A stretch of 64,000 nucleotides of DNA from Diplonema papillatum. Its lineage: Eukaryota; Euglenozoa; Diplonemea; Diplonemida; Diplonemidae. Positions 1 through 64,000 of this stretch are shown one piece after another. The stretch is taken from NCBI GenBank assembly GCA_030068145.1, contig JAPJBO010000910.1, positions 1 through 64,000 of the forward strand. The letters are read 5' to 3'. The notes beneath the pieces are model-generated. The model did not search any database. It was not told the DNA's origin and saw only the letters and a list, made by a program, of their open reading frames with translations. Made by a program: the position numbers and the translations under genes. The stretch's first letter is position 1; each line of letters starts with the position of its first letter.

Positions 1-3000
1 CTTCATGGGTCCTTCATGGGTCCTTCATGGGTCCTTCATGGGTCCTTCATGGGTCCTTCATGGGTCCTTCATGGGTCCTTCATGGGTCCTTCATGGGTCC
101 TTCATGGGTCCTTCATGGGTCCTTCATGGGTCCTTCATGGGTCCTTCATGGGTCCTTCATGGGTCCTTCATGGGTCCTTTCATGGGTCCTTCATGGGTCC
201 TTTGAGGGTCCTTCATGGGTCCTTTGATGGGTCCTTCATGGGTCCTTCATGGGTCCTTCATGGGTCCTTCATGGGTCCTTCATGGGTCCTTCATGGGTCC
301 TTCATGGGTCCTTTATGGGTCCTTCATGGGTCCTTTATGGGTCCTTCATGGGTCTTCATGGGTCCTTCATGGGTCTTCATGGGTCCTTCATGGGTCCTTT
401 ATGGGTCCTTCATGGGTCCTTTGATGGGTCCTTCATGGGTCCTTCATGGGTCCTTCATGGGTCCTTCATGGGTCCTTCATGGGTCCTTCATGGGTCCTTC
501 ATGGGTCCTTCATGGGTCCTTCATGGGTCCTTCATGGGTCCTTCATGGGTCCTTCATGGGTCCTTCATGGGTCCTTCATGGGTCCTTCATGGGTCCTTCA
601 TGGGTCCTTCATGGGTCCTTCATGGGTCCTTCATGGGTCCTTCATGGGTCCTTCATGGGTCCTTCATGGGTCCTTCATGGGTCCTTCATGGGTCCTTCAT
701 GGGTCCTTCATGGGTCCTTCATGGGTCCTTCATGGGTCCTTCATGGGTCCTTCATGGGTCCTTCATGGGTCCTTCATGGGTCCTTCATGGGTCCTTTGAG
801 GGTCCTTCATGGGTCCTTTGAGGGTCCTTCATGGGTCCTTCATGGGTCCTTCATGGGTCCTTCATGGGTCCTTCATGGGTCCTTCATGGGTCCTTCATGG
901 GTCCTTTGAGGGTCCTTCATGGGTCCTTTGAGGGTCCTTCATGGGTCCTTTGAGGGTCCTTCATGGGTCCTTCATGGGTCCTTCATGGGTCCTTCATGGG
1001 TCCTTCATGGGTCCTTTGAGGGTCCTTCATGGGTCCTTCATGGGTCCTTCATGGGTCCTTCATGGGTCCTTCATGGGTCCTTCATGGGTCCTTCATGGGT
1101 CCTTCATGGGTCCTTCATGGGTCCTTTGAGGGTCCTTCATGGGTCCTTTGAGGGTCCTTCATGGGTCCTTCATGGGTCCTTCATGGGTCCTTCATGGGTC
1201 CTTCATGGGTCCTTCATGGGTCCTTCATGGGTCCTTCATGGGTCCTTCATGGGTCCTTCATGGGTCCTTCATGGGTCCTTCATGGGTCCTTCATGGGTCC
1301 TTCATGGGTCCTTCATGGGTCCTTCATGGGTCCTTCATGGGTCCTTCATGGGTCCTTCATGGGTCCTTCATGGGTCCTTCATGGGTCCTTCATGGGTCCT
1401 TCATGGGTCCTTTGAGGGTCCTTCATGGGTCCTTCATGGGTCCTTCATGGGTCCTTCATGGGTCCTTCATGGGTCCTTCATGGGTCCTTTCAGGGTCCTT
1501 CATGGGTCCTTTGAGGGTCCTTCATGGGTCCTTCATGGGTCCTTCATGGGTCCTTCATGGGTCCTTCATGGGTCCTTCATGGGTCCTTCATGGGTCCTTC
1601 ATGGGTCCTTCATGGGTCCTTCATGGGTCCTTCATGGGTCCTTCATGGGTCCTTCATGGGTCCTTTCAGGGTCCTTCATGGGTCCTTCATGGGTCCTTCA
1701 TGGGTCCTTTCATGGGTCCTTCATGGGTCCTTTCAGGGTCCTTCATGGGTCCTTGATGGGTCCTTCATGGGTCCTTCATGGGTCCTTCATGGGTCCTTCA
1801 TGGGTCCTTCATGGGTCCTTCATGGGTCCTTCATGGGTCCTTTCATGGGTCCTTCATGGGTCCTTCATGGGTCCTTCATGGGTCCTTCATGGGTCCTTCA
1901 TGGGTCCTTCATGGGTCCTTCATGGGTCCTTTCATGGGTCCTTCATGGGTCCTTTCATGGGTCCTTCATGGGTCCTTCATGGGTCCTTCATGGGTCCTTC
2001 ATGGGTCCTTCATGGGTCCTTCATGGGTCCTTCATGGGTCCTTCATGGGTCCTTCATGGGTCCTTCATGGGTCCTTCATGGGTCCTTCATGGGTCCTTCA
2101 TGGGTCCTTCATGGGTCCTTCATGGGTCCTTCATGGGTCCTTCATGGGTCCTTCATGGGTCCTTCATGGGTCCTTCATGGGTCCTTCATGGGTCCTTCAT
2201 GGGTCCTTCATGGGTCCTTCATGGGTCCTTCATGGGTCCTTCATGGGTCCTTCATGGGTCCTTCATGGGTCCTTCATGGGTCCTTCATGGGTCCTTCATG
2301 GGTCCTTCATGGGTCCTTCATGGGTCCTTCATGGGTCCTTCATGGGTCCTTCATGGGTCCTTCATGGGTCCTTCATGGGTCCTTTGATGGGTCCTTCATG
2401 GGTCCTTCATGGGTCCTTCATGGGTCCTTCATGGGTCCTTCATGGGTCCTTCATGGGTCCTTCATGGGTCCTTCATGGGTCCTTCATGGGTCCTTCATGG
2501 GTCCTTCATGGGTCCTTCATGGGTCCTTCATGGGTCCTTCATGGGTCCTTCATGGGTCCTTCATGGGTCCTTCATGGGTCCTTCATGGGTCCTTCATGGG
2601 TCCTTCATGGGTCCTTCATGGGTCCTTCATGGGTCCTTCATGGGTCCTTCATGGGTCCTTCATGGGTCCTTCATGGGTCCTTCATGGGTCCTTCATGGGT
2701 CCTTCATGGGTCCTTCATGGGTCCTTCATGGGTCCTTCATGGGTCCTTTGAGGGTCCTTCATGGGTCCTTTGAGGGTCCTTCATGGGTCCTTTCAGGGTC
2801 CTTCATGGGTCCTTCATGGGTCCTTCATGGGTCCTTCATGGGTCCTTCATGGGTCCTTGATGGGTCCTTCATGGGTCCTTCATGGGTCCTTCATGGGTCC
2901 TTCATGGGTCCTTCATGGGTCCTTCATGGGTCCTTCATGGGTCCTTCATGGGTCCTTTGAGGGTCCTTCATGGGTCCTTTGATGGGTCCTTCATGGGTCC

Positions 3001-5655
3001 TTTCATGGGTCCTTCATGGGTCCTTCATGGGTCCTTCATGGGTCCTTTGATGGGTCCTTCATGGGTCCTTTGAGGGTCCTTCATGGGTCCTTTGAGGGTC
3101 CTTCATGGGTCCTTCATGGGTCCTTCATGGGTCCTTCATGGGTCCTTCATGGGTCCTTCATGGGTCCTTCATGGGTCCTTGAGGGTCCTTCATGGGTCCT
3201 TTGAGGGTCCTTCATGGGTCCTTTGAGGGTCCTTCATGGGTCCTTCATGGGTCCTTCATGGGTCCTTCATGGGTCCTTCATGGGTCCTTTGAGGGTCCTT
3301 CATGGGTCCTTCATGGGTCCTTCATGGGTCCTTCATGGGTCCTTCATGGGTCCTTCATGGGTCCTTCATGGGTCCTTCATGGGTCCTTCATGGGTCCTTT
3401 GAGGGTCCTTCATGGGTCCTTTGAGGGTCCTTCATGGGTCCTTGAGGGTCCTTCATGGGTCCTTCATGGGTCCTTCATGGGTCCTTCATGGGTCCTTTGA
3501 GGGTCCTTCATGGGTCCTTTGAGGGTCCTTCATGGGTCCTTCATGGGTCCTTCATGGGTCCTTCATGGGTCCTTCATGGGTCCTTCATGGGTCCTTTGAG
3601 GGTCCTTCATGGGTCCTTGAGGGTCCTTCATGGGTCCTTCATGGGTCCTTCATGGGTCCTTCATGGGTCCTTCATGGGTCCTTCATGGGTCCTTCATGGG
3701 TCCTTCATGGGTCCTTCATGGGTCCTTCATGGGTCCTTCATGGGTCCTTCATGGGTCCTTCATGGGTCCTTCATGGGTCCTTCATGGGTCCTTCATGGGT
3801 CCTTCATGGGTCCTTCATGGGTCCTTCATGGGTCCTTCATGGGTCCTTCATGGGTCCTTCATGGGTCCTTCATGGGTCCTTCATGGGTCCTTCATGGGTC
3901 CTTCATGGGTCCTTCATGGGTCCTTCATGGGTCCTTCATGGGTCCTTCATGGGTCCTTCATGGGTCCTTCATGGGTCCTTCATGGGTCCTTCATGGGTCC
4001 TTCATGGGTCCTTCATGGGTCCTTCATGGGTCCTTCATGGGTCCTTCATGGGTCCTTCATGGGTCCTTCATGGGTCCTTCATGGGTCCTTCATGGGTCCT
4101 TTGAGGGTCCTTCATGGGTCCTTCATGGGTCCTTCATGGGTCCTTCATGGGTCCTTCATGGGTCCTTCATGGGTCCTTCATGGGTCCTTCATGGGTCCTT
4201 CATGGGTCCTTCATGGGTCCTTCATGGGTCCTTCATGGGTCCTTCATGGGTCCTTCATGGGTCCTTCATGGGTCCTTCATGGGTCCTTCATGGGTCCTTC
4301 ATGGGTCCTTCATGGGTCCTTCATGGGTCCTTCATGGGTCCTTCATGGGTCCTTCATGGGTCCTTCATGGGTCCTTCATGGGTCCTTCATGGGTCCTTCA
4401 TGGGTCCTTCATGGGTCCTTCATGGGTCCTTCATGGGTCCTTCATGGGTCCTTCATGGGTCCTTCATGGGTCCTTCATGGGTCCTTCATGGGTCCTTCAT
4501 GGGTCCTTCATGGGTCCTTCATGGGTCCTTCATGGGTCCTTCATGGGTCCTTCATGGGTCCTTCATGGGTCCTTCATGGGTCCTTCATGGGTCCTTCATG
4601 GGTCCTTCATGGGTCCTTCATGGGTCCTTCATGGGTCCTTCATGGGTCCTTCATGGGTCCTTCATGGGTCCTTCATGGGTCCTTCATGGGTCCTTCATGG
4701 GTCCTTCATGGGTCCTTCATGGGTCCTTCATGGGTCCTTCATGGGTCCTTCATGGGTCCTTCATGGGTCCTTCATGGGTCCTTCATGGGTCCTTCATGGG
4801 TCCTTCATGGGTCCTTCATGGGTCCTTCATGGGTCCTTCATGGGTCCTTCATGGGTCCTTCATGGGTCCTTTGAGGGTCCTTCATGGGTCCTTCATGGGT
4901 CCTTCATGGGTCCTTCATGGGTCCTTCATGGGTCCTTCATGGGTCCTTCATGGGTCCTTCATGGGTCCTTCATGGGTCCTTCATGGGTCCTTCATGGGTC
5001 CTTCATGGGTCCTTCATGGGTCCTTCATGGGTCCTTCATGGGTCCTTCATGGGTCCTTCATGGGTCCTTCATGGGTCCTTCATGGGTCCTTCATGGGTCC
5101 TTCATGGGTCCTTCATGGGTCCTTCATGGGTCCTTCATGGGTCCTTCATGGGTCCTTCATGGGTCCTTCATGGGTCCTTCATGGGTCCTTCATGGGTCCT
5201 TCAGGGTCCTTCATGGGTCCTTCATGGGTCCTTCATGGGTCCTTCATGGGTCCTTCATGGGTCCTTCATGGGTCCTTCATGGGTCCTTTGAGGGTCCTTC
5301 ATGGGTCCTTCATGGGTCCTTCATGGGTCCTTCATGGGTCCTTCATGGGTCCTTCATGGGTCCTTCATGGGTCCTTCATGGGTCCTTCATGGGTCCTTCA
5401 TGGGTCCTTCATGGGTCCTTCATGGGTCCTTCATGGGTCCTTCATGGGTCCTTCATGGGTCCTTCATGGGTCCTTCATGGGTCCTTCATGGGTCCTTCAT
5501 GGGTCCTTCATGGGTCCTTCATGGGTCCTTCATGGGTCCTTCATGGGTCCTTCATGGGTCCTTCATGGGTCCTTCATGGGTCCTTCATGGGTCCTTCATG
5601 GGTCCTTCATGGGTCCTTCATGGGTCCTTTGAGGGTCCTTCATGGGTCCTTTGGG
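1..5655 (+). repeat. 11-bp minisatellite array, truncated by window edge
   Basis: About 510 head-to-tail copies of TTCATGGGTCC with no interruption by other sequence. A second 11-bp unit, TTTGAGGGTCC, recurs singly or alternating with the main unit, and TTTCAGGGTCC is rarer. Occasional 10-bp and 12-bp units (TTGAGGGTCC, TTTCATGGGTCC) shift the phase. Because 11 is not divisible by three and the unit has no stop codon, all three forward frames are open and read the same 11-residue periodic peptide, so the long open frames here (up to 725 codons) are a property of the repeat and not evidence for genes. The array ends at about 5655 in non-repeat DNA. Subtelomeric or centromeric satellite are both possible; no telomere repeat is seen. 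Confidence 0.97.
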
Positions 5656-5673
5656 TGTGCTAGTCGGGCTAAC

Positions 5674-5860
5674 TTTAGAGTGAAAGTTCGCTTGAAACTC
5701 TGGGGTTTTAAAGTCTCCGGGTGACCTTCGTCGTCAAGGGAAGATATCCTTTGTGCTCTGAGTGTCGTAAGAGTGGTGGTTACACGAGGTAAGAGGATCG
5801 GTGGGTACCTTGGTCGTTGGTCATTGGTGGTTTCGGCCATTGTCCACATACCTTACTTAC
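5674..5860 (+). repeat. Dispersed repeat with covarying-hairpin core (family F1)
   Basis: Starts TTTAGAGTGAAAGTTCGC and contains the core AAGTCTCCGGGTGACC, followed by about 130 bp that reappear almost exactly, inverted, at 8622-8815. The pair brackets the 3' half of the unrecognised gene at 6702-10535 as a roughly 190-bp inverted repeat. The family is described further under the arrays at 7278 and 31820. Confidence 0.85.
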
Positions 5861-6212
5861 GGTAGGCCCTCCTCAGTATGGTGCCGCAGTAGGTGACTGT
5901 CTGTCTTCTTGGTACCTTCTGACCGTCTCTTTTCGTGTATTTGTGGTGCTGCTTATGGTTTGCGCAGGTTGAATATCTGTATCTATATCGTATTGCAATA
6001 CGGGTGGGGTGCTACAATTAATGTAGCGTTTTGTGGCTGTTCTTTCGGTTCCTGAACGCAGTTCGTTGCACTTCCAGAAATAGGGGTGGACTCGACACTA
6101 TTATGTAGCTAATATAGTTATCACGAACTACTGAGTAGAAAGAGTAGTGTTGGAAGTACAGGTCCGAACGAGAACCCCTTTCAAAAATTAGTATGGTGCC
6201 TATTTTGCTTGA

Positions 6213-6365
6213 GCGCACAAGCGGCAATCACCTGCTTCGGTAAGTTTCATGTAGCACGATATGCCAACAACTAATTATTAGCGCTTATTGTGGTTTAGAG
6301 GCCGGTGTTTTAGGGTCTCCGGTTGACCATTGAGGCTGGGAGGCGGGTAGTATGTGAGATGTAGG
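6213..6365 (+). repeat. Dispersed repeats R4 and F3
   Basis: 6213-6270 is a copy of R4 (ACCTGCTTCGGTAAGTTTC core), also at 16965, 33521 and 38166. Read on the minus strand R4 carries CAG/GTGA or CAG/GTGAGT, a near-perfect 5' splice site word. 6281-6365 is a copy of F3, recognised by TATTGTGGTTTAGAGG followed by GGGTCTCCGGTTGACC; other F3 copies lie at 14174 and 14994. Confidence 0.75.
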
Positions 6366-6396
6366 CATGATTACACACTTTAACTACAGCTAGTTT

Positions 6397-6650
6397 TTTA
6401 GCGTTATTTGTGGATTAGAAGGTCGGTATTTTAAAGTCTCCGGTTGACCGTAGAGGCTTGGGTATGGCGGGGGGTTGAGAAAAGTAAAAGAGTGCGACTC
6501 GTTTCGGGTGTTGTGTCACTCCGTTGTGAAACCTTGTGAAGTCCCCTAACGCGTTTAGAGGGTGCTTGGGTTTGGGTAGGGTGTGGTCGTTCTGCTGCGG
6601 CGTGAAAAGCCAGGAAGTTTCGACGCTAATCTTCGACTCTTGATTAAGTT
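6397..6650 (+). repeat. SINE-like dispersed repeat, about 250 bp (family F4)
   Basis: Begins TAGCGTTATTTGTGGATTAG, contains AAAGTCTCCGGTTGACC and ends near CTTCGACTCTTGATTA. A near full-length copy is at 25556-25800 and a rearranged, partly inverted one at 34262-34530. No convincing Pol III A or B box was seen, so SINE-like refers only to size and dispersal. Confidence 0.8.
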
Positions 6651-6701
6651 TTTAGTACCAACAATGCATTGTTAACACAAAATAGAACTTGTCTCGCATA
6701 C

Positions 6702-7246
6702 CGCTGGAAGACGTGGCGACGCGCATGCTGAGCGAGTAGAGGAAGTTGAGCTTGTCGGTGCAGTCGAGCTTGAAGACGAGCACCATGCTCACGATTTTGA
6801 TGTGCTCGATGAGGTACAGGTGCTGCACGATATGCTTGCACGTGGCCCGCACGCCGGCTGTCACACTGGGCGTCAGAACGATTTCGGTCGCATCCGGAGT
6901 CTCGAACGTGGTGCCGCGCTCCCAGGGGGTCCTGCTGTACTGGTAGATCGAGTGCGGGTTGCGCCAGCCTTTGACGATCACGACGGCAGGGGACCAGACC
7001 GCCTTGATCGTGCTGTTGCTCGAGCCCTTCGGCGGCGAGAACTTCTGCAGGACGCCCTTCGGCTTCTGCCCGGGCGAGAACAGAAACGTGCGCAGCTGCT
7101 TCCGAGACAGATACTGGACCACGGTGCCACCCAGGCCGGGATCCCCGATGTCCTTCTTCTGGTACGAGATGAACGTGGCGGCAAGGTCGTTCTCGTCTTT
7201 CACGGATTTCGAGAAGCTGTCGAACACTTGCTCGTTCTCAATGTCC
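6702..7246 (-). CDS. Unrecognised multi-exon gene, exon 3 (3' end not found)
   Basis: About 181 codons of unbroken, globular-looking sequence with motifs GDPGLGGTVVQYL, IYQYSRTPWERGTTFET and KLDCTDKLNFLYSLSMRV. The exon starts after the acceptor word CTGCAG (exon begins at 7246). Its first base completes the codon left open by exon 2, giving a frame-consistent junction KKKLGR-DIENEQVF. It ends at a possible donor, AGCG/GTATGC, at 6702. No continuation is visible between 6700 and the minisatellite, so the gene is either truncated here or continues beyond the array. I do not recognise the family. No transmembrane segment or signal peptide is seen. The high density of aromatic and structured segments suggests a real, conserved protein. 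A partial direct copy lies at 7580-7645 and an inverted copy of its 5' part at 8098-8262. Confidence 0.7.
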
Positions 7247-7277
7247 CTGCAGATTGGGTTACAGGGGTCAGCTCACT

Positions 7278-7540
7278 TAGAGATCCGGAATATTAAAGTC
7301 TCCAGTGTGACCATTGTCGTAAAGGTTCCTTTGATGTATTGTATAGAATTCCGGAATATTGAAGTCTCCAGCATTGTCGTAAAGGTTCCTTTGATGTATT
7401 GTATAGAATTCCGGAATATTAAAGTCTCCAGTGTGACCATTGTCGTAAAGGTTCCTTTGATGTATTGTATAGAATTCCGGAATATTAAAGTCTCCAGCAT
7501 TGTCGTAAAGGTTCCTTTGAGGTATCGGATTCTAGTGTGC
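7278..7540 (+). repeat. Four tandem F5 hairpin elements, 60-67 bp units
   Basis: Units start CCGGAATATT at 7284, 7351, 7411 and 7477. Units 1 and 3 carry AAAGTCTCCAGTGTGACC; units 2 and 4 lack the last seven bases of the hairpin, which explains the alternating spacing. The array begins about 31 bp from the 3' splice site of exon 3 (on the opposite strand). Confidence 0.9.
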
Positions 7541-7579
7541 GTATCGTATCTGGGGTAGTGGCAGTACGTGCCCACGCGG

Positions 7580-7645
7580 CCTTTGATCGTGATGTTGCTC
7601 GAGCCCTTCGGCGGCGAGAACTTCTGCAGGACGCCCTTCGGCTTG
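7580..7645 (-). pseudogene. Fragment of exon 3 of the unrecognised gene
   Basis: About 65 bp nearly identical to 6998-7063 of exon 3 (the segment with CTCGAGCCCTTCGGCGGCG), same orientation, placed in intron 2. The ends are abrupt on both sides. Confidence 0.75.
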
Positions 7646-7959
7646 CCTCAGTTTTGCTCGGATCGACCAGGATAGGAATGAGATGAGGAGGTGACCCGCG
7701 GCATCGTCAGCGAAGGGTAAGTGTCGGCGTCTTCGGACAACGTCCTTGCTCCCGCTGGCCTGACGTGGTTAAACGCTCGCAGGCTCATGTCAGACACAGC
7801 GATCTTCTACTACCCGTCTTGAAACACGGACCAAGGAGTCTCAATGTATTGTGCAGGATCGTGTTTTGGGGGCTGATCATAATTCCTTCCTCCTGAAAAT
7901 GACACAGGGTGGATACAAGTGGGAAAACGATCAACCGGTGCACAACCAAAACGAAGCAC

Positions 7960-8060
7960 CTGCTTTTGGTTTGTATAAGCGCCAGCTTGGAAGGAAATTC
8001 TCGACGAAGCTGCCAGACAAAGAACGGAAGGCATCCCGAGTGCTAACCTTAACAAGCACC
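7960..8060 (-). repeat. Dispersed repeat R3, inverted copy
   Basis: Reverse complement of the segment at 16840-16935 and 34690-34770, recognised by CTTTGTCTGGCAGCTT and CATTTCCTTC on the minus strand. Confidence 0.7.
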
Positions 8061-8097
8061 TGTCTTTTCCGGTGGCCAACCCAACCCAGCCCAATCG

Positions 8098-8262
8098 CCA
8101 GGGACATTGAGAACGAGCAAGTGTTCGACAACTTCTCGAAATCCGTCAAGGGCGAGAACGATCTTGCCGCCACGTTCATCTCGTACCAGAAAAAGGCCGT
8201 CGGGGATCCCGGCCTGGGTGGCACCGTGGTCCAGTATCTGTCTGGCAGCAGCTGCGCACGCA
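8098..8262 (+). pseudogene. Inverted copy of the 5' part of exon 3
   Basis: The plus strand encodes a close copy of the first 55 or so residues of exon 3 (ENEQVFDNFSKSVKGEN), still preceded by an AG acceptor (CGCCAG). It then diverges into repeat DNA after TVVQYLSG. It lies inside intron 2 in the opposite orientation, so transcripts could form a long hairpin with exon 3. Confidence 0.75.
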
Positions 8263-8279
8263 ACACCCGCAAGATTGTT

Positions 8280-8520
8280 CTTTTTGTTTTGTATAAGAAC
8301 CCTGCTTTGTAAGAAATACTTGAGCAAGCTGCCAGCTGCAAAAGATCAAAGGAGGTAAATGTGCTGTAGCCCACACGAAACACACGTGAATCTGGGTTCA
8401 GTGGCGGGTGTAAGCGTTCAACAAAAAAAACCAACTTTGTAGTTGTATTCTTTCTCCCCCTCTAGCCTCCTTCGAAGTAAGCACAAGGCAGCCCCTCGAG
8501 TATTTTGTGCGCACTTCCTT
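8280..8520 (-). repeat. Dispersed repeat R5, inverted copy
   Basis: Reverse complement of sequence at 45090-45260 and 45420-45620. Landmarks are CCTCTAGCCTCCTTCGAAG and CAACTTTGTAGTTGTATT. No coding content. Confidence 0.75.
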
Positions 8521-8621
8521 CAAACCAATTTTGTTCATCTAACGGGAGTGGGGATAGTACGCTGCCATCGATCTGTTTTTGTTCTTGACAAATTGCATTT
8601 GTTAGACACAAAAAGGAGGGC

Positions 8622-8815
8622 CTACCGTAAGTAAGGTATATGGACAATGGCCGAAACCACCAATGACCAAGAACCAAGGTACCCACCGATCCTCTTACCT
8701 CGTGTAACCACAACGCTTCCGACACTCAGAGCACAAAGGATATCTTCCCCTGACGATGAAGGTCGCCCGGAGACTTTAAAACCCCAGAGTTTCAAGCTAA
8801 CTTTCACTCTAATAT
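8622..8815 (-). repeat. Inverted copy of the 5674-5860 F1 repeat
   Basis: Near-identical in reverse orientation to 5674-5860, including the hairpin core (GGTCGCCCGGAGACTTT on the plus strand). Confidence 0.85.
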
Positions 8816-8955
8816 TCTCCATGGTGTGCGTCTCGTGCTGCAATTAGCTCCAGTCTCAGTGCCGCTGCGTAAAAGGGTAAGTAGAAAACGAACCAACTGT
8901 TAATGATCTTCGTGTGTTTGCCACATTTAAAAAAAAAAGGGGGGGCGGACAGTAC

Positions 8956-9159
8956 CTGCCGAGCTTCTTCTTCAGCTGGACGTCGGGCAGGCCGTCTACG
9001 CTGGCGACTTCGGGGCTTTTGAGGCTGTAGAACCACGACTTCGCGAACCCTTGCTCAAACAGAACGGTGCCGGGGAGGTGCACGCGCGCGCTTTCTAGCT
9101 GGGCCGACTGGCAGCTTCCCCTGAAGTGCTCCTTCGCCAGGTAGTAGTACAAATGAGAG
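8956..9159 (-). CDS. Unrecognised multi-exon gene, exon 2
   Basis: A 204-bp open segment containing LYYYLAKEHFRGSC, LPGTVLFEQGFAKSWFYSL and a lysine-rich end (QLKKKLG). The donor is GGCAG/GTACTG at 8956; a likely acceptor is GCGAG/CTCTC at 9159. These choices keep the frame from exon 1 (..TTFAQP-SHLYYYL) and into exon 3. The sequence LYYYL also occurs at the end of the exon 1 open frame, so the exact exon 1/exon 2 boundary is uncertain. Function unknown. Confidence 0.65.
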
Positions 9160-10330
9160 CTCGCACCGTCGGCGTCGAGGGGGTGCGTCGTGCCCAGCGG
9201 CATGCCGACGGCGGCCCCCGCCGCGAATGGCGGCTTCGCAGAATCGTCGCAGGCAACCTGTCCACCCTTTCCCCCCTCCTCCTGTTTGAATGGTCTGTGG
9301 CTGCGCAGGCGATAGAAAGTTTCGGGAAGGTAGGGTGAAGCGATATCGATAGAACTCGTTATCTCCTCGTGTTTAGTAATGCTGTGACATACACATTGGG
9401 CTGACATAGTAGACTATCATACTAATGTCTTTGTGCCTACCTGGCGCTCGGCGGACTAACTCCTAGGTTTGGCGGTACAAATGAGAGCTCGCGCTGTCGG
9501 CGTCGAGGGATTGCGCCGTGCCCAGCGGCATGCCGACGGCGGTCCCCGCGGCGAACGGCGGCTTCGCAGAATCGTCGCAGGCAACCTGTCCACCCTTTCC
9601 CCCCTCCTCCTGTTTGAATGGTCTGTCGCTGCGCACCGACAAGGCGATAGAAAGTTTCGGGAAGGTAGGGTGAAGCGATATCGATAGAACTCGTTATCTC
9701 CTCGTGTTTGTGACATACACATTGGGCTGACATAGTAGACTATCATACTACGAATGTCTTTGTGCCTACCTGGCGCTCGGCGGACTAACTCCTAGGTTTG
9801 GCGGTACAAATGAGAGCTCGCGCTGTCGGCGTCGAGGGATTGCGCCGTGCCCAGCGGCATGCCGACGGCGGTCCACGCGGCGAACGGCGGCTTGGTAGAA
9901 TCGTCGCAGGCAACCTGTCCACCCTTTTCCCCCTCCTCCTGTTTGAATGGTCCGCTGCGCACCGACAAGGCGATAGAAAGTTTCGGGAAGGTAGGGTGAA
10001 GCGATAACGATAGAACGCACGGACTCGTTATCTCCTCGTGTTTAGTAATGCTGTGACATACACGTTGGGCTGACATAGTAGACTATCTATCTTACTACTA
10101 ATGTCTTTGTGCCTACCTGGCGTGTGCAACATGCAGCCACGTCATTGTACCTCTGTGGATTAACTCCTAGGTTTGGCGGTGTTGAGCCCTTGTCGGTACA
10201 ACTGCGAGCTCACGCCGTCGGCATCGAGGGGATGCGTCGTGCCCAGCGCCGACGGCGGCCCCCTCCACCAACGGCGGCTTGACAGAATCGGCGCGGGCAA
10301 CCCGTAAACCCGCAAACCCAAATGGACTGC
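9160..10330 (+). repeat. Intron 1 filled by about 329-bp tandem repeats
   Basis: Three and a half copies of a unit that includes the last bases of the intron and the first bases of exon 2 (ATGAGAGCTCGC), with unit starts near 9150, 9479, 9808 and, diverged, 10190. Units share CACCCTTTCCCCCTCCTCC and ATTGGGCTGACATAGTAG. The upstream units retain only a few exon 2 bases and are not coding. Confidence 0.85.
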
Positions 10331-10349
10331 CATGAAGCCCGTCATACAG

Positions 10350-10535
10350 GTAGTAGTACAAGGACGGCTGGGCAAAGGTTGTCAGTTTCATGAGGTAAAG
10401 CTTGCGATAATGGACGGGCTCGTCTTCCTCGTGTTCAGTGTTGCGTGTTGTGACACATATTTTGATGCGGAAGCCTTCGCGAACCACGACGAAAATGTCT
10501 GTTGTCAGGGTGTACTCCTTCTCATCCAACGGCAT
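10350..10535 (-). CDS. Unrecognised multi-exon gene, exon 1
   Basis: Begins with ATG at 10535 and reads MPLDEKEYTLTTDIFVVV, then HEEDEPVHYRKLYLMKL and TTFAQPSLYYYL. Two donors are possible: CAGCC/GTCCTT, which gives the smoothest frame into exon 2, or ACCT/GTATGAC slightly downstream. With exons 2 and 3 it would make a protein of more than 300 residues. The start is the first in-frame ATG after a region with poor coding character (10536-10720). I do not recognise the protein. Confidence 0.6.
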
Positions 10536-10847
10536 GTCAGAAGGCCAAAGCTTTGACGGTTGTCCTGGGCAGCCGTTTCCGTGCCGTTTGCCGTTACGAG
10601 CCACGCCATACGCTGAACATTCCCCGCGCAAGAGAAATCTCGACAGTGAAAGAAAAGGAGACGCCGCGGCGCTGACGAGAACGGAGAGCGAGTGTAAAGA
10701 GTGAGACAAAAAGCTCAGCATACAGTACTTGTGTGTAAATGACTCTTTTTGCAGAACGGCCTACCTGGGAGCCAGTGCGTTCTTGCCAACAGGTCTCCAT
10801 TCGAGGCTTGAACCTGAGTCGGAAAAGCTTTCATTTTGTTCCCGTTT
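10536..10847. other. Upstream region, no supported gene
   Basis: Short open frames only, with biased composition. It would contain the promoter or 5' leader of the gene starting at 10535, but no clear signal is visible. Confidence 0.5.
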
Positions 10848-11515
10848 TAAGACTGTTTCTTGTGCTAAGCGGTTGGGGTCCTTATTTCGCTATCCGCGCC
10901 ACTGTGTCGTCGGAGAAGGAAGCTACGAATCCGAAGACCCCACCGTGTACGACCTCCAAATGACCCCCAAGTCGACCTCTTTATGAAGGTCCAAAAGTGG
11001 ACTACACCCCGGACCCCACTCCAGATTGCGGGAGTGGTTTTGCGGTCGTTTGTGCGGTCGGCCGCGCTCAATGCGGGAGTGGCACTCCTGCAATGCGGGA
11101 GTAGCCTCTCCCGCACTTTTTCACTCCCGCATTGACTTAGTATACGGTTGCTGAAGTCCGGGGTACAGTAGACTGAAGTCAGATTAGCTTCAGTAGTGAA
11201 AAGTTCAGTTGCAGCGGGATTCTTCGCGAGCTAAGTCCAGAGTCAGACTACAAACATTCATTTTTGTTTCCAGACTGTTTCTTGTGCTATTTCGCTATCC
11301 ACGCCACTGTGTCATCGGAAACGGAAACTACGAATCCGAAGACCCCACTGTGTACGACCTCCAAATGACCCAAGTCGACCTCTTTATGAAGGTCAAAAAG
11401 TGGACTACACTCTGGACTCCCACTCCAGATTGCGGGAGTAGTTTTGCGGTCGTTTGTGCGGTCGGCCGCGCTCAATGCGGGAGTGGCACTCCTGCAATGC
11501 GGGAGTACCAAGTCT
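10848..11515 (+). repeat. Duplicated segment, about 310 bp, two copies
   Basis: 10848-11165 and 11268-11515 are close copies (GACTGTTTCTTGTGCTA through CTCTTTATGAAGGT and beyond). Both continue into the small inverted-repeat element described next; the second copy of that element is truncated near 11515. Confidence 0.8.
11004..11165. mobile_element. MITE-like element with ACACCCCGGAC termini
   Basis: 162 bp bounded by imperfect inverted repeats: ACACCCCGGACCCC on the left and AGTCCGGGGTAC on the right. Inside are direct and inverted copies of CAATGCGGGAGTG. A second full element is at 22812-23005 and a half element at 11404-11515. No coding capacity. Non-autonomous DNA transposon is an inference from structure. 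Confidence 0.65.
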
Positions 11516-11534
11516 ACCTAACATGCACCACATC

Positions 11535-11900
11535 GTGCGCGCTTCATCGCTTGTACTCAAGCAAGCTGACGGTTCCTGCCGCATCAGCGACTGCCAACAG
11601 CACGTCCTGATGGCTGAAGGCGCAGCAATGAAAGGTTGCGCCGGGGGCAATCCGCCGACGGTGGTCATCCGCGCGACGTCGACAACAGAGACTGCATTCG
11701 CGTTCTGCTGCCCTTCGCCGCCGCCGCCGGTTGCGATGAACTTGCCGCTGCGGGAGAACGCGGCGAAGGTCGGCATGAACGGCAGGCCCTCGGCGGGCGT
11801 GACGTTCTGCAGCAGCTTCCCGGTCGACACCTCCCACACCTCGAGCGGAGCGTCCGGGCGGTGGCTTGCGGTGAGGATCGTGTTGTTGGGGCCGAAGTCA
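11535..11900 (-). pseudogene. Truncated copy of the WD40 gene 3' exon
   Basis: Near-identical to 12117-12480 of the WD40 gene (WEVSTGKLLQNVTP, KFIATGGGGEGQQ) with small deletions, including loss of the ANV triplet region near the end. It lies downstream of the intact exon in the direction of transcription and has no partner exon. Confidence 0.8.
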
Positions 11901-12116
11901 CATTAACTTCAGTAGTGAATATGCCAGTTGAAGATTCGAGATTTTTCGCGAACTGAGTTTACTGGTGTCAGAATTTGCTGGTGTCAGAAAACCTGCAGTG
12001 GTGAAAATCTCACTTGAAACTCCGGGAACCAACTCGAAAGTCACAAACACGAGACTTTTTGCAAACCAGGTCTACCTTTCATGACCAGCGCCGTACTTAC
12101 TTACATGTTGTGCTGT
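11901..12116. other. Non-coding gap 3' of WD40 gene
   Basis: Degenerate short repeats (AGTAGTGAAAATCTCACTTG type). It would include the WD40 gene 3' end. No polyadenylation signal was identified with confidence. Confidence 0.4.
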
Positions 12117-12754
12117 TCATCGCTTGTACTCGAGCAAGCTGACGGTTCCTGCCGCATCACCGACTGCCAACAGCACGTCCTGATGGCTGAAGGCGCAGCA
12201 ATGAAAGGTTACGTTAGCAGGCGCCGGGGGCAATCCGCCGACGGTGGTCATCCGCGCGACGTCAACAACAGAGACTGCATTCGCGTTCTGCTGCCCTTCG
12301 CCGCCGCCGCCGGTTGCGATGAACTTGCCGCTGCGGGAGAACGCGGCGAAGGTCGGCATGAACGGCAGGCCCTCGGCGGGCGTGACGTTCTGCAGCAGCT
12401 TCCCGGTCGACACCTCCCACACCTCGAGCGGAGCGTCCGGGCGGTGGCTCGCGGTGAGGATCGTGTTGTTGGGACCGAAGTCCAGCGCGTGGCCTACCAG
12501 CCTCGGGCCGAAGAACTCCCTCACCGGCGCGGCCGCGTGCCGCTCGCGCGTGTCCCAGAGCTTGACGGACTCCCAGCCGCCGGAGGCGACCATCGAGTCG
12601 TGGTGGCTCGACCAGCTCACGGCGTATATCCGGACTGGGTGCACGTTGACTTCGAACTCCGACGTGGAGGAAAACTTCGCCACCGGCGCCCCCGGACGGT
12701 TCAAATCGTACAGCCGCAGAGCCCCGTCTTGACCCCCCGAGATGAAGTTCGACG
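12117..12754 (-). CDS. WD40-repeat protein, 3' exon
   Basis: 212 codons including TGA at 12117. Repeats visible in order: ISGGQDGALRLYDL, VASGGWESVKLWDT, ILTASHRPDAPLEVWEV, FIATGGGG with VSVVDV, and a final strand ending LLEYKR. The acceptor is CACCGCAG at 12755. Joined to the donor at 14331, the junction reads YSIAVSRD-ASNFISGG, which restores a canonical WD repeat and the frame. The spliced protein is about 346 residues, the size of a single seven-bladed propeller. WD40 propellers are protein-interaction scaffolds; I cannot name the family member. The intron (12755-14330) holds a partial copy of this exon, a structured element and F repeats. Confidence 0.85.
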
Positions 12755-13382
12755 CTGCGGTGGTGTTGGAAGAGTTTGCACACGGCGAGGAGTGATGTCT
12801 TGCGCACACACACACACTTTTTTTCGGACTTCTTCGAAGAAGTGTGAAAACGGGTTTTTGCCTAGAGGCTTTTCGTGTTATTCTGCAGATGCTTTGGGCT
12901 ATCTTTGTGTCTATGCTTTCAGTTGTCTTCTTAACCATGGTTAAGTGAAGATGTGAAATAGAAGGCAGGGGTCGTTGTTCTTGGGCTGGTTTTGGAGGAT
13001 AAGGAAAAGCAAGAAGTTTTGCGGTGGTCCGTTGGAATGGTAGTTTGTGCTACCTGGATCCGTAACTTCGGGAAAAGGATTGGCTCTGAGGACACATGCG
13101 GGATTGTCAGTGCGGGTTTAGGTCTGGGGTCAGATTGAAGGTGTTGTGAGCAACCCGCGGCTCCTGATTTATTCCGGGCCTTCTTGCATGTTGTGCCCGC
13201 AATGAAGTGTCAGCTTGGAACTGTTCCGAGCAAGAGGAATCCAACTGGTTAATTAAACCACACAGCATTTCGTTTCATCACAGCCTCCGTTCGTTTGCAC
13301 TTCGTTCCTATCGCTACTCACTATCATTTACTCTTTCACTCTGTGTATCAATAGAAGATCAAGAAAAGAATCCGTAGAAGAA

Positions 13383-13592
13383 ATGGTAATCGTGGTAAAC
13401 TTTCTTTTTGTTCCTTTTACGGCTATTCTCTCCTTTTATGCGTCTTTTGCTCTCTATTGCTGGGAATACCGGTATTCCTGGACTTTTGGTGCTGAAGGAA
13501 GGGATGAATCCGTTCACTTCACCCCCCACGTGGCGCTCGTTTAGCAGGGGCTGCCGAGTCGCACCGTGGCACCGTCCTTCTGTGAAGTAAAC
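13383..13592 (+). ncRNA. Candidate structured RNA element S4
   Basis: About 210 bp, almost identical to 24823-25042. It contains CCCCCCACGT, then the invariant loop TTTAGCAGGGGCTGC enclosed by GCGCTCG and CGAGTCGC arms, and outer arms CTTCAC / GTGAAG. The same loop, with different but compensating stems, is in elements at 31668, 32935 and 46411. It sits in the WD40 intron on the opposite strand. Function unknown. Confidence 0.45.
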
Positions 13593-13594
13593 AT

Positions 13595-13860
13595 AGTAGT
13601 GCCGCTCGCGCGTGTCCCAGAGCTTGACGGACTCCCAGCCGCCGGAGGCGACGATCGAGTCGTCGTGGCTCGACCAGCTCACGGCGTATATCCGGACTGG
13701 GTGCACGTTGACTTCGAACTCCGACCTGGAGGAAAACTTCGCCACCGGCGCCCCCGGACGGTTCAAATCGTACAGCCGTCTTGACCCCCCCCGAGATGAA
13801 GTTCGACGCTGCGGTGGTGGTGGAAGAGTTTGCACACGGCGAGGAGAGAAGCCTTAATTG
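13595..13860 (-). pseudogene. Partial copy of WD40 3' exon
   Basis: Copy of 12531-12790 (LYDLNRPGAPVAKF, YAVSWSSHDDS, WESVKLWDT). It has lost nine bases around QDGALR, which breaks the frame, and it runs out just before the copied exon's middle. It lies within the intron between the two true WD40 exons, in the same orientation. Confidence 0.8.
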
Positions 13861-13929
13861 CAATGTTTGGACAGACAACACACTGCATCCCATGCCGATA
13901 CGCAGCAACGCCCTTCTCTCATGTAAACC

Positions 13930-14260
13930 CCAACGTCCCCCCCCCCCCCCCCCCCCAAAGCCTTAGTATTTTCTTGACTGTTTCTTGTAGCAAGCGGTCG
14001 GTTTTTTCAAGTCTCCGTTTGACTTGTGAGGCGGGGGGGTAAGGGGGGGGGTTTTCCATTAGTGCCTGCCCCAATTGTTACGTGGGCCTTCACAACATCG
14101 ACACGATTGTTTAACCAAGCTTCACCCCCTAAGTGCCGTCTAGTGGTCTAGCTTAGTGTGCCGGCTGGCGTTTGTTAGCGTTTATTGTGGTTTAGAGGTT
14201 CGGTGTTTTAGGGTCTCCGGTTGACCATTGAGGCTGTGAGGCGGGTAGTGTGAGGGATGT
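13930..14260 (+). repeat. Poly-C tract, F2 and F3 hairpin elements
   Basis: 13940-13956 is a cytosine homopolymer. 13976-14045 is F2 (TTTCTTGTAGCAAGCGGTCG then CAAGTCTCCGTTTGACTTG, where the hairpin stem is AAGTC/GACTT). 14174-14260 is F3 (stem GGTC/GACC). All lie in the WD40 intron. Confidence 0.8.
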
Positions 14261-14330
14261 AGGTATGATTACACACTTTAACTACGGCTAGCCAAGGTAG
14301 TTGCTACGAGAGCAAAGTTTTGAGGCATAC

Positions 14331-14733
14331 CGTCTCTGCTCACAGCGATGGAGTAAGTCTCGCTCGTCTCCTGCCACTGAGCGAGGCATTTCGACTTGTC
14401 GTACTTGACGATGTGGCCGTCGCTTCGGCTGGCCAGGAGCTTGGTGCTCTGCTTGTTGGAGCGGTCGCAGAACTCGACGCACGTTACCGGGACGGGCTGC
14501 GTGTCCAGGTCCACCTGCTGCTCGTCGTCCGCCGGCGCGGGGGTTGCGGAGTCGCTCTTCGGCGGAGGCACCGCCATGGCGGTGTCCGAGAGGATGCGGC
14601 CGGTCTTGACGTCGACCAGCGCCGCCTTCCCGCTGGCGCCCGCGCTGGCCACGGTTCGGTCGTCGCCGCTCCACTTCACCGAATAGCACGCCGCATTCCC
14701 GGTCCGGAGGGACTCACGCGCGACCCACCTCAT
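14331..14733 (-). CDS. WD40-repeat protein, 5' exon
   Basis: Starts at the first plausible ATG, 14733 (MRWVARESLRTGNAACYSV), and encodes VASAGASGKAALVDVKTG, an acidic linker (ATPAPADDEQQVDL) and KLLASRSDGHIVKYD. It ends at donor GAGACG/GTATGC at 14331. Open frame continues upstream of the ATG to about 14760 (RNTPRPV), so an earlier exon or trans-spliced leader is possible. Reading it with the 3' exon gives one continuous propeller. A truncated copy of this exon is at 15118-15450. Confidence 0.8.
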
Positions 14734-14759
14734 CACGGGGCGCGGCGTGTTCCTTCTTT

Positions 14760-15117
14760 TGTTCCTTTTTAAGTGTGTCCAATCCTGTGGGGAAATACAG
14801 TTTACAAGACCTCTTGAATAGTGTGTGCTGCCCTCACACAATGATTAACCTAACGTTACTCCGTTTCGTGAGACAAGGCGCAGACTGCAAGCACCTTTTT
14901 GCTAGACTGATCCTGTGCGTCAACCATTTGTTCGGCGGTCCATTTCTTGAAAAAGTGTGCACATCCTGAGGGGAAGCACAGTTTCTAGACGTTTTAGCGT
15001 TTATTGTGGTTTAGAGGTTCGGTGTTTTAGGGTCTCCGGTTGACCATTGAGGCTGTGAGGCGGGTAGTGTGAGGGATGTACGCTTTTTTGTGCTGCTAAC
15101 GATGAGCTGAAAGGCCT
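14760..15117 (+). repeat. Duplicated spacer and F3 element
   Basis: 14760-14830 (CAATCCTGTGGGGAAATACAG) recurs at 15450 and 15520. 14994-15080 is an F3 copy nearly identical to 14174-14260. No coding content. Confidence 0.7.
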
Positions 15118-15450
15118 ACCGTGGCGATGTAGTCATCGCTTCGGCTGGCCAGGTGCTTGGTGCTGTTACCGGGACGGGCTGCGTGTCCAGGTCCACCTGC
15201 TGCTCGTCATCCGCCGGCGCGGGGGTTGCGGTGTCGCGCCTCGGCGGAGGCACCGCCATGGCGGTGTCCGAGAGGATGCGGCCGGTCTTGACGTCGACCA
15301 GCGCCGCCTTCCCGCTGGCGCCCGCGCTGGCCACGGTTCGCCGCTCCACTTCACCGAATAGCACGCCGCATTCCCGGTCCGGAGGGACTCACGCGCGACC
15401 CACCTCATCACGGGGCGCGGCGTGTTCCTTCTTTTGTTCCTTTTTAAGTG
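15118..15450 (-). pseudogene. Partial copy of WD40 5' exon
   Basis: Copy of 14410-14760 missing two internal blocks: the segment with CVEFCDRSNKQSTK, and three codons after KWSG. The remaining frame is broken. It lies upstream of the true exon, same orientation. Confidence 0.8.
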
Positions 15451-15569
15451 TGTCCAATCCTGTGGGGAAATACAGTTTACACGACCTCTTGAGTAGTGTG
15501 TGCTGCCCTCACATGATGATGTGTCCAATCCTGTGGGGAAATACAGTTTACAAGACCTCTTGAATAGTG

Positions 15570-16760
15570 TGTGCTGCCCTGACACTGATCACAAAAATTC
15601 TAGGAGCTTGGTGGTGTTACCGGGACGGGCTGCGTGTCAAGGTCCACCTACTGTTCGTCATTCGACCGGTTTATCAATCTCCAGCTGACTGATTCGCACT
15701 TAGCGCAAAGCGTTGTGTGTCAAGCGAACAGGCTGACGCGGAAAGCGTCGTTCCCGACACGACAACTACCAATTTCAAGGAGCTTGTTGTGCTTCCTGCC
15801 ACCGATCACAGTTTCGAATTTTGCACGCCAACTGAAGGTTTTGATACTACGTAGCGCCTTGGAATAGCACGCGACTTTCCCAGCGCAGGTGAACTCTGAC
15901 TTAACGGAGGAAGAAATGTAAAACGGGCGGAAAAAGTCCGAAGATTCGTGTAGGGGAAGAGGGAAGAAGGAGAAACGAAGAAGGGAAGAAGAGTTTGAAG
16001 CAAGAAAAGAAGAAGTAGAAGTAGAAGAAGAAGAAGAAGAACGAGAAGGAGGAAAAGCAGGAGAAAGAGGCACTACTCTAGAAAAGATAGAAGGTGAGGA
16101 GAAAGACCCCCATTTTCAGCCCCCGCGACTTCTTCGCGTGCCAGCATTCCTCGACTGGCGCGACTGTCTGGTCCAAAGTCAATTCAGGCCGCCAACTCAC
16201 AGCTTACTAAAGCAAGACAACGACTTTTCTCTCGGTGCATACATCTCTATTTCGCCCTGAAAGTATTCTTCTCCAATTTTTCACTTTTTCACATTTTTCC
16301 GGATTTTTTCATATGTTGACCATTTTTGGGTCAGATCCACTGGGTCCAAATTTTGGACCCAAAAATTCGGGTCCAAATTCGGGGTCTAAATTCTGGGCAC
16401 CAAGAGTATGAGGAAGGTGAGACTGGCATTTTTTGGTCCTGCTGGGGGTTGGTTTATTATCAGTAACGCCGGAGCTGGCTACACACAACGGCCCTCGGAA
16501 GTCGCGGGCAGAAAGAAAACGGGCGCTTTCAGCGGAAACGCGGGGGGTGCGACCGCCAATATCAGACGTACTCACGACAGGGAGCATACTCGCTGCAGAG
16601 GAGAGAGGACCGGAAGAAAGGGGGACTGCACGGGCGGAGGGAAGAAAATACTCGACGCAGCTGCTTTGACTCCGAATGGAAGGGAGGAAATATAGAGGTA
16701 GAGATAAATACAATACAAACACAATCCGAATTGTGTTCACCACCGTGTTTTTTTTTTTTT
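15570..16760. other. No supported gene; purine-rich and short-repeat DNA
   Basis: 15600-15660 echoes the WD40 exon (GGTCCACCTACTG). 15940-16070 is strongly purine-biased (GAAGAAGAAGAA). 16315-16400 has several near-palindromic GGGTCCAAAT words. 16749-16772 is a 20-plus T tract. Open frames here are short and compositionally driven. Confidence 0.6.
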
Positions 16761-16771
16761 TTTTTTTTTTT

Positions 16772-17097
16772 TCACTCAGGCTTCTTTCCTGTTGTGTTTG
16801 TGGGTCTTGTCGTGTAGAGCTTGACCTCACGTCCGTCACACGCGTGTTCGGCAGTTACAGCACTTGGGATCCCTTCGGTTCTTTGTCTGGCAGCTTTCGT
16901 CGAGCATTTCCTTCTAAGCTGGCGCTTATATGTACAAAATTAGTACGGCGCTTTCTTTTGCTTTTGCTGCACCAGCGGAACCCACCTGTTTCGGTGTGCT
17001 TCATGCAGTACGCCGGCCAACTACTATTTTTTTTTTTCTTTTTTTAGAGTTAAAGTTCGCTTGAAATTCCGGGGTTTTAGGGTCTCCGTGTGACCGT
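16772..17097 (+). repeat. Composite dispersed repeat R3-R4-F1
   Basis: R3 (16772-16935, landmarks TGTTGTGTTTGTG and CTTTGTCTGGCAGCTTTC), R4 (16965-17025) and F1 (17044-17097, TTTAGAGTTAAAGTTCGCTT with GGGTCTCCGTGTGACC) follow each other. The sequence after F1 (TTCTCTTAGAGCAAGAAAGG) also follows the F1 copy at 32775, so the family extends at least 60 bp past the hairpin. Confidence 0.75.
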
Positions 17098-17204
17098 TCA
17101 TGAATGGGTTCTCTTAGAGCAAGAAAGGGCTATGTGGCTACGGGTTGTATTTTTAGTTCCCAGCAGCAGTGCTTTGTTGACACAAAGAAGAAGAGAAGAA
17201 AGAA

Positions 17205-17480
17205 AAAGAAAAAGGCCGCTCCCGGTCCAGGAACGTGACGGTCAACCACAGCTTGCAAAGCTTGAGTCGGAGGCAGCACAGTGCCACAACCCCGTCCGCT
17301 CTGCCCTGTGGCTGACCGTCTCGACGAGCTTGTGTTCAGCGCAAGCGCCAAGCCCCAAGGTGCGCCACGCCTTGATGCTTTAGTTTGGGAAATCGGTAGC
17401 CACTTGACCCGTAGGCCCGTGGCTCTGCAGTACCGCCGAACACGTGAAGCTTGGCTCCCGTGTAGCAGGCTTTCCCTGGT
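17205..17480 (-). repeat. Dispersed repeat R1, about 275 bp, inverted copy
   Basis: Reverse complement of 23505-23775 and 24465-24735; a partial direct copy is at 43497-43622. Landmarks on the minus strand: TTCGGCGGTACTGCAGAGCC and GACCGTCACGTTCCTGGACC. It may be a SINE, but no Pol III promoter was recognised. Confidence 0.85.
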
Positions 17481-17734
17481 ACCTTGTTGTTGTTGACACA
17501 AAAAGAAGAAAAAAAACGGCACTTCGGAAGAAGCACGCAGTTCTTTTCCAACCTTGAAGTCTCCGCTAGATAGATAAAAATTGTTCCACGGCCTGTACGA
17601 GCAAGCTTCGCGACGGCATGCGCACGCGAGTTTGTGTGTGCTTTCAGTTCATTTTTCAAGCAGCGGCTGACGAGGGGTTCTGCGAAACAGGTCAATCGAG
17701 TAATAGCACGCGACTTCAAGTCGGTGCAAGCCCG

Positions 17735-17985
17735 CAAGAGCCCTATCAGCTTTTGACGGTAGTGTAGTGGACTACCGTGGCTGTAACGGGTAACGGGGAA
17801 TTAGGGTTCGATTCCGGAGCCTGAGAAACGGCTACCACATCTAAGGATGGCAGCAGGTACGCAAATTGCCCAATAGCAACACTGCTGAGGCAGCGAAGAG
17901 AAATAGCCTCGACACGTTCTTAGTACGTTGCGAAGAAGCAATGGATGATATCTAAACCTGTAAACACCCCTACTCGCAACCTGCG
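17735..17985 (+). rRNA. Fragment of 18S rRNA gene (not full length)
   Basis: Recognisable conserved 5'-domain 18S words in order: CCTATCAGCTTTTGACGG, GTAACGGGTAACGGGGAATT, GGTTCGATTCCGGA, GCCTGAGAAACGGCTACCAC and GGCAGCAGGTACGCAAATTG. The usual GAGGGA before GCCTGAG is missing. Sequence after about 17985 is unrelated, so this is a roughly 250-nt pseudogene fragment. It overlaps the region represented at 27045-27290. Confidence 0.85.
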
Positions 17986-18002
17986 GGAGCATCGGCGGTT
18001 AC

Positions 18003-18775
18003 TTGAAACTGAAGGAGGCGTGGACGCCTCTCGCACAGCGGCACCACGCGAAAACAGGTCTACAACACACACATATATCAGCAAGCTTGCTTGAGCGCCG
18101 ATGGCGCCTCTCGTGGAATCATATCTTGTCCAGAAACAGCGATGCCTCCTCACCAATACCACCTCAAACCGAGGCTAGAAAAGGGTGCGGTCACACATGC
18201 ACAAACAGGCTGTCCTTCCGAACACCTATTCTTGTTTGCATCACCCCTTTCCCCCTTTGTTGTGAAGGCCCGCCAGTTGCTTTCTGTTTATCATTCGCGC
18301 AAGAGATGTTTTCACCGGGTTTCTTCTCGCTGCGTTTTGGCCTCCTTTTGTGCTACGTCGAATCCACGACAGCAAGAAGCAGACAAAACGCAAAACGAGC
18401 ATGGCCTCAGGACAAGATATAGGATTCCACACACACACAGACACTCACCCGCACATATACACAGCTCGCCCAGAAACGTAGGGATTCCAACTTGACGCGC
18501 AGAACGCGTTCAGCAAGCTTGTGGTTTTGTGTGCGTGTGAGCTTGTGTAAGAACTAAGGGTAGAAACAGAAAGGGGGAGAAAGGTCATGCACCTCGCGGC
18601 GCCAGGTCGCTTGGAAAAGCGACGGCGGCCCGAGGTGGATTCGTGTCACCGTCGATCCCGAGGGACGAACAGTTGGGAGTCTTCCGACATTTTTTTTTTT
18701 TGAAAATTTTTTTGTTGGGGTTGGGGGCGGTGAGAGAAACTGATGACGCGCGCCAGAAAGTCTTTCATCTTTTTG
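18003..18775. other. No supported gene
   Basis: CA/GT-rich and T-rich short tracts. Part of 18440-18530 (TAGGGATTCCAACTTGACGCG) resembles 30475-30520. Nothing codes convincingly. Confidence 0.5.
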
Positions 18776-19060
18776 CAGACTGTTTCTTGTAGCAAGCGGT
18801 CGGTTTTTTGAAGTCTCCGTTTGACTTGTGAGGCGGGGGGGGTTTGCAAGAACGTGCTTGGAATGGGTATGTGCTCAACACCGCACTGGTCCCGTCTGCG
18901 CCGTGTTTCGGTCCTTTAAGCCACGGACACATAAGGCGGACCATCATCAGCGCGGAACCTGAGTGTCTGCAGACAGGACTGCGGTGTGAGTCTGGTTTGT
19001 CAGGCGGCTGTTCGTAGCTCGTCACAGCCAGGACCACCCGTGCTACTAGAGCACAGGCGA
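18776..19060 (+). repeat. F2 hairpin element followed by dispersed repeat R2
   Basis: 18776-18843 is F2 (GAAGTCTCCGTTTGACTTG). 18845-19060 is R2, starting GCAAGAACGTGCTTGGAATG and including CCCGTCTGCGCCGTGTTTCG and CTCGTCACAGCCAGGACCAC. Other R2 copies are at 19645, 20140 and 35070. Confidence 0.75.
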
Positions 19061-19640
19061 ATCCGTCACGGGGAGAAGGCCCCTACAACCGTGTCTGAGC
19101 AATCAGTTAAAAAACTCAGGGCACTCGCCCTGATTGTGACTGCGACTCGCTAGGCAGCACTGACTTGTCTTCATTTACGGTGGCAATCTGCGAAGTAAAC
19201 TCCGCAGAGCACAGTGGACATGGGGTTGCCGTGTGCAGCACCAATGGTTGAAGTACCAAAAGGAAAAGAGTGCGAGAAAGTAATCCTGCGTGCTGAGGGC
19301 AGCAAGTCGCGTTACGCGAAGTACCCTACTGGAATGGGGTGAGGCGGGGGGGGGGGGTAATCTCAAGGCCGTCCATAAAGCCGTTAGGCACGGGAAACTT
19401 TTAAGTACTCTGACCACATGGATCAGCCGTTAACCAGCGGCTGCCAGTTAATCCTGTGGCACCTTTCATTTCGGGGGGTATGTAAATTTAGTTGGTAATG
19501 ACGAGAAAGACTGCTATGTAGAAAGAGGAGTGTTGGCACTCTTTCTGTGGGCACTCCAGTGAAACTGGGTATGTTACCGTTTCAGGTTTTGGGGGCATCG
19601 TCTCATGTGGATTCTGAGACCTATTTCTGGGCCCTGGAAT
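19061..19640. other. No supported gene
   Basis: Unique-looking sequence with a G run at 19346-19358. No exon-like frame, repeat family or RNA signature recognised. Confidence 0.5.
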
Positions 19641-19644
19641 TGCA

Positions 19645-20330
19645 AGAACGCGCTTGGAATGGATATGTGCTCAACGCCGCACGGGTCCCGTCTGCGCCGT
19701 GTTTCGGTCCTGTAAGCCACTGACACGTAAGGCGGACCATCACCACTGAGTGTCTGGTTCGTCAGGCGGCTGTTTGTAGCTCGTCACAGCCAGGACCACA
19801 CATGCGACCAGAGCACAGGCGAATCCGTCACGGGGAGAGGAGGGGGATTGCAAGAACGTGCTTGGAATGGATATGTGCACAACACCGCACTGGCCACGGG
19901 TAAGGAGGGAGCGGCGGTGGAGAGGACCATTGCGCCGGTGGAGCGTGGGGAGGCATCTAGGATATCGAGCAACACCCGCTGGCTTCTTACGAGGGCGGCG
20001 GCGCCGCCGCTGGCGGCGTCTCGTTGCACGGGGGAGGCATCGGCCGGCTTCGCCGCCGCGTTGCCCGCATCGCCGACGGGAATCGGAATGTTGTCCGTCT
20101 GCAGGACTTTGCCGCCTTTGTCCGGGCCCCCTGGAAGTGCAAGAACGCGCTTGGAATGGATATGTGCCCAACACCGCACTGGTCCCGTCTGCGCCGTGTT
20201 TCGGTCCTGTAAGCCACTGACACGTAAGGCGGACCATCACCACTGAGTGTCTGGTTCGTCAGGCGGCTGTTTGTAGCTCGTCACAGCCAGGACCACACGT
20301 GCGACCAGAGCACAGGCGAATCCGTCACGG
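19645..20330 (+). repeat. Two R2 copies flanking a copied exon piece
   Basis: R2 at 19645-19830 and 20140-20330 flank 19850-20135, which is a copy of 20344-20660, the 3' part of the small ORF described next (GATGTTGTCCGTCTGCAGG landmarks). The arrangement is a roughly 495-bp tandem duplication. Confidence 0.75.
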
Positions 20331-20463
20331 GGGAGAGGAGGGGGATTGCAAGAACGTGCTTGGAATGGATATGTGCACAACCGCACTGGCCACGGGTAAG
20401 GAGGGAGGGGCGGTGGAGAGGACCATTGCGCCGGGTGAGAGCGGGTGTAGAGTGGGGAGGCAT

Positions 20464-20748
20464 CTAGGATATCGAGCAGCACCCGCTGGCTTCTTTCGAG
20501 GGCGCGGCGGCGCCGCCGCTGGCGGCGTCTCGTTGCACGGGGGAGGCGTCGGCCGGTCCGGCAGCCGCGGCCGGGCTCGCCGCCGCGTTGCCCGCATCGC
20601 CGACGGGAATCGGAATGTTGTCCGTCTGCAGGACCTTGCCGCCTTTGTCGGGACCCCCGTCGGCCTTCTTCGGGCTCGTCTCCCCGTCGACGAAGCTGGA
20701 CCTCAGGAACTGGGGGTTGACCGTCAGCTTGCTGCGAGCGGGCGGCAT
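20464..20748 (-). CDS. Hypothetical alanine-rich small protein or first exon
   Basis: 94 codons from ATG at 20748, beginning MPPARSKLTVNPQFLRSSF, then a Lys/Asp/Gly segment and a long low-complexity Ala/Pro/Gly tail ending GCCSIS before a stop. The N-terminal half looks like ordinary protein; the tail may be intron if a GT donor is used before it. The 3' part of the segment is duplicated at 19935-20130, as happens with proven exons in this window. No family recognised. Confidence 0.4.
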   Translation of the reverse strand: MPPARSKLTVNPQFLRSSFVDGETSPKKADGGPDKGGKVLQTDNIPIPVGDAGNAAASPAAAAGPADASPVQRDAASGGAAAPSKEASGCCSIS

Positions 20749-21765
20749 ACTAGCGTCGAACTTCGCCTCTTCCCCTTACTCTCCCCACCGGCAGCACAGT
20801 CACACACGCAACGCCAGGGCACCCTTCCAGCAAGCCCCCTTTTCCGCCCACCCGCTTTTTCCCCACCAGCCAAATGGCGGGCTTCCGGACACTCTGCCGC
20901 TGCCCCTCTCCGGGATGAACACTCGGTTCACACGCGCAGCTACCCGAGAGGCCTGGCCAGAAGGTTAAAAAAAAAAAAAAAAAAAAGAACGGGCCCCGCG
21001 CGTCAATTTTTTGGGGTTCTTTGTTGTTGGTGTTGGTGTTGGTGGTGTTGTTGGTGTTGTTGTTTTTTTCTTTTTCTTTTTTTTTTCCTTTTTTTTTTGG
21101 CCCGCTTTTCTGGCTGTTCGGCTTCGCGGTTTTCTCGCACCTGTGTGTTTGCTTCTTTTGCTCGTCCGTAGGTGCAGCTTCAGCAAGTGCACTGCCTCCG
21201 TGGGTCGCTAGGCGGAAACTCGTAGATGGGCGTTCCTTTTCGTGTTGTTTGTGTGGATGTGTGGATGTGTGTAAAGTGTGTGTGTGTCACTCTTTTCCAC
21301 TGTCTTCCTCTCTTCCCTGTTCGGTTCAGAAGATTTCGGACATTTTGGCGGTTTGAAAAATTGCCGCACCAAACGCACACCAAGTCTGTCGATTCATCGT
21401 GGGAATGCTAAGCGCGTAACGAACCACCAGGAAGGTGTTGGACACCGGATTCCAAAGGAAATCGGAAAACAAAGGTTGGTGGTGTGACCTCCTGGGCTGG
21501 CCTGTTTCGCTCACCATTCAGCGGCTATCTCGGGGGGTTACCCATCGTAAGTGCATCCCTTTTCGTTTTCTTCCTTTTGCGTTCAATTCATTGGTCAGTC
21601 AAGATCGTCAACGAGTGAAGCGCACAAAGCATTCTGTTCACGCTCCGGTATTCGCGCCGCTGGCGAAGAACACGCTCCTGAAAATGGCTGACTTCCTGAT
21701 CGATTCGTTTAGCGGTTCGACAAGCTACGCCAGACAGAATGGATGTCAAATTCTTGCCCCAAACT
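20749..21765. other. No supported gene; homopolymer and GT-rich tracts
   Basis: 20967-20986 is poly-A and 21015-21100 is a T/G-rich low-complexity tract (GTTGGTGTTGGTGTTGG). 21250-21290 is a TGTG-rich tract. Possible promoter region for the ORF at 20748, but no signal is identified. Confidence 0.5.
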
Positions 21766-22260
21766 CTATTGGAAGGTGCAGCACACGTAGGTTGTCACTA
21801 AGGCGCAGCGCACGAGGGTTGTCACACAGGCACAGGCAGCTGAAACGGATGTCAAATCCTCGCCATAAACTCTCTACAGAAGGCGCAGCAAACGCAGGTT
21901 GTCACTAAGGCACAGCTGAAACGGATGTCAAATCCTCGTCACAAACTCTATATTAGAAGGTGCAGCACGCCGCAAACTCTCTATTCAAGAACACGAACAG
22001 GCACAGGCGCAGCTAAAACGGCATAATTCTCGCCACAAACTCACTGCTAGAAAGTGCAGCACCCGCAGGTTGTCGCTAAGGCGCAGATGAAACAGATGCC
22101 AAATCCTCGCCACAACCTAACTATTCAAGAAGGCGCAGCGCACGAAGGTTGTCACACACGCACAGGCACAGCTGAAACGTCAAATCCTTGCCACAAACTC
22201 TTTACTAGAAGGTGCAGCACACGCAGGTTGTCACTGAGGCGCAGCTGAAACGAAATGAAA
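21766..22260 (+). repeat. Degenerate tandem repeat, about 75-85 bp units
   Basis: Six or so units built on GCAGCACACGCAGGTTGTCAC, CAGCTGAAACGGATGTCAAA and CCTCGCCACAAACTC. The same family is at 27875-28500. Unit lengths vary through internal deletions. Confidence 0.8.
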
Positions 22261-22374
22261 GCAATGTCTGCACCGCCTGTTTACGCGGAGCTGGCGGCCA
22301 CTGGAAAAATGGCGCAGCTAGAAACACGGGGAGAAAAAGGTCGGGATCCCGAACTCACGGCGGGACCGAACTTT

Positions 22375-22800
22375 CTGAATCATCAGTTCAAGAACTTTCT
22401 GAACCATCAGTTCAAAAAAAAAAAAGAACTTTTTGAATCTTTTTGAATCATCAGTTCAAGAACTTTTTGAATCGGCAGTTCAAGAACGTTCCGAAACACC
22501 AGTTCAAGACTGATGGTACGCCGCCGATCAGTGCTCCGTGGAGTGTGGTCCCCGGATTCTGCGCTGTGTAAAGCGTCTTTTCTTGTTTGAGGACGTTTCC
22601 CGTTGTCAATAAGATAACGGGCCGTTTGAACAGTTTAGAAGCCGCCGCATTCGCGGCAGGCTGGTTTCTTGGCAGTTCGCACTGAGCAGTCTGTACTGCC
22701 AAGGGAGAGTTCGGAATCGAACCCGCAAAACAACTACCTGGCTCGCTTGGCACGGTATGTTTTGCTCTGGGAGAAATGAGCCGGTCCACCTGCTGTTCGG
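22375..22800 (+). repeat. 24-bp tandem repeat plus duplicated segment
   Basis: 22375-22510 holds repeats of AATCATCAGTTCAAGAACTT (24-bp period). 22526-22800 matches 29865-30056 (AGTCTGTACTGCCAAGGG, AACAACTACCTG, GGGCCGGTCCACCTGCTG type words), so the two loci are paralogous repeat blocks. No coding content. Confidence 0.75.
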
Positions 22801-22811
22801 CTGCTGATACA

Positions 22812-23005
22812 TACACCCCGGACACCCACTCCGGATTGCGGGAGTGGTTTTGCGGTCGTTTGTGCGGTCGGCCTCACTCCCTCAATGCGGGAGTGGCACT
22901 TCCTCAATGCGGGAGTGGGACACCCCCTCAATGCGGGAGTGACCACTTCCGCACGTTTTCACTCCCGCATTGACTTAGTTTATGGCTGCTGAAGTCCGGG
23001 GTGTA
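22812..23005. mobile_element. MITE-like element with TACACCCCGGAC termini
   Basis: 194 bp bounded by TACACCCCGGAC on the left and GTCCGGGGTGTA on the right, a perfect 12-bp terminal inverted repeat. The interior has three direct TCAATGCGGGAGTG words and one inverted CACTCCCGCATTGA. It is the best-preserved member of the family also at 11004-11165. Confidence 0.75.
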
Positions 23006-23204
23006 GTTGAGGTTAGAATATCTGTAGCGATGGCATGCATTAGTCGCTAGGTGACTACCTCTTCGTACCGTGTCGTGCGCTTCAGGCGCTTGCACGCATT
23101 CGAAACTATGATAGGCTGGCAGACTGTGCCAGGCAGCAGCAGGCAATTCGATGCACTTCCAGAGGAAATAGGGATGGACATGCTCAGAGAGAGTGCCATG
23201 GGTT

Positions 23205-23440
23205 TTCACAGCCTGGCCGCAGTCCCACCGGCCCTTGGTACTTCTTCCCTAGGACGAAGGCGATGGCCTCCATGCGATCCGACCCGAAAAACGTGTACGT
23301 TTTGCCGCCGTGCTCCACCACGATCCACGGGGCGCCGAAGGCACCGTGGTCGAGGGCCTTCCGCGTGTTGGCGGTCAGCGCGTCCTTCGCCCGCTGGCTG
23401 TTCGCCTCCGCTGGCGTGGCCGCCGCGTTGAGGCCCAGCT
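23205..23440 (-). pseudogene. 3'-terminal fragment of kappa GST exon 2
   Basis: Copy of 23800-24045, the end of the adjacent gene's exon 2 (HGAFGAPWIVVEHGG, FGSDRMEAIAFVLGKKY), reading through into repeat DNA at both ends. The 5' limit is inside the coding sequence, so it cannot make a protein alone. Confidence 0.85.
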
Positions 23441-23504
23441 TGGTGGACCGGCTCAGAGAGTGCAATGGGTTTTTCACAGCCTGGCCAGCCTGGGTACCAG
23501 GGAA

Positions 23505-23775
23505 AGCCTGCTGCACGGGAGCCAAGCTTCACGTGTTCGGCGGTACTGCAGAGCCACGGGCCTACGGGTCAAGTGGCTACCGATTTCCCAAACTAAAGCA
23601 TCAAGGCGTGGCGCACCTTGGGGCTTGGCGCTCGCGCTGAACACAAGCTCGTCGAGACGGTCAGCCGCAGGGCAGAGCGGACGGGGTTGTGGCAACTGTG
23701 CTGCCTCCGACTCAAGCTTTGCAAGCTGTGGTTGACCGTCACGTTCCTGGACCAGGAGCGGCCTTTTTCTTTTCT
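23505..23775 (+). repeat. Dispersed repeat R1
   Basis: Direct copy of the R1 family (see 17205-17480), ending in a pyrimidine tract. It separates the GST exon fragment from the intact exon. Confidence 0.85.
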
Positions 23776-23797
23776 TTTTTCTTCTTCTTCTTCTTCT

Positions 23798-24298
23798 TCA
23801 CAGCCTGGCCGCAGGAACCGGCCCTTGGTACTTCTTCCCTAGGACGAAGGCGATGGCCTCCATGCGATCCGAGCCGAAAAACGTGTACGTTTTGCCGCCG
23901 TGTTCCACCACGATCCACGGGGCGCCGAAGGCACCGTGGTCGAGGGCCTCCTTCGTGTTGGCGGTCAGCGCGTCCTTCGCCCGCTGACTGTTCGCCTCCG
24001 CGAGCGTGGCCGTCGCGTCGAGGCCGAGCTTCTCGCACATGGCGCGGAGGTGGGCCGGGGCGACGTGCAGCTTGTTCTTGCCGTCCCGCAGGGACGCGTC
24101 CTTCCACCGCAGCGCGAACGCGGCCGCCACCGACTGCTGCACGAGCTTCTTGTTGCCGGCATGCTCCGCTGCGACGAGCGCCAGCAGCCGCTGCAGCTCC
24201 ATCTTCCCGGCTGCCTCGAAGAGGTTGCTCATGAACGGAAGCGACTCCACTTCGCTCAGCTTCGACATGAGCCGGAAGTCTTTCAGCAGCTGCTTGCC
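23798..24298 (-). CDS. Kappa-class glutathione transferase (copy B), exon 2
   Basis: Acceptor ACACGCAG, exon starts 24298; 166 codons to TGA at 23798. Joined after codon 58 of exon 1 it gives PGMNPRK-GKQLLKDFRLM, matching the continuous human GSTK1 layout in length. It carries the helical insertion domain, the GAPWIVV segment with its cis-proline, and FGSDRMEAIAFVLGKKYQGP, the family's C-terminal signature. The last three residues are ARL, the same C-terminal tripeptide as human GSTK1, a type 1 peroxisomal targeting signal. Full protein: 224 residues. Intron 24299-27354 contains R1, S5, F4, a LINE remnant and an 18S fragment. Confidence 0.92.
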   Translation of the reverse strand, partial: GKQLLKDFRLMSKLSEVESLPFMSNLFEAAGKMELQRLLALVAAEHAGNKKLVQQSVAAAFALRWKDASLRDGKNKLHVAPAHLRAMCEKLGLDATATLAEANSQRAKDALTANTKEALDHGAFGAPWIVVEHGGKTYTFFGSDRMEAIAFVLGKKYQGPVPAARL

Positions 24299-24464
24299 CT
24301 GCGTGTTTGTTGGTGCGTGCCGGTTGACGAGCGTGTCACCTAACCCGCGTCATTTTTCAGGCAAGGAAATCCGATCAAACCACCAAAACACGCTTTGCCC
24401 ACGCTTTTTTTTAGAGTGAAAACGTTTTTTGTGTTACCGTCGTTTTTTTTTTTTTTAGCCTGCA

Positions 24465-24735
24465 CCAAGGTACCAGGGAAAGCCTGCTACACGGGAGCCA
24501 AGCGCTTCACGTGTTCGGCGGTACTGCAGAGCCACGGGCCTACGGGTCAAGTGGCTACCGATTTCCCAGACTAAAGCATCAAGGCTTGGCGCTCGCGCTG
24601 AAAGCAAGCTCGTCGAGACGGTCAGCCGCAGGGCAGAGCGGACGGGGTTGTGGCACTGTGCTGCCTCCGACTCAAGCTTCGCAAGCTGTGGTTGACCGTC
24701 ACGTTCCTGGACCAGGAGCGGCCTTTTTCTTTTTC
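24465..24735 (+). repeat. Dispersed repeat R1 in GST intron
   Basis: About 270 bp, close copy of 23505-23775 with a 20-bp internal deletion (the GTGGCGCACCTTGGGG segment). Flanked by pyrimidine tracts. Confidence 0.85.
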
Positions 24736-24822
24736 TTCTTCTTCTCTTCTAGCCTGCACCAGGGGTTATTCTAATCCCCGAAATTCTGGGAGAATCCCGG
24801 TTAAGAAGTCAACATGGCCAGA

Positions 24823-25042
24823 AGAAATGGTAATCGTGGTAAACTTTCTTTTTGTTCCTTTTACGGCTATTCTCTCCTTTTATGCGTCTTTTGCTCTCTA
24901 TTGCTGGGAATACCGGTATTCCTGGACTTTTGGTGCTGAAGGAAGGGATGAATCCGTTCACTTCACCCCCCACGTGGCGCTCGTTTAGCAGGGGCTGCCG
25001 AGTCGCACCGTGGCACCGTCCTTCTGTGAAGTAAACATAGTA
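24823..25042 (+). ncRNA. Candidate structured RNA element S5
   Basis: Near-identical copy of the 13383-13592 element, with loop TTTAGCAGGGGCTGC and arms GCGCTCG / CGAGTCGC. It lies in the intron of kappa GST copy B on the strand opposite to the gene, as S4 does in the WD40 intron. Confidence 0.45.
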
Positions 25043-25555
25043 ATAAATACTGTACTGAAAATTTTCCCACGCTGCGCGTGGGTAGTAGGAGTAGTAGTAT
25101 GGGTCATTCTAATCTGGGAACAAGAACGGAGCAATTTTTACAAACAAACGAGTGACAGAAGGTGGCCGCTTGAGCTGCGCGTGGGAAACAAAGAAAGGGC
25201 TTGTGTGAGTGAACTGAGCTTGCCATCGAGTCGACGCTTGTGCAGCAGCTTCACAGTAGCTTGTAAATTGTTGCTGTAGTGACACACTGTACAAGGCGAC
25301 AACCAAATGTGGCACTTCCACTGTCACGTTGTGGATCATACAAAGATGGCCAGCGGAGTCTTCAGATGTGCCTGATTTCATAGGTGGAATTGTAGGTGGG
25401 CCTACAGTACTTGGCATGGCTGCAGTTACAGGTACTATGACCTGTACCTGTATACGGTGAGGTCGAGTCTCAGGGGCTTGTATCATATTATTTGTCACCA
25501 GTGGGGTTTTGCAGGGGGTTCCACGGGCTTCCCCTCGCGAGGGCGGCTTCTTTTT
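25043..25555. other. No supported gene
   Basis: Intronic sequence without recognised repeats apart from the short GTAGTAGGAGTAGTAG tract near 25085. A 129-codon minus-strand frame at 25109-25498 shows no protein-like features. Confidence 0.5.
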
Positions 25556-25800
25556 CTAGCGCTATTTGTGGAAGGTCGGTATTTTAAAGTCTCCGGTTGA
25601 CCGTAGAGGCTTGGGTTGAGAAAGTGAGAGGGTGCAGCTCGTTTCGGGCGTTCTGTCACTCCGTTGTGAAACCTTGTGAAGTCCCCTAACGCGTTTAGAG
25701 GAAGCTTGGGATTGGGTAGGGTGTGGTCGTTCTGCTACGGCGTGAAAAGCCAGGAAGTTTCGACGCCAATCTTCGACTCTTGATTATGTTCACCGGGTTG
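25556..25800 (+). repeat. SINE-like repeat F4
   Basis: Close copy of 6397-6650 with the hairpin core AAAGTCTCCGGTTGACC and the shared end CTTCGACTCTTGATTA. A few bases of the 5' part are deleted. Confidence 0.85.
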
Positions 25801-26111
25801 CGTGCTCGTCAGGAAGATCCCGGTGCCTGGCTTTTCTTCTGGGTGGTTTCGTGTTGCTCGGCGGCTGTGTGTTACGAGGCACGGATTAGGGGAGGAAAAA
25901 GGAAGGTTTTCTAGCGTTTGTTGTGGAGAGATGTTCAATGTGGAACACTCCTGAAGCCGAAAGTTCAATCCTACTACTTGATTTCGCTATCTGTGGCATT
26001 TTCCTCAGGTTCGGGGGCAATAATTCCTAAGGCCCACTCCCAAACAAAAATAACTGGCCCGCGTTTTTTTAGCCCGTGGTCCAGCGGTCACCACACCCAC
26101 ATGTGATGCTT

Positions 26112-26345
26112 CTAAAGTCTGAAGTGCCATCTGGGGGCCAGATTTTTGGCCACATCGAGTGTAGAAAATGTGCCGTACATGCCGGGGGGGCAGCTCTTTC
26201 CATCCCACAAAATATTTGCCAAATTTCCTCCAATGTTGACCTGCAAGTTCCTGCACCCAGACTATCAGCATCCAGACTGCTTGAAACCCCGGTTTTCTCT
26301 ATGCTTCCCCTCCAAATACAATATTATACCTATTGTATTTGGGCC
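26112..26345 (+). repeat. Dispersed repeat, inverted partner at 33870-34095
   Basis: Shared words include AGTGCCATCTGGGGGCCAGAT, ATTTCCTCCAATGTTGACC and TACAATATTATACC, with moderate divergence. Together the two copies lie in inverted orientation at corresponding positions next to the two kappa GST genes, one in the copy B intron and one upstream of copy A. Confidence 0.7.
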
Positions 26346-26610
26346 CCCGCAGTAAAGAGTGAGAGAAGAAGGCTGCTGCGAGGTCACCACCTACCAAGCA
26401 AATTAATTTGCCCAAACAACCCAAGTACCCTGTACGTTTAGGTGCCTCAAGGATTCCCTCGATGAATCGGGAGTGACCACACCGTGTAAGTGCTATGGTT
26501 TACTGTGGGAATTGAAGCAAAGCGCATGGCAGGATGAGCACCTACCCGAACCTACCCCAGAAGAGTTTGGGATGAGGCGGGGTTGCAAGTAGACAGTCAA
26601 GCGCACGCAG

Positions 26611-26960
26611 GCTAACACCTGGTTCCTGACGGACTCCAGCTCACTGCTGACCGAGCTAAGGCGAGCCCCGCACAAGCAAAAAGAGCCAGCCAACATCGAA
26701 ATCTGGCAGCTGCTCGGACAGCTCGTGGCGATGGGGCACACACCGATCCTCCTGCAGTTTGTCTTCGGACACTGCGCCCTGGCGGGTAACGATGAAGCGG
26801 ACGCACTGGCGAAAAGCGGTATCTCCACAGCGCATGTGGAAAAACAACCACCAATGACGGTTGCAACGGCAAGGGCGCGCTACCGCGAGCACACCTGGGA
26901 AAGCGTGCATGCGTCAGCGACTCCGGCGTTACTAATAGACCAAACCCAGCAGGATCAAAG
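26611..26960 (+). mobile_element. RNase H remnant of a LINE-type retrotransposon
   Basis: The plus-strand frame reads WFLTDSSSLLTELRRAP, then ANIEIWQLLGQL and FVFGHCALAGNDEADALAKSG. This is the C-terminal half of a type I RNase H with the catalytic Asp (TDSSS), the GHxxxxGNxxAD block and final Asp, as in LINEs of the I/ingi type. No RT or endonuclease remains. The frame continues only into 18S-derived sequence at 27045, so it is a dead 5'-truncated copy or an orphan fragment. It sits in the kappa GST copy B intron, antisense to the gene. Confidence 0.75.
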
Positions 26961-27044
26961 AATGTCAGTCTCACCTTCCTCATTCGTTTTCGATGCCAGA
27001 AGAAGCCAGCAACAATTCCTCGAGGAGTGCATCCACGTCCACTG

Positions 27045-27290
27045 CCGGTTGCAGCAGGCACGCGAATTGCCCAATAGCGACACTGGTGAGGCAGCAAAGA
27101 GAAATAGCCTCAACACGTACTTAGTACGTTAGAAGCAATGGATGATTTCTAAACCTGCCAATGAACACAATTGGTGGACAAGTCTGGTGCCAGCACCCGC
27201 GGTAATTCCAGCACCAATAGCGTATAGTAATACTGCTGCTGTTAAAAAGCTCGTAGTTGAATCCAGAGCTCAGGTTGCAAGGTGGCCCAG
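27045..27290 (+). rRNA. Fragment of 18S rRNA gene including the 530-loop region
   Basis: Contains GTGCCAGCACCCGCGGTAAT, TTCCAGCACCAATAGCGTAT and GTTAAAAAGCTCGTAGTTGA, unmistakable nuclear 18S. The first 110 nt overlap the 17735-17985 fragment with about 10% difference. The CAGCACCCGCGG variant and GCTGCTGTTAAA are features I associate with Euglenozoa. The fragment begins directly at the end of the LINE remnant and ends about 65 bp before kappa GST exon 1. It is inside an intron and only about 245 nt long, so it is a pseudogene. Confidence 0.88.
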
Positions 27291-27354
27291 TTTGCTGGGC
27301 ATCAGCGTAAACTCGAAGCAACAGTATGCGAACAAGAAAAGTCATCATGCACAC

Positions 27355-27528
27355 CTTCCGTGGGTTCATGCCGGGGGGCGTGTTCTTTGCAGCGTTCATA
27401 ATGCCGCCCAGGAATACGGGCTTCAGGTCCACCGGCACACCCCACGTGCTCTCGTAGCGCATCAAGAGTTCGAATGCCAGCAGCGAATAAGGGCTGATGG
27501 TATCGTAGAACAACGTGATCTTCGACAT
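27355..27528 (-). CDS. Kappa-class glutathione transferase (copy B), exon 1
   Basis: 58 codons from ATG at 27528 to donor CGGAAG/GTGTGC at 27355. The sequence MSKITLFYDTISPYSLLAFE is the thioredoxin-fold N-terminus of GSTK/DsbA-like transferases, with the active-site SPYS (Ser12, equivalent to human GSTK1 Ser16), followed by LKPVFLGGIMNAAKNTPPG. These enzymes conjugate or reduce substrates with glutathione in mitochondria or peroxisomes. The following exon is at 23798-24298 after a 3.06-kb intron. Copy A (30966-33792) is the tandem paralogue; exon 1 identity is high, and both share the intron position. Confidence 0.92.
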
Positions 27529-27539
27529 GTTTCCTCTTT

Positions 27540-27760
27540 GAGCGGGCAGTGCCGGGTACCTGAATGCTTGTTTGTGCCCTTCTTGACGACACGGAACGCT
27601 TGCCGGCTTGCAGTACGACCTTTAAGTACCACACAGGATGCTTGTTTGTGGTTTCTGAGCGCCCTTCTTGACGACACGAAACGCTTGCCGGCTTGCAGTA
27701 CGAACTTTAAGTACCACAGGGAACGGCCATGATCGGCAGGTCTCTTCACGGTCCAGGCAT
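27540..27760. repeat. Tandem duplication of about 87 bp upstream of GST copy B
   Basis: Two units sharing CTTCTTGACGACACG, AACGCTTGCCGGCTTGCAGT and TTTAAGTACCACA, at 27580-27640 and 27663-27720. This is the likely promoter-leader region of copy B. The word GGCAGTGCCGGGT at 27545 is shared with the upstream region of copy A at 33818. Confidence 0.65.
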
Positions 27761-27874
27761 TTGCATCGCCGGCAAAGCTGCTGCGAGGGCACTCCTGGGA
27801 TGGCTGATTTCCTGATCAATTCGCTTAGCGGTTTGGCAAGCTGTTGCGCCAGAGGAAACGGACCGAATCCTCGC

Positions 27875-28500
27875 CACAAACTCTCTGGCGTTTAATGTGG
27901 TTTAGAGGGTGTCTCTGTTAGAAGGTGCAGCGCACGCAGGTTGTCACTAAGGCACAGCTGAAACAGATGTCAAATCCTCGCCACAAACTCTCTGGCGTTT
28001 ATTGTGGTTTAGAGGGTGTCTCTGTTAGACAACCGCAAAGGGAACCCAAAAACAATCGGAAACCCCAGGAAAGTTTGATCCACACCGGTGTGGGTTCATA
28101 AAACACCTGCAAGATGTGTCGCCAAACCGCCGGGACCCTGAAAGGACCCTGAAAGGACCCTGAAAGGACCCTGAAAGGACCCGGAAAGACCCCTGTTTTT
28201 CGGAAAAAAGGGGGGCAGCGCACGCAGGTTGTCACTAAGGCACAGCTGAAACAGATGTCAAATCCTCGTCACAAACTCTCTATTAGAAGGTGCAGCACAC
28301 GCAGGTTGTCACTAAGGCGCAGCGCCCGAGGGTTGTCACACAGGCACAGGCACAGCTGAAACGGATGTCAAATACTCGCCACAATCTCTCTATTCGAAGG
28401 TGCAGCACAGGCAGGTTGTCACTGAGGCACAGCTGAAACGGATGCCAAATACTCGCCACAATCTCTCTATTCGAAGGTGCAGCACAGGCAGGTTGTCACT
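27875..28500 (+). repeat. Degenerate 75-95-bp tandem repeats
   Basis: Same family as 21766-22260 (GCAGCACACGCAGGTTGTCAC). Two units carry an F3-like piece (CTCTGGCGTTTATTGTGGTTTAGAG without the hairpin) at 27892 and 27987. Interrupted at 28040-28210 by unique DNA and the minisatellite fragment described next. Confidence 0.8.
28136..28195 (-). repeat. Short inverted island of the 11-bp minisatellite
   Basis: Five units of GACCCTGAAAG, the reverse complement of the TTTCAGGGTCC variant in the 1-5655 array, the last two degenerate. Confidence 0.8.
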
Positions 28501-28510
28501 GAGGCACGGC

Positions 28511-29690
28511 TAAACGGAAGAGAACGGAAGGAAGAGAAAGACCCGGTACTGCGGGGAGCTCTCTTCGTTGAGGATAGAAGCCACATGCAGTGTTCTTCTC
28601 TGGTACGGAGCCCTCTTCGCGGAGGAAAGAATGACGCATGCGACTACCATCTTCTGTGGAGGTGGCCTCTCCGCGAGGGGTCAGAGGAGAAAGAGGGGGA
28701 GTGAGGTAGAATAGAGCATCTATTTGGTATCGGAAAGTAGGTGCGAGATCAGGCAACCCTTGTGCGCTAGCTTCGTTTAACCGTGAATCTGATAAAAGGG
28801 CCTCCCCCAACAAATTCTCGTTTTTATTTCATCAACCCTGTGACGTTATTAACTTCGCCATTTCTGCCAACGCGACCTTTTCCGAGAGTGAGTGAGAGAG
28901 AGGGAGACGAGCTAGCCTCTCTCTCTCTCTCTCTCAGCTAGAGTGCAAAATAAATAGGGATGGAGTTACTGGGAGGGGTCGAATACAGGAGGTACCTTGA
29001 ATAGAAGAGGTACCTTGAATACAAGAGGCATTTTGGAAATCTGGAAAAAGGTTGGATTTTTTTCTTGGTCCGCATAACAGACCTTTTTCGACGGTTTTCT
29101 GATCGCGATGAGCTCCGATGAAGGGAACCGCGAAAAATAGACCCGGGGACCAAGAACTATGTGCGTGGTTCGTGGGTCTTTACCAGATGCGGGGCACCGG
29201 GCGTGGAACCCACAGGTTTTCAATGGAAAGGACAGGAATCGACCCACTGGTTGGTGACATTTCTTTGCAGGCCCGTGTAGCAGACCTTTTTCGGCGAATT
29301 TGTGCTCGCGTTCAGCTCCGATGAAGAGAACCGTGAAAAATAGACCCGGGGACCACAAATTACGTGCGTCTTTCAAGAAGAAGGGAGTTCCCGCGGTTTC
29401 CGGGTTTGCGGTACTTTTTTCCATTTCTTTTTCGGGAAAATTGCAGGATCGGCACGCCGAATAGAAGAGGTACCTCTTGTATTCGACCCCCCCCAGTAAA
29501 GCTGGAGGAAAGCTTCAAGAAGACCGTACGTGCTTGGGTGCTGCACTTGGGTTCGATTGCGGGATAATAAAACCTAAACCGGATCAAAAAATGCGTGTTT
29601 TTTTCAGCGGGGGGGTGAGCGGGGGGGAGAAACAGCGTGAGATGCGGGGGGGGGGTGCCCAACCGACGCGGACCGCCTCCAAGGTTCTTT
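28511..29690. other. No supported gene; local duplications
   Basis: 28864-28935 is a GA/CT-rich tract. 29078-29175 and 29277-29375 are tandem copies (GACCTTTTTCG, AAAAATAGACCCGGGGACCA). GAATAGAAGAGGTACCT occurs at 28995 and near 29460 followed by an inverted partner. G runs at 29607, 29624 and 29648. Confidence 0.55.
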
Positions 29691-29694
29691 TGAA

Positions 29695-30056
29695 CTGATG
29701 ATTCAGAGGGGCTCTGAATCATCAGTTCAAAAGAACTTTATTGAATCATCATTTCAAGAACTTTCTGAATCATCAGTTCAAGAACTTTCTGGATCATCAG
29801 TTCAAAAGGATTGTATTGAATCATCAGTTCAAGAACCTTCTGGATGGGGCGGCCGCCGATCGATGTTCCGCAGAGCGAGGCCCCCAGATTATGCCTGTTC
29901 AAGAAGATAACGTTTGCACACTTAAAAGTGGTTTCTGCTAGTGAGCAGTCTGTACTGCCAAGGGAAAGCGCGGAAGCGATACCGCAAAACAACTACCTGC
30001 CTCGCTTGGCGCGGTTTGTTTTGCTCCGAGAGAAATGGGCCGGTCCACCTGCTGAT
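29695..30056 (+). repeat. 24-bp tandem repeats and segment shared with 22375-22800
   Basis: 29695-29845 repeats GAATCATCAGTTCAAGAAC. 29865-30056 is homologous to 22526-22800. The two blocks keep the same order, so this is an approximately 400-bp dispersed unit. Confidence 0.75.
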
Positions 30057-30689
30057 AGCTCTGATAGTTTGGGATTGTTAGAATGCAGAGAATCTGTGGC
30101 GATAACCTGCATCTAAGACTCTGATCGACAGCCACTGGCGGCAGCAGGAATTCGATGAAATCGCAGGAGATAGGGGCTCACGAGAAAGTGGTTTTGTGAT
30201 TTCCGACGATCCCGCATGGCGTTAAGATTTGGTGGTGTCTTTCGACCTGTGTGCTTGTCAGGTTCGGCTTCGTGTGTGGTTGGAATCCCTTCTGTTTCTT
30301 CGCTATTCCTGGAAAGTCGGCAGAACGCATGTGGCTCCGTTCTTAGCTGCTCCGCTGTCACCCAGCTGTTTGCAGCAGGGGGGGTGGGCAAACGGTGGGC
30401 CTGCGTTTGCCAGGTTTTGCTTACCCCTCCAACCTCGCTTTTGGCGAGTGGATATGAGGAGTTCGCTCAGAAATGTAAGGATTCCAACCTGACGCGCCGA
30501 AGGTGCTCAAGCAAGCTTGCTAGGTGTGTGACAAGTGGGAGGGGGATTGGGGGAGGGAACTTTTACTGTATCGGTCCAGACTTTAACTTCAGCCAGGTTG
30601 CCTACACTCTGCTGATAGGGTACCCGTTTGCGTACACACTGCATGACTGTGGGCGCTGCGTGCTGCGAAGTCGTGCGGAAGAGTGTTTC
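30057..30689. other. No supported gene
   Basis: A 219-codon plus-strand frame at 30216-30875 runs antisense through GST-derived DNA and is not credible as a gene. 30470-30520 resembles 18470-18520. Otherwise unique sequence. Confidence 0.5.
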
Positions 30690-30960
30690 ACTGCTTGGCA
30701 GGAACCGGTCCTTGGTGCTTCTTCCTTCCCTAGGACCAGGGCGATGGCCTCCATGCGATCCGAGCCGAAAATTGTGTGCGTCTCGCCGCCGTGCTTCACC
30801 ACGATCCACGGGGTGCCGAAGCAGAAGAGTTTTTCACTGCTTGGCAGGAACCGGCCCTTGGTACTTCTTCCCTAAGATCAAGGCAATGGCCTCCATGCGA
30901 TCCGAGCCGAAGATTGTGTGCGTCTCGCCGCCGTGCTTCACCGGGTGCCGAAGCAGAAGT
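30690..30960 (-). pseudogene. Two reiterated 3' ends of kappa GST exon 2
   Basis: 30690-30825 and 30830-30958 each copy the last 125-135 bp of the exon at 30966-31463 (GGETHTIFGSDRMEA, the stop and flank). Each starts from a different internal point. They lie head to tail directly 3' of the true stop codon. Confidence 0.88.
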
Positions 30961-30965
30961 GTTTT

Positions 30966-31463
30966 TCACTGCTTGGCAGGAACCGGCCCTTGGTACTTCT
31001 TCCCTAGGATCAAGGCGATGGCCTCCATGCGATCCGAGCCGAAAATTGTGTGCGTCTCGCCGCCGTGCTCCACCACGATCCACGGGGTGCCGAAGGCACC
31101 GTGGTCGAGAGCTTCCTGCGTGTTGGCGGCCAGCACGTCCTTCGCCCGCTGGCTGTTCGCCTCCGCGAGCGTGGCCGTCGCGTCTAGGCCGAGCTTCTCG
31201 CACATGGCGCGGAGGGGTGCAGAGCTGACGTCCAGCCTGCCGCCGCCGTCCCGCAGGGACGCGTCCTGCCACCGCAGCGCGAATGCGGCGGCCACCGACT
31301 GCTGCACGAGCTTTTTATCGCCGGCGTGCTTCGTCGCGATCAGCGCCAGCAGCCACTGCAGCTCCAGCTTCCCCGCCGCCTCGACGAGGTTGCTCATGAA
31401 ACCGACCGTCTCCACTTCGCACAGCTTCGACATGAGTTTGAAGTCTTTCTGCAGCTGCGCCAT
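30966..31463 (-). CDS. Kappa-class glutathione transferase (copy A), exon 2
   Basis: Acceptor CGCACGCAG, exon starts 31463 (MAQLQKDFKLMSKL); 165 codons to TGA at 30966. With exon 1 the product is 223 residues, against 226 in human GSTK1, and the junction NARK-MAQLQKDF aligns without gaps to the human protein. Contains the GTPWIVV and FGSDRMEAIALILGKKY blocks. It ends VPAKQ, so it lacks the ARL peroxisomal signal of copy B. The intron is 31464-33618 and is packed with F elements and two S elements. Confidence 0.92.
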   Translation of the reverse strand: MAQLQKDFKLMSKLCEVETVGFMSNLVEAAGKLELQWLLALIATKHAGDKKLVQQSVAAAFALRWQDASLRDGGGRLDVSSAPLRAMCEKLGLDATATLAEANSQRAKDVLAANTQEALDHGAFGTPWIVVEHGGETHTIFGSDRMEAIALILGKKYQGPVPAKQ

Positions 31464-31488
31464 CTGCGTGCGTTGTGTCGAAGGCGGT

Positions 31489-31560
31489 TTTTTAGAGTGC
31501 ACGTTCGCTTAGGGATCCGGGGTTTTATAGTCTCCGGGTGACCGTAGTCATAAAGGTTCC
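31489..31560 (+). repeat. F5 hairpin element next to a splice acceptor
   Basis: TTTTTTAGAGTGCACGTTCG, then TATAGTCTCCGGGTGACC and CATAAAGGTTCCTTTAAGG. It starts about 25 bp from the kappa GST copy A 3' splice site, on the opposite strand, the same spacing as the F5 array beside exon 3 of the gene at 6702. Confidence 0.8.
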
Positions 31561-31667
31561 TTTAAGGTATAGTGTGTATATATCTTTGCTGCCTGTTGCC
31601 GACTATTCGACTTACTTTAGCGCGCACTCTTTTTTCCTATGTGCTTTGCCAAGTCCATGGCTCTTGT

Positions 31668-31762
31668 GACCGACACCGAGTTCACGTTCGCGATGAAAGC
31701 GATCTCGGGCCCCCCACGTGCATACATGTTTAGCAGGGGTTGTCATGTAGCCCGTATCGGTC
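31668..31762 (+). ncRNA. Candidate structured RNA element S1
   Basis: 95 nt. Outer stem GACCGA / TCGGTC; second stem CCGAG / CTCGG with an inner CGC/GCG hairpin; third stem TACATG / CATGTA closing the loop TTTAGCAGGGGTTGT. CCCCCC before the third stem can pair with GGGG in its loop. The same plan with compensating changes is seen at 32935 and 46411. Polypyrimidine precedes it. Confidence 0.5.
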
Positions 31763-31819
31763 TAGCGTCCTGGTAGTTGTTGCCTTGGCGGCAGTCTGGT
31801 TGTTATCTGTGTCGGTTTT

Positions 31820-32835
31820 TCAGTGTTAAAGTTCGCTTGAGATTCCGGGGGTTTAGGGTCTCCGTGGGACCGTTGTTAAATGGGTTCTAGCGTTATTTGT
31901 AGATTAGAAGGGTCGGTATTTTAAAGTCTCCGGTTGACCGTAGAGGCTTGGGTATGGAGGGGATTGAGAAAAGTGAGAGGGTTCTAGACTGTTTCTTGTA
32001 GTAAGCGGTCGGTTTTTTGAAGTCTCCGTTTGACTTGTGAGGCGAAGGGGAAGGGGGGGTTTTCCTTTTGTGCTGTTAGAGCAGTGTCTGGGCAGTGTGT
32101 TTTCATTCCTTTACGTACTTTGTGTCGCTTTTACTTTACTGTTTACTGCCACATGTGGTTGCGCATCCGTGTAACTTCGTTTTTAGAGTTAAAGTTCGCT
32201 TGAAATTCCGGGGTTTTAGGGTCTCCGTGTGACCGTAGAGGCTTGGGTATGGAGGGGATTGAGAAAAGTGAGAGGGTTCTAGACTGTTTCTTGTAGTAAG
32301 CGGTCGGTTTTTTGAAGTCTCCGTTTGACTTGTGAGGCGAAGGGGAAGGGGGGGTTTTCCTTTTGTGCTGTTAGAGCAGTGTCTGGGCAGTGTGTTTTCA
32401 TTCCTTTACGTACTTTGTGTCGCTTTTACTTTACTGTTTACTGCCACATGTGGTTGCGCATCCGTGTAACTTCGTTTTTAGAGTTAAAGTTCGCTTGAAA
32501 TTCCGGGGTTTTAGGGTCTCCGTGTGACCGTAGAGGCTTGGGTATGGAGGGGATTGAGAAAAGTGAGAGGGTTCTAGACTGTTTCTTGTAGTAAGCGGTC
32601 GGTTTTTTGAAGTCTCCGTTTGACTTGTGAGGCGAAGGGGAAGGGGGGGTTTTCCTTTTGTGCTGTTAGAGCAGTGTCTGGGCAGTGTGTTTTCATTCTT
32701 TTACGTACTTTGTGTCGCTTTTACTTTACTGTTTACTGCCACATGTGGTTGCGCATCCGTGTAACTTCGTTTTTAGAGTTAAAGTTCGCTTGAAATTCCG
32801 GGGTTTTAGGGTCTCCGTGTGACCGTTCATGAATG
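31820..32835 (+). repeat. 295-bp tandem array combining F1, F4 and F2 elements
   Basis: F2 cores at 31986, 32281 and 32576 are exactly 295 bp apart, and F1 cores (GGGTCTCCGTGTGACC) occur at about 32220, 32515 and 32812. Units are almost identical. The first unit starts with F1 plus F4 (31887-31960), and in later units the F4 5' half has been replaced by F1 joined at the hairpin. This suggests recombination between family members at the shared hairpin core. Confidence 0.9.
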
Positions 32836-32934
32836 GGTTCTCTTAGAGCAAGAAAGGGCTATGTGGTTACGGGTTGTATATTGCGTGCACGCTTTCGTTA
32901 TGGGTTATGGCTAGCCATGTCCGGGACTGTTTGT

Positions 32935-33028
32935 GACCGACACCAAGTACATTCCTTCGTGGAATGTAGTCTTGGGCCCCCCACGTTCTACAAGTTGAGC
33001 AGGGGTTGCCTTGTAGCCCGTATCGGTC
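32935..33028 (+). ncRNA. Candidate structured RNA element S2
   Basis: 94 nt. Outer stem GACCGA / TCGGTC; second stem CCAAG / CTTGG extended by a perfect TACATTCC / GGAATGTA hairpin; third stem CTACAAG / CTTGTAG around TTGAGCAGGGGTTGC. Compared with S1, stems differ at both partners (CCGAG/CTCGG against CCAAG/CTTGG). It lies downstream of the last F1 of the array, in the copy A intron. Confidence 0.55.
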
Positions 33029-33520
33029 TACGTGTCAACCCTGTAGCTTTCTACTTTGTTCTTTTACGGGGAGGGGTAACAGTAAGGGGGTACAGGGTAG
33101 GTAAAAGTAGCGGGACGGGTAAAAAGGTTCTTTTAGAGCAAGAAAGGGCTATGCGAGTGCGTGTTGTTTCTTTGAACCAGTGGTGTACGTTTTTCTAAGA
33201 ACAATTAATTGTAAACACGCAAGAGAACGCTGGCAGCAGAAGATTGGTCTGACGACCCATATTCACTTTCAGGCTAGTCCTCCTCGGCACGTACAAACAA
33301 ACCATCACGCCTATTATTCTTTCAAACAGGGCGGTCGTTCGCGGGAAGAGATGTGAAACGGGGGTTTGCCTAGAGGATTTTCGCAGTATTCTGCAGATGC
33401 TTTGAGCTACATTTGCCTTAACCGTACGATATTAGAGAAAACTCCCTCGCACTTCACCTGGGTCAAGTCCAGATCCTCCTTGGTGGGTGCGGGCATCTTG
33501 CGTTTCCTTTTTTTGTTTGT

Positions 33521-33585
33521 GCGCACTAGCGGAACTCACCTGCTTTCGTAAGCTTCGTGTAGTACGCTGCCAACTACTTTCCTGG
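33521..33585 (+). repeat. Dispersed repeat R4
   Basis: On the minus strand it begins about 33 bp after the kappa GST copy A 5' splice site and contains GCAGGTGAGTTCC. It could act as an alternative donor or pseudo-exon end. Confidence 0.7.
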
Positions 33586-33618
33586 TTGTTTGCAAAGTTC
33601 GGAGAAGTCAATGCACAC

Positions 33619-33792
33619 CTTCCGCGCGTTCATGCCGGGGGGCGTGTTCTTTGCGGCTTCCATGATGCCGCCTAAGGTCACGGGCTTCAGCTCCACGGGC
33701 ACACCCCACGTGCTCTCGTAGCGCACCAAGAGTTCGAATGCCAGCAGCGAATAGGCACTCACGGTATCGTAGTACATCGTGATCTTCGACAT
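33619..33792 (-). CDS. Kappa-class glutathione transferase (copy A), exon 1
   Basis: 58 codons, ATG at 33792, donor CGGAAG/GTGTGC at 33619. N-terminus MSKITMYYDTVSAYSLLAFE; the catalytic Ser12 is kept, but the following Pro of the usual SPYS motif is Ala (SAYS), unlike copy B. The rest (LKPVTLGGIMEAAKNTPPG) matches the GSTK substrate-binding loop. The intron position and phase are identical in the two genes, so duplication followed intron gain. Likely function is glutathione-dependent detoxification; the missing ARL tail suggests a location other than peroxisomes. Confidence 0.92.
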
Positions 33793-33819
33793 TTTCCCTC
33801 TTTGAACGGCAGTGCCGGG

Positions 33820-34110
33820 TTCGGTACCTGAATGCTCTCGTTTGTGGTTTCTGCTTCTGTGAGCCCGTCGGTATAATATTGTACTTGCTGGGGGAGGATA
33901 GAGAAACCCGGGCTTTCAAAGGTCTGGGTGCTGAAAGTCTGGGTACAGGCACTTGGGGGGTCAACATTGGAGGAAATTTGGCAAAAACTTTGCGGGACGG
34001 AAAGGAGCTACCCCTGGCATGCAACGGCACCTTTTCTACACTCGATATAGCCTAAAATCTGGCCCCCAAATGGCACTTCAGACTTCAGAAAAACCACTCC
34101 GCCAGAGGAA
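33820..34110 (-). repeat. Dispersed repeat upstream of GST copy A
   Basis: 33870-34095 is the inverted partner of 26112-26345. 33818-33835 (GGCAGTGCCGGGTTCGGTAC) resembles the region just upstream of copy B exon 1, so it may be a conserved promoter-proximal sequence. Confidence 0.65.
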
Positions 34111-35330
34111 TATCGCTAGAAACCAATGAGCCGGTCCGTCCCCCTTATCTCTTGAAACCGCATCGAAGTGCCTGCCGCTGTTTATCACAGTGAATCACGG
34201 TCCACCGCGGTCTATCACATCGAATTGCCCGGTGCTGTATTCTTCGGTCTACCACGGTCTATCAAAGAGGGGATGCTGAGGGTGCTGGTCTCCGGCTGAC
34301 CGTAGAGGCTTGGGTAGGGAGAAGGGTTGAAGGAGTTGAAAACGGTGAGAAGGTGCAGCTCGTTTCGGGTGGACACCGAACTTCTAAACCACAATAAACG
34401 CTAACAAACAATCTTGCGGATTGCCTCGAATGGGCTATGAACAGTACCCGCGCCAAGGAAAACGGCCGTCCGTACAAGCGTCGAAACTCCCTGACTTCTC
34501 GCGCCGAAGCAGAACGACCACACCCTACCACCAATCCCAAACACCCCCCAAACGCGTCAGGGGACCTCACAAGGTTTCACAACCGAGTGACGCACTTTTA
34601 GGGTCTGATTTCCACCGTGTGTTTCCACTCAGGACTATTTTCCCTGTTGTGTTTGTGTGTCTTGTCATGTACGCATGGTCTACCGTTCAACACGTGTTCG
34701 GTGGATACAGCAGTTGGGATCTCTTCGCTTCTTTGTCTGGCAGCTTTGTTGAGCATTTCCTTCCAAGCTGGCGTATGAAAAAAAGGGGATGTGAGGGGAG
34801 CACCAACAAAGGCCGCGGTTTGCCAAAGAAAAGAAGAGTCTTCTTTAAAATGGGGCTAGGGGTTGCTCGGCAAGTTCCTGCAGTTCCTCCCGCAGCGAGA
34901 TTCAAGACCCGACGACCAAGGAGAGAAGGAGGCGGACGCGACCCAGAGACCCGGGCTAAGTAGTCTAGCACCAGTGTTATGGGTTTTTCTTCGGAGGGGC
35001 CCACACACCCAAAGTTCGAGTTATATGCAGTTCCTCCCGCCCGGTACTTGTTTCGACGGAGGGTAGACGAGGGTGTTACAAGAACGTGCTTGCAAGGGAT
35101 ATGAGCTCCAACACCACCGGTCCCGTCTGCGCCGTGTTGCGGTCCTTTAAGCCACGGACACATACGGCGGACCGTCGTCAGCGTGGAACCTGAGTGTCTG
35201 CAGACAGGACAGCGGTGCGCGGCTAGACGGGGCGGGGAGAAACGACACAACTACGAAATGGGCATTTGAGCGCTTACGCCCGGCGCTGAACCCACACGGT
35301 GTAATCCAGCACCGGGGGGGAGGAGTTAAC
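34111..35330. other. Repeat mosaic, no supported gene
   Basis: 34262-34530 is a scrambled F4 with an inverted 3' half. 34620-34770 is R3, direct. 35070-35225 is R2, direct. 35230-35290 resembles R5. Remaining stretches have short frames only. Confidence 0.6.
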
Positions 35331-35374
35331 TAGCGTTTAGTGATTTAACCGTGCGGTCGAAGTCGGGCTGTGGG

Positions 35375-35625
35375 TACACCCGCAAATCCAGTGTGAATCC
35401 AGTGTGACGCCCGCCAATCCAGTGTGAAATGCAGCGGACACCCCGCATACACAGGTGCCACACCGGAGTTCACACTGGATTTGCGGGTGTGGCACACCCG
35501 CAAATCCAGTGTGAATGCAGTGTGATGCCCGCCAATCCAGTGTGAAATGCAGCGGACACCCCGCATACACAGGTGCCACACCGGAGTTCACACTGGATTT
35601 GCGGGTGTGGCACACCCGCAAAATG
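35375..35625. repeat. 118-bp tandem repeat containing a 47-bp palindrome
   Basis: Two units (period 118 bp) sharing GCATACACAGGTGCCACACC. Between them 35469-35515 is a palindrome with 23-nt arms (TTCACACTGGATTTGCGGG and complement) around one central base. Arms recur at the outer edges (35377 and 35587), so the block can be read as nested inverted repeats, like a small foldback element. Confidence 0.8.
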
Positions 35626-35812
35626 GACCGCGCGGGTTAACTCCCCCCCTAGCAGATGCGCCTTGCGTCTTGTGTGGCGTACCGAACATTGCCTCCTTTT
35701 CTGACGTTTCGGCTGACGGCCCCATCGAGTGATTCCTGCAAAAGCAGGTGCTTGGTCGAAAAAGACTGCAGGAGGACGCGGGTGGACGCTGACGTTGGTG
35801 AAAGGACTACAG

Positions 35813-36865
35813 CTATGTGGCTCCAGTGCAGAGGCAATGCTCAAGACACCGCCTGCGTGTTACGTTAGTGAAGGGATCTCCCGCTTCGATTCGCTCTCGC
35901 CCTCTATACGAAACCGTACAGCTTTCGGTGACGCCTGTGAAGGTCTCGCCTGTGGCCGCAAGTGTGCTTCTGCTGATGGTTGGCGATGCCGGTTGAACCC
36001 GGTGTGAACTTCGCTTTCTTCTTGTGTCTGCTTTACTTATGACTCGCATTCCACAGCTATCACAGCAGCGCTGGCCAGCGCATGCGGTGTGCAACACGCA
36101 GGAGATACGCACACGCCCACGACACAGCCTTCGGTGACTTCTGTGAAGGTCTCGCCTGTGGCCGCAAGTGGGCTTCTGCCGATGGACGGCGATGCCGGTT
36201 GAACGTGGAGCGAACTTTCTCGTTCTTCTTCTTCGTCTGCTTTCACTCACCACTCGTTGTATCACGGCACGCTGGCCCAGTGCATGCGATGTGCAACACG
36301 CAGGAGGTACAGGTACCCCACGCCCAAGACACCGCCTGCGGTGACGTTCGTGAAGAGCCTCCGCTTCTTCTGCTCGAACTCCGCGAAGAGCCCGAGCGGG
36401 ACGCTGACCAGCCGGAACACCAGCCGCACGGCCGCCCACAGCGCGTAGCTGCCGCAGCCGAGGATGGCCAGCGCGTGCGTGTTCGTGTCGAAGTGCTTCG
36501 GGTCCCCTATCTCGACGGCCCACTTCGTGTGCGCGGTCAGGGCAAGGGACACGAGGACCTTGCCACTGCAGGAGTTCGTGGGGCCTGGTGAAGGTCTCGT
36601 AAGTGTGTTCCCGCTGACGATGGACGGCGATGCCGGTTGAACATGGAATGGACTTCTCCTTCTTCTCCATCCACTCATCACTCGCATTCTACAGCTATCA
36701 CGGCACGCTGGCTCGGGGTACACATACGCCCCACCGCCTGCGGTGACACTTGTGAAGGTGGCCGCAAGTGGGCTTCTGCTGATGGACGGCGATGCCGGTT
36801 GAACCGGGTGTGAACTTTTCTTTCTTCTTCTTCTTCGTCTGCTTTCACTCACCACTCGCATTCTA
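35813..36865 (-). pseudogene. Reiterated 3' fragments of the adjacent membrane-protein gene
   Basis: 36262-36600 copies 36871-37200 of the neighbouring gene almost exactly (DPKHFDTNTHALAILG, AGGVLGVGYLYL). In addition four short copies of the stop-proximal segment plus 3' flank (GCGATGCCGGTTGAAC landmark) lie near 35940, 36150, 36600 and 36790. Frames are broken at the junctions. All are 3' of the intact gene and in the same orientation. Confidence 0.85.
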
Positions 36866-36870
36866 TTGTA

Positions 36871-38019
36871 TCACGGCACGCTGGCCCAGTGCAGGCGGTG
36901 TGCAACACGCAGGAGGTACAGGTACCCCACGCCCAAGACACCGCCTGCGGTGACGTTCGTGAAGAGCCTCCGCTTCTTCTGCTCGAACTCCGCGAAGAGC
37001 CCGAGCGGGACGCTGACCAGCCGGAACACCAGCCGCACGGCCGCCCACAGCGCGTAGCTGCCGCAGCCGAGGATGGCCAGCGCGTGCGTGTTCGTGTCGA
37101 AGTGCTTCGGGTCCCCTATCTCGACGGCCCACTTCGTGTGCGCGGTCAGGGCAAGGGACACGAGGACCTGCCACTGCAGGAGTAGCTCGTGCGGCCTGGT
37201 GAAGGTCTGCCGAGAGGCAGCAAGCGCGGCGACGCTGATGGACAGCGAAGCCGGCGCGCAGTGCAGGAGGGCTGCGGTTGCGCTCGGCGACGACCAGACA
37301 GCCAACAGGTGGCCCGCCAGGGTCGAAAACAGGCACGTGACCAGAGGGATCAGGACGTGCTTCCGCACCGCTAGGTCCGCAAACGGCCCGGAGCAGTACC
37401 CCAGCAGCAGGCACCCGCCCAAGGGCCCGAAGCCGTGCTCCCGGTTGTTCTCCGCGGAGCCGAGCGTGCCCCAGTACTTCGCGAAGTGCATCACGAAGGG
37501 CAGCGGGGCCAGGGTCGCCGCGACCCACGTCGGCAGCACCTTGCGCGCCTCCGGCGCCGCCCGCCACACTTCGGCGCCCAGCAGCAGCGCAGCACCCCCC
37601 ACGGCCACCTTCCCGTACACCTCGAGGAGCCACCGGGCCCCGGCCGCGTATCGGTTCGATCGCGGCTTTCTGCCCGTGAAAAGCTGGCAGCAGTAGTACA
37701 AGCAGCCGCAGGCGCCGGCTCCCGTGATCCAAGCCGCAAACGGGTGCGCCGCCGCCGTCGCGCCGCCGCTGCCACCGCCCGCGGCCGACACGGTCTGGTG
37801 CAGCCGGTCCTTGCCAGCCTGGTACGTGGCCTCCAGCCGTTGGCGGCCCGCCTGATACCCGGCCTCCACCCGCTGCCGTCCCGTACGATGCCCGGACTCC
37901 AGTCCCACCACGTCCCGCACCGTGTCCAACATCGTCTCCGAAGGCTGGTGGTCTGACTGAGCAGGGGCCGCCATCGTATCTACAGGAGGATGACCTTCTG
38001 CGTGGGTTGCGGTGGCCAT
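36871..38019 (-). CDS. Multi-pass membrane protein, Bax inhibitor-1 (TMBIM)-like
   Basis: 382 residues from ATG at 38019 (MATATHAEGHPPVDTM); the frame is open 21 codons further up to an upstream ATG at 38082. The N-terminal 100 residues are hydrophilic, with three imperfect 11-residue repeats (RQRVEAGYQAG, RQRLEATYQAG) that look amphipathic. The rest has about seven hydrophobic helices. Segments resembling BI-1: VYGKVAVGGAALLLGA, ENNREHGFGPLGGCLL followed by GYCSGPFADLA, and the C-terminal helix after EIGDPKHFDTNTHALAI. BI-1 proteins act in ER or mitochondrial membranes on calcium and stress signalling. The assignment is by remembered pattern; unrelated membrane protein is the alternative. 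No intron is seen. Tail FEQKKRRLFTN and LHWASVP. Confidence 0.6.
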   Translation of the reverse strand: MATATHAEGHPPVDTMAAPAQSDHQPSETMLDTVRDVVGLESGHRTGRQRVEAGYQAGRQRLEATYQAGKDRLHQTVSAAGGGSGGATAAAHPFAAWITGAGACGCLYYCCQLFTGRKPRSNRYAAGARWLLEVYGKVAVGGAALLLGAEVWRAAPEARKVLPTWVAATLAPLPFVMHFAKYWGTLGSAENNREHGFGPLGGCLLLGYCSGPFADLAVRKHVLIPLVTCLFSTLAGHLLAVWSSPSATAALLHCAPASLSISVAALAASRQTFTRPHELLLQWQVLVSLALTAHTKWAVEIGDPKHFDTNTHALAILGCGSYALWAAVRLVFRLVSVPLGLFAEFEQKKRRLFTNVTAGGVLGVGYLYLLRVAHRLHWASVP

Positions 38020-38165
38020 TTTCCCCTGTGTGTTCGTCTCTTTAGGTTTCTTTTCTTTTCCGGGATAACAAACTCCCAACACTGTTCCCCTGAATCCTGG
38101 TCGTGGGTCTTGTTGCTTTGTGTTTCGTGTTTCCGGAAGACAATAACTATGGCGCTTTTGTTTGT

Positions 38166-38226
38166 GCGCACTAGCTAGCGGAACTCACCTGCTTCGGTAA
38201 GTTTCATGTAGTACGCTGCCAACTAC
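38166..38226 (+). repeat. Dispersed repeat R4 upstream of the BI-1-like gene
   Basis: Copy of R4 with minus-strand GCAGGTGAGTTCCGC. It is followed by TAGTACCAACAATTCATTG, which also occurs at 6652 near exon 3 of the unrecognised gene. It could mark a 5' leader exon of the gene starting at 38019. Confidence 0.6.
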
Positions 38227-38601
38227 CGATTTCTAGTACCAACAATTCATTGTGAACACGAAAAAAAACGCTTCAGCGTTGCCTTTGAGGCGCCGCCGCC
38301 CCCGCTAACTAAGATTTTCCCCCCGCGGCCGGGTACGTGGCCTCCATCCGTTGGCGCCGGTCGCTTCCAGGGGTAGGTGAATTGGCTCAGTACGATGGCA
38401 GTCGTCTCTTTATGTGGTACACCTCTGAGTACGTCCAGCATGATAAGGACACACTAGTTGACACACAGGCTGGTAGTTACTCACTGACTAGTGGGCACAC
38501 TGGTGATAGTGACGCACTGACAAGTTGACACACAGGCTGTCGGGACGACACAGCAGTGCCCCAGGCTTGCCTGCTCGAAAACCCGACAGGAGGATCATCA
38601 C

Positions 38602-38860
38602 GACCTGACTCAACTACATCCTGTGGCGGGAGCAACAGTGCATTTCACGCTGCCCTTGGGGAAGTACGACGGAGAGAATTCGTGGAAAGGAGGCACTGAG
38701 AAGGAGAACTGGCGCATCTTGAGAGTCACTGTGACACTGACGTGATGCACGTTCGAAAGCGTGCCGCTGCCGCACCGGTACCCCAGCAGGAACGCCCCGA
38801 CAAGAGGGAAGAGACTTGCACGGGAGTGACACCCAACCCTATCTCTGCAGCCATGCAAGC
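38602..38860 (-). pseudogene. 3' fragment copy of the 39838-40476 gene
   Basis: Encodes a diverged version of its last 75 residues (FLLGYRCGSGTLSNVHHV, FSFSVPPFHEFSPSYFPKG). Divergence is greater than for most exon copies here, so this is an older duplication. Confidence 0.75.
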
Positions 38861-39179
38861 TGTGTACGATTCCATCGACCTGTACGAGGTCCCTGACTCA
38901 TCTACAGGACAAGTGGTCGTGTGGCGGGAACAATTGTGTGCATTGTCCTGTGTCTGGTCAACCGGGAGCGACCGTCAGAATCCCTTGCACCCAGCACAGG
39001 AAAAAGCCCACTTTGCAAGGTGCTTCTGCGGCATGAGCTTCTAATCCACCGGCATGACTCAACCGCGCCCCGGTCGTTTGTCGTCCCTGATACTGGACGG
39101 GGGAAATCGTCGACGGGTCTTTCTCCCCTATACCCGGCTTTGACGAGCGATGTGCACGTCAACACCGCAACGGACCTTC

Positions 39180-39372
39180 ACCAGGGTTTCCCCCGGCTTC
39201 GTCCTATCCAGGCATAGATGACCATCTTTCAGGTCCCCTTGTGTGATGAGCGCGTTCACCGCCGCTCGATAAAACGCGGGGCGGCATCGATCCTTTTCCA
39301 GAAGCTGTCCAGCGGGGGCAGTCCCGGCTACGCGCACTTGAAACAGTTTCGAATTAGGCGACAGGTACCCGA
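39180..39372 (-). CDS. Orphan exon candidate
   Basis: The open segment reads LFGYLSPNSKLFQVRVAGT, CRPAFYRAAVNALITQGD and CLDRTKPGETLVK, preceded by an acceptor-like CTGAAG and followed by a donor-like GAAG/GTCCGT at 39180. The composition looks like real protein, but no partner exon could be placed and no family is recognised. A second, weaker minus-strand open segment with a CPSCSG motif is at 39468-39707. Confidence 0.35.
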
Positions 39373-39837
39373 ACAAGGCTTCAGTCAGGGGAGTGAGAGA
39401 TGCTTGCGGGCCAAGCTCTGCAAACGACTAGCATCTACCGGTTCTTGAGGAGCCTCTGTAGACGAGTTCACCTCTCAACCGGGATTCGCAAGCACGGAAA
39501 ATGCGACTTGACGCTTAAGTTGCAGTCCCCGGGCGGCGAAGGCGAAAGAGCGAAAGGAACAACGGACTGCCTTGCTTGCAGAGGTTTGTTTGCGCCACTG
39601 CAACTTGGGCAAACCCGCTTCTGGCGGAGCCGGAGGCTTGACACCATGTCCCCAGTGGCGACCACTAAAGAATCAAACCAGGAAAAGTCAAAACCCTTTC
39701 GAGTCAATCAGGATTAGGCTGTGCTGCGTCCTCAAGGATTGACACGTCTTCAGCGCGGCGTGTGGGTTTGACACCCTAAGCCTCGCATCACGTGCTGGAC
39801 TCCTTGGTCCGTGTTTCGGTGTAGAAGATCGCCTCAA

Positions 39838-40476
39838 CTACATAATAAGTGGTCGTGTGGCGGGAACAACGGTGCGTTCCATGCTGCCTTTCGGAAGATA
39901 CGACGGAGGAAGCTCGTAGAACGGAGGCACTGAGAAGGAGAATCGGTGCGCCTTGAGGGTCACCGTGACGAGATGCACGTTCGAAAGCGTGCCGCCGCCG
40001 TACCAAGCCGCCGGGTATCCCAGCAGGAACGCGACGACCGGACACCGCAAGCGGGAAGGGACTTGTACGGGAGTGGCATCCGACGCCACTGAACCCGGGT
40101 TGTCAGCGATGCGAGCCGCGGCGTCTGCCATGGCTTTGTGCACTTTGTCCCTTGCCTGGTCGACTAAGGGAGTGCCGAACGAGGAGACGAGGAAGAGCTC
40201 GGGGTAATCGGCCGCAGCGAGTCTCTGCTTGTTGACGAAAATCGGGGCCAGTTCCGCTCCGTTCACGACGACCAACGCGACAGCGGCAGAGTCGTCTGCG
40301 TTGCGCAGGACGGCAGCCTTGACGGCCGCCCACGCGGGCAAGTCCCGGTACACGTTGTCCATCTGGAACCCCGTCCGCGGCCCGCCGGGAGCGACCGCCA
40401 GAATCCCCTGCACCACTTCCAGCGCGGTCTCGTCACTGATCCGCCCGAGCAACGCTTTCACGCGGTTTACCGCCAT
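39838..40476 (-). CDS. Conserved-looking protein of unknown function, 212 residues
   Basis: ATG at 40476 (MAVNRVKALLGRISDETA). Features: LAVAPGGPRTGFQMDNVYRD, ALVVVNGAELAPIF, LFLVSSFGTPLVDQARD and C-terminal FLLGYPAAWYGGGTLSNV with FSFSVPPFYELPPSYLPKG. The Gly-Tyr-Pro region and FSFSVP pattern vaguely recall the UPF0739/C1orf74 (DUF4504) group, but I am not confident. No transmembrane helices or targeting signal. The first 78 codons and their upstream DNA are repeated three times upstream, and the C-terminal part is copied at 38602-38860. It appears to be a single exon. Confidence 0.65.
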   Translation of the reverse strand: MAVNRVKALLGRISDETALEVVQGILAVAPGGPRTGFQMDNVYRDLPAWAAVKAAVLRNADDSAAVALVVVNGAELAPIFVNKQRLAAADYPELFLVSSFGTPLVDQARDKVHKAMADAAARIADNPGSVASDATPVQVPSRLRCPVVAFLLGYPAAWYGGGTLSNVHLVTVTLKAHRFSFSVPPFYELPPSYLPKGSMERTVVPATRPLIM

Positions 40477-40524
40477 GTGAGGGGCGGGCGAGGAACTGCC
40501 CCACGTCCCCCACCTTTTGTACAG

Positions 40525-42395
40525 CATTATTTCGAGGTTAAGAAGACCGGGTAATTCATGGTGCAGACGGCCAGGTAAATCGCGGTTTAAACGGCCAGGT
40601 ATTTCAAGAGATAAAAGGCCAGGTATTTGGTTTGGAAATGCAGGTACTTCGTGATTCGATGGATTTTCGTGGTTTAAGAAGGCCGGGTGATTCGTGGTGA
40701 AGAAAGCCAGGTACTTCAAGATTTATTCACAACGACCAACGCGACAGCGGCAGAGTTGTCCTCCTCGCTGCGCAGGACGGCAGCCTTGACGGCCGCCCAC
40801 GCGGGCAAGTCCCGGTACACGTTGTCCATCTGGAACCCCGTCCGCGGCCCGCCGGGAGCGACCGCCAGAATCCCCTGCACCACTTCCAGCGCGGTCTCGT
40901 CACTGATCCGCCCGAGCAACGCTTTCACGCGGTTCACCGCCAAGTGAGGGGTGGGCGAGTAACTGCCCCACGTCCCCCACCTTTTTTACAGCGTTATTTC
41001 AAGATATAGAAGGCCAGGTATTTTTAGTGGTTTTAGAAAAGCAGGTATTTCGTGGTTTTGATGGACTTCGTGGGTAAGAGGGTTGGGAAATTCATGGTGC
41101 AGACGGCCAGGTAAATCGTGATTAAAATGGCCAGGTGATTCGAGATTCGGAAGGTCTGGTATTTAGTGCAGGTGTTTCGTGGTTTCGATGGATTTTCGTG
41201 GTTTAAGAAGGCCGGGTGATTCGTGGTGAAGAAAGCCAGGTACCTCGAGATTTATTCACAACGACCAACGCGACAGCGGCAGAGTCGTCTTCCTCGCTGC
41301 GCAGGACGGCAGCCTACGCGGGCAAGTCCCGGTACACGTTGTCCATCTGGAACCCCGTCCACGGCCCGCCGGGAGCGACCGCCAGAATCCCCTGCACCAC
41401 TTCCAGCGCGGTCTCGTCGCTGAGACGCCCGAGCAGGGCTTTCACGCCAAGTGAGGGGTGGGCGAGTAACTGCCCCACGTCCCCCACCTTTTTTACAGCG
41501 TTGTTTCAAGATATAAAAGGCCAGGTATTTTTAGTGGTTTTAGAAAAGCAGGTATTTCGTGGTTTTGATGGATTTCGTGGGTAAGAGGGTTGGGAAATTC
41601 ATGGTGCAGACGGCCAGGGAATCGTGGTTTAAATGGCCAGGTGATTCGAGATTCGGATGGTCTGGTATTTAGTGCAGGTGTTTCGTGGTTTCGATGGATT
41701 TTCGTGGTTTAAGAAGGCCGGGTGATTCGTGGTGAAGAAAGTCAGGTACTCCGAGATTTATTCACAACGACCAACGCGACAGCGGCAGAGTCGTCTTCCT
41801 CGCTGCGCAGGACGGCTGCCTACGCGGGCAAGCCCCGGTACACGTTGTCCATCTGGAACCCCGTCCACGGCCCGCCGGGAGCGACCGCCAGAATCCCCTG
41901 CACCATTTCCAGCGCGGTCTCGTCGCTGAGACGCCCGAGCAGGGCTTTCACGCGGTTCACCGCCATGTGAGGGGTGGGCGAGTAACTGCCCCGCGTCCCC
42001 CACCTTTTGTACAGCGTAATTTCAAGATTTAGAAGGCCAGGTGCGTTGGTCGTTGTGAATAAATCGCGAAGTACCTGGCTTTCTTCACCATGAATCACCC
42101 ACCCTTCTTAAACCACTAAAATCCATCGAAACCACGAAACACCTGCACTAAATGACCGACCTTCTGAATCTCGGATTACCTGACCATTTAAACCACGACT
42201 TACCTGGCCGTCTGCACCATGAATTTCCTAACCCTCTTAAGTTAAGAAGGTGTGGTTTAAGTGACCAGGTGTTTCGAGATTTAGAAGGCGGCTAGGTTTA
42301 GAAGGACCAGTATTTCGAGGTTTAGATAGATCTCGTGGTGTAGAAGGCCGTATTTCGTAGTTTAGGAGGCCAGGTATTGCGAGGTCAACAGGTGG
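40525..42395. repeat. 24-bp degenerate repeats and three partial gene copies
   Basis: Four blocks of AAGGCCAGGTATTTCGTGGT-type 24-bp repeats (40525, 40985, 41495, 42005) alternate with truncated copies of the first 78 codons of the 40476 gene (40731-40945, 41257-41450, 41763-41966). Each copy breaks off at the same point, ACAACGACC. Unit period is about 0.5 kb. 42040-42240 is an inverted copy of the repeat block at 41060-41270. Confidence 0.85.
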
Positions 42396-42985
42396 CTTTC
42401 TGTGTCTTCGGCGAAGGTTTCTTCAGTTGATTCGACCACTTTCGGTTTTGTCTTCATTCGGCCTCTGCCCTTGCGCCGTTATCCTGGCAAGATAGTGTTC
42501 AGAAACACACTGGGTGTTTGCTTGCACAATCTGCCTACGATCCTTCTGAACCCCTTCTTGAGTGGGACGAACACGCAGCCTTTCCACCCCCCCCCGGGGG
42601 ATTTATGGTCACCAACGAATCCCCGGGTTCATCGGGCAGCGTCCAAACGGAGCTCAAGCTCATGGATCAGCCTTCCTCGCTAAAGTCGCGCCCAGTTGCA
42701 GATAAATGAAAAGCACAAGGAACGGCACTGAGAGACATATGCGAAGCGTGACCAGGGGTGGGGACTGAGGGTGGGGTGGTTCGGTGCTGCCGAGGGGTTG
42801 CAAGCGTGTGTGACTCGCCAACGGAAGCCGAAGAAAGACGCGGGAAAACAGCAAGACTGCGATGAGAACCAAACAAGAAAATGCACCGAACAAAAAAAAA
42901 CGGGGAGGTGGCAGAGGGGGGAGAGGGGCACAACGAAAAAAAGAACGCAACCACGAGCCTAATTGTGTGGCAAGTGACACAGCCC
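42396..42985. other. No supported gene
   Basis: Plus and minus frames of 60-120 codons exist, but all are low-complexity or lack structure. A C/G run (CCCCCCCCCGGGGG) is at 42588-42600. Confidence 0.5.
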
Positions 42986-43390
42986 AATGATCGTACATGC
43001 CTCTGACAGTGACTGAGCATACTTATGACAAGTGATCAGTCTAACGATCGTGCATGCTTATGACAAGTGAGCCTGAGTGACCGAGCCTAATTATGACCAG
43101 TGATCAGTGCATGCTTATGACAAGTGAGCCTAGTGACCGAGCCTAATTATGACCAGTGATCAGTGCATGCTTATGACAAGTGAGCCTAGTGACCGAGCCT
43201 AATTATGACCAGTGATCAGTCTAGCGATCGTGCATGCTTATGGCAAGTGAGCCTGAGTGACTGAGCCTAACGATGACAAGTGACCACCCAAGGAACGTGC
43301 ATGCTAATGAAGTGACTAGCTCAGTGACTGAGCATGCTTCTGGCGAGTGAACAGCCTAGCGATCGTGCACGGTACTGACAGTAACCCACC
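42986..43390 (+). repeat. 56-bp tandem repeat
   Basis: Units starting CCGAGCCTAATTATGACCAG occur at 43081, 43137 and 43193 with exact 56-bp spacing. Flanking diverged units carry GTGCATGCTTATGACAAGTG. TGACCAGTGATCA words make the array rich in short palindromes. Confidence 0.85.
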
Positions 43391-43496
43391 AGCCTAGCTC
43401 CGCAGCATGTCGCAAGGGAGAGGCGACGCTCGCGTATGTTCCCTTCCTCGTGAATGAACAACGTATCTTTTTTTCACGAGAGCTCTGTCTACCGAT

Positions 43497-43622
43497 TTCC
43501 GCTGGCGCTTGCGCTGAACACAAGCTCGTCGACGGTCAGCCACAGGGCAGAGCGGACGGGGTTGTAGCACCGTGCTGCCTCCGGACTCAAGTCGTCACGT
43601 TCCTGGACCCGGAGCACTTTTT
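43497..43622 (+). repeat. Partial dispersed repeat R1
   Basis: Matches the middle and end of R1 (CACAAGCTCGTCGA, CAGGGCAGAGCGGACGGGGT, CGTCACGTTCCTGGACC) with an internal deletion. Confidence 0.75.
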
Positions 43623-43639
43623 TCGCGGGCAAAACGCAC

Positions 43640-44779
43640 TGCAAAAGAAGAACCCGGAAGAGATTGGGGGTCACGGGTAGCGCCCAAGAGCGCCAGCCAC
43701 AGCACCTTCAATCCGAGCCTGGCCTCAACACCCGCGGTGACAGCAACAACGCGGCCGTCTCCCCTTCTCCCTGGTGGATGGCGGTGCGCTGCGCAGCACT
43801 GTGTGCATGTCAGCCGGGTTGTGAGTGCGTGGCACCCCTCCAAGAGACAGGCTCACCGTACCATGCTCTCGGCCTCTACACTTCTTGCACCTGCTGGTGC
43901 AACGAGTGCGTGTGATCCGGCGTCCGGTACGCGCTTCTAAAGGCTGGCGACCTCGAGTTGGGCACCGCTCCCCTGTTGGTGTGTGAGAGAGAGAGTGTGT
44001 GTGGGTGTTGCGGACCCGTTTAGACGTGGTGCCTCCCTTCACGAAAGTACGACCACGCTCACAAATGGCTGACGGCCGACGCACCCCCGGGCTGGGAGTG
44101 GGTCGTTGTTAAATGGTGCTGGTTTTGTGGAATCAGGGAAAGCAGGAAGATTCTTTTCGGCGGTGGTGTCCGTCGGTTTGCGCTGTCGCCGCTTTTTGCA
44201 CTCGTTCGTTCTTCACTCACTTTAGCTAGCCAGAAATGGGCTGGGAGCGGGGGTCTCTGTTCGCTCTTTTGCTTGCGTGGTGCTTTAGGCAGCAGCTGGC
44301 CACTGCTTCGTTTGCAGCTACGCAATCGCCGCAGCATCCTAGTCTGTGAGCTGTGCAAAAGTGCATCCGCGGCGGGTGTGTGGGTGTGCTGGAATTCAAT
44401 TTCGGGTAACCCCTGAAGCGGAGTAGAGCCCAAGTTGTCAACATCCTCACGTCACAGCTGATGGTCCTGCCGGCTGCTCGTGGGGGCACGCTCTGATCTA
44501 AACTGCAGCCTCGTTTGGTCAAGGCTCCCTGCTCCTTGTGTGTGGGTGTGTTAGATCTCAGTTGTGGGTAATCCCTGCGCGGAGTATAGCCCATTTTTCC
44601 GCCCTTTCTAGGTTACTGCCGAGGCTCCTGCCGTTGCCCATTGTGCGGAGCTTTGTCTGGCACGGGCGTTTTGCCTCATGGTTTACATTTTGCTGTGTGT
44701 GGGTGTACGTGTGATAACTCACTGTTCTCCGAATTCGAAATGGTAAGCACACCTGCCAGAGCCGTGCGAGCTGCCGTAC
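43640..44779. other. No supported gene; duplicated TGTGTGGGTGT segments
   Basis: 44365-44420 and 44535-44595 are related (GTGTGGGTGTG, CCCCTGMAGCGGAGTA-like, AGCCCA). Otherwise unique. Minus-strand frames over 100 codons at 44059-44594 have no protein-like motifs. Confidence 0.45.
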
Positions 44780-44940
44780 CCTTTGACGCTGTTCGCTTTG
44801 TCCTTCTCCTTCTGCTGGATCAGCTTCTTGTACAGCGCCTGGAACATGATGACGACTTCCTTCAGACTGTGCATATCCCTCTGGGGGTTCTTGATCTGCG
44901 TGCCCGGCGTCCGGATGAGACAGAAGTGCGTCCGTTTAAC
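44780..44940 (-). CDS. Orphan exon candidate
   Basis: 161 nt between acceptor ACCTGCAG and donor AAAGG/GTACGG. It reads VKRTHFCLIRTPGTQIKNPQ, DMHSLKEVVIMFQALYKKL and QQKEKDKANSV, an amphipathic helical segment of convincing protein character. Neighbouring exons were not found. Family unknown. Confidence 0.45.
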
Positions 44941-45089
44941 CTGCAGGTATTCATTCTTGGTTGGTGTCGGGAGAAAAAAGTGGAAGTGTGGTTGAAGATG
45001 GTGTTTGGATGGCGGGTGAAGAAAGTTGAAGTATAGACAGAAGTCAATCAGGCACAAAGAAGAAGTTTGAAAACGGGAAGAAATGCTGC

Positions 45090-45650
45090 TGCCTTGTGCT
45101 TCCTTCGAAGGAGGCTAGAGGGGAGAAACCATACAACTACAAAGTGGGTCTTTGTTTAGACTTTTTTTAGAAGTGGTTTTTGCTAAACGCTTAGGCCACT
45201 AAACCCGGACGTACCTGCGTCTCGTGTAGGTGTTCAGCATATTTACCTCCTTTGGTGTTGTTGCGATAGTTGGGGGTGTCATCGGCATGCTGATGAGTAC
45301 CACACCTCCTTTGATATTGGAATATTCTTGCGATAGTGGGGAGTCACACTTTGAAATTTCGCGACTGGCAGTCTCCTCAAGTATTTCCTACAACGCAGGC
45401 GCTATACAAAAATACTCGAGGGACTGCCTTGTGCTCACTTCGAAGGAGGCTAGAGGGGGAGAAAACAATACAACTACAAAGTGGGTCTTTTTTGTTGAAC
45501 GCTTACGCCCGCCACTAAACCCAGATTTACCTGTGTTTCGTGTGGGCTACAGCACATTTACCTCCTTTGATCTATCGCAACTGGCAGTCTCCTCAAGCAT
45601 TTCCTACAAAGCAGGTGCTTATACAAAGAAAACGGCGAGTACCTCAAAGC
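45090..45650 (+). repeat. Two direct copies of dispersed repeat R5
   Basis: 45090-45260 and 45420-45620 share CCTTCGAAGGAGGCTAGAGG, ACAACTACAAAGTGGGTC and ATTTACCTCCTTTG. The inverted copy is at 8280-8520. Confidence 0.8.
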
Positions 45651-45724
45651 AGCAGGTCCGAACAATGCCGTGGCGAATTTCCTCCGAACTGACTCCCGGC
45701 AGTACCTGCGGTGGCGGTGCATTT

Positions 45725-45800
45725 TTAGAGTTATAGTTAGTAGGAATTCTTAGTCTCCGGATGACCATCGTGAAAGGGTTTCTTCAACGTATCGTATGTG
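45725..45800 (+). repeat. F5 hairpin element
   Basis: TTTTTAGAGTTATAGTTAG, then CTTAGTCTCCGGATGACC. A partial F1 start (TTTTAGAGTTAAAGG without hairpin) follows at 46043, overlapping a short inverted repeat AAATACGGAT / ATCCTTATTT type. Confidence 0.7.
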
Positions 45801-46410
45801 TATCTTGCGTGCGTTTCCGGCGATCCCGACCAGGGTTGCGCACGGCCTCGAGAGCGTCTCTTTTCGTGTGGCCAACTATGGGTGGATTGCTTGAGCATCA
45901 TCCATTTTCGGGACCGGTGCATTCAGCAGGTGAGTTGGTACGCACTCACTATCGGATGCCGACTTCCATGGCCACCGTCCTGCTGTCAAGATGAACCGAC
46001 ACCCTTCGCAATGAAGCGGTTGTTGTTCACTCTTCTCCTTTCTTTTAGAGTTAAAGGAAGCGCCGTATCCTTATTTTTGACAAAATACGGATCTGGCGCT
46101 TCCTTAGTTCGTGGCGGTACATTAACCCCTTAAGGACGGAGGGAGGGGTAGGTTACTTTGGGAAAGGGGGGGGGGGGGGGGTCGTTGTATAATGGTTTAG
46201 CTTGAAGGGTGTTGGAAAGGTTGAAAAAGGTTTTGGGGGTCACCGTCGGTTTGTGTTTTTATTTTTTTCTGTATACTTTTTTTGGGGGGTAATTATTTTT
46301 TCGGGGGTTCGCGTAACCCTTCTTTTCCGGAAGATAACGTTATCTTTTCTTTTCTCTCTGGCGCTCTTTTTCTCTCTATCTCTCTCTTTGGCTAGCAAAG
46401 CGACTATTGC

Positions 46411-46504
46411 GACCGACACCACGACCACACCCGTAATGAATGTGATCAAGGGCCCCCCACGTTCTACATGTTGAGCAGGGGTTGCCATGTAGCCCGTACC
46501 GGTC
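46411..46504 (+). ncRNA. Candidate structured RNA element S3
   Basis: 94 nt with GACCG / CGGTC outer stem, a weaker second hairpin (CACA/TGTG), CCCCCC, and third stem CTACATG / CATGTAG around TTGAGCAGGGGTTGC. It lies about 180 bp beyond the stop codon of the Penelope-like ORF but on the opposite strand; whether it belongs to that element is unknown. Confidence 0.5.
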
Positions 46505-46682
46505 TAAGCCTTCATTGCAGCTTCCATAAGCACCCCCGTTGGGCGCCTTCATCCTCTCATGTTAGTGTGCGTTCACTCGTACAGACACTTCGAGTTTTTC
46601 CCGTTAGTCAGGGTAAACGGGTGCGGAGTGAAACATAGACCAGCCAGCAATCAAGAACCCGATGAGGCTCAAACGACGCGGA

Positions 46683-49600
46683 TCAGAATCTCACACCCGC
46701 GAGGTGGCAACGTCTCTCATGCGCGCGGAGTCCCCTCAGACCTTGGAACGTCTGGCCATCCTTCGTGCATTCGACGGAGCAGTGTTGACATCGCAGCACC
46801 GGGGAACCTGTTAACTGCTGTTCAAACAACTGACCATGCGGTGTCAGACATTGGGAGTCCGGCAAGGGCGGGCAGGGTGGCGAATTACCAAAGGGGCAGA
46901 AGGAGTCAGGTGATCCTTCCGACTGCCGGCTCATCAAATTACCGGCTGAACCTGGGGGTGCAGGCAAGTCGGGTAGCCGATCCTGAGTGGGAAGCACCAT
47001 GGAGGGTGACGGGGCACGGACAGTCATGTCGTGGGCATTCCGGGGGATCCGGACAAAGGCCGCGAGGTAAACGTCACCCCACGGAATGTCGTCGACAGAG
47101 GTGACGTGCAGGTCGTCGAAGAGGATCCACCCCGTGTCTTGCGCAACGTACGTGACGTAGTGCCCGCTAGCCGTATCCTCCCCCATGTGCACCACGACGG
47201 CTGCGAGGCGTAGCAGATGGTCCGGCGGTCCGAAGAAGGGGGGCAGTTTCACGTCATTCTGGCGCCTGGCACCGTTTCTCGTGTAGATGCCAAACTGCAT
47301 CAGAACACATTCAGCTGTCAGACGGAGATCCATGCTTTCAACCACCGTACCTACAGCCTTGCAGTCGCATACTCTCTCCGGATTCACAAACCCGTGCACG
47401 TGGAGAGAGTCTTCCAGCTTCCTTCCGCAAGGAATTTGCAAACATTGCATTACCTGACTGCTGGAAGAAGTGCGTCCACATGCACTGCATCGTACTGAGC
47501 TGGTCCAGCCGTTCTCCAAGCATGTTACGAAGAGTTGGTAGCCCGGGCAGGGGGTCCCCGTTTCGTCCGGACCCAGCGTCGCACTAGTCGCGCTGAGTAT
47601 CGCTACCAGAGCTTCGTGCGCATCGTGCTGCCGTGCATCGCAGAAGTTTGCGAACATGCTCAGGATGGCTTGGACACCCATTCTCCGACAATCCCGGCTA
47701 CGCTGGTCACCACTGTCGCGAGAGCTTGACAGCATGGCAAAGTAAGCCAGGAAGTCCCCGAGAAATCCACGGCAGTTGGGGAGGTCCTGCGCAAGGCTCC
47801 AGTACATCTCTCTGATCGGCCCAACCCGTAGCAGGAGCTGCAGCACCGCACCAAAGAAGCACGTGTTCCCCAGATTCGGGAGGCCGGCGGGGCCAAACAG
47901 CGTCGGATCATGCCTCACGGAAGGCGGGTGTGTACAAACGACTGATCGGTAGCACGTGGATGGAGGGGCAACTGTTAGAACCGGTTTGTGGACATTCGAG
48001 CGGCGTCGCTTTGAAGCCCGTTGTTCGTCCTCTTCAGCCTTTCGCTTGTGGCCTTTCCGCGTGGACTCACGGGGGGCGGTCGTGTCAGCCTGTCGGGTCG
48101 GTGCTTCGGTGGGCGGTGATCGGGGGGCGTCATCTTCAGCTTCCGGGACAGGTTGGGGGCGGCCATTGTATTTCACGAAGGGTCTTTCAGCCAGAAGGCG
48201 CTCGATCGCAAGGTCCATCGCGGCCGGCTCTGGCAGTGATAGAGTGCGTTCCACCTCGTGAATGAGCCAGAAGAAGTGCCTCCGCACCTTCCCGCAATGC
48301 TCGCCAAATTTGGCCTCTGGGTATGTGTCCAGGAGCCATTTGCGGAATCCACTCTTCAAAACGCTTTTCCGGTAACCACGCCGCATGAGTTTCAAGACCG
48401 TGTTGTTCATTTCGGTCTTGAAATCATATATGTTGTTGGCGATCCTACCGTTGCGAACGAGGGCCCCAATGAGGATGCTCGAACCGAAGTTTGACGGGGC
48501 CGTAGACAGGACTGACGTGTACGCGAGGGGGCGGTACGGGTAGGCTTTCGCCTTGTCCAAGACCGACAGTCGCATGTATCGCCTTCCAGACGCGCCGGAG
48601 ACCTCATGTCGTATCCGTATGCCAAGGAAAGTCGCATCCCCTACGCATGCATTCGTCTGCTTGTACCCCATGCTGTAGATGGACTCGGGAGGGGGTTTCG
48701 TCCCGAAACAGAGCAGGTCATCTATAAAACGGCGCGTCATGCTGAGGAGTGTAGCCCGCCGGATGTCCCTTTCAGCCAGGAGTCTCATCATGTACCTCTT
48801 CTCCTTTGCGTAGCAGAAGAGATTGGCAATGTCTGGGGAGGCGTTAGCGCCCATCGGGATGCCCAATATTTGCCGCATGAGGATGCCGTTCACCAGTACG
48901 TACGTGTTCGCCAGGCAGAAAGCGAGGAGGGCCTTGAGGTCGTGTGCAGAATATGCTGCCTGCTGTGAGCTCAGATCCGTCAACAGCATGAACGCAAAAC
49001 AACGTTTCTTCTTCTGCGGCCCATGTTGGCTCTTCGGTCGTACTAGGACCAGTTCATCAACCCGAACGCCGAGCCGTTCGGCCTCCGCTGCAAAGGCTTC
49101 GTCGATGGTACCAGCGATTTCCTCCAGCAGTTCCTCGAGTCCCAGCTGGTCGTACATGGTCGTGAAATCCCATGTACCCGCGACCAGGCCCGAGAGCTCG
49201 TCAACATGCGTCTTCAGAAAGAAGGCGGTGTCGTCACTGGACTCCGTGATCCAGAAGAATCTAAACCCGGTCGCGTTGAATCGGTCGTTGTCCTCCCTCC
49301 GTAGGATCTCCATGACTGATTTCAACAGACCCGTTAGATCCAGCTGTGCATCCGTCGTCGATGAAAATGTTGCATCGGGGCGGCGTGTTTCGCGTTCAGG
49401 AAAAGTCTCCCCCGGGCCCACAGTGTTTTTGCGGGAGACCCCGGCGATGTACCGCATGGTTATCACCTCCTTGTGTAGTTTCAAGGTGCCATAAAGGTAG
49501 GGGAGGGTGTTCGTGGGGCTCAGCCCTTTTTGCTCCAGGTACGTCTTGTGATCTGCTACGACTTCTTCCGGTGTCTTCTCGCTCGGGGCGTAGTTCACGC

Positions 49601-51437
49601 TGTGGTTAACCTTCGTGTACAGATCCTGGTTGTAGAATCTTCTACACACGAACCCGAAGTCGTGAGAACTCTTGTCGACCGGGAGAATTACGAGGTCCTT
49701 GTGCAGTTCTCGCAGGCGTCGACGCGATGTGGTTGTCACCTCCGGTTCGGCACCAATACGCGTCACGCCGACGGTCGACATTATCTTCTCCCGCAGCAGT
49801 CTGGCGAAACTAGGCGGGGAGTCATTAAAGTACCCCTCGACGAACAAAGCCACCGCCCTATCCACTTCAGTACAAATAGCTTCGTCGCCGCCATCCGGGC
49901 GGAACTTGCGACCTTTGTCGAAGAGCGTAACTAGTTCGCTGCAGGTGTCGAGGAGGTGTGCTTGCCCACACGCATGGCCTTGAATGTGGTATCCTTGCAG
50001 CAGATACTTTTGACACGGGCAGTCTTCGGGCGGAGGGGCCGGCTCCGGGGTCGTCTGTCTTGAAACCTCTGTGAAGTTGGAAAGGAGGACCCCGAGAGGG
50101 GGGTTGAGTGACGTAGAGACTCTCGTGTTGATGAATTCCGTGGGGTCGGCGAGGAGAGCACGGAGTTGGGCATCATGGCGGAAGATAGCGGCAAGTTTGC
50201 GCTCGTCCAGCAGCTTGCTGACCTGTTGGATGCAGAACCACGGGGTTCGTGCCGCACTTTTCTTCTTTTTCGCGAGGTGGTTTATCTCACCAAGCCGTGC
50301 AGTGAGCAGCTCGTCCAGGATCCCCACCTTCGGATGCTGCAGGTGTTCGATCATGAACCGCCGAACCCACGTCCGAACCCTGTACACCCGGCTCTTCATC
50401 CACGGGTTCACGTCATACTCCCGCAGTGCGTCCTCCTCAAGTCCGAAGAGGTGCTGCAACTGCCTACGGATGCCGAAGAATCTACCCCGTCCCTGGTTGA
50501 TCCGTATCTCTTCGCCATCCACGTGAACCCACGGCTCCCCACGCTCGCGTGAAGCTCCTTGGGCGTCCCGTTCGTTGCCCGGTGCCTTTGTGAACGATGG
50601 TGCAGTGCGGGGCTTTTTCCTCCGTCTGTTCAAATCGCTGGCTGTCCTCACCGTGTTGAACATCGGCTGCAGCATCGCGATGAACGCCATCTCTATCGGC
50701 TCCGACACCCTGTCGAACGAACTCCCGTCGGAGTAAAACGCACCAGGGATGTCGTAGAGCACGAAAGCGTACGGCGGGGAAGGGAGGTTCTGTAAGTGAC
50801 GCTTGAACTGGTCCTGTTTGCTGTTCCTGCCAGACCAGTGTTTGGCGACCCTTTCCTGCATCGTCTTGCCTGTCTTGCCGACATATAACAGGTTAGCATG
50901 CGAGTCCACGAGTCCATAGATGAGACCCGAAGCCTTGTAGTTGCTCGGGTTCTCCGGCTGCTGGAGCTTGAGCGTCGCGTATGTGTGTGCAAGCTTCCTC
51001 CCGTATCTTCTCAGGAACCGGCTCGTGAATTCCACGCCTTGCTCCTTCCATTTCGACCAGTCGATCTGCGTCGTCTTTTCCGTCTTCGTACGAACGCAGT
51101 CGGTTTGGAAGAAGGGTGCGAGGAATGGTTTCGCAAACTCCGGGCGCCGCCGCATATCCGCGTCGGCAGGCGGTACACGCATCTTGACCCGTTCCGGTAG
51201 GACCTCGCGCGTTTGTGGACCGGGTCGTCGCAAAACCGGACACGCGGAACAGTCGGGGGGTTTTTTTGGGGGGGACGGTGGCAGTCGTCGTGGAGGAAAG
51301 TCTACGAGTCGAACGGAAGAGTCGTATGGACGAAGGTAACGTAACGGAAGGGAAGATCTATGACGTAACGTGGGCGGATGGGGCGGCTTGTTCGTCTGGA
51401 CGGTCGGCGGTGCAATACGGGGGGGTAGGGAATTCAC
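46683..51437 (-). CDS. Penelope-like retroelement polyprotein: GIY-YIG, RT, ubiquitin protease, zinc finger
   Basis: 1584 uninterrupted codons. The reading frame opens with GTG at 51437; the first ATG is at 51182, giving 1499 residues. Domains (numbering from 51437): proline-rich leader 1-165; GIY-YIG endonuclease about 171-262 (GLIYGLVDS, LLYVGKT, Arg196, Glu249, Asn261); RT about 580-1035 with motif A TWDFTTMYDQL (Asp757), motif B GIPMGANASPDIANLF and motif C FIDDLL (Asp906-907), typical of Penelope-like elements. A Lys/Arg linker 1125-1148 is followed by a ubiquitin-specific protease about 1185-1465: Cys box GLPNLGNTCFFGAVLQ (Cys1193), QHDAHEAL, CxxC pair, His box SGHYVTYV (His1426) and WILFDD. 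The C-terminal C2H2-like finger is 1550-1578. N-terminal GIY-YIG is the permuted arrangement known for one PLE lineage; I know of no USP fusion. Confidence 0.9.
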   Translation of the reverse strand: MNSLPPRIAPPTVQTNKPPHPPTLRHRSSLPLRYLRPYDSSVRLVDFPPRRLPPSPPKKPPDCSACPVLRRPGPQTREVLPERVKMRVPPADADMRRRPEFAKPFLAPFFQTDCVRTKTEKTTQIDWSKWKEQGVEFTSRFLRRYGRKLAHTYATLKLQQPENPSNYKASGLIYGLVDSHANLLYVGKTGKTMQERVAKHWSGRNSKQDQFKRHLQNLPSPPYAFVLYDIPGAFYSDGSSFDRVSEPIEMAFIAMLQPMFNTVRTASDLNRRRKKPRTAPSFTKAPGNERDAQGASRERGEPWVHVDGEEIRINQGRGRFFGIRRQLQHLFGLEEDALREYDVNPWMKSRVYRVRTWVRRFMIEHLQHPKVGILDELLTARLGEINHLAKKKKSAARTPWFCIQQVSKLLDERKLAAIFRHDAQLRALLADPTEFINTRVSTSLNPPLGVLLSNFTEVSRQTTPEPAPPPEDCPCQKYLLQGYHIQGHACGQAHLLDTCSELVTLFDKGRKFRPDGGDEAICTEVDRAVALFVEGYFNDSPPSFARLLREKIMSTVGVTRIGAEPEVTTTSRRRLRELHKDLVILPVDKSSHDFGFVCRRFYNQDLYTKVNHSVNYAPSEKTPEEVVADHKTYLEQKGLSPTNTLPYLYGTLKLHKEVITMRYIAGVSRKNTVGPGETFPERETRRPDATFSSTTDAQLDLTGLLKSVMEILRREDNDRFNATGFRFFWITESSDDTAFFLKTHVDELSGLVAGTWDFTTMYDQLGLEELLEEIAGTIDEAFAAEAERLGVRVDELVLVRPKSQHGPQKKKRCFAFMLLTDLSSQQAAYSAHDLKALLAFCLANTYVLVNGILMRQILGIPMGANASPDIANLFCYAKEKRYMMRLLAERDIRRATLLSMTRRFIDDLLCFGTKPPPESIYSMGYKQTNACVGDATFLGIRIRHEVSGASGRRYMRLSVLDKAKAYPYRPLAYTSVLSTAPSNFGSSILIGALVRNGRIANNIYDFKTEMNNTVLKLMRRGYRKSVLKSGFRKWLLDTYPEAKFGEHCGKVRRHFFWLIHEVERTLSLPEPAAMDLAIERLLAERPFVKYNGRPQPVPEAEDDAPRSPPTEAPTRQADTTAPRESTRKGHKRKAEEDEQRASKRRRSNVHKPVLTVAPPSTCYRSVVCTHPPSVRHDPTLFGPAGLPNLGNTCFFGAVLQLLLRVGPIREMYWSLAQDLPNCRGFLGDFLAYFAMLSSSRDSGDQRSRDCRRMGVQAILSMFANFCDARQHDAHEALVAILSATSATLGPDETGTPCPGYQLFVTCLENGWTSSVRCSACGRTSSSSQVMQCLQIPCGRKLEDSLHVHGFVNPERVCDCKAVGTVVESMDLRLTAECVLMQFGIYTRNGARRQNDVKLPPFFGPPDHLLRLAAVVVHMGEDTASGHYVTYVAQDTGWILFDDLHVTSVDDIPWGDVYLAAFVRIPRNAHDMTVRAPSPSMVLPTQDRLPDLPAPPGSAGNLMSRQSEGSPDSFCPFGNSPPCPPLPDSQCLTPHGQLFEQQLTGSPVLRCQHCSVECTKDGQTFQGLRGLRAHERRCHLAGVRF

Positions 51438-53343
51438 GCTTCTAAACTACTGCTACTGGTTTTTTTGCCAGGCTCAGGGCCCGACGCGTCTTTTGTCGAT
51501 TTTCTGGGGTTTCGGTTGTACAATGGAACAGGTCCCGATTGGTAGTGACGAGACCGTACGGGGGCAGGATGGAGTTCACCTAAACTCTGCCCGGTCTCGA
51601 TGCCGTGGTTGGTGGTACAGCGGGGCGAAGTCGATTTGGGTGGACCGTCTCCCTACCTGTACCGGTTGCTTCCTTCTCGTCGGTTGTGTGCACAAGGCGG
51701 GTTTTTTTCGGGCTCTGTACGTCCCTCGCGTCAGAGCCCTCAGAAAGCGAGCGGGTTCTTTTTTTGAGAGGTCACCCCGCGGCGTTTGGGGTGACTGGGT
51801 GGGTACGGCCGCTCCGTCCACCTAGGCCCCGGAATGAACCGGGTTCCCCTGTCGTTGATGGGAGAAGGACACAACAAACGAAGCACTCACATTCCGTCCA
51901 GGGGAACAGTCTAAATCATCCGCCCTAAGTTTTTCCGCGATATCGTCGCGCATCGCGTCTTCGGCTCGTGTCCGTGGATGGGTCATTGGCTTCTGACGGA
52001 GCAGCGGACTGGGTACCGGGCGTAGTTGTAGAGGAGGTGATAGTGCAGGTAGTCGGCAGCGGCATGTAAACATGGGGACGTAGTGTAGGGGAGAGGGGGG
52101 CGGCGCGTTGCACTAATCTGTATGTCAGTCAGCAGGCAGCCGTGGCATCCAATATCAACGGGCAGCCCGGTTGGCGGTCTACTCGGCGATGCGCGTCGCA
52201 GGAGGTGGACCGCCATCCGGGGGCCGGTGTGTAGAGCGTAGCTCCGAATGGGCGTCGTCCGGCAAAGTGCAACGCCGAAGGTACATGGACCCTTGAACTT
52301 GAACTCACATCCCGTCCGGGAGAGCCGTCTTATGGTCTTCCGCGATAGCGTCGCGCTTCGTGTCTCCGGCTCGCGTCCGTGCGTGGGTCGCTGGCCTCAA
52401 TGGAGCAACGGACTGTACAGGGAACAGGCGCCGCCGGGAGTAGAGGAGTAGAGGAGTCGAGTAAGTGCTACGGTAGATAGTCGGCAGCAGCATGTTGCGT
52501 TGAGTAGACCGGGCCACACCGTAGAGGAGAGAGGGTGCTGATGGGCACGTCAGATTGCAAGTGTTGTGGCGGTCAGTAGTATCGTGAAACCCGGGACGGT
52601 GGCTCACTCAGCGGATAAGCATTTGACCATCTACCGGGAGTCGAGATGTAGGACGCAGTTTCGAAAGGGGGTGTGGGGGTGGACTGCTATGGTGTGTCAG
52701 GCGGTGTAGTAAGTTGTGTGGCGACAGGCCGTTGCGTCGGTATTGCACGGATGATGGTTGTTGTACAGTTGGAAGGTCGCAGGCGGTTGCAAGCTCGTCT
52801 GTGTCGTAAGTACCAGTCGTCTGCCACGGGGGCAGGGGGTGTAGGAAGCAGACTCGAGCAGTGTGTTGGCAGTAACCCTCTGTCGGTGTGTCTGGTTGCG
52901 TGGTGGTGGAGAGTCGTACGTCCGCGGGTTGTTGTTCGCGCCGGTTGGCAGGCGTTTGTGACACTCAGCAGCGCATCGCAGCCCAGATAAGCGGTCCCTC
53001 CCGCGGAAACGCATCGCGGGTGTGGATCGCAAATCAGGGGTGTAGGTGTTGAACGCAGCCTCGGACAGGGGGCGGCAGGGTGCAGGCGTAAGCAGTTTTG
53101 GACAGGGGGCGGCTTCGAGTGTTGTCCGGCGGTGTGTGTTAAATCGTCGATCGGCAAAGTGCAGGTAGAATTGTATGATGTAGTGAACACGCTGGGCACC
53201 CGCGCGGCGGCTTCTCGTTCCCTGGACGTCTATCGATACAGGCGAATGTAGAAAATGGGAGATCGGACTCTCGCCGGGTAGGACTCGTCAATATTCTCAA
53301 AAGGTGGCGGGCTCGAGGGGCATCGTAGCATGAGGCGGTGTCG
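51438..53343. repeat. Upstream flank of the Penelope-like ORF with diverged 410-bp repeats
   Basis: 51888-52230 and 52300-52640 are diverged tandem copies (CCGCGATATCGTCGCGC against CCGCGATAGCGTCGCGC, and AGTCGGCAGCGGCATGT against AGTCGGCAGCAGCATGT). A third, weaker copy may follow. They could be the element's 5' long repeats, since Penelope-like elements often carry pseudo-LTRs, but no matching copy was found downstream of the ORF. 51438-51887 has no recognised content. Confidence 0.55.
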
Positions 53344-53606
53344 TTTTATTTCCCTTCTCTGGGGAAGAGCTGCCGCGCCAAACCTCGCTTCTTTGTACCA
53401 CATGCGGAGAAAAGAGAAAGAGAGACATAAATAGAGACAGAGAGGGTTTGGAGGAGGACGCTGGCGTGCGTCGGGGCCAGTGAGAAGCACCGGCCACCTT
53501 GCTAGATACATCCTGCCGCGGAAAAGGAGCCCTTTCATTCGCTGGGGTCAGCACCCCTGCGGAGGCCCTCTTCCGTGTGCCTTCACGCGGAAGGAAACAG
53601 TAGGCA
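53344..53606 (-). repeat. Split direct repeat B, outer copy (B2)
   Basis: 263 bp, TTTTATTTCCCTTCTCTGGG to AAGGAAACAGTAGGCA, matching 54750-55012. It marks the 3' end of the retrotransposon. Confidence 0.9.
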
Positions 53607-53784
53607 GGATTGTATCGGTCTGTGTTGAGCAAGGATTTCTTCTTCCTTGTCGCACAAGGGGAAAGGAGGAGGAAAACAGAAGATCCAGGGCAGTGCGGAG
53701 GGGATGCAGTAATCACGCTTCCAGCCTCATGCACGCACGTGCCCGATGCCCTCTGTGGAGCGGAAGGAAGTCAGCCCTCTGCTG

Positions 53785-54445
53785 AGGGGAAAAGCTGCAT
53801 AGCCCTCTGCGGAGGGAAAAGCAACGTCATTTCCCGCACGGGGAAGCCCGCCCTCTGCTGAGGGGAAAACGCTGCACGATGCCACCCCTGCTGGGGAGCC
53901 CTCTGCGGAGGGAGCGCGACGTCATTTCCCGCACGGGGAAGCCAGCCCTCTGCTGAGGGGAAAACGCTGCACGATGCCACCCCTGCTGGGGAGCCCTCTG
54001 CGGAGGGAGCGCGACGTCATTTCCCGCACGGGGAAGCCAGCCCTCTGCTGAGGGGAAAACGCTGCACGATGCCACCCCTGCTGGGGAGCCCTCTGCGGAG
54101 GGAGCGCGACGTCATTTCCCGCACGGGGAAGCCAGCCCTCTGCTGAGGGGAAAACGCTGCACGATGCCACCCCTGCTGGGGAGCCCTCTGCGGAGGGAGC
54201 GCGACGTCATTTCCCGCACGGGGAAGCCCGCCCTCTGCTGAGGGGAAAACGCTGCACGATGCCACCCCTGCTGGGGAGCCCTCTGCGGAGGGAGCGCGAC
54301 GTCATTTCCCGCACGGGGAAGCCAGCCCTCTGCTGAGGGGAAAACGCTGCACGATGCCACCCCTGCTGGGGAGCCCTCTGCGGAGGGAGTGCGACGTCAT
54401 TTCCCGCACGGGGAAGCCAGCCCTCTGCCGAGGGGAAACGCTGCA
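53785..54445 (+). repeat. 95-bp tandem repeats inside the retrotransposon 3' end
   Basis: About seven units with exact 95-bp spacing, built from AGCCCTCTGCTGAGGGG, CTGCACGATGCCACCCCTGC and GCGACGTCATTTCCCGCACG. Each unit holds several CCCTCTGCNGAGGG hairpins. Absence of stops lets an 82-codon frame recur on the minus strand; this is a repeat artefact. The array lies between A2 and B2. Confidence 0.95.
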
Positions 54446-54522
54446 CGATGCCATCGGGGGACCCTCGCGGAGGGAAGAAGTTCATGGCGCGATACCCTCA
54501 TCGCATTGGGAGGGAGGGAGGG

Positions 54523-55012
54523 AACTTTTTTAAGCCCGGCGGAGGTCAACTGACCGGAGCTACCGGGGAGAGTGTGCTTACGTTGTGTGGTAACCTGATA
54601 CGTTCGTGTGGTATGCGTCGATTGTCTAATGAGCTTGAAGCCCCGCATGGGCGCTTTGTTCCGTGCTGTGGGCGCCGCCCGATGCACGCGGTGATTCGTT
54701 TGCGACAATAAAACCTGAGGGAAAAAGACTGCGTGTTTATCCCTCTCAATTTTATTTCCCTTCTCTGGGGAAGAGCTGCCGCGCCAAACCTCGCTTCTTT
54801 GTACCACATGCGGAGAAAAGAGAAAGAGAGACATAAATAGAGACAGAGAGGGTTTGGAGGAGGACGCTGGCGTGCGTCGGGGCCAGTGAGAAGCACCGGC
54901 CACCTTGCTAGATACATCCTGCCGCGGAAAAGGAGCCCTTTCATTCGCTGGGGTCAGCACCCCTGCGGAGGCCCTCTTCCGTGTGCCTTCACGCGGAAGG
55001 AAACAGTAGGCA
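54523..55012 (-). repeat. Internal split repeats A2 and B1, adjacent
   Basis: 54523-54749 (A2) equals 58775-59001; 54750-55012 (B1) equals 53344-53606. They abut without spacer at 54749/54750. In split-repeat elements this internal junction templates the ends of the next copy through a circular intermediate. Confidence 0.9.
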
Positions 55013-55053
55013 TTATTTAAAGACGCCGCGCCCCCCTCCCCCCCCTCAATCTC

Positions 55054-56850
55054 TCAGTCTCTGGTGTCCAGGTCGGCGACCATGTTCTCGCCCGGAACCA
55101 GATGGGTGAGCACGTCCGCATCGCGCAGGCGCTCCTGCATCTCAACGATGAGGCGGTTTTCCGCTGGGTGCGGGGACGCAAGCTTTCGGTGGCGGCTCTC
55201 GGCCGTGCTGTTGTCGTGGAAGACATCCAGCGTCACCCACCCAGTCGTGACGTGTCGAGCCAGCAGGACGCCAAGAATCGCCGTCACCAGCTCGCGCCGC
55301 CGAATCGGCGTCGGCGGAGCCAGCCTCGCCAGCCGATCCTTCCATCTCCAGCTCTCGCGAGCGAGGACGGTCCGTCGCGTCGGATCCAGGACGACCACCC
55401 CACCTCCCTGGTCGGATGCGTCCGTCCAGACGTGCACTCGCCGCGCTGGGCGCCTGACTCTGCGGGGGGAAGCGTCCCCCAGCCAGCGATCACCAGCTTC
55501 CAGCTCCGCGAGCAGCTCCTGCGGGAGCTCCACGAGCGTGTCCCAGTCGCGGTAGGTGAGGCACCTGCCACTCACCAGTCGGCTCGCACGCAGCAGCCCG
55601 GGATACGCCGCCGCCGGGGACCTCATGACGTACAGTGCCCAGCGCAGGCACCCGATACGCTGTGCCAGGGCCCGGAAGGACGTCACGCGTTGCGGCTTGT
55701 TCGCGCGGCAGACTGCTGCCCATTCCCGCGGGATCGCGATCGTCTTTGTAGCTAGGTCCAGATCCAGACCGTTGAAGGTACCGACTTGCGAGGGGCCTTG
55801 CGCCTTGTCCTCCCGGATCTGGATCCTGGTGTCGGCAAGCACGGCCCTCAGGCTCCGCTCGTCCCGGACGACGTCGGACCTTGTCCAGCCCCCGTAGGCT
55901 ATGTCGTCGTAGATCGCCAGACTGCGGCTTCCGATGCCGGCCAGTCGGCGGACCCCCAGGGTCGTCAGCTGGGCGATCGCCGGCGCGCGCGCAATGCCCG
56001 GGACGGCTATCCGGAAGACGTAGTACGCGTTGGCCGCCCTAAACCCCAGGTAGTCCGCCAGCGCGTCGGACACCGGAAGCTGGTAGAAGTAGCCCAGCAG
56101 GTCTAGGGTCGCGAACCAAGCGTGGTCCAGGACGAAGCCCTCCACATCCCTGAGCGACGGGGTGATGGGGGACAGCGGTTGGGAGGTGCGGCTGTCAAAG
56201 GGCCTGCCATCGATCAGCAGACGGGTCTCTTCCTTCCCCTTTTTCGGGATTTTGAACACCTTCAGAGTGATCCGCGGCCTCTTTTCGACTCTCCTAACGA
56301 CGCCACTCTGCAGCATCACCGCCAGGTCGGCCTCAGTGATGTCCGAGCTCGGTGGAGCGTGGTGCCTCTCGTGCGAGAGGAGCATGGGCTCTCGCGTCAG
56401 CTGGCGCAGGACGCGAATCTCGTCCTCCCACAGGCCTCGCTCGACCTTCCCGTAGTCGGCCTTTGTGACCGGCATGGTGTCGATGGGCCCGCGGGACGTT
56501 CTGTACACCGGGCTCGGTGCCTTCGTGTACGTCCTCGATGCCAGTTCCGATAGCGCCTCTTCCTGAGCCCGAACCCCTTCGACGTGCGTGCTCACGTCCC
56601 CGCGCAGCAGCCAGTCTTCCAAGGTCACCGCCCTGTCGAAGTCGGCCTCGCTCTGCTCGCCCATGTCGCCCCGTAACCGGCTTTCCCCCCATGCGAGCAG
56701 GCGGTCCAGATACCCGGCTGCCCCGGGATGGCGGCTGTTTGCCCAGTCCCGCAGGGGATGCGAGCTCTTCAGGTCCTGTGCGTACTCGGGGCAGAACGTG
56801 CTCGTCCTGGCCGCACCCTTCACCTTGAGCACGCCATCAGGTCGCCGCTC
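55054..56850 (-). CDS. Reverse transcriptase-RNase H of the tyrosine-recombinase retrotransposon
   Basis: The functional part covers about 592 codons ending DLDTRD before TGA at 55054; the same frame is open without ATG back to 57852. Numbering from 57852: RT motif A WFATLDLLGYFYQL (Asp584), an AIAQLTTLG segment, and catalytic box LAIYDDIAYGG (Tyr648, Asp649-650); RNase H with WTDASDQGGG (Asp811), RRRELVTAILG (Glu854), FHDNSTAE (Asp880) and MVADLD (Asp927). All catalytic residues are present. No ATG begins this ORF near its natural N-terminus (VKGAARTSTFCPEYA, about residue 343), so it is probably expressed by recoding or as part of a fusion. No methyltransferase domain was seen. Confidence 0.9.
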   Translation of the reverse strand, partial: ERRPDGVLKVKGAARTSTFCPEYAQDLKSSHPLRDWANSRHPGAAGYLDRLLAWGESRLRGDMGEQSEADFDRAVTLEDWLLRGDVSTHVEGVRAQEEALSELASRTYTKAPSPVYRTSRGPIDTMPVTKADYGKVERGLWEDEIRVLRQLTREPMLLSHERHHAPPSSDITEADLAVMLQSGVVRRVEKRPRITLKVFKIPKKGKEETRLLIDGRPFDSRTSQPLSPITPSLRDVEGFVLDHAWFATLDLLGYFYQLPVSDALADYLGFRAANAYYVFRIAVPGIARAPAIAQLTTLGVRRLAGIGSRSLAIYDDIAYGGWTRSDVVRDERSLRAVLADTRIQIREDKAQGPSQVGTFNGLDLDLATKTIAIPREWAAVCRANKPQRVTSFRALAQRIGCLRWALYVMRSPAAAYPGLLRASRLVSGRCLTYRDWDTLVELPQELLAELEAGDRWLGDASPRRVRRPARRVHVWTDASDQGGGVVVLDPTRRTVLARESWRWKDRLARLAPPTPIRRRELVTAILGVLLARHVTTGWVTLDVFHDNSTAESRHRKLASPHPAENRLIVEMQERLRDADVLTHLVPGENMVADLDTRD

Positions 56851-57788
56851 ACCGGCGTGTGGAGCAGCAGCGACGCGCGAGCCGTCCTCACGCTGTCCGG
56901 GGTCAGGCAGCCCCAGAGATAACGCTTCAACGTGTCCTTGGACTGGTGACGGGCCATGAGCAGGAGGTCCTCCCAGCCCGCCCCGCTTCTGGCCAGGTGC
57001 TGGAGCGCCCCTCTCTTCCAGCTGTGCTCTGCACAAACCGGGAACAGCTTCCTCGCTTCCCGCAACAGCTTCCTCGTCGTGGCCTCGGTGAAGCGAGCCC
57101 CCCGCTGCACCCACCTGCTTACTCGCAGCGCCACGCCCAGGGGGACCCGGTAAGTCACCTCTGACTCCCTCATGCGAAGGCTCGCCTCCTTCGTGGTCCA
57201 CCACGAAACTCGGAGCAGACCCGGCCCCACGATGACCACGTCTGTCGGGGCCAGGGCCCGCAGGTCCGCCATCCGCAGCGCTCCCGCCCACGCCAGGCAG
57301 GCAGCCACCGTCACCTGCTCGTCGCCGCCCCTGACCAGCCCCTCGACGAGGGTCCGTTGCTGCTCCAGCGTGATCGGGGGGGCATGCGCCGGCACTTCCC
57401 TGCGCTCGAGCCTGGCTTTGAGGATGGCCTTCTTCATGGCCGCCAGATCCCCCGACGGCACCCCGAGCTTCGCCCCCAGCACCTCGACGTACTTGCCGAC
57501 GGAGGCCGTGCGCATCTCGCCGGTCCTCGGCCTGCCTCTCTGCCCCGGCACCCTCGCGACGTACGCTTCCAACTGCTCCTGTGTCATGCCCTTGCCGAGC
57601 ATGGCGGTCGCGAACGCCTTGATTCTCAGCGCGGGGGGAGCCGCCTGCAACCCCGCCACGGCTGTGAACCGCGTCAGCGACGCCACGATCGACGCCCGCT
57701 GCGCCGTCGTCTTCTTCGAGGTCGCGCCGCCCTCGAAAACCGCGACCCGCCTCTCCCACGCGGCAAACCCCCCTCTCTGGGAGGGGAG
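56820..57788 (-). CDS. Tyrosine recombinase of the retrotransposon
   Basis: In frame with gag and separated from it only by the gag TGA. The open frame runs from 57788 to TGA at 56820; the recombinase-like region starts near FAAWERRVAVFEGG. Numbered from a GTG at 57686: N-terminal helical domain 1-105 and catalytic domain with Arg138 (AGALRMADLRAL), Lys166, His221/Arg225 (HSWKRGALQHLA), His247 (LLMARHQSKD) and nucleophile Tyr256 (TLKRYLW). It integrates the circular cDNA. It has no convincing ATG of its own, so stop-codon readthrough, a GTG/CTG start, or splicing must be invoked. Its 3' end overlaps the RT region by a few codons. Confidence 0.88.
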   Translation of the reverse strand, partial: LPSQRGGFAAWERRVAVFEGGATSKKTTAQRASIVASLTRFTAVAGLQAAPPALRIKAFATAMLGKGMTQEQLEAYVARVPGQRGRPRTGEMRTASVGKYVEVLGAKLGVPSGDLAAMKKAILKARLERREVPAHAPPITLEQQRTLVEGLVRGGDEQVTVAACLAWAGALRMADLRALAPTDVVIVGPGLLRVSWWTTKEASLRMRESEVTYRVPLGVALRVSRWVQRGARFTEATTRKLLREARKLFPVCAEHSWKRGALQHLARSGAGWEDLLLMARHQSKDTLKRYLWGCLTPDSVRTARASLLLHTPVSGDLMACSR

Positions 57789-57801
57789 TCACCCGTTTTT
57801 T
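57767..57801 (-). promoter_or_regulatory. Probable -1 ribosomal frameshift signal on the gag stop
   Basis: Slippery heptamer A AAA AAC at 57801-57795, in the correct gag phase (ACA AAA AAC). Then a 5-nt spacer GGGTG and a 9-bp hairpin ACTCCCCTC / GAGGGGGGT with loop CCAGA (57789-57767, one G-T pair). The gag TGA is formed by the last two spacer bases and the first stem base. Slipping -1 enters the frame that contains RT-RNase H, while reading through TGA enters the recombinase frame. Confidence 0.75.
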
Positions 57802-58751
57802 GTCCTGCGGGAGACGGGCCCGTGCGAGAAACGGCAGTCCACCCTTGTGCATCTGCCTGCTTTGAAATTGCGGCAGGCCGGCGCCTGACGCGGAGGGACC
57901 CCCCGAGCGCGGGGCGGAACCGACTTGGGCGCCGCCTTAAACTGCGCCGTGAACCGGCGCCGGGCCTGCCGCACTCTCTCGGGCAGAAGTTCCACCCTCA
58001 GCACGTCGCGCATCACTAGCGCTGCGCTGGGGTCGCGGGTCTCGTACTCCGCGTTCTGCTCCTCGTAGGAGTGGAAGAGCCCCCCCAGGCGGAGGATCCA
58101 CATTCGTTTCGGGGGACCGGATTCCCCGCGGCGCAGGCGGACGAGGTCACGGACCCGTTCCGTGACATCGTCCCGCCTGTCCTGCAGCTGTTGGTTCCCT
58201 TTGAACCTGTACAGCCTTCGGACTGCGTCCTCAAACCCCCGCATGTTTGCCGCCGTCGGCTGCATTGTTCTCCACCGCTCCGGGTCGAGGAACGCGAAGT
58301 CGTCATCGTCGTCATCGTCGCCGACGTCCTGCCCCGCGACTGCCGCGCCATCCAGCAGCGCGAGCACCTCGCGCTCGTCTTCGAGGCTGCCCAGCTCCCG
58401 CTGCAGCGTCGGGCCCAGGCCCGCCCAGAACCCTGGGTCCTGCTCGTCAAAGGCGAGAAAGATTTCTTCCGCCCTCGCCCTCGGCAGGCCGGGCATGAGC
58501 TCGGCCGGCATCAGTGGTACCCCCCCCTCTCCCGGTAGCTCCTCTCCGCCTCTTGGCCTCTTGGCCTCCTTCTCCGCCTCGTCCTGCTCACGTGCCCTCT
58601 TCTGGGCAGCGCCGATCTCCCTCTCGGCGGCTTCAACTTCGGCCTCACGCCGGGCCAGGCCTGCCTCGAGATCGAGAAGGCGCTTCTCCAGGAGAGCCAG
58701 CCCCTCGGCGTCCCTCTGCAGGGCGTTCTGCTGTTGCTGCTTGGGGGGCAT
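57789..58751 (-). CDS. Gag-like protein of the retrotransposon
   Basis: 320 residues from ATG at 58751, 24 bp inside repeat A1. Residues 8-65 are a charged coiled coil (LALLEKRLLDLEAGLARRE). An acidic stretch (DDDDDDD) lies near 145, then a Trp/Arg-rich middle. The C-terminal CCCH zinc finger (CRNFKAGRC, VDCRFSH) is near 292-310. Zinc finger plus coiled coil fits nucleic-acid binding and particle assembly. Ends RRTKNG at TGA, where the recoding signal lies. Confidence 0.85.
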   Translation of the reverse strand: MPPKQQQQNALQRDAEGLALLEKRLLDLEAGLARREAEVEAAEREIGAAQKRAREQDEAEKEAKRPRGGEELPGEGGVPLMPAELMPGLPRARAEEIFLAFDEQDPGFWAGLGPTLQRELGSLEDEREVLALLDGAAVAGQDVGDDDDDDDFAFLDPERWRTMQPTAANMRGFEDAVRRLYRFKGNQQLQDRRDDVTERVRDLVRLRRGESGPPKRMWILRLGGLFHSYEEQNAEYETRDPSAALVMRDVLRVELLPERVRQARRRFTAQFKAAPKSVPPRARGVPPRQAPACRNFKAGRCTRVDCRFSHGPVSRRTKNG

Positions 58752-58774
58752 CGCAACTTGGGGAAACTTGGGGT

Positions 58775-59001
58775 AACTTTTTTAAGCCCGGCGGAGGTCA
58801 ACTGACCGGAGCTACCGGGGAGAGTGTGCTTACGTTGTGTGGTAACCTGATACGTTCGTGTGGTATGCGTCGATTGTCTAATGAGCTTGAAGCCCCGCAT
58901 GGGCGCTTTGTTCCGTGCTGTGGGCGCCGCCCGATGCACGCGGTGATTCGTTTGCGACAATAAAACCTGAGGGAAAAAGACTGCGTGTTTATCCCTCTCA
59001 A
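58775..59001 (-). repeat. Split direct repeat A, outer copy (A1)
   Basis: 227 bp identical in extent to 54523-54749 (AACTTTTTTAAGCCCGGCGG to TTTATCCCTCTCAA). Marks the 5' end of the retrotransposon. It probably holds the promoter. Confidence 0.9.
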
Positions 59002-59904
59002 GAAACAAAATGTAAGGCAGTCTGCCGGTGATCGCTACACACTTCACGACAGGTGCCATCCATTTCATCACGCTCCGCACTGGCCGAGGTAAGGGAGTTT
59101 GCGAGCTGGGTGGCTGTGGCCGGGAGGCGGACATCGACTGATGAACCGGCCTCGTCAGTGGGGGCAGGGAGGGTGGGGATACGGACGTTAAAGCCACGAT
59201 GAGGACTTGAACTTTCCGGGGCACAGGGTTCCCCTGAGCAGCATGTAAAACGCAGTGGTCCCAGGTCCAACCCACTACGAGCGCGAGCGTAACATCAGTG
59301 CAGGCGTCGTTTCGTAGCCGAGTCTTTTGGGTACCCCTTTCCAGGCGTCCCGTCACGTAACCAACGGTCGACCAAGGACCAGGGAATATTGTAAAAAGCA
59401 CGGTTGGCAGATAATCACGATTATTACCTATTATTAGATTTCCGAAATCCGCCCCAAATTGTTAGATTTTATTAGAAATTATTAGATATCATTACCTGGT
59501 TCCTGAAATTATTAGATATTATTACTGGTGTGGTCGGTGGGCCAGTTCCCCGTAGTTCCCCCGTAGTTCAACCAGGGGGGGGGGTGTCGTTTTTTTTTTT
59601 GCTTTTTCAGTTTTTGCTGAGTACTTCAGGGCTGTGATTCTTGATCTTGGCGAGCACTTCCTAGCGACTTTGCACCTTTCTGTCACACAATGTGGACAAT
59701 TCTGATGATATTTGGCCCACGAAGGTCGGAAAGCCAAGAGGATGAAGAAGAAGACACTGCGTAAAAACAAAATAAAACGACCAAAAAACAAGACGGCACA
59801 CGTCCTCCGGAAATTGGAAAGCGAAATTTGTGGGATCTCGACGGTCAAACGGTTCCAACATCTTGATGAAATAACCCAGTCTGCAAACCTGTGACGTTTC
59901 TGCG
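59002..59904. other. No supported gene; AT-rich ATTATTAGAT repeats
   Basis: 59415-59530 contains about five ATTATTAGAT words in an otherwise GC-rich region. 59580-59600 has a G run and T run. Minus-strand frames of up to 108 codons lack protein-like motifs. Confidence 0.5.
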
Positions 59905-62211
59905 CTACATCTCCTCGCTGCTTTCACTATCCTCGCTATTAGCTGTCTCGAAGCGCACCTTTTTCAGGGGGGGCTCGTCTTCTTGGGGTTGCTTCTTTCG
60001 CTGCCGGGAGGGAGACCTCGGACGCGGCAAAGCCTCGGGTTCTTCGGTTTTTGCATCCTTCTGTTCCAGGTCATGGAGCAACTTGCCAGCAACAACATTA
60101 GCCCGGAATCGCATGCTTCGGGCAAGGGCGTGCTGTTTTAGCTCGTCAAGAAGCAACTTCTCATCAGCTTCCTGACATGCAGACACAAGCTTGTCTTTGC
60201 TCCAGTTTTGGCAGGACTTGATACCTCGCCGTTCAGCTTGCTGCACAAGCGCATCCTTTCGCCAATGACTGTCTGCATCGAATCGCCAAGGAATCCTTTT
60301 GATGAAGTCATTGCGTTCTGCCTGCCACTTTTTCCTGTCGTCATGAGAAACTTGCTTCGCCTTGTAGTGGGTCAACTTCAGCAAACCGCATCGGTCTTTC
60401 CTCGCCTGGATAGTTTCTATCCTTTGCGCAGCATATTGCTGAATTGTCTTTGGGTAGGGCTGGTGAATGCTCAGGTGAGCGTTGGTGCTCGATAGCTTTG
60501 CCCTGATGCATTCATCGCGGATGCGCGTGTTTGTCTGCTGTTGCAGGTGACGTTTCATGGATCCAACGGTGCCCTCTATGAGACTCGGTCCTAGCTTTAC
60601 GGGTCTTGGGGTATCCGCTGTTGCCTTGCTGTACATGGTCAGCTCTGCAACAATGCCGCAGGCAAACCTGTGGGCAACAGAAGACAGGAAAGCTGAATCT
60701 GTTGCCTCGTCTATGGGTTTAATGGTTGGCATCTGCACGCCGGGACCTCCGTAATAGCTCGCAATAGAGCCAGCCGCGTCTAAGTGGGCTTTCATACGCC
60801 GAATGAACTGCTGAACGGAGTTCCGCTGGCACACAAACTTTACTTCCGGGGCCTTCGTAGGAAATGTCACACCTCGTCTCGCTTTTTCCATCCACAGCGG
60901 ATTCCCGAAAATGTCCTTTCCAGTTCGAATTTTTGTGAAATAGAGACCCAGGGTAGCCATCAAATCGCTGGCAAAGCCGGCAGTAAAGTCGTCGTCGAGT
61001 ACTTCTTCCCCAGCGTACTGCCAGATTCGCCTCAACGCCGGATATGCAATGATCTCAAATGCTAAACCTATTCGACGGAAGCGCTCCTGGGTACCACGAG
61101 GAGTCAGGTACATGACGATATTCTTCTTTTTTTTCGAATACTCTGTCGTTTCATCAAAGCTGCCGAGGAAGTCCAAGTACCATCCCAATAGGGTCTTCTG
61201 ACCAACGGTGCATGATAGAGACCACGCGGCTGCCCAGGACGTTCCGAATCTCCCTGTCGTCGCCCTCTGCCACAACACACCTTTCAACTCCGGGCCGCCC
61301 TGTTCCCGCAGCCATACAGCAAATGCAGGTGAAGATGCCACGTCGTTCGCTGCTGCACACAGGAACGTCATCTCCTTCCCAATCTTGAGCTCGGTCACAA
61401 CCCTGCTCATCGTCCGATGCAACCTGTGCACTGGTTCGTATACCCGGGGTTGTTTGAGGCCCCCCACACCTGCTCCGCGGTCCGTAAACATACAGCAGAA
61501 GCGGTCTTGCTCGAAAAAGGCATCAGGGCCGAGAACGCCAAGCCCTCGAAGTTCTTGCGTGAGAGACGAGAAGTAGCAACAGATTTCTGTCACTGCGTCT
61601 TCCACCATGCTGCCATCGTGCACGGTTGAAAGGCACGCCTTCAGGAAATGGTGCCTTTGTGATGTTCCTTGCATCCAAGTTGCTGTCAAGTGGATTGCAT
61701 GCCAATTCTCGTTAACAGGTGTGCTATCGTGCTGCAAGGCGACATCCTTGTCTTCGATGGCACACAAAAACGAGATATCACGCGCAACCAGGTTGCTCTG
61801 CCATGCTCGCTCAACCCTGAAACGACTCACTTTTACTCGCTGGATAATGAGGAGTACCCGGGGTATGCGTCGGATCTTGACATCTTCCGCCATCAGGCTG
61901 TCTACGATACCTCGCAGTTCTCCGTCGGCCAGGCCTCCGCCGTCCGTCACCACAGCGCGATTCTTGTCGAGGACTGGTACAAGCACGCAATGGCCGCAAC
62001 TGAGCTTCCACAAGTCCTCTCTGAGAACAACAGGACAGTCGGCCAGACAAACTGTTGAAGGGGGGCCGGTAGCGAGGCGCACATATGTCCCAGCAAGCGC
62101 GTAGCCAACCGACTTCGCAAGTCCTACGATAGCGTTCCAGTCAGCATTCTCGACGAGAAAACCTTCATGGCGCATTCCACACGGCTTCACGAAAGTAACG
62201 TCAATCTTCAT
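59905..62211 (-). CDS. Unrecognised large protein, possible transposase
   Basis: 768 residues from ATG at 62211 (MKIDVTFVKPCGMRHEGFL); the frame extends 18 codons further upstream to a TTG, with a possible acceptor CAATGCAG beyond. Visible features: LSCGHCVLVPV Cys/His motif near 90; HDSTPVNENWHAIHLTATW and CCMFTDRGAGVGGL, which could be the first two acidic positions of an RNase H-fold (DDE) core; VLWQRATTGRFGTSWAAAW; a SAP-like helix pair near 700 (DALVQQAERRGIKSCQNWS); a C-terminal nuclear-localisation-like KKVRFE region and acidic Ser/Glu tail. I do not recognise the family. The next gene upstream on the same strand, the foldback element beyond it and nearby retroelements suggest mobile DNA. 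Confidence 0.7.
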   Translation of the reverse strand: MKIDVTFVKPCGMRHEGFLVENADWNAIVGLAKSVGYALAGTYVRLATGPPSTVCLADCPVVLREDLWKLSCGHCVLVPVLDKNRAVVTDGGGLADGELRGIVDSLMAEDVKIRRIPRVLLIIQRVKVSRFRVERAWQSNLVARDISFLCAIEDKDVALQHDSTPVNENWHAIHLTATWMQGTSQRHHFLKACLSTVHDGSMVEDAVTEICCYFSSLTQELRGLGVLGPDAFFEQDRFCCMFTDRGAGVGGLKQPRVYEPVHRLHRTMSRVVTELKIGKEMTFLCAAANDVASSPAFAVWLREQGGPELKGVLWQRATTGRFGTSWAAAWSLSCTVGQKTLLGWYLDFLGSFDETTEYSKKKKNIVMYLTPRGTQERFRRIGLAFEIIAYPALRRIWQYAGEEVLDDDFTAGFASDLMATLGLYFTKIRTGKDIFGNPLWMEKARRGVTFPTKAPEVKFVCQRNSVQQFIRRMKAHLDAAGSIASYYGGPGVQMPTIKPIDEATDSAFLSSVAHRFACGIVAELTMYSKATADTPRPVKLGPSLIEGTVGSMKRHLQQQTNTRIRDECIRAKLSSTNAHLSIHQPYPKTIQQYAAQRIETIQARKDRCGLLKLTHYKAKQVSHDDRKKWQAERNDFIKRIPWRFDADSHWRKDALVQQAERRGIKSCQNWSKDKLVSACQEADEKLLLDELKQHALARSMRFRANVVAGKLLHDLEQKDAKTEEPEALPRPRSPSRQRKKQPQEDEPPLKKVRFETANSEDSESSEEM

Positions 62212-62477
62212 CTCCCCGTTGTTCCAGGCTTTCCTGACTCGCTCTCGTTCCTTTTCCTGCAACAAACCCCTGCATTGGTTTTGAACACACCGACATTACA
62301 AACGTTAATTTCTCTTCGTCAGCTAGTCGAATACCCGAGTTGCCGCCGGATAGACAGGCCGTCGCTTCCAATGGACATCCAGAACAAAAGAGAATTGAGA
62401 CAACAAAAAACTATAATTGATCGTCGGGAACACACAAAAAAAGAAATGCCTTTACGATGGAGGCTATCACCAGAAAG
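62212..62477. other. Spacer between the two unrecognised genes
   Basis: About 210-265 bp with no clear gene. It contains a possible 3' splice site (minus strand CAATGCAG near 62272). The pair could be one spliced gene, but no frame-preserving donor was found near 62478. Confidence 0.4.
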
Positions 62478-63431
62478 CTAGATTTTTGCCTCTTTGCGTG
62501 GGTTCTCGACCTCTGCTTCCTCGTCTGCCTTTCGTTTGAAGCCAACCATTTCAAACATCTTTTTGGCGTTGGCCTTTTCTTGTTCGGACATGCCCCTTGT
62601 GAGATCCTTCCTGGCCGCCACCTTCTTCTTATTTTTAGCAGCTTCTTTTTCTCTGAAAGCTTTTAGGTCTGCTTTCGCGTTCTTTGACAGCTTCTTGGCG
62701 AACTTCGGGCATCGACAACCGTGTCGTACAAACGACGTCCCGTCAGAAAGCCTGTCCGGCGGGTTGCTGACCTTTGTGCCACAAATACAAAGCACCCAAG
62801 AGGGTCCGAACTTCAGCCCCACCTTGCCGAACCTGTCACACAGCGCCTCCTCCAACTTGTTCGTAATCATCGAGCTACTGTCCGCCCGCGATGTGTATGA
62901 GTTGTCGTGCACTTCCGCGTCGTGTGTTAGCAGGTGCTTTCGGACGTGCTTTGCCGAGTGCTTTTTCAGCTCCAAACGGACCACTATATGGAGGTTCAAC
63001 TTCTTTTCGACGACCTTTTGTAGTCCCGCGTCGTTGAGCACTTCCGTCTCGTCGTCGCGCTCCTTATAAAACCAGCGACGTGCGACACCGGTAGCCCCCC
63101 TAAGGAAAGGAGCGTCTTTCTTTTCTGCAAGCTGGTTTCCGCATTCCAGCAGGTGCGGCCGTATTGTGGACTCGTGGAACGTTTGCAGCGAGCCGTTAGT
63201 CATAAAGTCGGCGTTGTACTTCATGTCTTCTTCCTTCAGGTCGATGGTGTCGCTTTCTTCGGTCTCGCTGTTGTCGTTCTCCTCACGCTCTTCCGTCGTG
63301 CGGACTTGGAGATATTTCGTAAAGCAGTGAAACGTAACGCCGATACAGAATTGCATTTTACGCTTTTGAATTTTGTTTCGTGCCTTTATTTGGGTACTTT
63401 CTTTTGTAGCCAGTTCAATGGAAACGATCAT
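62478..63431 (-). CDS. Unrecognised protein with Cys cluster and charged tail
   Basis: 317 residues from ATG at 63431. Region 50-70 is strongly acidic (EREENDNSETEESD). A possible zinc ribbon is formed by LCICGTK and HGCRCPKF. The C-terminal 80 residues are a Lys/Glu-rich coiled coil with AAKNKKKVAARKDLTRGM and a possible nuclear signal, GFKRKADEE. Spaced about 0.27 kb from the downstream 768-residue protein, same strand, and similar in codon style, so probably functionally linked. An F-type hairpin element starts 28 bp upstream of the ATG. Family unknown. Confidence 0.7.
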   Translation of the reverse strand: MIVSIELATKESTQIKARNKIQKRKMQFCIGVTFHCFTKYLQVRTTEEREENDNSETEESDTIDLKEEDMKYNADFMTNGSLQTFHESTIRPHLLECGNQLAEKKDAPFLRGATGVARRWFYKERDDETEVLNDAGLQKVVEKKLNLHIVVRLELKKHSAKHVRKHLLTHDAEVHDNSYTSRADSSSMITNKLEEALCDRFGKVGLKFGPSWVLCICGTKVSNPPDRLSDGTSFVRHGCRCPKFAKKLSKNAKADLKAFREKEAAKNKKKVAARKDLTRGMSEQEKANAKKMFEMVGFKRKADEEAEVENPRKEAKI

Positions 63432-63458
63432 TTTACGAGAGAGATGATTTGCGCTTTA

Positions 63459-63512
63459 TTTAGAGTTCGAGCTCGCTTGAGATTCCGGATGCAAAAGTCA
63501 CCTGTAAGGCGA
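63459..63512 (+). repeat. Diverged F1 hairpin element
   Basis: TTTAGAGTTCGAGCTCGCTT, then TTCCGGATGCAAAAGTCACC. The hairpin core is degraded, but the 5' half is clear. It lies immediately upstream of the ATG at 63431. Confidence 0.65.
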
Positions 63513-63566
63513 TTGCATCGTATTGGGGTCACATTTCGTTTAGGCTACAGCAGCAGATGTTAGAAC

Positions 63567-63619
63567 ACAGAGAAGCATTTCATAAAGCTGTCTAGCTTTA
63601 TTATGCAATGCTTCTCTGT
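63567..63619. repeat. Perfect-armed hairpin abutting the foldback element
   Basis: 13-nt arms ACAGAGAAGCATT / AATGCTTCTCTGT with a second inner stem ATAAAGCT / AGCTTTAT. 53 bp. It directly precedes the left terminal repeat of the next feature. Confidence 0.8.
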
Positions 63620-63976
63620 TAAATTTAGGGTCAACGACAAAACGGATTCTATATAACTGGATTACGACAAAGTGGATTATTAGTGGATTATAATCCAGTA
63701 ATAATCCACTTTGTCGCTTTTGATAATCCACTTTGTCGCTTCTGACAACCGGCATGAATTATATAGGGGGACCCTTTCACAAAAAGTTCCCACAGGGAAA
63801 GTGACTATTTTGAGCTGTTTGAGTTCATTGAAACCATCAAAAGTGAGCTTAGGTCCGTCATACGGGGCGACAAAGTGGATTAGGCGACAAAGTGGATTGG
63901 CGACAAAGTGGATTATAATCCACTTTGTCGTAATCCAGTTATATAGAATCCACTTTGTCGTTTTCCCTAAATTTAA
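63619..63976. mobile_element. Foldback MITE-like element with 62-bp terminal inverted repeats
   Basis: 358 bp. Termini 63619-63680 and 63915-63976 are inverted copies with about four mismatches, both ending in TTAA. Inside are at least seven direct or inverted copies of CGACAAAGTGGATTA. The centre (63745-63865) is unique and non-coding. TTAA ends are compatible with TTAA-targeting transposons, but no transposase of that type was recognised nearby. Confidence 0.8.
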
Positions 63977-64000
63977 ACGCGCCGGTTTGAAGACCCCTGG

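Follow-up and report, generated by a model that had tools for sequence, protein, structure and literature searches.

The marine flagellate Diplonema papillatum harbours a Penelope-like element (PLE) that encodes, all in one frame, an N-terminal GIY-YIG endonuclease (EN), a CxC motif, a Penelope-like reverse transcriptase (RT), a ubiquitin-specific protease (USP) and a C2HC finger, in that order, and we regard it as practically certain that this fused architecture exists and is under selection. PLEs are telomerase-related copy-and-paste elements. The fuller reading, in which a recently mobile PLE with an N-terminal EN carries its C-terminal USP as a standing, selected component that would protect the element's own protein in cis, strikes us as evenly poised between right and wrong. 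The element was read in a stretch of 64,000 nucleotides (the window) from contig C910 of a 271-Mb assembly comprising 2910 contigs.

A sequence-only reading of the window had claimed a single frame of 1584 codons (46683-51437, reverse strand), and this frame is present, counted from a GTG. However, the GTG at 51437 is only the mechanical start of the frame; translation most likely begins with the ATG at 51182, because the NCBI product P0001 (1499 aa, Diplonema papillatum, labelled ‘putative ubiquitin carboxyl-terminal hydrolase 16’) begins there and the family B protein P0002 begins one residue earlier. The predicted protein is thereby shortened to 1499 aa, 5 of which are not the same in P0001. 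The features of the copy are collected in the table; in addition, its 5' UTR holds a degenerate repeat pair (51920-52011 and 52325-52415, 79%).

Features of the retroelement copy in the window (residues in the numbering of the 1499-aa protein)
Feature	Position	Strand	Basis
Whole retroelement copy	46166..53343	(-)	blastn vs 20 other copies
5' UTR of copy	51183..53343	(-)	
Single ORF, 1499 codons, most likely start MRVPPADADM	46683..51182	(-)	
GIY-YIG endonuclease, residues 80-185	50628..50945	(-)	Pfam PF01541
Region with the CxC motif (CPC, residues 388-390)	49947..50027	(-)	
Penelope-like RT, residues 491-1005	48168..49712	(-)	
Fast-evolving basic linker, RT to USP	47898..48167	(-)	
Ubiquitin-specific protease, residues 1096-1382	47037..47897	(-)	Pfam PF00443
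USP catalytic residues Cys 1108, His 1341, Asp 1356	47859-47861, 47160-47162, 47115-47117	(-)	
C-terminal C2HC zinc-finger-like segment, residues 1461-1499	46683..46802	(-)	by eye
3' UTR, C-run at its end	46166..46682	(-)	

The USP that had been proposed from its Cys, QHDAHE and His boxes is borne out by the Pfam UCH profile, which matches residues 1100-1365 of the window protein with an E-value of 1.3e-20 (74.6 bits against a cut-off of 23.9); the relatives P0002, P0013 and P0009 score 82.4, 66.2 and 56.8 bits, respectively, and a genome-wide UCH search reports the window's USP at 47088-47885. Alignment places the triad at C1108, H1341 and D1356/D1357, together with the QHDAHE box, so that the Cys1193 and His1426 of the 1584-residue numbering correspond to C1108 and H1341 and the triad is present as claimed. 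The Cys, His and Asp are retained in seven aligned Diplonema USPs, those of A1 (the window's family), A2, A3, B, C, C2 and D, and this retention argues against a catalytically idle module that would do no more than bind ubiquitin. Such a module is what the USP of P0009 might suggest: this predicted protein, in which no GIY-YIG was seen, consists of CxC, RT and several C2HC-like fingers followed by a C-terminal USP that has lost the QHDAHE wording (degenerate QDA box) and the Asp box (FIN). For the element as a whole we consider an idle USP quite improbable.

USPs cleave after the C-terminal Gly-Gly of ubiquitin, and a role proposed for Ulp1-like or retroviral proteases is the processing of their own polyproteins. 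A USP that cleaves the element's own protein would be in keeping with the fast-evolving linker that precedes it and, according to the available text of PMC4640811, with the proteases carried by other retroelements. We nevertheless rate such self-processing as very improbable, because Pfam at E up to 10 detects no ubiquitin fold in the window protein, and its 1499 aa contain one Gly-Gly, located at 431 in the pre-RT region. The same two findings tell against the earlier suggestion that the USP might process ubiquitin fusions, as far as the element itself is concerned. The same Pfam scan of the window protein gave UCH and no C48 (Ulp1-type) protease, the kind that marks the NeSL/Utopia/Dualen protease elements.

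The GIY-YIG domain is borderline by Pfam, scoring 22.5 bits in the 1584-aa frame, 22.6 in the 1499-aa protein and 23.7 in residues 60-1005 (cut-off 22.6), and a profile of a 32-row alignment of related proteins (A4) matches I-TevI (1ln0) with an E-value of 0.0015; the endonuclease noted in the sequence-only reading is upheld at the cut-off, with the I-TevI match in its support. It is placed N-terminally, as it is relative to the RT in P0002, P0014 and family D, and not C-terminally as in the canonical Penelope, Neptune and Poseidon PLEs, and the window protein has no CxxC between GIY and YIG. The RT claim likewise stood, even though the Pfam profile RVT_1 itself is silent on the window protein: the motifs and the RT tree (see below) agree with it, and phmmer with the RT part of the sister P0002 retrieved P0015-P0039 (E 9e-33 to 4e-11), many of which carry GIY-YIG and RVT_1. 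In this search, as in the one that gave P0001, the best 7999-8000 candidates by shared words were scored. Alignment A4 was built from 39 phmmer matches, with P0001, P0004-P0008, P0011 and P0039 omitted as duplicate, fused or partial models, and Pfam at E up to 1 detects RVT_1 in 21 of its rows, GIY-YIG in 21 and UCH in 5. The RT catalytic columns (D of DFTT, GIPMG and DD of FIDD; Asp 672, residues 774-778 and Asp 821/822 in the window protein) are invariant throughout A4, and both Cys of the CxC motif nearly so. A PDB search with the RT alone returned 0 matches, an NCBIfam scan gave matches at chance level only, and scans of viral contigs with A1 and A4 queries found no relatives.

When the genome was searched at the DNA level with a 3.3-kb part of the ORF, the best 40 of 357 candidates being scored, at least 41 matches were obtained. 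At least 22 of them, counting the window's own copy, cover the query from end to end at ~100%, the others being 5'-truncated or 91-96% identical; these counts are rough, because repeats in the assembly may be artificially duplicated or collapsed (PMC10161547, available text). From the 41 matches, 20 other copies were fetched by place. The full 1499-codon frame and all motif strings sought are kept in 13 of the 20; four more (L021, L022, L026 and L027) are 5'-truncated but open, and L028-L030 are older copies, L028 being 5'-truncated with one in-frame stop and L029 and L030 carrying small deletions, with one USP string missing as written from L030. Since many near-identical copies keep the USP intact, the domain probably serves to shield the element, or what it does, inside the host cell.

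The copies share a 3' end, ...CCATTATACAACGA followed by a C-run (at about 46166-46176 in the window), with small changes in some of them. In 20 of 20 copies the 3' end is succeeded by 5-29 C. This stretch, part of it possibly element sequence, may represent the target, the terminus of the element, or both; among the 5' flanks, only 5 of 20 are rich in C (at least 14 of the last 25) and two (L019 and L026) in G. Past the C-run the 3' flanks differ among copies, save for two pairs with a common repeat: L012 and L022 (85% over 390) and L018 and L024 (71 nt identical, 5' ends different). The 5' ends vary, those of L012, L013 and L016 being the longest, at 436 bp beyond the window's copy, which lacks 163 bp near 46544 that are present in other fetched copies. 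The window copy and L017 start at the same base (53343) although three copies extend 436 bp further; this common base may be an alternative start or chance. In L013, an 84-nt flank repeat (98.8%) resembles a target-site duplication, and another contig (C230) carries a head-to-tail pair of copies with a spacing of 7.9 kb. Four of the 20 copies (L012, L016, L024 and L029) have pieces of the 3' end on their upstream side, akin to the pseudo-LTR-like habit of PLEs. Elsewhere in the window, two stretches of ~100 nt (31661-31764 and 32931-33030) are 81-82% like the 3' region of the element (46407-46506), the rest of which is absent there. A hammerhead ribozyme was considered and rejected, as Rfam gave no hammerhead match at gathering score within the window, where the copy is 5'-truncated.

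The fusion extends to diverged sister families. The pattern GIPMG[A/G]NASPD occurs at 223 places in the genome and nowhere in a reversed control, and six further stretches (L031-L036) were read among these places. The A2 stretch, L032, is 86% identical to the window, and its frame is open over 1497 aa and takes in the complete USP. The A2 gene model P0003 lacks most of the USP; L032 is 99.8% identical to it over 1130 residues and keeps the whole domain in an open frame, so we rejected a true loss in A2 and regard the gap in P0003 as a likely gene-model artefact. Family B is represented by L031, which is 5'-truncated yet has an open frame across RT, USP and finger; that this family has a GIY-YIG is seen in P0002. 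The stretch of family D (L034) is a single open one of 1383 codons with GIY-YIG, CxC, RT and USP. In the C2 stretch (L035) the frame stays open from ahead of the CxC up to and including the USP; a GIY-YIG motif was not observed in it, but the related gene model P0014 has one. The frame of the A3 stretch (L033) is interrupted within the RT, and L036 is incomplete. With the best 40 candidates scored in each case, matches spanning the query at 99-100% number at least 22 of 43 for family B (21 of these from base 7), at least 13 of 44 for C2 and at least 24 of 43 for D; these counts, like that for A1, include each query's own copy. Three C2 copies stand in tandem on contig C510, 5.7 kb apart.

A UCH search of the genome yielded at least 149 matches scored of 935 candidates, 95 of which fall into three groups of exactly equal score (85.9 bits, 11 matches; 85.3, 43; 76.5, 41). 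All 95 cover profile positions 2-240 without a stop, and each group includes known element copies: the window copy in the 76.5-bit group, L031 in the 85.3-bit group and family B copies making up 6 of the 11 in the 85.9-bit group. Because the scores are equal, we infer that all 95 are element copies; the remaining 54 include host USPs and additional element copies.

Selection on the USP was assessed from Nei-Gojobori dN/dS, calculated with our own script for the pairs named here, with L036 left out. Between the window and family B the USP is 59.6% identical over 287 residues with 0 gaps, against 29% (RT-USP side) and 37% for the linkers flanking it. The USP dN/dS is 0.226 for A1-A2 (p 5e-18), 0.227 for A1-A3 (p 3e-11), 0.155 for A1-B (p 4e-31; dS near saturation) and 0.134 for D-C2 (p 3e-34; dS high), and 0.19-0.30 between the window and older copies of its own family. 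The linker reaches 0.39-0.68 overall (A1-A2 0.39, A1-A3 0.47, A1-B 0.64), with significant purifying selection for A1-A2 (p 5e-4), not for A1-B (p 0.07) or D-C2 (p 0.18). Pairwise ratios of 0.13-0.23 in the USP versus 0.39-0.68 in the linker indicate that the domain is under purifying selection between families and subfamilies; changes after insertion would be expected to raise, not lower, the ratio. The RT is more constrained still (0.06-0.09), the USP thus being the faster-evolving of the two.

Taken together, these results bear on whether the USP is a passenger, that is, a host gene brought into one copy by chance insertion or by an assembly join. In favour of this, USP genes are common in hosts, and the product bears the name of a host USP at NCBI. 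However, the domain is found in many near-identical dispersed copies and four multi-copy families and is under purifying selection, and there is no close relative among host USPs (proteins of 817-2600 aa): identity is 26-41%, the highest values covering only one-fifth to one-third of the domain, and ~27% where most of it is aligned. We therefore consider a passenger next to impossible; copies, families and selection rule it out. The exact match to a host gene in a single copy that the sequence-only reading had feared did not materialize, and its expectation of the fusion, with the triad in place, in several dispersed copies proved correct and holds in diverged families as well.

We favour in-cis protection of the RT-EN protein as the role of the USP, because every Diplonema family that was read has its USP fused to the RT and because mobile elements repeatedly carry deubiquitinases or related proteases, and would give it a little less than an even chance. 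From knowledge of the family, the GIY-YIG endonuclease would nick a C/G-rich target, where the RT would prime. The USP, tethered in cis, would strip ubiquitin from its own RT-EN polypeptide or from immediate partners at the integration site, and the deubiquitinated complex would thereby escape turnover by the host ubiquitin-proteasome system.

Our second choice, which we think rather unlikely, is that the USP acts on the host, deubiquitinating chromatin or silencing factors (e.g. histone H2A or H2B) and so opening the target for integration or expression. Some relatives of USP36 and USP12 act on histones, and the closest USPs in the PDB are USP36 for the window (A1), which matches USP12 as well, and USP12 for family B; the C2HC finger and basic linker flank the domain, and its faster evolution relative to the RT would fit a host-facing role. 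On the other hand, the nearest USP subfamily is unstable, being USP21 for family C, and families C and D have no finger C-terminal to the USP. The finger itself, first read as C2H2, is in fact C2HC (C-x2-C...H-x3-C), and similar segments occur in P0002, P0009 and P0010.

An RT tree (31 rows, 542 columns; P0014 omitted as a near-copy of P0013) recovers a clade (100/99) made up of the USP bearers and P0010, with P0003 and P0012 being marked as bearers though their models hold only part of the USP. Since P0010 (CxC, RT and finger, no USP in the predicted protein) sits inside the clade, the USP label changes twice on the tree. The clade adjoins P0015+P0018, then P0016+P0017, and the other 20 rows lie on the far side. 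On the window's side, none of the 6 proteins whose motif could be read has CxxC between GIY and YIG, whereas 12 of 12 on the far side have it (15 of 33 unreadable, P0014 standing for P0013), a split that we take to match the Chlamys/Naiad division, and the window element falls on the CCHH-less, Chlamys-like side of the PLEs. The USP tree joins the element USPs with support of no more than 57/32, where long branches meet, and those of A/B, C and P0009 are only about 20-22% identical to each other; the element USPs may thus have one origin or several. Residues 1-190 of P0016 match, in the PDB, two short viral RNA-polymerase chains (E 2e-4), presumably OTU domains of viral L proteins, and OTUD3 (E 0.006); Pfam at E up to 5 detects neither OTU nor GIY-YIG in P0016. 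These matches suggest that P0016, a PLE RT protein of a neighbouring lineage, carries an N-terminal OTU-like cysteine protease.

Telomerase-related retroelements might have armed themselves with deubiquitinases repeatedly and under selection, the diplonemid USP clade and the neighbouring OTU element having acquired their proteases separately; we hold this view tentatively and would sooner doubt than affirm it. Such separate uptake of unrelated deubiquitinases would imply that hosts restrict PLEs via ubiquitin and that the elements answer with a built-in deubiquitinase.

Among PLEs with an N-terminal endonuclease, Craig and colleagues reportedly distinguished in 2021 a Chlamys clade, whose GIY-YIG is said to lack the CCHH cysteines that Naiad has. 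The window element shares with Chlamys the N-terminal GIY-YIG without these cysteines, the CxC, the PLE RT and tandem copies, but apparently differs from it in its C-terminal USP, its euglenozoan host and the C-run at its 3' junction. The available text of PMC12477816 names the clade and cites Craig et al., 2021. In light of the available text of PMC4640811, NeSL/Utopia non-LTR elements, which encode an Ulp1-like protease, are alike in that their protein, too, includes a cysteine protease belonging to a ubiquitin-like system; there, however, the protease is N-terminal and of the Ulp1 family, the endonuclease is restriction-like and the RT belongs to another clade. Helentrons with an OTU-like protease and Burro gypsy giants with ubiquitination-linked domains (PMC6431247, available text) also bring ubiquitin-related domains onto mobile elements, but these are DNA transposons or LTR elements with OTU or MATH instead of USP. 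Cellular USPs (C19; USP36, USP12, USP46) share the UCH profile and catalytic boxes with the window's USP, which differs in its ~27% identity and in being fused to a reverse transcriptase. In the literature searched we found no retroelement with a USP, a listing among the Chlamys accessory domains being conceivable, and the available main text of the D. papillatum genome paper contains neither ‘Penelope’ nor ‘ubiquitin’ (PMC10161547).

If active, the element would be a retroelement with its own deubiquitinase in one protein with polymerase and endonuclease, offering a testable link between retrotransposition and ubiquitin control in an organism where, according to the available text of PMC10161547, gene replacement has already been achieved. 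For annotation, NCBI products called USP16, USP26, RRP12 or Mg/proton exchanger in this species may be element protein, wholly or partly. In the models P0005, P0006, P0007, P0011, P0012 and P0014 the element protein is joined to others (foreign parts include RRP12, Mg/proton exchanger and dynein intermediate chain) or the USP is partly dropped.

The window holds further repeats. A retroelement with split direct repeats, which we take to be Ngaro/DIRS-like, occupies 53344-59001 on the reverse strand and adjoins the PLE copy exactly, at 53343/53344, by its last repeat. Its repeats pair 58772-59001 with 54520-54749 (230 nt, 100%) and 54750-55017 with 53344-53611 (268 nt, 99%), its ORFs lie at 57789-58751 and 55054-57852, the latter RT-RNase H-like by eye with no Pfam match, and a 95-bp tandem array (53801-54453) is found inside it. 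An 11-bp satellite, CTTCATGGGTC, fills positions 1-5651 with 513 copies and yields long meaningless open frames. Fragments of rRNA genes score above the Rfam cut-offs at 17614-17896, 26972-27337, 39110-39219 and 45891-46006, in agreement with the scattered rRNA pieces reported for the D. papillatum genome (PMC10161547, available text).
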